DNA of 28,952 nucleotides from a virus, in the IMG/VR virus record IMGVR_UViG_3300023228_000005, positions 1 through 28,952 of that record. The stretch is one strand, 5' to 3'. Made by a program: the position numbers and the translations under genes. This document shows positions 1-28,952 of the stretch, piece after piece. Every line of letters starts with the position of its first letter. The stretch's first letter is position 1. The notes under the pieces are model-generated. The model was not told the DNA's origin, did not search any database, and worked only from the letters and a program-made list of their open reading frames with translations.

Positions 1-1509
1 CCTGATACCCGTATCAGCGACGACGAACTCGAAGAAGAGGTAGTAGAAGAGGTTGTTGACAGACCCACCTTTGAGCACATCGTAAATCTCCGTGAAGTTT
101 TGGTTGATCCGGGACTCAGTGTTCCAGATATCCGTAAAGCTAAATATGTCATCCGCCGCCGGTATATGACGTGGGACGATCTCGATAAACTCCGTGATCG
201 TGAGGGGTATGACATCCCTTCTCGTGAGAAACTTCTTGAATTATTCTTCCCCCCGCAAGAGCCCGTAGAGGCTAACGTCGGCGAAGAAGGCGGAAGAAAT
301 CCGCTGTGGGATGCTCGCGCTGAACCTCGGTGGGATACCACAACCGCTGATCCATTCCAAAAACCATTGGAAGTCTTGGAGCGTTGGGACAACAAAACCT
401 ACATCGTCGTTCTCCAGAAAAAAGCCGTAATTTATAACGGTATGAATATCTACGGAAAGATCCCCTTCCTGTCTATTGGATGGTGGGATGTTCCCGGAGC
501 ATTCTGGTCGATGGGGCTTGGGCGCACGATTGGAACCGAGCAGCGTTTGCAGACAGGTACAACTAACCTGATGCTGAACATGGCAAACCTGAAGCTAAAT
601 GCTCCGTTTGTCAGAGTTCGCGGCAAGTCGATCCCTACCCAAAGCATTCGAATTGGACCAAATAAGATGATCGAGGTCGATCAAAAAGGCGACCTTGAGG
701 TTCTGAAATTTGGTGACCCAGTTGTAGAAGCTAATCAGATATTATCCCTATCCCAAAGTCGGGTGGACTCTGTATCTGGAAATAGCTCAATGACTGGCTC
801 TGGAATTGCTGGAGCAAGTGGTCATTCCAATATGGCTCGTAGTTCTGCCGGTGCTTCTGGACTTTTGCAAAGTGCCTCCAACGTAATTTCAGACGCTGTG
901 GACAAACTGGCGGCACAAGTTATTGTTCCCTTCCTGTATGACATGCAGGAAATGAACCGATCCATGCTTCCATATTCCCAGCTTGATTATATCATGTCTG
1001 AGGAATTGAAACACGAGTATGTTACATCGGGCGGGGATTTGATCGACATCTTAAATGCCAAAGTCAAATTCTCAATTCTTGCTGGCAGTAAGATGCAGAC
1101 CCGCCGGAACATGTCGCAGTCTTTGCCCATGCTGTCGCAGTTTCTCGCTAACCCAGCAGTTATCCAACAATTGTCTGTAGAGGGTAAAAAAGTAGATGTA
1201 AACGAAATCTGCCGTATGTGGTTCGAGATGTCTGAGTTCAAAAATATGAACGATGTGATTGTTGACATGACCCCCCAAGATTTGCAAAGACAACAAGAGC
1301 AAAGTCAGGGAGGAGCGCTTCAACAAAAAGCGCAGGTCCAGTCTCAGTTACAGCAACAGAAGTTTGAACAACAACAGCAATTAGCCGACTCCGAAAATAT
1401 AGCCCGCGCCGCAAGAGATGTACTTCGAGAAGGATTCAAAAGATCAGTGGAACCCGAGGAGCTGACAGGTACGCCAAGCGCCACAACTGGTTTTGGTAGT
1501 CTAAGTTAA
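1..1509 (+). CDS. Portal (head-tail connector) protein, 5' end missing
   Basis: The reading frame is open from the first base, so the gene starts upstream and about 502 codons are seen. The dodecameric portal forms the head vertex through which DNA is packaged and ejected. The recognisable part is the middle: a small beta-rich section (YIVVLQKKAVIYNG), the IPFLSIGWWDVPGAFWSMGL stretch, and a helical clip/wing section (RTIGTEQRLQTGTTNLMLNM) typical of podovirus-like portals. The C-terminus is rich in glutamine (about residues 425-460 of the visible part), as in the barrel of other portals. A TTG at 100 could be mistaken for a start, but the frame upstream is coding-like and acidic. It lies upstream of scaffold and capsid genes, the usual order. 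The family assignment rests on overall character and position. Confidence 0.85.
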   Translation, partial: PDTRISDDELEEEVVEEVVDRPTFEHIVNLREVLVDPGLSVPDIRKAKYVIRRRYMTWDDLDKLRDREGYDIPSREKLLELFFPPQEPVEANVGEEGGRNPLWDARAEPRWDTTTADPFQKPLEVLERWDNKTYIVVLQKKAVIYNGMNIYGKIPFLSIGWWDVPGAFWSMGLGRTIGTEQRLQTGTTNLMLNMANLKLNAPFVRVRGKSIPTQSIRIGPNKMIEVDQKGDLEVLKFGDPVVEANQILSLSQSRVDSVSGNSSMTGSGIAGASGHSNMARSSAGASGLLQSASNVISDAVDKLAAQVIVPFLYDMQEMNRSMLPYSQLDYIMSEELKHEYVTSGGDLIDILNAKVKFSILAGSKMQTRRNMSQSLPMLSQFLANPAVIQQLSVEGKKVDVNEICRMWFEMSEFKNMNDVIVDMTPQDLQRQQEQSQGGALQQKAQVQSQLQQQKFEQQQQLADSENIARAARDVLREGFKRSVEPEELTGTPSATTGFGSLS

Positions 1510-1511
1510 CC

Positions 1512-1526
1512 GTCCATTAAATGGAC
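1512..1526. repeat. Dispersed palindrome, copy 1 (GTCCATTAAATGGAC)
   Basis: Perfect 7+1+7 palindrome starting 3 bases after the portal stop codon. It is one of at least 12 copies of the TCCA-N5-TGGA element in the window and the most symmetric one. Confidence 0.8.
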
Positions 1527-1538
1527 ACAACCATCCGC

Positions 1539-1560
1539 AATGAAGGATTTTCATTAGGAG
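1539..1560 (+). promoter_or_regulatory. Hairpin with GGATT loop abutting the ribosome site, copy 1
   Basis: Stem AATGAA (1539-1544), loop GGATT (1545-1549), stem TTCATT (1550-1555), followed at once by AGGAG (1556-1560). The same layout with different but complementary stems precedes the scaffold gene and the gene at 12043. It is read here as an RNA element controlling translation of the gene at 1567. Confidence 0.65.
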
Positions 1561-1566
1561 AACGTG

Positions 1567-2163
1567 ATGCTAGAAATCGAAAAAGAAATACTAGATACAC
1601 AGAAGAAAAATGAAGAACTTGAGGAAAAGTTATTTCTTCTACGAGGAAAAGAGTTAGCTCTGAGGACATCTATAGCCATAAAAACGGCAGAAATTGAATG
1701 TCCTCACATTGCGGGAAGTAGTATACTTTCCGTATGCCGAGATATTTTGGGTAAAACAAGTATTGCTTGGCATCAGCTAAATAGTTCTGCGGGCGGAACT
1801 ATCGTTGGTGTCTGCTTACTATGCAACCGACAGTTCAGACCAGAGGACCTTGATTACACTTACTGGAGAAGTAAACCAAGTTTCTGCCGAATATCTAAAG
1901 CAGGAAAACAAGAACCCATAGGACCGGACGAGAATGTAGACGAAGAGATTAAAAAGCAATTTACAAATTTTAAGGAAAAAGGAATTGATCTTGAACAAGT
2001 ACAGACTTGGGGTGCCAATTACTTTGAAGAATTTCTCCAGCTTTCTCCCGAAGAACTAGACAAGAAATCTGATTTCGAAATCCGAAAAGTCATGGAATAC
2101 GTCCGAGAAAAACGCAAGAAGGAAAAGGAGTCCGCGAATGTCCCTAGTACCCAGACAGCCTAA
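1567..2163 (+). CDS. Zinc-finger protein with coiled-coil N-terminus, paralogue of the 12043 gene
   Basis: 198 residues. Residues 1-40 are charged and coiled-coil-like. Residues 45-110 hold a compact domain with C45, H47, H69 and the pair C83/C86, followed by the signature RFRPED-like QFRPEDLDY, a WR.KPSF motif and S.AG. The rest is acidic and helical. The domain matches residues 117-180 of the protein at 12043 closely (C.HIAG, RDI.G.TSI.WH, C..C.R.FRPED.DY), so the two are paralogues that probably bind zinc. The ATG at 1567 is preferred over GTG at 1564 because AGGAG (1556-1560) then has 6-base spacing. The function is unknown. Its position between portal and scaffold suggests a role in head assembly or in regulation, and it shares its RNA leader with the scaffold and its own paralogue. 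Confidence 0.8.
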   Translation: MLEIEKEILDTQKKNEELEEKLFLLRGKELALRTSIAIKTAEIECPHIAGSSILSVCRDILGKTSIAWHQLNSSAGGTIVGVCLLCNRQFRPEDLDYTYWRSKPSFCRISKAGKQEPIGPDENVDEEIKKQFTNFKEKGIDLEQVQTWGANYFEEFLQLSPEELDKKSDFEIRKVMEYVREKRKKEKESANVPSTQTA

Positions 2164-2356
2164 TTTCTATGTTCAAGGCAAAGACAACATGGGAGGAATC
2201 CCAACTACAGACTTTGACAACATGTCCGACGAAGACCTCCGTAAACTTATGAATGGCGTAAACGCTCTAAGTGGAAAAGCCGCTCGTGTTCCCCCACCAA
2301 AACTCCCTCCTGTCAAGCAAGAGTTTGATCTTGATGCTTATTTTAGGGGAGAGTAA
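2138..2356 (+). CDS. Small head-region protein carrying a DFDNM-SDE motif
   Basis: 72 residues, beginning inside the end of the previous gene (26-base overlap) with a strong AAGGAG at 2125-2130, 7 bases before ATG. No known domain is recognised. The centre holds DFDNMSDEDLRKLM, predicted helical, followed by a proline-rich linker (RVPPPKLPPVK) and an acidic end. The first eight residues of the motif recur almost exactly in the C-terminal tail of the scaffold (DFDNMTDE). Scaffold C-termini in other phages bind the capsid protein, so this may be a short capsid- or portal-binding protein; that is inference. Confidence 0.7.
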   Translation: MSLVPRQPNFYVQGKDNMGGIPTTDFDNMSDEDLRKLMNGVNALSGKAARVPPPKLPPVKQEFDLDAYFRGE

Positions 2357-2697
2357 TGATAGACTACGATCAGATTGAGCCGGAACTTAACCTCTATGAA
2401 CGTGGAAGGATGCTTCGGACTACTATAAATACCCCAGGTTGGGAGACAGTTCTGGAAACAATTCACTCATATGTAGAGGATATTGATCGACAGATGAGGG
2501 CGATTCCTGTCGGAGATCCTAGTGTAGTTCCCAGTCATGCGGCCTTGTTTGCTTTGGATAAATTTGAAACATATTTCAAGCAGGACATTTCCAATGCCAT
2601 AGAAGTTTCCGAGAATCCTTCTGAGGACCTGCAACACTATTTAATAGAGTCCAAGGACAGATTTGACGTTCGGAAGGCAATGGATACGGCCAGTTAG
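2356..2697 (+). CDS. Hypothetical head-region protein, 113 aa
   Basis: The start overlaps the previous stop by one base (TAATG at 2354-2358), which points to coupled translation. The protein is mostly helical and acidic and has no motif I recognise. It contains a region rich in aromatic and charged residues (HAALFALDKFETYFKQDI) that could form an amphipathic helix. It sits between the portal and scaffold genes, where small head-completion or portal-associated proteins are common, but nothing in the sequence proves that role. A palindromic repeat element overlaps its last base. Confidence 0.7.
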   Translation: MIDYDQIEPELNLYERGRMLRTTINTPGWETVLETIHSYVEDIDRQMRAIPVGDPSVVPSHAALFALDKFETYFKQDISNAIEVSENPSEDLQHYLIESKDRFDVRKAMDTAS

Positions 2698-2711
2698 TCC
2701 ATTTTCTGGAT
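2697..2711. repeat. Dispersed palindrome, copy 2 (GTCCATTTTCTGGAT)
   Basis: Core TCCA-N5-TGGA. It begins on the last base of the 2356 gene's stop codon. A -10-like TATACT follows at 2718-2723, so the element would overlap the -35/-10 spacer if that promoter is real; no convincing -35 is visible. Confidence 0.75.
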
Positions 2712-2788
2712 TCCCAGTATACTAGGTATCTACGCGGTAACAACCAAAATCGCGCCATATATCAGTTAATCACGCAGCATAAACCCGC

Positions 2789-2810
2789 AGGGATGGATTA
2801 TCCCTAGGAG
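2789..2810 (+). promoter_or_regulatory. Hairpin with GGATT loop abutting the ribosome site, copy 2
   Basis: Stem AGGGAT (2789-2794), loop GGATT (2795-2799), stem ATCCCT (2800-2805), then AGGAG (2806-2810). It is preceded by CCCGC, similar to the flanks of the other two copies. It is placed to control translation of the scaffold. Confidence 0.7.
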
Positions 2811-2819
2811 AATGAATAA

Positions 2820-3998
2820 ATGGCAATTCCTGTAGTAGATCCGTGGCTTGTGAACTCTGATGGAACACCCGACCCTTTTGCTGGAACTGTAGATTTTAGG
2901 TCCGACCCCGGTGATCTTCGTGATCCTGATGTACCGACCGACGGAGACCCCGTCTTGGAGTCCCACGAAAGTCTTGATCCCGAAATCGTAGTTGAAAAAC
3001 CAGAGGCGGAACTGGAACCCGCTCCTCCTGTCACTCCACCCGCAGAACAGGAACCAGAAGAACCAGAAGTATTGGAAGTAGAAGGCGGGATGGTTACCCT
3101 GGAAAAGGAACGGGGCCAGTGGAAAGCTACCCTTACTTCCAACAATGGAGGAAACCCTCAAGTCTATTGGGGAAAAAACAAGAATGACCTTTTGGGAAAT
3201 GTTCTGAAAGCGCAGTTAAACGCAACCCAAAAGATTAGAGAGCTAAACGGAAAGTTGAAGTTTGGTACTCCGGTATCTAGACCGAAAAACGTACCTGTTC
3301 CCACTCCAGAAAATCGTCCGCTTACTGCTGATGAAATTTTTGAGGTCAAGACCCAACTTGAGTCTGATCCTTCTTTGGCAATCAATACCCTCTTCCAAAA
3401 GAGCACGGGATTGTCGATGCAGCAGTTGGTGAATATGGCCCAAGAAGGCAGGCAAGCTGCCATCGAACTGCGTGCAGATGCAGCTAATAGAACCTTCCGA
3501 GAAGAGAATCCAGATTTCTATCCTGATAAGGATTATAAGAATTTTGAAATGATTTTGAAGTGGCTGGCCAAGTTCAAACTTGGTAAGATGGTTAAAGGGG
3601 AAGACGTTGATCCTATTTTTGCGGAACTAGTCTCCACCGGAAACTACACAGCCGAAACTCTTGAGGAGGCTTTCGAAGACCTGAGCACGGATGGTTTGTT
3701 GATTCAGGCTCCTAAAGCACCCAAACAAGCTCTGCCAAAAGCAGAAACCCCTCCGCCGGTAGCGGTTCAGCAACACGAACCGGCACCTGCGCCGCGCCCC
3801 GACTCACGGATTGTGAATACGGTGGTGCGCCCGAGAGCGGCTACAGGACTCAGGACTGCTGACGTAACACCCGTCAGTGCTCCCGACACTCCGAAAGCGC
3901 CCTCAGCCGAGGACTTTGATAACATGACCGACGAACAGCACCAAGCATTGTGGCAAGCTATTCGCCGGGATCGTTTGAAAAGTCGGCGCTCCAACTAA
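2820..3998 (+). CDS. Capsid scaffolding protein
   Basis: 392 residues lying just before the capsid gene, the standard place for a scaffold, which templates procapsid assembly and then leaves. Residues 1-85 are acidic and proline-rich (a PPVTPPAEQEPEEPEV stretch). The middle is helical, with the FREENPDFYPDKD.KNFE motif seen in phage scaffold-type proteins. Residues 285-360 are a long Pro/Ala linker. The basic C-terminus holds DFDNMTDEQHQALWQAIRRD and ends in KSRRSN, like the short basic coat-binding helices of other scaffolds. The ATG at 2820 lies 9 bases after AGGAG; an ATG at 2812 is out of frame. Its leader hairpin links its expression to the zinc-finger paralogues. Confidence 0.8.
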   Translation: MAIPVVDPWLVNSDGTPDPFAGTVDFRSDPGDLRDPDVPTDGDPVLESHESLDPEIVVEKPEAELEPAPPVTPPAEQEPEEPEVLEVEGGMVTLEKERGQWKATLTSNNGGNPQVYWGKNKNDLLGNVLKAQLNATQKIRELNGKLKFGTPVSRPKNVPVPTPENRPLTADEIFEVKTQLESDPSLAINTLFQKSTGLSMQQLVNMAQEGRQAAIELRADAANRTFREENPDFYPDKDYKNFEMILKWLAKFKLGKMVKGEDVDPIFAELVSTGNYTAETLEEAFEDLSTDGLLIQAPKAPKQALPKAETPPPVAVQQHEPAPAPRPDSRIVNTVVRPRAATGLRTADVTPVSAPDTPKAPSAEDFDNMTDEQHQALWQAIRRDRLKSRRSN

Positions 3999-4016
3999 AC
4001 AAACAAAGGAATAACC

Positions 4017-4115
4017 ATGAGTTTTTCACCAGCATCAATCGTAACTTCCGGGGCGCTTCCGAACTTAGTAGCAATTCACTATGAACGTGAAGCGATTCCT
4101 AACCTGTATCCGCCT
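4017..4115 (+). CDS. Major capsid protein, N4-gp56 family, exon 1 of 4
   Basis: The capsid gene is split: exons 4017-4115, 4904-5341, 6161-6361 and 6582-6809 join in frame to about 321 residues, a normal length for the N4-gp56 family, which builds the HK97-fold head shell. Exon 1 codes for 33 residues (MSFSPASIVTSGALPN start, then HYEREAIPNLYPP), the conserved N-terminal arm. Unspliced, the frame stops two codons later at TAG (4122-4124). Its 3' end is set by a P1 pairing of exon CGCCT (4111-4115) with intron GGGCG (4142-4146), which puts a U-G pair at the splice site, and by frame. AAAGGA precedes the ATG. Confidence 0.85.
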
Positions 4116-4235
4116 TTGGGCTAGGACGGAGTTATGAAGAAGGGCGTAGTTTTTACGGAAGGCGCAAACGCCCTTCCTCAGCATTGGATGTTTTCTTGTG
4201 CTGAGAACCAATCTGACTAAATCCGTTAATCCCTG

Positions 4236-4264
4236 TAGACAAGTTCCAGAGAATATGGTATACT
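4236..4264 (+). promoter_or_regulatory. Sigma-70-like promoter inside intron 1
   Basis: TAGACA (4236-4241), 17-base spacer, TATACT (4259-4264) with an extended -10 TGG just before it. It would start transcription near 4271, about 35 bases before the endonuclease ATG. The TAGACA string also falls in what may be the intron core, so part of the match could be chance. Confidence 0.5.
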
Positions 4265-4306
4265 TATCTAGAAGTTAAAAACAGACAAGACGGAGCGAAG
4301 ATTTCC

Positions 4307-4894
4307 ATGAACGAAACACGAAAAGAAAATTGGGCGTATTTAGCAGGATTGCTCGATGGAGAAGGTTGTTTTACGATTACGGGTACCTGGAAGAAGAGAA
4401 ATCCAGCACCTAAAACTGCCGAAGGAAGCGAAGTATACTTCCACATGAATTTGATTATCAGCCTGTACAATAACGATCTTTCTGTTATGAAATGGCTGGT
4501 TCAACATTTCGGAGGCGTTTATTACGTACATCATCCTTCCAAAAAACCTACCCATAAAGTGGGATATTCTTGGCACCCAAAAGGAGCTAAGAACAAAGAA
4601 CTTCTTATTCTCGGTGTTCTCCCCTACATGATAATAAAGAGAGAACAAGCTAAAATATCTTTAGAGTATCTTCGGCTGAATGGTGCAAATGCTGTCAACC
4701 AGAGACTTGAGATGCGGGAAAGAATACAAACACTTAATGGGCACGGCATGGGAAAACGCCAAACGACTAATATGTCAGACCGACCGGAAGATGGCCGGAA
4801 GATAGAGTCTGGACTCGTAGGTGACTACGAGAGTGAGCTTGTGGTGACGCAAGTAGTGCCAGATTACGTTAACAAAGTAATCTATGCCCCCTAA
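4307..4894 (+). CDS. LAGLIDADG homing endonuclease in intron 1
   Basis: 195 residues. The LAGLIDADG helix is LAGLLDGEG at residues 12-20, with catalytic acid E19, after the common NWAY lead-in. Only one such motif is seen, so the enzyme should act as a homodimer that cuts the intronless capsid gene at the insertion site and promotes intron homing. A later conserved block (LLILGVLPYMIIKREQAKIS) matches the intron 2 enzyme, as does the MKWLVQHFGGVYY block. The last 45 or so residues are read from the intron's P7-P9 core and probably are not part of the enzyme fold. GGAG at 4292-4295 lies 11 bases from the ATG, a long spacing. An internal promoter lies upstream. Confidence 0.88.
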   Translation: MNETRKENWAYLAGLLDGEGCFTITGTWKKRNPAPKTAEGSEVYFHMNLIISLYNNDLSVMKWLVQHFGGVYYVHHPSKKPTHKVGYSWHPKGAKNKELLILGVLPYMIIKREQAKISLEYLRLNGANAVNQRLEMRERIQTLNGHGMGKRQTTNMSDRPEDGRKIESGLVGDYESELVVTQVVPDYVNKVIYAP

Positions 4895-4903
4895 ACAAAA
4901 CGG

Positions 4904-5341
4904 ACGAAACAAAAGCCCCTGCCCCTACGTCAGGGAAACCAAATCCAATTCTACACCTACGCTCTGCTTGCCGCAAACCTTAACCAGGCGGGGGAAGGTA
5001 CCGTAGGATCTCCAATCAGCGAATCCAGCACTAAGATCGTGGCTACGATTGGTCAGTACGCTGACTTTATCAATAGTTCGGACTTGGCGCTTGATGTCGC
5101 AATCGATGACCCTGGTTTGCTACAGAGTCTCGCGAATGAACTTAACTACCGCTTGGCTTTGACTCTCAACACGCTGGTTCAGCTAACCGCTGATTCTGCT
5201 GTTGCGGTTGATAACCAAGTTAACATCCAGTTGGCCAATGGATCTTACCTCACTGCGAATAACCTTCGCTCTGCTGTACAGTCCTTGGTTAGCGTAAATG
5301 CTCGGCCTCTCGTGGACAACAAATTTGGTGGCATTATCCAT
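4904..5341 (+). CDS. Major capsid protein, exon 2 of 4
   Basis: 146 codons holding the most diagnostic capsid motifs: PLPLRQGNQIQFYTYALLAA, then EGTVGSPISESSTKI, then ATIGQYADFINSSDLAL, the N4-gp56 pattern of an acidic EG loop followed by the QY.D strand. It ends with KFGGIIH at the conserved IIHP site of the family. Without splicing the frame would run on to a stop at 5366-5368, adding nine unrelated residues. The 3' end is fixed by P1: exon TATCCAT (5335-5341) pairs with GTGGATA (5381-5387) over seven pairs, the last being U-G. Confidence 0.88.
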
Positions 5342-5441
5342 TATCAAAACTATCACCAAGCGGCGTAAGCCGTATATAGGGTGGATATAAAATTTGAGCT
5401 AAATCGGGGAACCTCTCTAGTAGACAATCCCGAGGAAAGAC

Positions 5442-5470
5442 TCCTTAACAATTCGAAATAGTCGAAAGGA
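5442..5470 (+). promoter_or_regulatory. Hairpin that may mask the ribosome site of the intron 2 endonuclease
   Basis: TCCT (5442-5445) can pair with AGGA (5467-5470), the Shine-Dalgarno core, stacked on TTCGA (5452-5456)/TCGAA (5462-5466) with a 6-base bulge. Endonuclease genes in phage T4 introns are known to be silenced this way. Confidence 0.4.
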
Positions 5471-5476
5471 TACGAG

Positions 5477-6145
5477 ATGTATCAGGAAGATAAGACTAAA
5501 TGGTCGTATATGGCCGCTTTAATTGATGGTGAGGGTTGTATCTCCATCTACCGTAGACTGAGTGACGGCGAGAAATATACGCGAGTTCACAAAGTCAAAG
5601 CCAACACTAACCCGTATAATCAGTTTAGTATGCGGGTGCAGGTTACCAACACCGATCTTAGATTGATGAAATGGCTAATCGCAAACTTTGGCGGGGTTTA
5701 CTACCAGAAAACACAAGGAAACGGCAAACACAAAGCCGCTTACGAGTGGAGACCTAAAGGTAGATCCAACGTAGAGAAGTTACTGCTGGGAATTCTCCCG
5801 TACATGATTATCAAACCGGAACAAGCAAAAATCGCGCTTGACTATATTCGGATGACAATCGGTAACGAAAGGAACCCAGAAAAGCGTAACGAGATGTATC
5901 ACCGTATGCGCATCCTGAACCAAAAGGGAGAATCCGTAGAGACTAATACGCTCGACTGTCCAGATAATGGACAGATGATAGAGTCCGAACTCGGTTGCGA
6001 AGCCGAGAGTGAAGATCAGGTGACTGATCTAACGTGGGCGGAAAAGAAGGCGAAGCTAGAAGTGGAAAATCTGGAAGCGGAGAAATCCGATAGTTTGGAA
6101 AGATTCCGGTTCGAGATTGCCCACCCTACCTACTTCCCGCGTTAA
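5477..6145 (+). CDS. LAGLIDADG homing endonuclease in intron 2
   Basis: 222 residues, homologous to the intron 1 enzyme. The single LAGLIDADG helix is MAALIDGEG (residues 12-20, catalytic acid E19) after KWSY. Shared blocks are MKWLIANFGGVYY and LLLGILPYMIIKPEQAKIAL. It should be a homodimeric endonuclease specific for the uninterrupted exon 2-exon 3 junction. AAAGGA (5465-5470) lies 6 bases before the ATG. The C-terminal part after about residue 155 is read through P7-P9 and then a charged helical tail (AEKKAKLEVENLEAEKS) absent from the intron 1 enzyme. The ORF ends 15 bases before the intron's 3' end. Confidence 0.88.
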   Translation: MYQEDKTKWSYMAALIDGEGCISIYRRLSDGEKYTRVHKVKANTNPYNQFSMRVQVTNTDLRLMKWLIANFGGVYYQKTQGNGKHKAAYEWRPKGRSNVEKLLLGILPYMIIKPEQAKIALDYIRMTIGNERNPEKRNEMYHRMRILNQKGESVETNTLDCPDNGQMIESELGCEAESEDQVTDLTWAEKKAKLEVENLEAEKSDSLERFRFEIAHPTYFPR

Positions 6146-6160
6146 TCCTAAACACAATTA

Positions 6161-6361
6161 CCTAATGTTGTTCGCGACATCCTGAACGATACGAGTTACA
6201 ACGGTCTTACCGACATTGTAAAGCGTTCGGACGAGATGAGGGCTATGCTGTTTGAACTGCCGAAGAACGAGGATGTTATTTCGTTTGCTGGCGTGAAGTT
6301 CAAGCAGACATCGACTGCGCCGACAGTAACTATAAGTGGTAACACTTATTACAACACCTAT
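6161..6361 (+). CDS. Major capsid protein, exon 3 of 4
   Basis: 67 codons: PNVVRDILNDTSYNGLTDIV, a charged helix (KRSDEMRAMLFE), then a beta section ending SGNTYYNTY. This is the part of N4-gp56 capsid proteins between the IIHP strand and the P-domain/C-terminal region. There is no start codon of its own; the frame is blocked upstream by TAA at 6149-6151 and would end at TAA (6377-6379) if intron 3 were not removed. The 3' end at T6361 is supported by frame and by CTAT/GTAG pairing with 6371-6374. Confidence 0.82.
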
Positions 6362-6581
6362 GAACAAGACGTAGCTTAAGCGGGTGACTGCTTTCGAACA
6401 CAGCCCAAATTCGGTGGATAACTCTTAGGAGTCAATACCGAGCCAAGCCCCGAAAGGGGAAGGTGTAGAGACTAGAGGGGCTGCTCCTGAAAAGGATGAT
6501 GGTATAGTCCGAACTGTGCGGCGACGTACAGAGGTCGATGGAAACAATCGGCCCCGCCCGTTAGGGCGAGTAACAAAATTG
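6362..6581 (+). ncRNA. Group I intron 3 in the capsid gene, no ORF
   Basis: A compact 220-base intron with the clearest core of the three. A hairpin CCCC-GAAA-GGGG (6448-6459) is followed by the classic GTGTAGAGACTAGA string. P7 is GACTA (6470-6474)/TAGTC (6505-6509), P8 TCCT-GAAA-AGGA (6485-6496), P9 CTGTGCG-GCGA-CGTACAG (6514-6531). It ends in G6581. P1 is CTAT (6358-6361)/GTAG (6371-6374) with a terminal U-G, and P10 is TCTT (6583-6586)/AAGA (6366-6369). An alternative P1 (CACCT/GGGTG at 6381-6385) is stronger but would break the frame. Confidence 0.9.
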
Positions 6582-6809
6582 ATCTTTGGTGATGACGCTA
6601 TCTTCTCGGTATTCCTTGGCAAGAACCCCGAGGACGGTAGCAAAAACTATAAATTGTTTATTCAAAGTGCACCAGATCAGGGCTCTGTATCTGATCCAGC
6701 TCACCAAATTGGCGGATGGGTAAGTTACAATGTTCGCTATACGAACACGCTCCGTCCTGGCAGCACAATGACTCTAAGACGCATACAATCAGAGACTTCC
6801 AACTCGTAA
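6582..6809 (+). CDS. Major capsid protein, exon 4 of 4
   Basis: 75 codons and the stop: IFGDDAIFSVFLG, then IGGWVSYNVRYTNTLRPGST and a short tail MTLRRIQSETSNS. The GDDAIFSV strand and the final G.V...RPG block are typical of the C-terminal part of N4-gp56 capsid proteins. Codons upstream of 6582 in this frame are intron sequence; an in-frame ATG at 6516 lies within intron 3 and is not a real start. Confidence 0.85.
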   Translation: MFGDDAIFSVFLGKNPEDGSKNYKLFIQSAPDQGSVSDPAHQIGGWVSYNVRYTNTLRPGSTMTLRRIQSETSNS

Positions 6810-6840
6810 GGAACTCTGAAAAATAAATTCGATTTTCTTG

Positions 6841-6868
6841 TTGCATAACCAAGAAACTGTGGTATAAT
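6841..6868 (+). promoter_or_regulatory. Sigma-70-like promoter after the capsid gene
   Basis: TTGCAT (6841-6846), 16-base spacer, TATAAT (6863-6868) with an extended -10 TGG. It faces the endonuclease gene and the small-gene cluster and is the best promoter match in the window. Confidence 0.65.
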
Positions 6869-6897
6869 GCAATTATTGGGTTCGAATTCATAGGTAA

Positions 6898-6921
6898 GGG
6901 GCGGCGCTGACCCGCCGCCCC
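6898..6921 (+). terminator. GC-rich hairpin 30 bases after the promoter start; terminator or 5' stabiliser
   Basis: GGGGCGGCG (6898-6906) pairs with CGCCGCCCC (6913-6921) around a 6-base loop. There is no U run, so it is not a standard Rho-independent terminator. It could end capsid transcription poorly, attenuate the promoter, or cap the 5' end of the new transcript. Confidence 0.4.
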
Positions 6922-6925
6922 GAAA

Positions 6926-6945
6926 CCTCATGGTCAGATGAGGAG
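6926..6945 (+). promoter_or_regulatory. Hairpin masking the ribosome site of the HNH-like endonuclease
   Basis: CCTCAT (6926-6931) pairs with ATGAGG (6938-6943), which holds most of the AGGAG (6941-6945) used by the ATG at 6950. The pairing would also hide the upstream ATG at 6938. Confidence 0.5.
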
Positions 6946-6949
6946 AAAC

Positions 6950-7432
6950 ATGGAAACCAAGATTTGTTCAAAGTGCGGAGAGACTAAATCGATTGATGAC
7001 TTTAGTAAACGAAAAGCGTCTAAAGACGGTTATCAACCTCTCTGTAAGACATGTAAAAAAGAGTACAACACGCAGTGGGCGGTGGAAGACAAGGATAGCC
7101 CACGAAGACCGAATCGAAACAGTTTCTTCAACGCAAAGAAAAGGTCCAAGAAGACAGGGGTTCCCTTTACGATTACAGAATCCGGCTTCATTGTCCCGGA
7201 AATATGTCCAATTCTAGGTATTAAACTAGAAAAAGGACGCATTAATGGGTCGTTGGATACATCCCCAAGCCTGGACAAAATTCGCCCGGAACTCGGGTAC
7301 GTACCGGGAAATATCGCTGTTATATCGTACCGAGCGAACCGCATCAAGAACGATGGTACTGCCGAAGAACACCGAAAGATCGCAGACTGGATGGACGCCC
7401 AACTAAAGGAGACCCCCAATGTTCGGTCCTGA
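6950..7432 (+). CDS. Free-standing HNH-like endonuclease with zinc ribbon
   Basis: 160 residues. Residues 3-32 form a zinc ribbon (CSKCGETKSIDDFSK, then C..C in LCKTCKKEY). The C-terminal half has CPILG followed by SLDKI.PELGYVPGNIAVIS, then RANRIKNDGT, the pattern of HNH-type phage endonucleases in which the asparagine after GYVPG and the following block build the beta-beta-alpha metal site. It sits 140 bases after the capsid gene, so it may be a homing enzyme that targets this region. The start is placed at 6950 because AGGAG directly precedes it; ATG 6938 would put the ribosome site inside the gene. A promoter and two hairpins lie upstream. Confidence 0.8.
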   Translation: METKICSKCGETKSIDDFSKRKASKDGYQPLCKTCKKEYNTQWAVEDKDSPRRPNRNSFFNAKKRSKKTGVPFTITESGFIVPEICPILGIKLEKGRINGSLDTSPSLDKIRPELGYVPGNIAVISYRANRIKNDGTAEEHRKIADWMDAQLKETPNVRS

Positions 7433-7604
7433 TCCAGAAGTTAGTACGTGGACGGCGGAGGACTGGGAACAGTATGTTTACCCAGACCCCGTGCCAGAGG
7501 AGCTACTAGACCTCCGAAAATCCTATGCTGCTATTCTGCAAAATAGGTGGAAAGATATGCTAGAGTATCTGAATTACCTTTCTAAGGAGACCAATGCCGA
7601 CTAA
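7419..7604 (+). CDS. Hypothetical small acidic protein, 61 aa
   Basis: It starts inside the end of the endonuclease gene (14-base overlap) after AAGGAG with normal spacing, and its end overlaps the next gene. It is acidic and rich in Trp and Tyr (MFGPDPEVSTWTAEDWEQYV), with a helical C-terminal half (YAAILQNRWKDMLEYLNYL). I do not recognise a family. The tight overlaps on both sides support it as a real gene of the small-gene operon. Confidence 0.65.
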   Translation: MFGPDPEVSTWTAEDWEQYVYPDPVPEELLDLRKSYAAILQNRWKDMLEYLNYLSKETNAD

Positions 7605-7908
7605 CACACCGCTCACCTGCGAAGTAAAAGACGGAGAACTGGTAGTTCGAATTGGTATTTCTACCCTAGCCGAAGCCTCCGAATTTGAAGGTAGAGATCC
7701 GTTTTGGGTTTTCGATTACGACCAGAATAAATTCGTGCAAGAGTACAAGATCATAGCCCCAGTAGGATGGGCAAAAGACGTTTGTCGAGAGATTAACCGA
7801 GAAGGAGAAGACGGAAGTAGCCTCCTAACCCATCTTTTAGACACAGCGTCTGAACGCGCTCTTGACCAAGGAAGTTTAAGCGTATGGTCTCCGAAGTGGG
7901 GGAACTAG
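7594..7908 (+). CDS. Hypothetical protein, 104 aa
   Basis: The ATG overlaps the previous gene by 11 bases and follows TAAGGAG at 7581-7587 with good spacing. The N-terminal half looks beta-rich (CEVKDGELVVRIGISTLAEA), the C-terminal half helical and charged (EINREGEDGSSLLTHLLDTA). No motif or family is recognised. It is followed directly, with no gap, by the next gene. Confidence 0.65.
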   Translation: MPTNTPLTCEVKDGELVVRIGISTLAEASEFEGRDPFWVFDYDQNKFVQEYKIIAPVGWAKDVCREINREGEDGSSLLTHLLDTASERALDQGSLSVWSPKWGN

Positions 7909-8106
7909 ATGGCCCATTACAATCACAAAGTATCCTTCTGTGAACATTGCCAGACCGATATAATTATCTGTGGAAAATGTGGGAACAACTGCTGTAATGG
8001 AGGGTACGGAATCCTACCAGATGGTACTACTTGTGATGCTTGTCCCTCTGCTTACGAAGAGCAAGAAAAACTATGGAGGATACGAGATGCCCAACTTCCC
8101 AAATGA
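7909..8106 (+). CDS. Small cysteine-rich (zinc-binding) protein, 65 aa
   Basis: The ATG directly follows the previous stop (TAG-ATG at 7906-7911). The protein has eight cysteines in pairs: CEHC, CGKC, CC and CDAC, a layout typical of a two-site zinc ribbon or treble-clef protein. The C-terminal 18 residues are charged and helical. Small zinc proteins like this are common in phage accessory clusters and have many roles, so no function is proposed. Confidence 0.7.
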   Translation: MAHYNHKVSFCEHCQTDIIICGKCGNNCCNGGYGILPDGTTCDACPSAYEEQEKLWRIRDAQLPK

Positions 8107-8188
8107 CCCGTTTGCGTACTTGATAGTTTTGGTAGGTACAGCCATCCTATTCTATTTGATTGGAAACTATCCAAGGTGGAAAAATTGA
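8087..8188 (+). CDS. Tiny single-span membrane protein, 33 aa
   Basis: It begins at ATG 8087 after GGAGG (8076-8080), overlapping the end of the cysteine-rich gene by 20 bases. The protein is MPNFPNDPFAY, a hydrophobic stretch (LIVLVGTAILFYLIG), then NYPRWKN with a basic end, so one membrane span with the C-terminus probably inside. Size and layout would fit a small holin, a holin regulator or another membrane peptide. The good ribosome site and clean hydrophobic segment are the evidence. Confidence 0.55.
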   Translation: MPNFPNDPFAYLIVLVGTAILFYLIGNYPRWKN

Positions 8189-8322
8189 AAGTAGCTTATA
8201 AAAGAGAGGAACCCGATGCCGTCTACTGTATCCGTAACAACATCTTCGTCGCTGCCGAATCTGTCCGCTACTTACTATGGAAAGAAAACCAAGCCAAAGC
8301 CAAAGAAGGCCAAGAAAACTAA
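8185..8322 (+). CDS. Possible small protein with TTG start, 45 aa, overlapping the 8216 gene
   Basis: TTG at 8185 overlaps the stop of the membrane peptide and follows AAGGTGG (8173-8179). The frame reads KVAYKREEPDAVYCIRNNIF and ends AKEGQEN, with ordinary composition and a pyrimidine-rich third position like the neighbouring genes. It shares most of its length with the ATG-started frame at 8216. Either one is real or both are; the sequence alone does not decide. Confidence 0.4.
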   Translation: MKVAYKREEPDAVYCIRNNIFVAAESVRYLLWKENQAKAKEGQEN

Positions 8323-8329
8323 GAAGTAG
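8216..8329 (+). CDS. Small lysine-tailed protein, 37 aa
   Basis: ATG 8216 lies 6 bases after GAGG in AGAGAGGAAC. The protein has a Ser/Thr-rich start (PSTVSVTTSSSLPNL) and a strongly basic end (YYGKKTKPKPKKAKKTKK). Very basic short proteins, often nucleic-acid binding, are frequent in phage structural regions, and the next gene also ends in lysines. It overlaps the 8185 frame almost completely. Confidence 0.5.
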   Translation: MPSTVSVTTSSSLPNLSATYYGKKTKPKPKKAKKTKK

Positions 8330-8331
8330 GA

Positions 8332-8346
8332 ATCCAGAAAATGGAC
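8332..8346. repeat. Dispersed palindrome, copy 3 (ATCCAGAAAATGGAC)
   Basis: Core TCCA-N5-TGGA in the orientation opposite to copies 2 and 6. It lies directly against the GGAGG ribosome site of the gene at 8357. Confidence 0.8.
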
Positions 8347-8356
8347 GGAGGTAAAC

Positions 8357-8518
8357 ATGGCAGCAAAACATCCCGGTTTCAAAGCGATCCAATCAAAAAT
8401 CCAGAAGTCTGGGTACAGCAAGGAGTCTGCCGGAGCAATTCTAGCAAACGCTACCCGAAAAGCTAACCCATCAGCTAAGTCGAAGAATCCGAAACTGAAA
8501 AAAGTAAAGGGTAAGTAA
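8357..8518 (+). CDS. Small basic conserved phage protein, 53 aa
   Basis: ATG 8357 follows a perfect GGAGG (8347-8351) after a copy of the dispersed palindrome. The sequence is HPGFKAIQSKIQKSGYSKES, then AGAILANATRKA, then a lysine-rich end (KSKNPKLKKVKGK). The pattern of a GF.a.q..I...G.s.e.AgAilA..tRka block with a basic NP.LK.V tail is one I associate with small proteins of unknown function found widely in phages. It is probably a nucleic-acid- or virion-associated protein; that is inference. Confidence 0.7.
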   Translation: MAAKHPGFKAIQSKIQKSGYSKESAGAILANATRKANPSAKSKNPKLKKVKGK

Positions 8519-8751
8519 TGGCTGACCAACCCGTTAGGCTTAAAAAGAGTAGTCAGGTACATGAAGCTACCTACGACCCTAGTACGAAACGATGCTCTGT
8601 TGTTCTAAACGGAGCGACGGTAGCATACCACCAAGTCGAACCCCAGACTATAGCAGAGTGGGAAAAGGCGGATAGTCCCGGAAAATACTTCCACGAGTTT
8701 ATCCGGGGACCCAAGGATAACCCAAAACATAAGTTTTCAAGAGTACGATAA
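8518..8751 (+). CDS. KTSC-domain-like protein, 77 aa
   Basis: The start overlaps the previous stop (TAATG at 8516-8520). The body follows the KTSC pattern: a beta strand with YDP.TK.CSVVLNG, then a Y..V...TI.EW strand-helix, then ADSPGKYFHEFIRG, matching the S.G.yF...I. block after which the family is described. KTSC domains are small, often encoded in phages and next to other domains, and their function is unclear. The first motif residue (K) is replaced here. It is the last gene before a transcription end region. Confidence 0.55.
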   Translation: MADQPVRLKKSSQVHEATYDPSTKRCSVVLNGATVAYHQVEPQTIAEWEKADSPGKYFHEFIRGPKDNPKHKFSRVR

Positions 8752-8794
8752 AATAAATCTAGAATCATGAACAAATCTTATGATTTTTTCGTAT

Positions 8795-8802
8795 GGTATA
8801 AG
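8795..8802 (+). promoter_or_regulatory. Extended -10 box (TGG-TATAAG-like), weak promoter
   Basis: TATAAG at 8797-8802 with TGG before it, similar to the boxes at 4259 and 6863. No -35 is visible. If active it would give a short transcript running into the two hairpins just downstream. Confidence 0.25.
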
Positions 8803-8823
8803 TGAAACCATGTGAAAGAGATA

Positions 8824-8849
8824 AAACGGGCACAGATTTTGGCCCGTTT
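8824..8849 (+). terminator. Hairpin 1 of a tandem pair, possible terminator
   Basis: AAACGGGC (8824-8831) pairs with GCCCGTTT (8842-8849) around a 10-base loop. The descending arm ends in TTT. It lies about 70 bases after the KTSC gene. Confidence 0.55.
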
Positions 8850-8851
8850 AC

Positions 8852-8888
8852 CGGGGGTGGGCTTTATTCCTCCTTTCTCCCACCCCCG
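8852..8888 (+). terminator. Hairpin 2 of a tandem pair, possible terminator
   Basis: CGGGGGTGGG (8852-8861) pairs with CCCACCCCCG (8879-8888) around a 17-base pyrimidine-rich loop, followed by TTT. Together with hairpin 1 it most likely ends the capsid-to-KTSC transcript. Confidence 0.6.
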
Positions 8889-9168
8889 TTTCGATCTATA
8901 CAGCAGGGAAGCCTCTCCTAGATGCTCAAATCCCCTACTAGTTTTTGTCCAGAAAATGGACCTAGGCAGGTTACTACTAAGAAAGAGTTAAATCTCTTCT
9001 TTCGTTAGCCCCGAGAAAGAGACGAAACTGTTCAGGCTGGAAACAAATGAAGGAGACTGGACGCCCGAGACGACCTCTTCGGTGGAACCTTTCCCTAGTT
9101 TCTTTCCGGGCAAGTCTGCCCAAAACTTTCTGAATCAGTAACCTGCACTTTGTTTATCAAGAGGTAGT
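8889..9168. other. Non-coding stretch before the 9169 gene
   Basis: Within the 417-base gap 8752-9168, this part has no convincing gene. It holds one dispersed palindrome (8947-8961) and a small hairpin GGGCA-AGTC-TGCCC (9108-9121). A 28-codon frame from ATG 9048 lacks a good ribosome site. No promoter with both boxes was seen, although one would be expected for the following operon. Confidence 0.5.
8947..8961. repeat. Dispersed palindrome, copy 4 (GTCCAGAAAATGGAC)
   Basis: Full 5-base arms. It is the exact reverse complement of copies 7 and 10 and lies in the middle of the non-coding gap. Confidence 0.8.
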
Positions 9169-9561
9169 ATGTCTAAAGTCGATCCTTTCGACGACCACAA
9201 TCGCCATCTAGTTGGCCTTCCCGATCACGTTCTGAGGGATATAGCAAGGAACGAAGCTGCCCCCCGAGAGTACCGGAAGGCGGCTGTTGAGCGTTTGGTG
9301 GTTTTAAAATCCCCCCACGCGAAACACACAGATCTCAGAGAACTAGTCCGAGAACTAGAAATTGAGCTAGAAGGAATCCAGTTCGAGTATCCATCTTCGG
9401 ACGGTCCGGGTCCTCTGACTTGCGGAGTGACTACGGAGACAATGTTCGGTCATACCGTGTATGAGGTTCACGAACTTCCAGCGACCCTCCCAGAGCACTG
9501 CGGAGATACTCTGAAGTTGGTGCCGAAAGAAGAGGAACAAGATGCTCCTCCCGCTTCCTAA
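9169..9561 (+). CDS. Hypothetical protein, 130 aa
   Basis: ATG after AAGAGGT. The N-terminal half contains a helix-rich segment (HVLRDIARNEAAPREYRKAA) followed by VERLVVLKSPHAKHTDL, a pattern that recalls small phage proteins in which a short A-P-R-E-Y-R-K-A-A block precedes a repeat-like helix. The C-terminal part is acidic. No enzyme motif is visible. The last 20 bases overlap the phosphatase gene, so the two are probably translated together. Confidence 0.65.
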   Translation: MSKVDPFDDHNRHLVGLPDHVLRDIARNEAAPREYRKAAVERLVVLKSPHAKHTDLRELVRELEIELEGIQFEYPSSDGPGPLTCGVTTETMFGHTVYEVHELPATLPEHCGDTLKLVPKEEEQDAPPAS

Positions 9562-10180
9562 ATCCGCAACAGTGGCTTGTTATGTTGTTCGGCACGGGCA
9601 GACAGTTTTGAATAAAGACAAATGTTTCCGGGGTAATTCAAACCCTCCTTTGGATTCTACGGGGCTTAAACAAGCTCATGAAATTGCCGATCTTCTGGAA
9701 CCCCTCGACGTATCGTCGATATTCTGTTCCGACAAGCAAAGAGCTACCAAAACTGCCGATATTATTGCCGAGAAGAAAAACCTCCCCATACATACATCAG
9801 AATCTCTTCGAGCCCTCAATGTCGGTGATTTCTCCGGTCAGAAACGTACTCCAGAATCTGAATCCTGCCTCCAGTCCTACCTAGATGACCCCCAAACACA
9901 AATTCCGGGTGGAGAATCCCTAGCAGAATTCAAGTCTAGGATTCATCCCTGCCTGCAAGACGCTATTGAGTTGTTTTGCGAATGCGGATGCCCTCCCGTT
10001 CTAGTAGCCCACTCATCTGTCGTTCACGAGATAGGAAGTATTCTATACGGGGATCACAAGAGCATATTAGTAGAACCAGGAGGGGCCGTAGCGGTCTACT
10101 TCGACGGATCAAAACTAGCAGCAAAACCCATCTACAAACCTTTGAAAAGCTCGGGCAGTCATGCCGAAACGATAACCTAA
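9542..10180 (+). CDS. Histidine phosphatase (phosphoglycerate mutase-like) family protein
   Basis: 212 residues. The signature RHG motif is in YVVRHGQTVLNKDKCFRG (residues 14-31), with H18 as the likely phosphohistidine. The SS.l.RA..TA motif appears as SIFCSDKQRATKTADII, the acid region as GGESLAEFKSR, and the second catalytic histidine in LVAHSSVVHEIG. These are the conserved elements of the branch that includes cobalamin-pathway and broad phosphatases. Such enzymes are unusual within a phage structural operon; the substrate cannot be told. ATG 9542 overlaps the previous gene and follows AGAGGAAC. A perfect 12-base palindrome follows its stop. Confidence 0.85.
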   Translation: MLLPLPKSATVACYVVRHGQTVLNKDKCFRGNSNPPLDSTGLKQAHEIADLLEPLDVSSIFCSDKQRATKTADIIAEKKNLPIHTSESLRALNVGDFSGQKRTPESESCLQSYLDDPQTQIPGGESLAEFKSRIHPCLQDAIELFCECGCPPVLVAHSSVVHEIGSILYGDHKSILVEPGGAVAVYFDGSKLAAKPIYKPLKSSGSHAETIT

Positions 10181-10192
10181 CCCGATATCGGG
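10181..10192. repeat. Perfect 12-bp palindrome CCCGATATCGGG
   Basis: Directly after the phosphatase stop codon and 30 bases before the next ATG. It may be a hairpin or a protein site; no second copy was seen. Confidence 0.4.
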
Positions 10193-10221
10193 CGCAACCC
10201 AAATCAACTAAGGAAAATAAA

Positions 10222-10893
10222 ATGCCTAATACTAATTCCGTGGCGGGTTTCGCCCAGAGCGGCACCCTTCGCAACCAATTCGTATCAACTCCCGTCTCCG
10301 CTACCGCAGAAACAGCCGCTCTTATTGCTACCGATACTGGAACGACTGCGGCCTTTGTAGCTCTCCCAGTAGGAGGCAAAGTCTATGGTTCTCAGATCAA
10401 TCTGGATGTAAACTCAAATCCATCCATTATTGATGTCTCGGCCCGTGAATACGGACTCCCGTCAGGTGAAAACTTCGATCAATTCTCCTCCGCGTCCTGG
10501 GACGGGCATCCGTTCTATGTTCGTGTGTCTGGGATCGGAAACGCCGGGGCCGTGGCTTCGCAGTCTGTTACTCTGAATATTCGTCAAGGAACTTCTGCAA
10601 CCCCAGGATCAAATAATTTAATTGGAACTACTGGAGCACTTGCGGCGGTGGCGGGTGGGGCCTTCAATTATTTTGTCGAAGCCACTTGTCTTTGGGATCC
10701 AACGTCTCAGATTCTATCGGGGGCGTATACTGGAAACGTCGCATTTGGTTCTACTTCCGCCTACGTCACTCCTACCAAGTTTGTATTTACGGGCGTAACG
10801 GCCGCTTCCTTGGCTTTCTCCGCTACTCTGACTCTTGGAGCAGCGGCGGCCAGCACGTTTACTCCACGCGAACTCACAATCGAAAAGATCTAA
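10222..10893 (+). CDS. Structural protein, probably head decoration or fibre, 223 aa
   Basis: ATG 10222 follows CTAAGGAAAAT; the frame is open further upstream but that part lies in the phosphatase gene. The protein is rich in Ala, Thr, Ser, Gly and Val, with alternating hydrophobic strands typical of beta-sandwich virion proteins (GGKVYGSQINLDVNSNPS, then GHPFYVRVSGIG, then VTLNIRQGTSATPGSNN). It has almost no charged residues in the second half and ends with STFTPRELTIEKI. This composition fits a surface protein of the head or a fibre head domain. No family name is supported. Confidence 0.65.
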   Translation: MPNTNSVAGFAQSGTLRNQFVSTPVSATAETAALIATDTGTTAAFVALPVGGKVYGSQINLDVNSNPSIIDVSAREYGLPSGENFDQFSSASWDGHPFYVRVSGIGNAGAVASQSVTLNIRQGTSATPGSNNLIGTTGALAAVAGGAFNYFVEATCLWDPTSQILSGAYTGNVAFGSTSAYVTPTKFVFTGVTAASLAFSATLTLGAAAASTFTPRELTIEKI

Positions 10894-11022
10894 TCTCAAC
10901 GAGTTTCCGGTCTCGACAAAACCGGGTTGGATGCCTCTATATCATAAGGTACAGAGCCGGAACAGGGGTCTCGGGGTCGAGCGAGTCGTTTGCTACTCGG
11001 ATATCGAGAACATCCGCATTTT

Positions 11023-11037
11023 GTCCGTTAAATGGAC
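11023..11037. repeat. Dispersed palindrome, copy 5 (GTCCGTTAAATGGAC)
   Basis: One base off the consensus left arm (TCCG). It ends one base before the TGAGGAG region used as ribosome site by the gene at 11049. The preceding 130 bases (10894-11022) have no gene but several short inverted repeats. Confidence 0.65.
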
Positions 11038-11048
11038 TGAGGAGTCAG

Positions 11049-11312
11049 ATGTCAGTTTCTATTAGTGTTTGGAACCCCGAAGATAAATCACCCACAATTT
11101 CCGCTAAATTTTACAACGTGATTGGATACGTGATCGCAGCAGTTGTGAAACACGAAGACGGAAAGATTACCCTAGAGAGAGAAATCTCAGTTACGGCCGA
11201 CGATGTCATTGATAATCAACTTGCAGAATCAGTAGTCAAGACTATCGAAGAAAAGTTGAACGAAGCCTTTCCTGATCCTAATCAACAGCCAAAGTTGTGG
11301 GTGCCTAAGTAA
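11049..11312 (+). CDS. Hypothetical protein, 87 aa
   Basis: ATG 11049 follows GAGGAG with 5-base spacing. A longer frame upstream is not used: it overlaps the preceding gene and lacks a ribosome site. The protein has a beta-rich first half (SVSISVWNPEDKSPTISAKF) and an amphipathic helix (QLAESVVKTIEEKLNEAF) in the second, ending with a proline-rich tail. No family is recognised. Its stop overlaps the start of the next gene (TAATG). Confidence 0.65.
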   Translation: MSVSISVWNPEDKSPTISAKFYNVIGYVIAAVVKHEDGKITLEREISVTADDVIDNQLAESVVKTIEEKLNEAFPDPNQQPKLWVPK

Positions 11313-11992
11313 TGTCAGACACCCTACAATCCGATTTTGATGTTGTAGATTATGAAGCGGGCGTGTCAAATGACGTAAAGGGACAGGAATGTTGCGGTTG
11401 CAGGAGACTCTTGCGCTGGGAGTTCTACGATAAGGACTCCTCCCGATCTACCGGCTATGACCCAATGTGTCCCCTGTGCAAAGCCTCCCCCAAACTCAGC
11501 TTAGCGGAACACACTGCTCGGATGCGGGAAATGAATTATAACTCAGAAGGTACCCGCCGCCAACGCCACCCAGATCAGGACATCCTCCGCGAAACCCGAC
11601 CTGGGCGATATCTGGACTGCTCCTTGTTCCTATCAAAACTCCTCCACATCTACCCGCAGCTTTATGTCACCCAAGGTGGAATTGTTACCGATCTTGCTCT
11701 GTACGCAACATCTGGAATCAATAAATCAGAATGGTCCGGGCAGAGTTTTAAATATATGGGTTACGTAACTCTCGGGAGAATGCCTGAATACTCTGAATAC
11801 GAATTCAACGACCGAGACGTTTTGCAGCGCTGTACCCAGATGGGTTGGAGATCCGCTCTTCTCCGGTTTGTAGAAAACAACATCATTACAGAAAAGCAAT
11901 GTAATCAAGAGTTTGGCTACCCGTCTGGGGGAACAAACTCTCTGTGGTACAAAAGAATCCACAACCATCTAAACGCTAAGAAAATAGCTTAA
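11312..11992 (+). CDS. Zinc-ribbon protein, 226 aa, function unknown
   Basis: The start overlaps the previous stop. Residues 27-57 hold a zinc ribbon with C..C pairs (ECCGCRRLLRWEFYDKDSS, then GYDPMCPLCKAS). Its spacing and the F.KD....GY..MC..C pattern match the N-terminal ribbon of the HNH-like endonuclease at 6950, but no nuclease motif follows. The remaining 165 residues are mixed helix and strand with several Trp and Tyr (GRYLDCSLFLSKLLHIYPQL, NKSEWSGQSFKYMGYVTLG). It may be a DNA-binding protein or an endonuclease derivative that lost its catalytic domain; that is inference. Confidence 0.65.
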   Translation: MSDTLQSDFDVVDYEAGVSNDVKGQECCGCRRLLRWEFYDKDSSRSTGYDPMCPLCKASPKLSLAEHTARMREMNYNSEGTRRQRHPDQDILRETRPGRYLDCSLFLSKLLHIYPQLYVTQGGIVTDLALYATSGINKSEWSGQSFKYMGYVTLGRMPEYSEYEFNDRDVLQRCTQMGWRSALLRFVENNIITEKQCNQEFGYPSGGTNSLWYKRIHNHLNAKKIA

Positions 11993-12007
11993 TTCCATTA
12001 AATGGAC
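11993..12007. repeat. Dispersed palindrome, copy 6 (TTCCATTAAATGGAC)
   Basis: It starts at the last base region of the 11312 gene's end and shares the ATTAAAT centre with copy 1, which also precedes a GGATT hairpin and a zinc-finger paralogue. Confidence 0.75.
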
Positions 12008-12016
12008 AAAACCCGT

Positions 12017-12037
12017 TTGGCAGGATTTGCCAAGGAG
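12017..12037 (+). promoter_or_regulatory. Hairpin with GGATT loop abutting the ribosome site, copy 3
   Basis: Stem TTGGCA (12017-12022), loop GGATT (12023-12027), stem TGCCAA (12028-12033), with AAGGAG at 12032-12037. The flank CCCGT precedes it. Stem bases differ from the copies at 1539 and 2789 but pairing is kept. Confidence 0.7.
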
Positions 12038-12042
12038 ATAGA

Positions 12043-12651
12043 ATGACACTCAAAGCCCTTCAGCCCCTTCCCGAGAAGACCGAGAAAAAGGAACCCGCTG
12101 CTTCTGAAGCTACAGCGCTTCCCCCGATTACCCAAGATACTTTGCTTTCCCTGATTGCTTCTATGCAGCAGCAGTTGCTGGCTTCACAACAAGCTATCGC
12201 GGAAATGCAGAAGAATCAGAACGAAGCCAACCACGCTTTGGCTGACGCAATCATCGAGACAACCAAGCCTCGCGAGCGCCTGAAGACTAAGAAAGAAATC
12301 GCTCAGGAAAAGAACGACGAGCTGTTCCAGAAGAACGAAAAAGAACTTGATCTTCGCAAGAAAGCAAACGTAGAGTACACGCAGAGTCTATGCGATCATA
12401 TTGCTGGGTGTAGCGAATTGTCAGAACAAAGGGATATTGCAGGACGAACATCCATTGGTTGGCACCGCAACGATATCGGAGTAGATATCGGGATTTGCTC
12501 TGTTTGCCAGAGAATATTTAGACCCGAAGATCCTGATTACGCACAGTGGCGCAAGAAGCCCAGCTTTAATAAGCTGTCGCAAGCTGGTCACAGAAACGTA
12601 ATGAATCCGGTGGAAGCAAGAGAACAATCTTATCTGCACGATATCGAGTAG
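12043..12651 (+). CDS. Zinc-finger protein with long helical N-terminus, paralogue of the 1567 gene
   Basis: 202 residues. Residues 1-30 are a proline-rich linker; 31-110 are helical and Gln-rich (QDTLLSLIASMQQQLLASQQ), suited to a coiled coil; 117-180 are the zinc domain shared with the 1567 protein: C117, H119, H141, C152 and C155, then RIFRPEDPDYAQWRKKPSFN. The N-termini of the two paralogues are unrelated in sequence though both are helical, so the domain was duplicated with a new oligomerisation arm. Both genes have the same leader type: ATTAAAT palindrome, GGATT hairpin, AGGAG. An RNA-binding or assembly role is possible; neither is proved. Confidence 0.8.
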   Translation: MTLKALQPLPEKTEKKEPAASEATALPPITQDTLLSLIASMQQQLLASQQAIAEMQKNQNEANHALADAIIETTKPRERLKTKKEIAQEKNDELFQKNEKELDLRKKANVEYTQSLCDHIAGCSELSEQRDIAGRTSIGWHRNDIGVDIGICSVCQRIFRPEDPDYAQWRKKPSFNKLSQAGHRNVMNPVEAREQSYLHDIE

Positions 12652-12655
12652 CCAC

Positions 12656-13057
12656 ATGAAGAAATCCATAACCTTCGAAAGCTGGATAACCAGTTTCATT
12701 GAAAAGTTATCTGATTACTTTAACCTAGCTGGATGGAACATTTTGGTGGAGTTTCATAAAGACATAAAGGGCGATTCTTACGCAGAAACTTCGATTGACT
12801 CTACCTACCTAACAGCTACCATACATTTTTACAAGCAGGCCAAAGAAGATTTTAGTAAAAAGGATATTCAATGGCTTGTTACTAGCGTAGTTCACGAAAT
12901 GACCCACATATTCCTAGATCCTTTCCATGAATATGTTGTGCCTTTTTTGTCGCCATCTACCTCTGATTTATTTATGAACTTGTTGGAGACCCAGACACAG
13001 AAAATAACCATGGTTTTCATGAAGAACCTTCCTGAAGACATAATCCCTCCGAGGTAA
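12656..13057 (+). CDS. HExxH metalloprotein (putative zinc peptidase), 133 aa
   Basis: The zinc motif is HEMTH in SVVHEMTHIFLDPFHEY, about residues 79-95, with a further H and E just after it as possible third ligands. The preceding part follows a strand-rich layout (YFNLAGWNILVEF, then STYLTATIHFYKQA) known from small phage and prophage HExxH proteins, in which a short beta sheet supports the metal helix. It could cut a host or virion protein or be structural. ATG 12656 lies four bases after the previous stop; the ribosome site is weak, so coupled translation with 12043 is likely. Confidence 0.7.
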   Translation: MKKSITFESWITSFIEKLSDYFNLAGWNILVEFHKDIKGDSYAETSIDSTYLTATIHFYKQAKEDFSKKDIQWLVTSVVHEMTHIFLDPFHEYVVPFLSPSTSDLFMNLLETQTQKITMVFMKNLPEDIIPPR

Positions 13058-13058
13058 A

Positions 13059-13769
13059 ATGGCTTCCACAATTCAATTACAGAGAACGATCAATCGAAGC
13101 CAGCAGATGATTCGTCTGTCCCCGTTGATCTTCGCCTCTAATACGGCCAATGATCCTGCTTTCTCGAATGCGGATTGGGTCAAACAATTCATGTTGGCTC
13201 CTCCGTTTGCTTGGAGGTGGAACAGAGCTTCCGGTGACTCCCCTGCCAACCCTACTTTCACCACAGAAATTGGAACTTCTGACTATAAAGTATCGATTCC
13301 AGATTTTGGGTGGCTGGAAAAAGGAACGGGATATGACCCTGAAGGGTACCGTTCTTTTGAGCTGAAAGTAGAACTTATCAAGGCAGAAGATACCAACCCT
13401 AACGAACCCACAACGATAGCTGCACAATATGATGACGGAGCTGGCAACATAACCTTTCGCTTGTTTCCCGCCCCGGATAAAGTCTACAACATTGTAATTG
13501 AGTACCAAAAATCTGCGTCACTGTTCACTGCTCCTACACAAACTTGGGCTCCAGTTCCAGACTATCTGAGTTTTATTTACAATGAGGGATTTGACGCTAA
13601 GTCGTATGAGTATGCCAATGACCCACGTTTTAGCGCAGCTATGCAACTGTTTATGCAGGACTTGTCCGCCAACGCAGAAGGTTTATCGGAATCCCAGAAA
13701 AATATTTGGTTAGAAGCTAAACTAAACACTATTAGGCAAACACAGGCAGTACAAGCAGGGAGGGCATAG
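13059..13769 (+). CDS. Head-tail adaptor / tail-tube-like structural protein A
   Basis: 236 residues. ATG lies just after GAGGT, one base past the previous stop. The core FAWRWNRASG, then a TEIGTSDYKVSIPDFGWLEK block and a C-terminal helical region (FSAAMQLFMQDLSANAEGL) resemble the protein at 14308, which has the same WKWNR...QDY...IDIGWLEN order. Paired adaptor-like proteins in this position connect portal and tail nozzle in podovirus-like phages. The assignment relies on order and on this internal similarity, not on a recognised family hit. Confidence 0.6.
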   Translation: MASTIQLQRTINRSQQMIRLSPLIFASNTANDPAFSNADWVKQFMLAPPFAWRWNRASGDSPANPTFTTEIGTSDYKVSIPDFGWLEKGTGYDPEGYRSFELKVELIKAEDTNPNEPTTIAAQYDDGAGNITFRLFPAPDKVYNIVIEYQKSASLFTAPTQTWAPVPDYLSFIYNEGFDAKSYEYANDPRFSAAMQLFMQDLSANAEGLSESQKNIWLEAKLNTIRQTQAVQAGRA

Positions 13770-14284
13770 TGGGAACAACTACTACAGGGTGGCACAGACT
13801 ATCTAATGTTACAGCTCTTATGCCTGGAAGTATCAATTTGCAGGCGGTCCCGCTGGCTTATATTTATGTAACGGAGACTTCTTCAGGGGCTCAGGCTAAT
13901 ATTTACTCCGACCCCCAATTAAGTATCCCTATTTCGGGATCCTTAGTTGTAGCAGATAACACGGGATCCTACGGTTATTATCTTCCGTTAAACTACTGTG
14001 TAACCGAATCTATATCATATCCAAATGGTGGAACAACTGTTTTGGATAACATTTCCCAAAATGGACCAGTTGTAGGATCTTTCACTACCACCGCCAATGC
14101 ATCCGATTCGGTGAGTCTTGTCGGAGTTATCTCTTCTAGTCATGTTTTTCTTCAACCCACAAATCTGGCTGCATCCACCATGTTTTCCTCCACATATGTA
14201 TCCTCAAAATCCACGGGGAGTATAACTATTACTCACCCCACCACGGCTGGGGCTACTTTTGATATTATAGCAACCACCTACTAG
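13769..14284 (+). CDS. Beta-rich structural protein, 171 aa
   Basis: GTG start at 13769 overlaps the previous stop (TAGTG) and follows GGAGGG. The protein is built of short strands rich in Ser, Thr and Val (PLAYIYVTETSSGAQANIYS, then GSYGYYLPLNYCVTESISYP, then SSKSTGSITITHPTTAGATF) with a YIYVTE...DP.L..P.SG pattern common in phage virion proteins that carry a small collagen- or carboxypeptidase-like beta domain. A role on the tail or as a decoration protein is likely. Its stop shares a base with a dispersed palindrome. Confidence 0.6.
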   Translation: MGTTTTGWHRLSNVTALMPGSINLQAVPLAYIYVTETSSGAQANIYSDPQLSIPISGSLVVADNTGSYGYYLPLNYCVTESISYPNGGTTVLDNISQNGPVVGSFTTTANASDSVSLVGVISSSHVFLQPTNLAASTMFSSTYVSSKSTGSITITHPTTAGATFDIIATTY

Positions 14285-14298
14285 TCCATTTTCTGGAC
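14284..14298. repeat. Dispersed palindrome, copy 7 (GTCCATTTTCTGGAC)
   Basis: Full 5-base arms. It fills nearly the whole gap between two genes; the ribosome site GGAG of the 14308 gene begins directly after it. Confidence 0.8.
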
Positions 14299-14307
14299 GG
14301 AGTTTAC

Positions 14308-15411
14308 ATGCCTGTTCTACCCGGTAATCAATCCACCACTCAAACGGTTCAACAACTCGCCAAGCAACTCAAATCCAATCCAGAATTTTACAATATTTTG
14401 GGAGGAGCCTCTGGATACTCGGAAGAGCCCCTTCTAACTGTATGTGATGAAATAATGAGCCGGGTTCTGGCCGAGGATATGCCGTGGAAATGGAATCGTC
14501 ACATTATTCCCCAGTTTCTTACCGTAAGTCTTCAACAGGATTACTGTACCACAATTAGTGATATTGGGTGGCTGGAAAACGGTTGGGTCGTAGATATCAA
14601 TAACTCTACATCCAACTCAAATGGTGCCCCGAAGCCTATTCGTAGTTTAGAAACCGTGAGGGACTTGACTTGGACCTCCGCTCAGACCGTCCCTTTTAAT
14701 GTATCCTACATCCAAAACAGTTTAGCGTCAATGGGAATCTGGCAAGCAAACACTCCGTATGGGTGTGGATACGGGGTAGCTCAGCTCCCTCGTTCTCCTA
14801 TTCAGCAATTCAGAGACCAAAACGGTAACATTCTCTATATTGACTCCACACAACTAGGGCTAAACATTGAGTCCCCTGGATACACAGGAACAACCATTCC
14901 TCTCCCAGTAAACTCTCCCTACGGGACTTCTGGTTCTGCGGAACCCTACGCTCCAGCAAACGCCACCCCGGGCGATTTAGTACAGGATGGAACTGTCGTT
15001 TGGACCGTGGCCGACCCAGACGCCTATGCTCTTCGTCTAAGCCCTCTTCCCGCCCTAAACGGACTGTGCTGGTGGGTGGTGGTTCAGTACCAATCCTGCC
15101 CACCGAAAATAGAAAGCCTCCGTTCCCTTCTTTCCCCAATACCCGATTATATGATGTATCTTTTCCGGGCTGGGGTTCGGGCCGCTCTTAAAAGGGAGAA
15201 CAGTCACCCAGACGCTGAAAGAATTTATGCGGAGTGGGAAGAAACACTCGTAAAAGCACTCAAGGCGGGGGATAGGCAAGCCGAGGATTTCTGCCTGTAC
15301 CCGACCTCTAGCATAATGGGAGGAACCCAGCAACCTTTTGGCTGGAGCGGAATCGGAGCTGCTAACCCCTACGGACCTGCTCTTTTGTTCCCAGGATATG
15401 GTGGAAACTAG
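14308..15411 (+). CDS. Head-tail adaptor / tail-tube-like structural protein B
   Basis: 367 residues. It shares WKWNR, the QDYCTTISDIGWLENG block and a C-terminal helical section with the 13059 protein. In the middle it carries an inserted module (residues about 150-240) ending P.DLVQDGTVVWTVADP, the same kind of module that is repeated in the 15811 protein. Near the C-terminus PIPDYMMYLFRAGVRAAL parallels PVPDYLSFIYNEGFDAKS of the 13059 protein, so the two share a fold. GGAG lies directly before ATG 14308, just after a dispersed palindrome. Confidence 0.6.
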   Translation: MPVLPGNQSTTQTVQQLAKQLKSNPEFYNILGGASGYSEEPLLTVCDEIMSRVLAEDMPWKWNRHIIPQFLTVSLQQDYCTTISDIGWLENGWVVDINNSTSNSNGAPKPIRSLETVRDLTWTSAQTVPFNVSYIQNSLASMGIWQANTPYGCGYGVAQLPRSPIQQFRDQNGNILYIDSTQLGLNIESPGYTGTTIPLPVNSPYGTSGSAEPYAPANATPGDLVQDGTVVWTVADPDAYALRLSPLPALNGLCWWVVVQYQSCPPKIESLRSLLSPIPDYMMYLFRAGVRAALKRENSHPDAERIYAEWEETLVKALKAGDRQAEDFCLYPTSSIMGGTQQPFGWSGIGAANPYGPALLFPGYGGN

Positions 15412-15421
15412 CCACAGTAGT

Positions 15422-15436
15422 ATCCAGAAAATGGAT
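15422..15436. repeat. Dispersed palindrome, copy 8 (ATCCAGAAAATGGAT)
   Basis: Core TCCA-N5-TGGA with perfectly matched outer A-T. It contains an in-frame ATG (15431) of the cupin gene. Confidence 0.75.
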
Positions 15437-15439
15437 AAA

Positions 15440-15811
15440 ATGAAACCTTTCTACGGAAATATCGAAGACAAGACCCGAGACAATTCCAACTTTAGAAAAG
15501 TATTATTTACTGGGAAGTTGCAGTTGGTGCTTATGTCTTTAAAACCCGGGGAAGAAATTGGCGAAGAAACTCACAAAGCCGACCAGTTTTTCCGAGTAGA
15601 GCAGGGTACTGCAATATTCGTCATCAACGAGGACGATGTGTTTATTGCGAAAGACGGAGATGCTGTCGTGGTTCCAGGAGGATCTCTCCACAACGTTATC
15701 AACAAATCCAAAACCTCTACCTTGAAATTATATACCATATACGCCCCACCAGAACATCCTGATAAAGAAACTAAGAAGACTAAAAAAGAAGCAGAGGAAG
15801 CAGAAAAATAG
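15440..15811 (+). CDS. Cupin-fold protein
   Basis: 123 residues from ATG 15440; ATG 15431 within the palindrome is an alternative. Cupin motif 1 is GEEIGEETHKADQFFRVEQG with a metal-ligand histidine; motif 2 is GDAVVVPGGSLHNVIN with the P.G...H...N order. The ending LKLYTIYAPPEHPDKE is typical of small bacterial cupins related to mannose-6-phosphate isomerase. The C-terminus is a lysine/glutamate-rich tail. A stand-alone cupin in a tail-gene cluster is unusual; it may be an acquired host gene that acts on a sugar or virion glycan, or be structural. Its stop overlaps the next GTG start. Confidence 0.8.
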   Translation: MKPFYGNIEDKTRDNSNFRKVLFTGKLQLVLMSLKPGEEIGEETHKADQFFRVEQGTAIFVINEDDVFIAKDGDAVVVPGGSLHNVINKSKTSTLKLYTIYAPPEHPDKETKKTKKEAEEAEK

Positions 15812-18800
15812 TGGCAAATCAGTTCCAACTTAACGGTGGGTCTCCTGCCAAACAAACCAGATACACCGGCTTGTGGAACGCGTCGTGGACCTCGGGTTTG
15901 TACACCAATCGTAGTCCTCTCCGCGAAGGTCCAGTAACCCGCCAAGAAGCTCGGTATATTGGAGCGAGAAATGACTGTTTCTGGGATGGGTCGAACATCG
16001 AGATCAGCCAAAAGCTGACACCTATCCGTCGTCCGGGAAATTCTCAATATAATACCTCCACTTTTTCAGCCATTGACGCCTTTTACGAGTTTCGCCTATT
16101 TAATACAAACACTGAAACCATCAAAGTAATGGCGGACACAGCGTCCACGCTTTATGATGCCACTGGCCCCAGCAGCAAAATTGCAGTATGGTCTAAATCT
16201 GCGGGAGCGGGGCAGACATACATGCAGTACGTCGCCAATAACCTGTATTTTGGAAATGGCGTTGATCTAAAGAAATGGATTCAAAATCCAGTAGGGTGGC
16301 TGGCTTCTAATAAATATACCGTAGACGGAATGGAAACATTCATTATCGACCCGAACGGTAATCTTCAGCAACTTACCCAATGCGTGATCCCTGTTACTTA
16401 TATCCAGATATCATCAAATGTTCTTACCGTTACGTTTGACCGTACTGTTACGAACTATCTAACATCTGGACTGAACATCAATTTTCAAAATCTTGTTCAT
16501 GCCACATTTCTCAATGATTATGACCCCAAAAACCAACTAATTACGATAAGCACTGTTTCAGGAAATCAGGTTACGGCTTCATTCGTATATAATAATTACG
16601 CAAACACCGCAGACACCGGAACTTGCTATGTCGTTGAGGGAGGGACTCCTTATTCTGGTTCTACCCAACCAACATGGAATACCTCTGTCATGGGTACCAC
16701 GACGGATAATGTATGTCTGTGGACCAATCGAGGTTCGCCTCTTGAGAATTTTGGGATCGTAGGGCCTACCCAAGAAGCTCTAACAGTAAAAGTAAACACA
16801 AACTCACAATCCTGGGCGGACACTACTTACTATTCTACTCTTGATGCGATTATAGACGACAATGGAAATCTCCAGAAGGTCACAACTGGTGGAAAAAGTG
16901 GGTACTATGGATCTGGAAACCACCCCACATGGGCAACAACCCTGGGGGCTACTACCCCAGATGGAACTGTTGTGTGGACCGTCTCTAAGGTAGGATTATG
17001 GAACCCATCTACCCCAAATACGACCACATGGCAGCCTAACACGTCCTATACGAATGGGGCCCTTATTACAGCAACCCCGACAGGGGGAGTTCCTTGCGTA
17101 TTTCAGCTTGAGGATTTCGCTGCGGCCCAAATTTCTGGAAACGTCACTGCTTATCTGTGGTCATGTGCCAACAACACAGGAGCTTTCGCTCAAACATACC
17201 CTTTGTCCACCGGAAGTGCCACGGCCTCAGCTACTGGAAACAGTCTTATATTCAACTATCCAGACGGGTCCGGTTCGGACCAAACAGCAGGTCCCTTGCA
17301 GTGGGCTACTCTTAATTCTTCTGGGACCATAACAGGGAGAACGACTCCATTTCCGTCATACCGGAATAATTATGATATGGTGGTTATGGCTAACTTAGAA
17401 ATACCAGAAGCTGGGGACTATACAATATCCATAACCCATAAAGATGGAATGATATGGGGAATTGGTAATGCGGCTACTTACGTAAGTGGTCCGACAAATG
17501 ACCCGTACAAAAACACAGTTACAGCGGTGATGGGTTACAAAGTAATCGGTGGCAACAACAACACTATTAACGGTGATGCCCAAACAGAAGACTTCGTGGT
17601 CAACTGCCCCGATGCCGGTACGTATCCTATTGAAATCGATTACGCTTACTGGTATCACAGTTCCCAACGTCTTGTAGTTAAAGTAAACGGAATAAACCCA
17701 GTTCCAGGAACGATATCAACGACTAGGACAAGTGGGCCGTCTGCCCCAACATGGCCAGATTTTAGCACAGCTTACACTCCGGGATACGCTCTTGCGACGG
17801 AAACCTCTGGGCAGTTAGTATGGGCCAACATCGGCAACGTTTCCGATTTTTCTTGGACCACAAAAACATACTACATCACAAACAGCTCGTCAGGAATTAT
17901 TGACAGCAGCGGGTATTCTGAACTCCCCTTCGAGTCGGGAACAACGAGCAACAATGCTCCCACATTTACAAAAACTTTGAACGGGATTACTTCTGATAAT
18001 CCTAATTTAATTTGGATAAATAAGGGGAAAGCGTCCACAACCGCAGCGGGAAACTTGAAAACTTCGGCGGGAGGGTGGCAATACTGTATTGCGTTGGTTA
18101 ACACTCTCACTGATACGGTTTCTAATGCCGGTCCAGTTACCACCATTACTGGAAGTTTTGTGGGGGCCTCTAGTGTATCCATATCGGGGGGTCTCCAAAC
18201 CTCGTCTGCTATAGATCCCCAAGCAGATTACGTCGCTATATTCAGAACCAAAGACGGAGGAGGAACATACTATCTAATTCCGTCAACTTACAACCAAAAT
18301 ACCGTCTATACTCTTCCCCTCTCAGAATATTTAGCAAACGGCTATACAGATACCACCGTAGATGCCGACCTCAACTTTCTCATCTCTCCAGCTTTAAGTG
18401 AAGAAAACACTCCTCCAGGGGACGTAGGAACGGGTTCGCAGGGGATGATTAATTTTACATACCACCTAAGCCGATTGTTCGGAAGTGTCGGAAATGTGGT
18501 ATACTGGAGTTCTGGCCCCGATGCTCCTGTGGGAAACGGAAACGAAGGGTGGCCACCTGATAACTCCTTTACGTTTCCTTCTCTCGTTAAGAGAATCGTT
18601 CCTACCAGCATTGGAGCTTTGGTATTTACTGTTTCGGATGTTTACTTAATCGCAGGAAAAGCAACGTCCGCCAGCCCTTTGTTTCCAATTCCTTATGTTC
18701 TTGGATTAGGACTTCTTTCCTATAACGCCTTGTCCTTAAACGGAACTCTCATATATCTCTTGTCTGCGGATAATCAGTTTGTCGAACTGAATCCGCATTC

Positions 18801-19470
18801 CGGGGTAACCCAGCTAGGAAACCCAATCGGGGATAAACTTCAAGCATGGGATCCTTCTACTGCCTATGTAACTTGGCATGTAAGTGGATCTAGGGACCAA
18901 GCTATATATGTATCTGATGGCTCGACGGGGTGGTACAGACTCATGACCACTCCAAGTCCAGAAACTGGACAAACTTGGTCTCCCTTTGCAACTATTCAAG
19001 GTGGGTGCAAGGCTGTACAGTCCATAGAAGTATCTCCCGGGGTTACAAAACTTCTTCTGGGACCTACTTCTTCTGGTCCGATCCTCCAAAGAGACTATTC
19101 GGTTTACACAGATAATGGAACTGCCTACACTGCTTTTGGAACAATAGGAAGCATCGTATTGGCTCATCCCGGTCAATTAGCCGAGTTAGTTTTTGTCACG
19201 CTCGACAGCACAGCGGTAGGCTCTCACCCGACAGTAGGGGTTTTGGTAGAGGAAATCTCTGGTACCTTCGAGACCATTTCTAACCCCAATCCAGATCCTA
19301 CGCAGCTTCCAGCAAGCTCTACTATCTACGGAGATAGGTTCTACTTCTCCGAAACCCAGCAACCAGCCATATGCCGACATCTTCAGATTAAATTTTCTTG
19401 GCCCGCCGAGAACTACGCCAACGAACTTTTAACCATGACGCTATATGGTGGATATGCGGAGGAGTTGTAA
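15811..19470 (+). CDS. Large tail structural protein (tail nozzle / tubular B-like) with repeated modules
   Basis: 1219 residues, GTG start overlapping the cupin stop. The N-terminus (LNGGSPAKQTRYTGLWNASW, then TNRSPLREGP and RQEARYIGARNDCFWDGSN) and the C-terminal part (residues about 855-960: HLSRLFGSVGNVVYWSSG, then FTVSDVYLIAGKA, VFTVSD strand) match the layout of tail-tube-like nozzle proteins of podovirus-like phages. Residues 265-400 and 640-750 hold several copies of a short P.W....G..T.D...W.N.G module. Residues about 510-625 look like a PA14-type beta domain (AGDYTISITHKDGMIWGIG, CPDAGTYPIEIDYAYWY). Such modules may bind surface sugars. The next gene overlaps its stop. Confidence 0.7.
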   Translation: MANQFQLNGGSPAKQTRYTGLWNASWTSGLYTNRSPLREGPVTRQEARYIGARNDCFWDGSNIEISQKLTPIRRPGNSQYNTSTFSAIDAFYEFRLFNTNTETIKVMADTASTLYDATGPSSKIAVWSKSAGAGQTYMQYVANNLYFGNGVDLKKWIQNPVGWLASNKYTVDGMETFIIDPNGNLQQLTQCVIPVTYIQISSNVLTVTFDRTVTNYLTSGLNINFQNLVHATFLNDYDPKNQLITISTVSGNQVTASFVYNNYANTADTGTCYVVEGGTPYSGSTQPTWNTSVMGTTTDNVCLWTNRGSPLENFGIVGPTQEALTVKVNTNSQSWADTTYYSTLDAIIDDNGNLQKVTTGGKSGYYGSGNHPTWATTLGATTPDGTVVWTVSKVGLWNPSTPNTTTWQPNTSYTNGALITATPTGGVPCVFQLEDFAAAQISGNVTAYLWSCANNTGAFAQTYPLSTGSATASATGNSLIFNYPDGSGSDQTAGPLQWATLNSSGTITGRTTPFPSYRNNYDMVVMANLEIPEAGDYTISITHKDGMIWGIGNAATYVSGPTNDPYKNTVTAVMGYKVIGGNNNTINGDAQTEDFVVNCPDAGTYPIEIDYAYWYHSSQRLVVKVNGINPVPGTISTTRTSGPSAPTWPDFSTAYTPGYALATETSGQLVWANIGNVSDFSWTTKTYYITNSSSGIIDSSGYSELPFESGTTSNNAPTFTKTLNGITSDNPNLIWINKGKASTTAAGNLKTSAGGWQYCIALVNTLTDTVSNAGPVTTITGSFVGASSVSISGGLQTSSAIDPQADYVAIFRTKDGGGTYYLIPSTYNQNTVYTLPLSEYLANGYTDTTVDADLNFLISPALSEENTPPGDVGTGSQGMINFTYHLSRLFGSVGNVVYWSSGPDAPVGNGNEGWPPDNSFTFPSLVKRIVPTSIGALVFTVSDVYLIAGKATSASPLFPIPYVLGLGLLSYNALSLNGTLIYLLSADNQFVELNPHSGVTQLGNPIGDKLQAWDPSTAYVTWHVSGSRDQAIYVSDGSTGWYRLMTTPSPETGQTWSPFATIQGGCKAVQSIEVSPGVTKLLLGPTSSGPILQRDYSVYTDNGTAYTAFGTIGSIVLAHPGQLAELVFVTLDSTAVGSHPTVGVLVEEISGTFETISNPNPDPTQLPASSTIYGDRFYFSETQQPAICRHLQIKFSWPAENYANELLTMTLYGGYAEEL
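18956..18970. repeat. Palindrome variant inside the tail gene (GTCCAGAAACTGGAC)
   Basis: Six-base perfect arms and one change from copy 4. It encodes SPETGQ in the 15811 gene, so it could be chance. Confidence 0.45.
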
Positions 19471-20195
19471 TGCCGACGTTGGCAGAGGTTACCTCAAAAT
19501 CAGTAGAGCAACTAGGTTTGAGGAGAGTTGAGACTACCCAGTCCCAGCAACAAACCACGGTATCCTCCTCTTCAAGCTCGGACACGGGGTACACTCGTTG
19601 CCCCGTTCCCCCCGTATCCATATCTCCAGACTCTCTTTCTACTTATAACCAGAACGGGAAAACCCCCCAGTCCCGATTTTTGGCCTCTCTCCCTTTGTTC
19701 TCCGAAACATCTTCTGGAAACTCAACAACTACTGTTGTTCAGGGGAGCGGAGGGAGTTCAGGAACGAGTTCTGGTTCTAGTTCGTCAACCAGTACTTCAA
19801 ACATTCTACCAACAAATACTGGGTTTACTACCCCCGCTATTAGCCAGAATGTTCCTTTTATCACGACTGTTCAGATGTCCCCGTTATTTATTTTGTACAA
19901 AGTAACTGTGAGTTCTCCAGCGAGAGTCGAATTGTATAGTACCTATTCTTTTCAAACTCTGGACCAAGGTAGGGCGGCATCAACTCCTGTTTCTATCGGA
20001 TCAGAGAATGGGATCATTGGGGACTTCAATTTGGCTTTAGCAACGGAGTCTCCGTGGATTTGCTCTCCCGCCCCCACGGGGTTTAACGGCGACGATCCAA
20101 TTTCTTCCACTATTTATGTGACTGTTACAAATCTTACGGCATCCTCCTCGCCGATTACCGTATCTCTTTTCTATCTTCCTATGGGAGAAGTGTAA
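19470..20195 (+). CDS. Tail-associated structural protein, 241 aa
   Basis: ATG 19470 overlaps the TAA of the previous gene and follows GGAGGAG. Residues 75-115 are a serine/glycine/threonine linker (GSGGSSGTSSGSSSSTSTSN). After it comes a beta domain (VQMSPLFILYKVTVSSPARV, ELYSTYSFQTLDQGR) resembling small carbohydrate- or fibre-attachment domains. The N-terminus is polar. It probably connects the tail nozzle with the fibre encoded next; that role is inference from order. The stop overlaps the next start. Confidence 0.6.
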   Translation: MPTLAEVTSKSVEQLGLRRVETTQSQQQTTVSSSSSSDTGYTRCPVPPVSISPDSLSTYNQNGKTPQSRFLASLPLFSETSSGNSTTTVVQGSGGSSGTSSGSSSSTSTSNILPTNTGFTTPAISQNVPFITTVQMSPLFILYKVTVSSPARVELYSTYSFQTLDQGRAASTPVSIGSENGIIGDFNLALATESPWICSPAPTGFNGDDPISSTIYVTVTNLTASSSPITVSLFYLPMGEV

Positions 20196-21610
20196 TGGGA
20201 CAAATTTACCCAACTCCGACATCTTCTGGGCAGTCTCTGACGATCAATACCTCGTCTCCGCTAACTGGAGGGGGCACGGTGTCTCTCGGAGGAAAAATAA
20301 CTCTTGGTCTATCCACAACAGATGGTTCTACCAGAAAAGCCTACACGGTGAGTCCAGCAGCAGACGGAACTACCCAGAATTTTACAATAGATGGAGTGTC
20401 GTCTAGTCTCAGTGTTTCTTACGCCGATGTTTTTATTAACGGTAAGATACTGCTTACCTCTACTTTCTCACTATCGGGGAATGTTCTTTCGTTAAACACC
20501 GCTCCTACTTCGGGAGCAAAAATCAGAGTTGCCTTCTCCTCACCAAACGACAATCGAATTCAGTATACTCTGACCGCTTCGTCCTCGACAGTTTTTACGT
20601 TCCCATCTTCCTTACCCGAGGGAACGTACGTTGACATCTACGACGGGAATGGAAAGTTCCAATATCCCGGAACGACTGGTTATTATCTAGACATAACCAA
20701 TGGATCCTACTCTGTAGTTTTTGCTTCGGCCCCGGTTACCCCAGTTATCGCGGTTTTCGATCCCTCCGTAAACAGCGGAAGGCAGGCGTATTCTTTAGTC
20801 GCCCAAACAGGAAGCACTACCGTTTTCAACATATCTGGAGGAGCCCCGAGCACAGGGTATGTAGACGTTTTTGCAAACGGCTTATTCCAGATGGATGGGT
20901 CATCTTATGACTACACGCTGAGCTATTTGTCCGGAAACTGGACGGTTACTTTCGCAACAGCCCCTGGAAGTGTAAGTCTCGCTGCTGTTTTTGCCCCGTC
21001 TACTGTACTTCCTTCGGCACAGACCGGAGGAAACACCGTAAACCAGATAGTAGCTGGAACAAATGTAACTATCAGTCCTTCCTCGGGGATAGGGATCGTA
21101 ACCGTGAACTCCTCTGGTGGAGGATCAGGAACCATAACAGGGGTAACAGCAGGGACCGGGTTATCCGGCGGGGGAACTAGTGGTAATGTAACTTTATCTC
21201 TGAGTACTCCAGTATCTGTAACTAATGGGGGGACAGGAGTCTCCACACCTTCTCTAGTTCCTGGATCAAATGTTACTATCAGCGGAAGTTGGCCAAACCA
21301 GACAGTAGCGGCGTCCGGCGGGGGTTTCCCCTCGTCCACGACTTTTACTTTGGGGTCGGGAACTTTAGCCCCGCAGGGTAGTATTGGTTTTGGCACAAGC
21401 GGCATAGCGGGAGTAACGGCAACTACCCCCCTGTGTGCTAATTTTGTAGGAGCAAACAGTAATCTTCCTACAGGAAGTTCTGCCCTTGTATCTTTGGCCG
21501 TACTTTACAGAACCGATGTGGGAGGAATAGCTGTTGTTATACACAATGCCTCTACTACTTATACCTGGACTTATACAAATTTGGAAGTTTTAGTTTCTGC
21601 TTGGGTCTAG
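20195..21610 (+). CDS. Tail fibre protein with three tandem beta repeats
   Basis: 471 residues. The N-terminus has LTGGGTVSLGGKITLGLST, a fibre motif that returns as GTGLSGGGTSGNVTLSLS later. Three tandem repeats of about 70 residues lie at 47-265: each starts with Y(T/S) and continues through a (Y)VDVF.NGK-like strand to an AP....I.V.F strand (YADVFINGK, TYVDIYDGNGK, GYVDVFANGL). The C-terminus is a beta tip (PTGSSALVSLAVLYRT, TWTYTNLEVLVSAWV). The composition (Ser, Thr, Gly, Val) is that of receptor-binding fibres. It follows the tail nozzle gene. Confidence 0.75.
   Translation: MGQIYPTPTSSGQSLTINTSSPLTGGGTVSLGGKITLGLSTTDGSTRKAYTVSPAADGTTQNFTIDGVSSSLSVSYADVFINGKILLTSTFSLSGNVLSLNTAPTSGAKIRVAFSSPNDNRIQYTLTASSSTVFTFPSSLPEGTYVDIYDGNGKFQYPGTTGYYLDITNGSYSVVFASAPVTPVIAVFDPSVNSGRQAYSLVAQTGSTTVFNISGGAPSTGYVDVFANGLFQMDGSSYDYTLSYLSGNWTVTFATAPGSVSLAAVFAPSTVLPSAQTGGNTVNQIVAGTNVTISPSSGIGIVTVNSSGGGSGTITGVTAGTGLSGGGTSGNVTLSLSTPVSVTNGGTGVSTPSLVPGSNVTISGSWPNQTVAASGGGFPSSTTFTLGSGTLAPQGSIGFGTSGIAGVTATTPLCANFVGANSNLPTGSSALVSLAVLYRTDVGGIAVVIHNASTTYTWTYTNLEVLVSAWV
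20929..20943. repeat. Palindrome variant inside the fibre gene (GTCCGGAAACTGGAC)
   Basis: One mismatch in the left arm compared with the consensus, in coding sequence (LSGNWT). Weak support; kept because the same arms occur many times elsewhere. Confidence 0.3.
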
Positions 21611-21689
21611 ACAAGCGACTCCGTTTGTTGTTTATTAATTTTAAGGTTTCAAATAAGTTGTTTTCGATTATCAAACACAAAGGACAGAC

Positions 21690-22025
21690 ATGCAATTACC
21701 TTGGAACCCTATGGAGTGGGCCTCAGAACATTGGCAGGAACTCATCGGATGGTCTGCGCTAGCAACCTTCTTTTACCGTGCTTGGTTTGTCGCCAAACGA
21801 ATAATTGGATTTGGGGAAGGCGTGGAAGAAACCCGTGCTGACCTTAAAACAATCATGACAAATCATTTACCCCACCTACAAATAGAACTGGAGTCCGTGA
21901 ACAGCAAGCTATCTGACCTTCATTCCGGAATGCACGGGGATATTGATGGATTGCGCGAGGATCTTCGGGACGGACTCAATCGTTTAAACGATAGCATCAA
22001 TGTGCTTCTCACGAGGGTGCCATAA
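21690..22025 (+). CDS. Membrane-anchored coiled-coil protein, 111 aa
   Basis: ATG after AAAGGACAG. Residues 15-40 (WQELIGWSALATFFYRAWFV) form one hydrophobic segment flanked by basic residues. The rest is a long heptad-like helix (LQIELESVNSKLSDLHSGMH, LREDLRDGLNRLNDSINVLL). Small proteins with one membrane span and a coiled coil in this position often act as holins, holin partners or spanin-like proteins; this cannot be told apart here. The 79-base gap before it is AT-rich and holds no clear promoter. The stop overlaps the next ATG. Confidence 0.65.
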   Translation: MQLPWNPMEWASEHWQELIGWSALATFFYRAWFVAKRIIGFGEGVEETRADLKTIMTNHLPHLQIELESVNSKLSDLHSGMHGDIDGLREDLRDGLNRLNDSINVLLTRVP

Positions 22026-22429
22026 TGTCCTTAGTTTTTGTTCGCCCCGCAAAACCCGGCGATGAGCGCCGTTTTCTTGATTGGTCCCTTGAAAATCCAG
22101 ATAATGGATTCGACCCCCAAGTGGCAAAAACCCCGTCCACGATGGTGCTATGTGCATACGACAAAACAGGAGTTATGGCCTATCAGCCTGTTCAGCAAGT
22201 CTTCATGATGGACTCTTATGCTGGTCGCCCGGGAAACACAAAACTACAGACGGCAAACGCAATGAAAGAGTTGTTTCAAGAAACAGTTACTCAGGCTCAT
22301 ATTAAGGGTGTCAACGAGATTTACTATTTGGGGACTGAAGAAGGCACCAACCGAATGACAACGAAGCATGTGTTCGAAGAACTGCCGTACAAGATCTATA
22401 GAATCAAAGTTTCTGACTTAGAGGGCTAA
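22025..22429 (+). CDS. GNAT-acetyltransferase-like protein, 134 aa
   Basis: The start overlaps the previous stop (TAATG). The opening FVRPAKPGDERRFLDWSLEN resembles the first strand and helix of GNAT proteins, and strands VLCAYDKTGVMAYQPVQ and helical ANAMKELFQETVTQAHIKGV would fit strand 2-4 and the following helix. The usual acetyl-CoA loop (Q/R-x-x-G-x-G/A) is not clear, so activity is uncertain. Proteins of this kind occur in tail regions of podovirus-like phages with unknown roles. It carries a palindrome variant within ENPDNG. Confidence 0.5.
   Translation: MSLVFVRPAKPGDERRFLDWSLENPDNGFDPQVAKTPSTMVLCAYDKTGVMAYQPVQQVFMMDSYAGRPGNTKLQTANAMKELFQETVTQAHIKGVNEIYYLGTEEGTNRMTTKHVFEELPYKIYRIKVSDLEG
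22095..22109. repeat. Dispersed palindrome, variant with GATAA centre (ATCCAGATAATGGAT)
   Basis: Core TCCA-N5-TGGA in coding sequence of the 22025 gene. Its centre is the same as the P8 helix of intron 2 (TCCAGATAATGGA at 5959-5971). Confidence 0.5.
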
Positions 22430-23191
22430 ATGAACGTTTGCTTAAAATCGGAATTCGTATGGAGCGACAGGCAGTATAGGTATATTCGGGTATACGATAA
22501 ATCCATTTTCTGGACCGGAAGGGCTGCTCTCTGCAAGGGGGCTAGTGATTCTGAGAAAAACATAGCTCAGCAACAATCTTCTTATTATAATACTCTGCAA
22601 AACGACTACAAGACACAATTCACCAAACAGAGTAATATTCTAAATGCTCTTGATAAATCTTTGTCCCCAATCGTTAACAAAGGTGTTGGACAGTATGGGT
22701 TCTCAAATGCGGAGGACGCGGCCATGCGTACCCAATCAACCGCCGGAACGGCTAGTGCGTATAAGAGTGCAAAGCAAGCTACAGGAGAATCACAAGCCGC
22801 ACAAGGTGGGGGAGATACTTTTGTAGGTTCAGGCGTAAAAGCACAAACAAACGCTCAATTAGCCAACTCCGCCGCTTCTACTGAGTCTAACCAACAGCTA
22901 AATATCACCCAGCAGGGATACCAGCAAGGAAGACAGAATTACTTTAACGCTGTAGGACAAGAACAGAATGTTGCCAGCACGTACAACCCGTCTGGGTATG
23001 CCAACGCCGCCAACCAAGCTGGGGAATCTGCCTTTGGCTCCGCAAGTACCGTAAACAAAGAAAATTCGGAAGGAAGCGCTTGGGGTACGATAGGTGGAGT
23101 GTTGGGTGGTGCGGCGTCATCTTATGCTAGTGGTCTTGGGTCCGGATTAGGAAAAAAATGGGGCGGTGGAAGTTCGGGGGATGAGGGATAA
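22430..23191 (+). CDS. Internal virion protein, small, with unusual N-terminal extension
   Basis: 253 residues, ATG directly after the previous stop with GAGGG upstream. From residue 38 on it reads KGASDSEKNIAQQQSSYYNT, then NILNALDKSL.PIV, then repeated Ala/Gln/Asn-rich helices and a Gly-rich end (LGGAASSYASGLGSGLGKK), a pattern I associate with small internal or ejection proteins that precede larger ones. Residues 1-37 (VWSDRQYRYIRVYDKSIFW) differ in character and are partly encoded by a dispersed palindrome, so the real start may be later; no ATG or GTG is available in frame there. Confidence 0.6.
   Translation: MNVCLKSEFVWSDRQYRYIRVYDKSIFWTGRAALCKGASDSEKNIAQQQSSYYNTLQNDYKTQFTKQSNILNALDKSLSPIVNKGVGQYGFSNAEDAAMRTQSTAGTASAYKSAKQATGESQAAQGGGDTFVGSGVKAQTNAQLANSAASTESNQQLNITQQGYQQGRQNYFNAVGQEQNVASTYNPSGYANAANQAGESAFGSASTVNKENSEGSAWGTIGGVLGGAASSYASGLGSGLGKKWGGGSSGDEG
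22501..22515. repeat. Dispersed palindrome, copy 9 (ATCCATTTTCTGGAC)
   Basis: It lies 72 bases after the end of the GNAT-like gene, inside the odd N-terminal part of the 22430 gene, where it encodes SIFWT. Confidence 0.75.
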
Positions 23192-23193
23192 AA

Positions 23194-23586
23194 ATGCCAG
23201 TAAATAAACTAGAAGCACTTTTGGACGCAATCGCCAGCATCAAGGGTTGGAACAATCCCGACTCTCTTTCCTACCAAATTCGGAACCCTCTTCTTGTGCA
23301 GAGTTTTTCAAAACCAGGAAAGAACGTAATAGACCCGGAGGGGCACAGAGTGTTCGCCTCCGCCCTAGCCGGAATTCGCGCCTGTTTATTTGATCTGGAA
23401 ATTAAGATCAAGGGAGAGTCCCGTGCTGGAATTGACTCCAACGATAAGCTAGAAAACATTTTACGCGTGTTTGGAGTCTCGGAAATTGGGGGCCAACAGC
23501 AAGTGGTAAAATTTCTCAAACGCGCACTAAAAAATGATTCCATTTCCCGGACGACCCCGCTGTCGTTTTTTCTGGAGGATAAATAA
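23194..23586 (+). CDS. Protein resembling a degenerate phage lysozyme-like domain, 130 aa
   Basis: ATG after GAGGGA. The opening LEALLDAIASIKGWNNPDSL, then SYQIRNP and later HRVFASALAGIRACLFDLEI, recalls phage muramidase-type domains of the AI..EGW...S....NPGN...F.....G..AL..I form. Here the usual glutamate before GW is a lysine (KGW) and the NPGN loop reads NPLL, so the catalytic site appears lost. It may be a structural derivative in the ejection machinery. The similarity is faint and comes from memory of the pattern. Confidence 0.5.
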   Translation: MPVNKLEALLDAIASIKGWNNPDSLSYQIRNPLLVQSFSKPGKNVIDPEGHRVFASALAGIRACLFDLEIKIKGESRAGIDSNDKLENILRVFGVSEIGGQQQVVKFLKRALKNDSISRTTPLSFFLEDK

Positions 23587-25316
23587 TGGCCACATCAAAT
23601 CTAATGCCGAATCCCGAAGTCCAATCCGTACAAGTTAACGCGACTCCTTCTCCAGATCCACAAACACAGACTCAAGATACCTCCAACCTTCAAATACCGC
23701 AGCAACAAACTCAGAACTTTAACACTCCTGCTCAAAACACAACTCCCCCGCAGAGCGGGTGGCATCGTGCTTTGCAGTCCTTGATGGGAACGTCTACTCA
23801 GTACCAGCAAACGCTAAACGGTATACAGGTTCAAAATAAACCTGGACAGTTGTTTAGGAGCATTCTGGCTGGTGCTATTATGGGAGGAGCCGCAGGAGAA
23901 GAAGCCCACAACCAAAATCCATACGGAGGATTTATGGGGGGATTCGCGCCCGGGGCTAAAGCCGGTCTGCAAAATCAACAACAACAGGGACAGCAAGCAA
24001 AGCAAGACGCCCAGCAGCAGTGGCAGAACCAACTTACTGCTAATAAAGAACAAAGAGAACAGCAGTCTGCGGATACGGAAGAACAAGTCCGAAAGGCCCA
24101 GATTGCCCAAGCCAATACAGAGACCCTACGCATAAACCAAGCCATGCAAGGACAGAGTTTTGACCTCCATCAAAAACTGGCCGAAGCTGGAAAGAATCAG
24201 ATTAAACCGTACGTTGATGCTGGTCTAGAACCAGTCGTCGCTGGACTCTCTGAAACAGATCATGAACAGTATATCAAAGATCATCCGGGGGCTAGTTCTC
24301 TTGATTGGGAACTTACGGGGACCAAGCTAGGAGCAGACGCCAACGGAAAACCCACATATGAGGGGGTCTATACGGCTTTCGACCCTAAAGGAAAAATTAC
24401 CGTCCCAAAAGCTACCTACGATCAGTGGTCCAAAGACGGAGTGTTTGATAGATTTCCAGAATATGGATCTATTCTAAAAGATGGAAAACAACTTACTTCC
24501 CAACAATATGTTCAAGTAAAACAAGACGCAGACAGGGTGAGGGCGGATAATCTTGGACGTCAGATCCAAGACTTGAATGTGAAAAAGATTCAGGGGGAGA
24601 TATCTAAAGACAGCGCAGAAAGATCTAGGTACCTCACTGAGACCTCCAGAATTCGTCAAGAAATTTCGGACGATAACCTTGGAAAATCTCAAGAGGTGTC
24701 CTTCAACAAAGCCTTACAAGAACTGAACAAGAACAACGGAAACTTCGATGCTCTTTCTCCATCGTCTAGAGTTATCATCGCTGAATCTATGCAGAAAATG
24801 GTACCAGCTTTAACCCAAACATATTCTCGCGTCGTGGCAGATACGTCAGATCCATCTTCTCAGCAAAAGGCGGGAGAACTTTTGACACAAATCCAAAGTA
24901 TTACGAGTCTCGGAACGAGAGCAATGGCGGGGATGGGGCGTTCTGCTCAAGGCTCATCCACCAGCGCCAACCCAGTCGCCCAGATTGCAGAGAAATATTC
25001 TCGGGGTCTGTCCCCTTCTGCGTCCTCTGCTGTTCAAACTTTATTGGTATCTCAAAAACCTCTTTCGGAGCAACTATCTATTCTCAATAGTGCAACTTCT
25101 ATGGGAGGAAATCCCCTTACTCCTGCGGATAAAATTGCGGCGCTTAAAGCTCTCACAGAAGCGGACAAAGAACTTTCTCCGGTGACGGAGAAACAACGCC
25201 AAGAAGAAAAAGATGCCACCAAACAAGTAAAGAAGGCCCAATCTGCCGCTTGGTGGAGTGAACCGTCCGCTTCCAAGTCTATCCTTCAGGGTACAAACGC
25301 CGTTACTTTTCGGTAA
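23586..25316 (+). CDS. Internal virion (ejection) protein, 576 aa
   Basis: ATG 23586 overlaps the stop of the previous gene. Residues 1-60 are Pro/Gln/Thr-rich and disordered, then a Gly/Ala-rich hydrophobic patch (SILAGAIMGGAAGEEA), then long Gln-rich helices (NQQQQGQQAKQDAQQQWQNQ). The middle holds a small beta section (GLEPVVAGLSETDHEQYIKD). The C-terminal half is helical with a KQRQEEKDATKQVKKAQ region. This layout fits internal proteins that leave the head with the DNA and line a channel across the envelope. No family name is supported beyond that. Confidence 0.65.
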   Translation: MATSNLMPNPEVQSVQVNATPSPDPQTQTQDTSNLQIPQQQTQNFNTPAQNTTPPQSGWHRALQSLMGTSTQYQQTLNGIQVQNKPGQLFRSILAGAIMGGAAGEEAHNQNPYGGFMGGFAPGAKAGLQNQQQQGQQAKQDAQQQWQNQLTANKEQREQQSADTEEQVRKAQIAQANTETLRINQAMQGQSFDLHQKLAEAGKNQIKPYVDAGLEPVVAGLSETDHEQYIKDHPGASSLDWELTGTKLGADANGKPTYEGVYTAFDPKGKITVPKATYDQWSKDGVFDRFPEYGSILKDGKQLTSQQYVQVKQDADRVRADNLGRQIQDLNVKKIQGEISKDSAERSRYLTETSRIRQEISDDNLGKSQEVSFNKALQELNKNNGNFDALSPSSRVIIAESMQKMVPALTQTYSRVVADTSDPSSQQKAGELLTQIQSITSLGTRAMAGMGRSAQGSSTSANPVAQIAEKYSRGLSPSASSAVQTLLVSQKPLSEQLSILNSATSMGGNPLTPADKIAALKALTEADKELSPVTEKQRQEEKDATKQVKKAQSAAWWSEPSASKSILQGTNAVTFR

Positions 25317-25352
25317 AAATCTACATTAGACAGCATATCAGGCTAGGAAATA

Positions 25353-28300
25353 ATGGACATCCTCGATCTACTAGGAAATAAGTCAAATACTCAAACTTCG
25401 GCCCCTCCTCCCGTTTCGTCTGGGGGAGGGGATATTCTTGATATGCTGGGGGGAGGAAAGTCCAGTAGTCCATTTTCTGGACAACCCTCTCAGCACGTTT
25501 ACCAGGACTCAAGTCAACCCTGGTACAAACGTGCGTGGGATTTTGCCAACACTCCTATCACGGAAAGTTTGTTTGGACTTCCTGAAGACCGTCCTGGCGC
25601 GGGAGGTTTCGAACGTGGTGTAGAGCACATTGTTGGAGGATTGACAAGTCCACTTTCGCTGGCCCTAACAGCCGCGACCTTCGGCGGTGGGGGACTTTTG
25701 GAATCGGCGGGAGCCACCACCCTCAAAGAAGCAGGACTATCCGCAGAAGAAATTGCCAATGCTACAAAAGCGTCCACAGCGGCCCTACAGGCGATCAAGG
25801 ACGCAAAACCTATTGAACCCTACATCAACCAAGCTCTGGAAGCAGGGGGGCACGATCTGTCTCTTCTGAATAGGGCTAGGGCCGTCGTGTCCCCGCTTAA
25901 TAGAGACGCCGAACTCGGATCCAAAGAAGTACAGAACCTTTTATCCAAATCTGGCTTAACCCGCCCTCAGATTAAATCTCTGGAGGCGGGAGAACTTGCG
26001 CCCGAAGAACGTTCGGTTTTGGCTTCAGCCAACGGCGGATTCTCAGACGAAGAACTGTCTAAACTCGCAGATGCTGGGAAAACAGTTGCGGAGGCTAAGA
26101 AAAGTTTCAGTCCTGTTGAAGACGCGGTTAGAGAATCTGGAGCAAACGTAGACCAGTGGAAAACAGCCCAAGACCTACTTTACAAGAACGGTCTCACTGA
26201 AGCGGACCTTCTCGGTGGAAACGCCATGGAGAGAGGGGCGTTTCATGTTATCCGGAGCGCGGTTCCCGATCTCCCCGTAGCCGCCGCGCTGAGAGCATCC
26301 AGAACCGCCAACACAATTCTCAACGCCGGATTCACCCTGCAACAATTTGAATCCGCCGCTTCGATGTCTCCTCGCTTTCTTGATGCCTTGAAAGAAGGAG
26401 ACTATGACCATGCTTTGGAATATGGTACCGAGGCCCTAGCTGGTGCCGGGCTGGGAGTAGCAGGAGCGGGACATGCTCTTTCTTCCGCAGGAGAATTATT
26501 CAAACCCCTACTATCCACCGACAAGTTCAGGCCCAATGATGAGTTTTTGGCTCTGGATAGAACTAATCGCGAAAGGGAAGCGCAACACGCAGTAGCCGAA
26601 CAACACGCGATAGAAGTTGCCAAAGAAGCTAGGAAGATTCTCGGCCACGAACCTGTTCGTCCTATTTTAGGAGATACTCCCGAAGTCGCTGCCAAAAAAG
26701 CGGACGAATTGGCAATGGTCATTGCTCAGAGGCAATTAGGAACTAATCCCGAGTTGGCGAAGAAATATGCGGCGGTACTGAGGGCCGCGAACGGAGAAGA
26801 TGTCAAGGTACCAGAAGGTGGTCCTGAAAATGGACTTCCAGAAAATCTTGAGGAGATGATAAAGGATAATAAATTCAAAGACAAACCTCAAGAGTATAAA
26901 GATAGAGTCATCCGATCTTACGACGCAGTAGGAAACGGAACCGTCCCTGAAAATGTAGTCAACGCCGCAAAATACTTGGCAGAGCAAGAGGACAGAAATT
27001 ACGAAATTGGGTCAGGAAACGGACTCCTAACAAACTACATTGATGGTCACTTCCACAGGACTTGGGAAAACGAAAACCCATCGGGTAGGGTTGTCGCTGC
27101 GGATTCCAAATCTGGGCGATTTACTACTCGTGTGTCTCAAGCCAAACAGCGCGTGTATGATTCTACCCTGACTGGGTTGTTGAAATCTCCTACCCAAATG
27201 AAATTGGACCCAGTTGAGATTACTGCTCAGGATCGTGCTTCTCTTTTGAAAGCAGCAGCCAACAAACAACTAGTTCACTCCCTCAGAGATAACTTTGTTC
27301 GTGGATCTGACGGAAGACCTGCGGTTGTTCTGTCCGGCTCGGGAAAGGTTGTGGCGGGGGCCAACGGAGAAGACCCAACCACTTTTATCCGTCCCGACCA
27401 AGTAAATCTTATCACTGTCGCAAAACCAGTTATTGAACATCTCCAGAAAACGGGAGACTTGGAAAGATTCCTTGACGAGGGAAGTTTGAGAGACATTACC
27501 CCTCGTGTCTACCCTCAAAACATCGCTTCGTCTATCGAAAAACTAGAAGACCAAGCGGGAAAACAAGAGGCCAAATATGACCCTGAAGGAAACAACATCC
27601 TTCGTAAGCAAATTGCTGCCCTAAAGGACATGCAGGCCAGAGGAGACTATTCCGGTCTAAAAGACTTCAACTCCTCTCTCGAAAAGAAATATGCTTGGGA
27701 CCCGCAAGACTATATCACTATCAACAACTCAGCGATGCGTGGGTGGAATTTTGCTACTAACGATTCGGCGGGGCATAGTGTCCTGGTAAACTCGGATATC
27801 CGTGTTCACCCCGAATATGCAGAATATCTGAAGAACCGTCTCGGCCTCGCTGAATCTGATTTGGCCAGAAACCCAGTAGGGAAAGCATTGCTTGGGGCGG
27901 GAACCAAGATGAAGAAGACTCTTCTGTCTTTGTCTCCTTTCCACATGGTCCAAGAGGCTCTGCGCGGAATTATGGTTGGGGTAAACCCTATTGGAGCGCT
28001 GAAAGACGCCGTTCATGGAGATGGACCAAACATTTTGTCGGGAGAGAAAATTGACCCCTCCAATCCAAATAGCGACACAATTCTGAAAAAATGTGTTGAG
28101 CAAGGAGGAACCCTAGGTGTTGACTTCAAGTCTCTACAGGAGCACAGTGCTGGAAAAAGCGAGGGGCTATCTTCGGACGGCGGGTTACTTCAAAAAATTC
28201 CGGGTGTTGGAAAAACCATCGGGAACTCGATGCAGTTTTATGAGAATTTCTTATTCCAAAGGTATATTCCTTCCCTGAAAGCTAGGGCAATGGAGCTAAT

Positions 28301-28952
28301 GTACCATCGGTATCAAGAAGCGCACCCTGATTGGTCGGTAGATCACGTAGCTAGAGCAGCAGCTTCGCACACAAACGACACTTTCGGTGGGATCAATTGG
28401 AGACAGATGGGCCGGTCAGCTACCACTCAGGACTGGGGTCGATTGCTCTTACTCGCCCCCGATTGGCTTGAAGCCGAAATGCGTTCTGGTGCCCGTTTGT
28501 TCAACAAGGATGAAGGTGGTCTAGGGCGCGAGCAAGTAGCCAAGATGGCCATGAGCATGTGGGGAATCGCCCGTGTTCTGAATTTGGTAGGCACGGGAAA
28601 CGCCCATTATGAAGCCCCATTTGGTCTTGCAGTCAAAAATAAGGAAGGCAAGGAGACGGTTTTCTCTATCCGTATTCTTCCTACTGATCTTCTCCACGCC
28701 GCTTCAGATCCCGTACAGTTTTTGACGGGTCGCCTAAACCCGACTATTCGTACAGGACAAGAGTTGGTCTCAGGAAGGGATCAGTATGGCAGAAAGCTGT
28801 CTCCACAGGATTTGTGGGTTGATGTTTTCCGTAACATGGCCCCGATCCCCGCACAATCAATTGGACAGATGGTATCTGGATCCGGTCCCGAAGTTGGGTC
28901 CCCGGCTCAAGTCTGGAAGGCGATAGGTGGAACTGCGAGAACTTTCCAAACC
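25353..28952 (+). CDS. Very large internal virion protein, 3' end missing
   Basis: At least 1200 residues, open to the end of the window. ATG 25353 follows CTAGGAAATA. The N-terminus repeats DILDLLG/DILDMLGGG, then a glycine-rich link and YKRAWDFANTPI. Long helical regions follow. Near the end, a block FGGINWRQMGRS, then WGRLLLLAPDWLEAEMRSG, resembles a C-terminal domain found in large phage and plasmid proteins of the internal-virion or polyvalent type. These proteins probably form the trans-envelope conduit with the 23586 product. The protein carries two palindrome elements in coding sequence (25468, 26821). No enzymatic motif was recognised in the visible part. Confidence 0.75.
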   Translation, partial: MDILDLLGNKSNTQTSAPPPVSSGGGDILDMLGGGKSSSPFSGQPSQHVYQDSSQPWYKRAWDFANTPITESLFGLPEDRPGAGGFERGVEHIVGGLTSPLSLALTAATFGGGGLLESAGATTLKEAGLSAEEIANATKASTAALQAIKDAKPIEPYINQALEAGGHDLSLLNRARAVVSPLNRDAELGSKEVQNLLSKSGLTRPQIKSLEAGELAPEERSVLASANGGFSDEELSKLADAGKTVAEAKKSFSPVEDAVRESGANVDQWKTAQDLLYKNGLTEADLLGGNAMERGAFHVIRSAVPDLPVAAALRASRTANTILNAGFTLQQFESAASMSPRFLDALKEGDYDHALEYGTEALAGAGLGVAGAGHALSSAGELFKPLLSTDKFRPNDEFLALDRTNREREAQHAVAEQHAIEVAKEARKILGHEPVRPILGDTPEVAAKKADELAMVIAQRQLGTNPELAKKYAAVLRAANGEDVKVPEGGPENGLPENLEEMIKDNKFKDKPQEYKDRVIRSYDAVGNGTVPENVVNAAKYLAEQEDRNYEIGSGNGLLTNYIDGHFHRTWENENPSGRVVAADSKSGRFTTRVSQAKQRVYDSTLTGLLKSPTQMKLDPVEITAQDRASLLKAAANKQLVHSLRDNFVRGSDGRPAVVLSGSGKVVAGANGEDPTTFIRPDQVNLITVAKPVIEHLQKTGDLERFLDEGSLRDITPRVYPQNIASSIEKLEDQAGKQEAKYDPEGNNILRKQIAALKDMQARGDYSGLKDFNSSLEKKYAWDPQDYITINNSAMRGWNFATNDSAGHSVLVNSDIRVHPEYAEYLKNRLGLAESDLARNPVGKALLGAGTKMKKTLLSLSPFHMVQEALRGIMVGVNPIGALKDAVHGDGPNILSGEKIDPSNPNSDTILKKCVEQGGTLGVDFKSLQEHSAGKSEGLSSDGGLLQKIPGVGKTIGNSMQFYENFLFQRYIPSLKARAMELMYHRYQEAHPDWSVDHVARAAASHTNDTFGGINWRQMGRSATTQDWGRLLLLAPDWLEAEMRSGARLFNKDEGGLGREQVAKMAMSMWGIARVLNLVGTGNAHYEAPFGLAVKNKEGKETVFSIRILPTDLLHAASDPVQFLTGRLNPTIRTGQELVSGRDQYGRKLSPQDLWVDVFRNMAPIPAQSIGQMVSGSGPEVGSPAQVWKAIGGTARTFQT
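25468..25482. repeat. Dispersed palindrome, copy 10 (GTCCATTTTCTGGAC)
   Basis: Identical to copy 7, 115 bases into the 25353 gene, in a Gly/Ser-rich link where insertion would be tolerated; it encodes SPFSG. Confidence 0.75.
26821..26835. repeat. Palindrome variant (GTCCTGAAAATGGAC)
   Basis: One base from copy 4, in the 25353 gene (GPENGL). Weak because it is in coding sequence and has a mismatch in the left arm. Confidence 0.35.

Follow-up and report, generated by a model that had tools for sequence, protein, structure and literature searches.

The MS2-type coat operator is a short hairpin with a fixed loop at a ribosome site, read by the product of a structural gene. In MS2, an RNA phage, it serves one gene (the replicase) and has a bulged A and the loop AUUA, with a GGAUUA string that spans stem and loop. 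CsrA/RsmE sites combine a GGA in a hairpin loop with a GGA in the ribosome site, and in phage P22 the synthesis of scaffold protein is reportedly tied post-transcriptionally to assembly. The translational operator of the DNA polymerase (gp43) of T4 and RB69 has a phage protein as its reader, which acts as a repressor of its own synthesis, and a single T4 protein, RegA, represses about 30 mRNAs at the start site (PMC3014915).

Hairpins and genes of the window

The window (the whole 28,952-nt stretch of phage DNA analysed) carries three hairpins with a GGATT loop and perfectly paired 6-bp stems of differing sequence, which run into the ribosome sites AGGAG, AGGAG and AAGGAG (Table 1). The original prediction had described these three and no others at gene starts. 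All were confirmed at the positions given. When wobble pairs and loops of 5-7 nt were allowed, the total of GGATT hairpins in the window rose to six, of which three are at gene starts. A further perfect 5-bp GGATT hairpin, at 28803, lies inside an ORF and has no ribosome site. On the plus strand of the whole window, nine hairpins combine a 5-nt loop with a stem of six perfect pairs, and in three of them the loop is GGATT (P about 8e-8 under random loops). The covariance model (R1) scores hairpins 1, 2 and 3 at 27.9, 31.7 and 32.3 bits, all three being in its training set. At gathering score, the sole Rfam match in the window is a group I intron (6352-6531) that splits the capsid gene, and none falls at the hairpins. 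Five relatives, searched with E up to 1, gave introns, tRNAs and two sub-threshold matches, none at a hairpin leader, and a known Rfam motif was rejected for the window and these relatives.

Table 1. Positions of hairpins, ribosome sites and genes in the window.
Feature	Position	Strand	Remarks
Portal gene, partial	1..1509	+	PHROG 332/1216; 33% to Tunturi_3 portal; anchor for finding relatives
Dispersed 15-bp dyad, directly upstream of hairpin 1	1512..1526	.	Judged a separate element
GGATT hairpin 1, leader of zinc-protein gene 1	1539..1555	+	Stem AATGAA/TTCATT
Ribosome site AGGAG	1556..1560	+	Fused to hairpin 1
Zinc-protein gene 1	1564..2163	+	Start GTG 1564, or ATG 1567 (better spaced)
GGATT hairpin 2, leader of scaffold gene	2789..2805	+	Stem AGGGAT/ATCCCT
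Ribosome site AGGAG	2806..2810	+	Fused to hairpin 2
Scaffold-like gene (392 aa)	2820..3998	+	Located between the portal and capsid genes; related loci: 71
Major capsid gene, matching part 1	4919..5341	+	43% to the major head protein of Tunturi_3
Major capsid gene, matching part 2, after group I intron	6582..6806	+	37% to the major head protein of Tunturi_3
GGATT hairpin 3, leader of zinc-protein gene 2	12017..12033	+	Stem TTGGCA/TGCCAA
Ribosome site AAGGAG	12032..12037	+	Overlaps hairpin 3 stem (last AA common to both)
Zinc-protein gene 2 (202 aa)	12043..12651	+	Candidate hairpin binder

The genes behind hairpins 1 and 3 encode paralogous Cys/His proteins, as originally proposed, 40-47% identical depending on the stretch compared. 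For the gene behind hairpin 2, position, composition and weak similarity to gp4 of Tunturi_3 (E 1.4e-4) suggest a scaffold-like protein, and Pfam and PHROG searches with this protein returned no match.

Recurrence and covariation in related phages

Across 18 phage records (1.4 Mb) we identified 45 gene-start hairpins whose loop is GGATT or NGGATT; in the same scan 16 control loops gave 0-6 each (G007 and G011 share identical leaders, and both are counted). Each record has two to four copies, and the scaffold gene is hairpin-led in all 18. The set of genes is narrow, comprising, by our reading of the products, 18 scaffold, 16 zinc-protein, eight small and three terminase-like genes. Seven of the eight small genes directly follow the portal gene, and terminase identity was verified for one of the three terminase-like genes (PHROG 38, E 5e-55).

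Among genes picked by homology, with duplicates removed in part, the hairpin precedes 41 of 44 scaffold genes, 20 of 25 zinc-protein genes and none of 35 portal genes. Two of the hairpin-less scaffold genes (L136 and L137) have a hairpin before the gene upstream, and the third (L149, listed as L148 in the hand-made scaffold table, which holds 52 of the 71 related loci) has an imperfect stem and a CGG-free loop register. Of the five zinc genes with no hairpin at the ribosome site, three belong to the most distant group, one is a second copy in G012 and one is that of Tunturi_3. The loop and its paired stem are found again before homologues of the scaffold and zinc-protein genes at protein identities as low as about 25-28%, so the proposed conservation upstream of homologous genes in related phages held strongly. 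Covariance model matches with E<1 fall in such leaders in 40 of 41 cases, many of them in the training set, and the remaining one is inside a scaffold gene; several leaders of the 18-record census with 6-nt loops were missed or scored at E>1. Genome contigs yielded only two portal relatives, one of which (L165, in an Acidobacteria bin) has the hairpin in its scaffold leader. The GGATT hairpin is real and is far more widespread than the window.

Tunturi_3 (an isolated acidobacterial phage) has no hairpins at gene starts in the same census. In this phage and several relatives, 92-198 nt separate the hairpin, often present as a tandem pair, from the start codon of the major capsid gene downstream, and in Tunturi_3 another is found 158 nt upstream of the zinc gene. 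No strict hairpin was seen for the zinc genes of the Tunturi_3-like loci L228 and L247. In the most distant group the hairpin leads terminase and scaffold, not the zinc-protein gene. The main text, which is the part of the Tunturi paper covered here (PMC11924767), does not contain the words 'hairpin', 'scaffold' or 'portal'.

The loop is fixed and the stem is free. A scan blind to the loop returned GGATT 26 times and the next commonest loop three times. From a list of 85 leaders, five with repeated stems and four doubtful ones (L085, L191 and two located within the L140 and L143 scaffold genes) were dropped, leaving 76. For 59 of these, in which the loop is invariant by selection (they were chosen by GGATT, pairing and a 5-nt loop), the covariation score is 1.11 (0.22 shuffled, at most 0.24 slid), 88% of cells are paired (43% shuffled) and 188 changes affect both sides of the stem (59 shuffled). 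All seven stem pairs vary among them and the stems lack a common sequence. The inner five pairs of homology-picked leaders having the hairpin comprise 303 Watson-Crick pairs, one G-T, no A-C and one other. Loops are 5 to 7 nt long, over 4-7 (mostly 5-7) contiguous pairs. Chance origin was rejected on the basis of the P value in the window, the census against control loops and the covariation. The 15-bp dyad (one mismatch allowed) occurs within 70 nt in 43 of the 85 leaders; it was rejected as part of the hairpin because its density is at most 0.1 per kb in eight of the 18 records, all of which have the hairpin.

Candidate readers of the loop

That the loop is constant while the stems vary freely suggests recognition in trans. 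Within a genome, two leaders have loops of matching length in 30 of 37 pairs (21.4 shuffled, shared ancestry being ignored), which is what a single reader for all leaders would predict. The best candidate reader is the zinc-protein family, whose binding and effect are inferred. The protein is present in all 15 hairpin-bearing IMG/VR records tested and in Tunturi_3 (16/16), which, together with the hairpin in the leader of its own gene, fits a zinc-protein paralogue as the binder. It consists of a coiled coil and a CxH...H...CxxC domain, and its structure model (mean pLDDT 81.7, pTM 0.47) had no Foldseek match in the PDB with E <= 0.001. Comparison with PDB sequences, Pfam and PHROGs gave nothing convincing and no resemblance to known RNA-binding proteins, and a phage collection held no relative of the one zinc protein queried, that of L148. 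The protein appears to be a new family, for which the libraries searched gave no convincing counterpart.

The scaffold and zinc genes are equally universal, so the scaffold protein could be the reader, with unassembled scaffold repressing translation of its own and partner genes and thereby coupling supply to assembly, as is reported for P22. The hairpin leads scaffold more constantly than any other gene, including in the distant group where the zinc gene is hairpin-less. Some hairpin-led small genes also share a scaffold-like motif, D-L-x-x-S-D-x-x-I-x-x-L-L, which as a loose regular expression is found in 20 of the 85 leader proteins (13 of them scaffold) and in 89 of 4991 frames. However, no RNA-binding signature was found in the scaffold protein, and the Tunturi_3 hairpins precede the capsid and zinc genes, with none of at least four Watson-Crick pairs found before the scaffold-like gene. 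We regard the scaffold as an unlikely reader.

The zinc gene belongs to the structural cluster and is passed on together with it, so its co-occurrence with the hairpin is partly linkage. The zinc protein might thus be an unrelated virion or assembly factor that travels along, the reader being a host protein or another phage protein, which we consider rather doubtful. The loop GGA beside a GGAG ribosome site resembles CsrA targets, but GGATT with a free closing pair differs, to our knowledge, from the consensus of CsrA sites, and we know of no CsrA need for a fixed UU after GGA. A phage-encoded CsrA was rejected, as PF02599 was found in none of 16 phage records (controls were positive in three of 14 genomes). 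One would expect a global regulator of the host to act on more than two to four genes.

The loop might instead pair with a partner RNA (AAUCC) or with the ribosome, or the stem might act as a translation enhancer or a protector of the mRNA end. The loop is five bases and fixed, and AATCC occurs (read by eye) in the middle loop of some Tunturi_3-group capsid leaders (L231, L241 and L244), but it is missing at that place from other leaders of the group. A generic enhancer or protector would need no fixed loop, and the start-site hairpin is limited to four kinds of genes. An explanation by RNA alone is improbable.

The original prediction held a single-stranded DNA hairpin promoter, of the kind used by the N4 virion RNA polymerase, to be a less likely alternative, and this gained no support. 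Fixed-loop hairpins near gene starts and giant proteins are features of these phages, and the strand test that bears on the question is weak (eight leaders with only G-T and seven with only A-C; 8 vs 2 when re-sorted by us, minus hairpins inside genes and one misregistered leader). However, N4 spacing would place the transcription start within the ribosome site, removing that site, and two giant proteins tested had no polymerase family match. A PF00940 search returned no match but is uninformative, as its controls were silent too. Such a promoter is highly improbable.

Proposed mechanism and comparison with known systems

The mean unpaired probability of the ribosome site is 0.390 in 78 leaders and 0.434 at 444 other starts (p 0.26), and concealment of the site by the bare hairpin was rejected on this basis. 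A CC in the upstream flank pairs with the GG of the ribosome site in six of seven folded leaders, although only one of the seven has a z-score below -2. Because hiding of the ribosome site by the bare hairpin is not measurable, a bound factor seems to be needed.

We give a probability of about one half to a translational operator read by the phage's zinc-binding protein, which would set capsid-assembly genes jointly. The hairpin would be a cis-regulatory element of the mRNA rather than of single-stranded DNA, with a fixed (N)GGAUU loop displayed on a stem of 5-7 bp whose sequence is free, at the ribosome site in most phage groups. A trans-acting protein would read the loop and gate ribosome entry, so that scaffold, the gene of the reader itself and one or two more genes of capsid assembly would be set together. 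The reader is most likely the phage's own zinc-binding protein, probably as an autogenous repressor rather than an activator. The idea is testable, as Tunturi_3, which bears the hairpin, is in culture.

The distance of the Tunturi_3-like hairpins from the start codon is a misfit with simple occlusion. The earlier reading of a protein-read hairpin that adjusts translation is partly supported, by the conserved loop and pairing. Its simple fixed design does not extend to the 92-198 nt spacing of the Tunturi_3 group or to the terminase of the distant group, and the ribosome site being no more hidden, measurably, than at other genes also speaks against such a design. More tentatively, and with some doubt, the zinc protein might take part in or sense procapsid assembly and bind the scaffold, capsid, terminase and portal-linked mRNAs as one capsid-assembly RNA regulon, in which free protein shuts off the whole kit. 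If true, this would explain in molecular terms how dsDNA phages couple the supply of scaffold to assembly; from one phage group to another the targets would have been reassigned and the hairpin kept. For post-transcriptional control of scaffold supply, an RNA operator with a single loop and free stems, common to several morphogenesis genes of dsDNA phages, would provide both a defined target RNA and a candidate for the regulator.

We know of no shared hairpin operator in the scaffold autoregulation of P22. Scaffold autoregulation of that kind was not found among the open-literature matches listed, and a term search of PMC3185693 and PMC12005531 returned nothing on it. Nor was a description of this hairpin found among the open-literature matches listed, including 10 of 328 for GGAUU. 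Added here are an RNA motif and a zinc-protein family, new within the scope of the libraries searched.

In the gp43 operator of T4 and RB69, the top 10 bases including the loop (UAAC) are identical between the two phages and the polymerase acts on its own gene. Here the loop is (N)GGAUU, all seven stem pairs vary, the genes are scaffold, zinc-protein, small and terminase-like genes of capsid assembly rather than DNA polymerase, and the reader is a candidate only. The RegA sites of T4 are A+U rich and without clear structure, in contrast to the covarying hairpin. MS2 differs in its 4-nt loop and bulged adenine, whereas here GGATT is entirely loop, 5 to 7 nt long, on contiguous pairs. By analogy, the hairpin appears to work like a phage translational operator yet differs from the gp43, MS2-type and phage-encoded CsrA systems and from the Rfam families searched; what it has in common with this functional class is a conserved structured RNA at or near the starts of the genes it would regulate, farther upstream in the Tunturi_3 group.

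Stem, loop and ribosome site

The three GGATT hairpins of the window, a virus record of 28,952 bases, lie exactly where the original prediction had placed them. Nine plus-strand hairpins in the window combine a perfect 6-bp stem with a 5-nt loop; in three of them the loop is GGATT (binomial P ~8e-8), and each of these three is fused to a ribosome site, as had been claimed. Relatives were gathered through the portal (22 loci) and a scaffold alignment (71 loci). The expected recurrence of loop and pairing in related phages was found before homologous scaffold and zinc-protein genes, and the scaffold-gene leader carries the same hairpin design in nearly every relative examined. The nearer groups share one order: (C)CCG comes first, then a stem of 5-7 bp whose two complementary arms enclose GGATT or NGGATT, where N is C, T or A, and last the ribosome site. 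In a loop-blind scan of 28 sequence pieces for ribosome-site hairpins with 4-7 nt loops, 26 had the loop GGATT, against three for the next loop.

Across 59 distinct leaders with 5-nt loops, changes on both sides occur at all 7 stem pairs, and the covariation score is 1.111, versus 0.217 after shuffling and at most 0.243 with the partners slid. Paired cells amount to 88.1% versus 43.2% shuffled, percentages that lean upwards because the leaders were picked for GGATT and at least four paired bases. Leaders defined by homology of the scaffold and zinc genes have the hairpin in 61 of 69 cases; their inner five pairs comprise 303 Watson-Crick, one G-T, no A-C and one other. The free variation of the stem columns suggests that the stem serves to hold the loop in place, and that recognition would fall on the loop.

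IMG/VR was also scanned for the pattern without regard to pairing, with matches counted in the loci collected up to then and duplicates removed. The resulting 38 pair at 0-4 of six bases in 28 cases, at five in 2 and at all six in 8. This phage group holds all eight of the fully paired matches and one of the two with five pairs (locus L028; the other is L052).

Genes behind the hairpin and other elements nearby

Gene-start GGATT hairpins number 45 in 18 records (2-4 each), versus 0 to 6 for each of 16 other pentamer loops counted in the same way. By our reading of the products, the genes that follow are scaffold (18), zinc-protein (16), small (8) and terminase-like (3; identity checked for one, PHROG 38, E 5e-55). 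Seven of the small genes lie directly 3' of the portal gene, and that of record G004 lies upstream of it. Among genes picked by homology, the hairpin precedes 41/44 scaffold, 20/25 zinc and 0/35 portal genes. The proposed covariance-model search returned 41 matches at E<1 over 1.5 Mb, 40 of them in such leaders, many of which had also contributed to the source alignment; the remaining match is inside a scaffold gene. One match, in record G003 (L093), is in a leader directly 3' of a p11312 homologue, where a zinc gene is expected and the record ends.

The most distant group (L154-L163) has the hairpin on the scaffold gene and, in several members, on a terminase-like gene; the zinc gene there is without it. 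By eye, two zinc leaders of the most distant group show a hairpin with a different loop directly before AAGGAG (table).

Two loci carry one identical hairpin on two neighbouring genes, a sign that leader and gene duplicate as modules. A motif resembling the scaffold C-terminus, D-[LF]-D-x-[LM]-S-D-x-[EQ]-[IL]-x-x-L-L, recurs in several small genes, one of them in the window and others behind the portal gene in relatives, as well as in some zinc proteins; seen with a loose regular expression and by eye, it is perhaps a coat-binding tail. The capsid gene of the window is split, with a group I intron and a LAGLIDADG ORF in its region; introns also occur in L016 and L018, and fall below threshold in L006. 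A 15-bp dispersed dyad, about GTCC[AG][AG]AWAATGGAC, occurs 9 times in the window versus 0.43 expected, and 76 times in a 97-kb relative versus 4 for the backward control. It lies between and inside genes in both orientations, is rare in groups retaining the GGATT hairpin, and looks like a stoperator-like site for a phage DNA-binding protein.

Positions of the hairpins and other elements
Record	Element	Position	Remark
Window	GGATT hairpins	1539, 2789, 12017	
Window	dispersed dyad, 9 copies	1512, 5958, 8947, 11023, 14284, 18956, 20929, 25468, 26821	
Window	small gene with scaffold-like motif	2138-2356	
Window	split capsid gene	4307-7432	
Window	LAGLIDADG ORF	4307-4894	capsid region
Window	ORF of like look	5477-6145	capsid region
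Window	group I intron	6352-6531	capsid gene
Tunturi_3	GGATT hairpins	6271, 6356	leader of major head gene
Tunturi_3	GGATT hairpin	8893	leader of gp9, zinc-protein relative
L074	identical hairpins	4038, 4393	reverse-strand coordinates
L017	identical hairpins	1870, 2217	
L018	11 clustered tRNA genes	836-2219	upstream of structural genes
L222	different-loop hairpin	11019-11041	zinc leader
L188	different-loop hairpin	17702-17723	zinc leader

The zinc protein and the Tunturi_3 group

The predicted structure of the zinc protein starts with two long helices and ends in a compact domain. In 14 members of the family (2 cut short), C, H and G are invariant and H, G, C and C near-invariant. No convincing relative was identified among PDB sequences, Pfam, PHROGs or, with Foldseek, PDB structures. 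The family is present in 15 of the 15 hairpin-bearing IMG/VR records tested, the matches in three distant records reaching E values of only 1e-6 to 2e-5; this co-occurrence is partly linkage, because the zinc gene is one of the structural cluster. Loop length is concordant within a genome in 30 of 37 leader pairs, versus 21.4 on shuffling that ignores ancestry.

Between the window and Tunturiibacter phage Tunturi_3 the portals share 33% identity. Tunturi_3 is an isolated, short-tailed phage with an acidobacterial host (PMC11924767). Its zinc protein was missed by the first profile and found by a wider one (E 1.9e-7). Among 24 Tunturi_3-like loci (L224-L247), two strict hairpins lie between the scaffold-like and capsid genes in L224, L225, L231, L240, L241, L244 and L247 (the sequence of L240 and L244 stops before the capsid gene), and one in L228 and L238. 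L226, L227 and L232 have a capsid match and no strict hairpin; in the remaining loci the region is absent or no strict hairpin was seen. RNAalifold on seven capsid leaders predicts 16 pairs, which make up both GGATT stems and lengthen the first one outwards; 13 of the pairs show both-side changes. In the 7 phages measured, the hairpin lies 92-198 nt upstream of the capsid start codon.

Proposed action and known systems

With the bare hairpin the ribosome site is about as open as elsewhere; a thermometer or self-acting lock is thus unlikely. A loop-bound protein, only a few bases away from the ribosome site, would keep the 30S subunit out. The zinc protein is a candidate autogenous controller acting through the hairpin on its own mRNA, a role that fits the presence of the hairpin in the leader of its own gene. 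With its long leaders, the Tunturi_3 group would need a variant, for example a coiled-coil dimer bridging two hairpins; in T4, the gp43 operator hairpin is likewise set some 40 bases upstream (PMC3014915).

No description of the GGATT hairpin was found in the open literature searched, and it fails those defining features of named families that were checked. In its proposed action it would resemble both the T4/RB69 gp43 operator and the MS2 coat operator. In serving several genes, it would resemble RegA.
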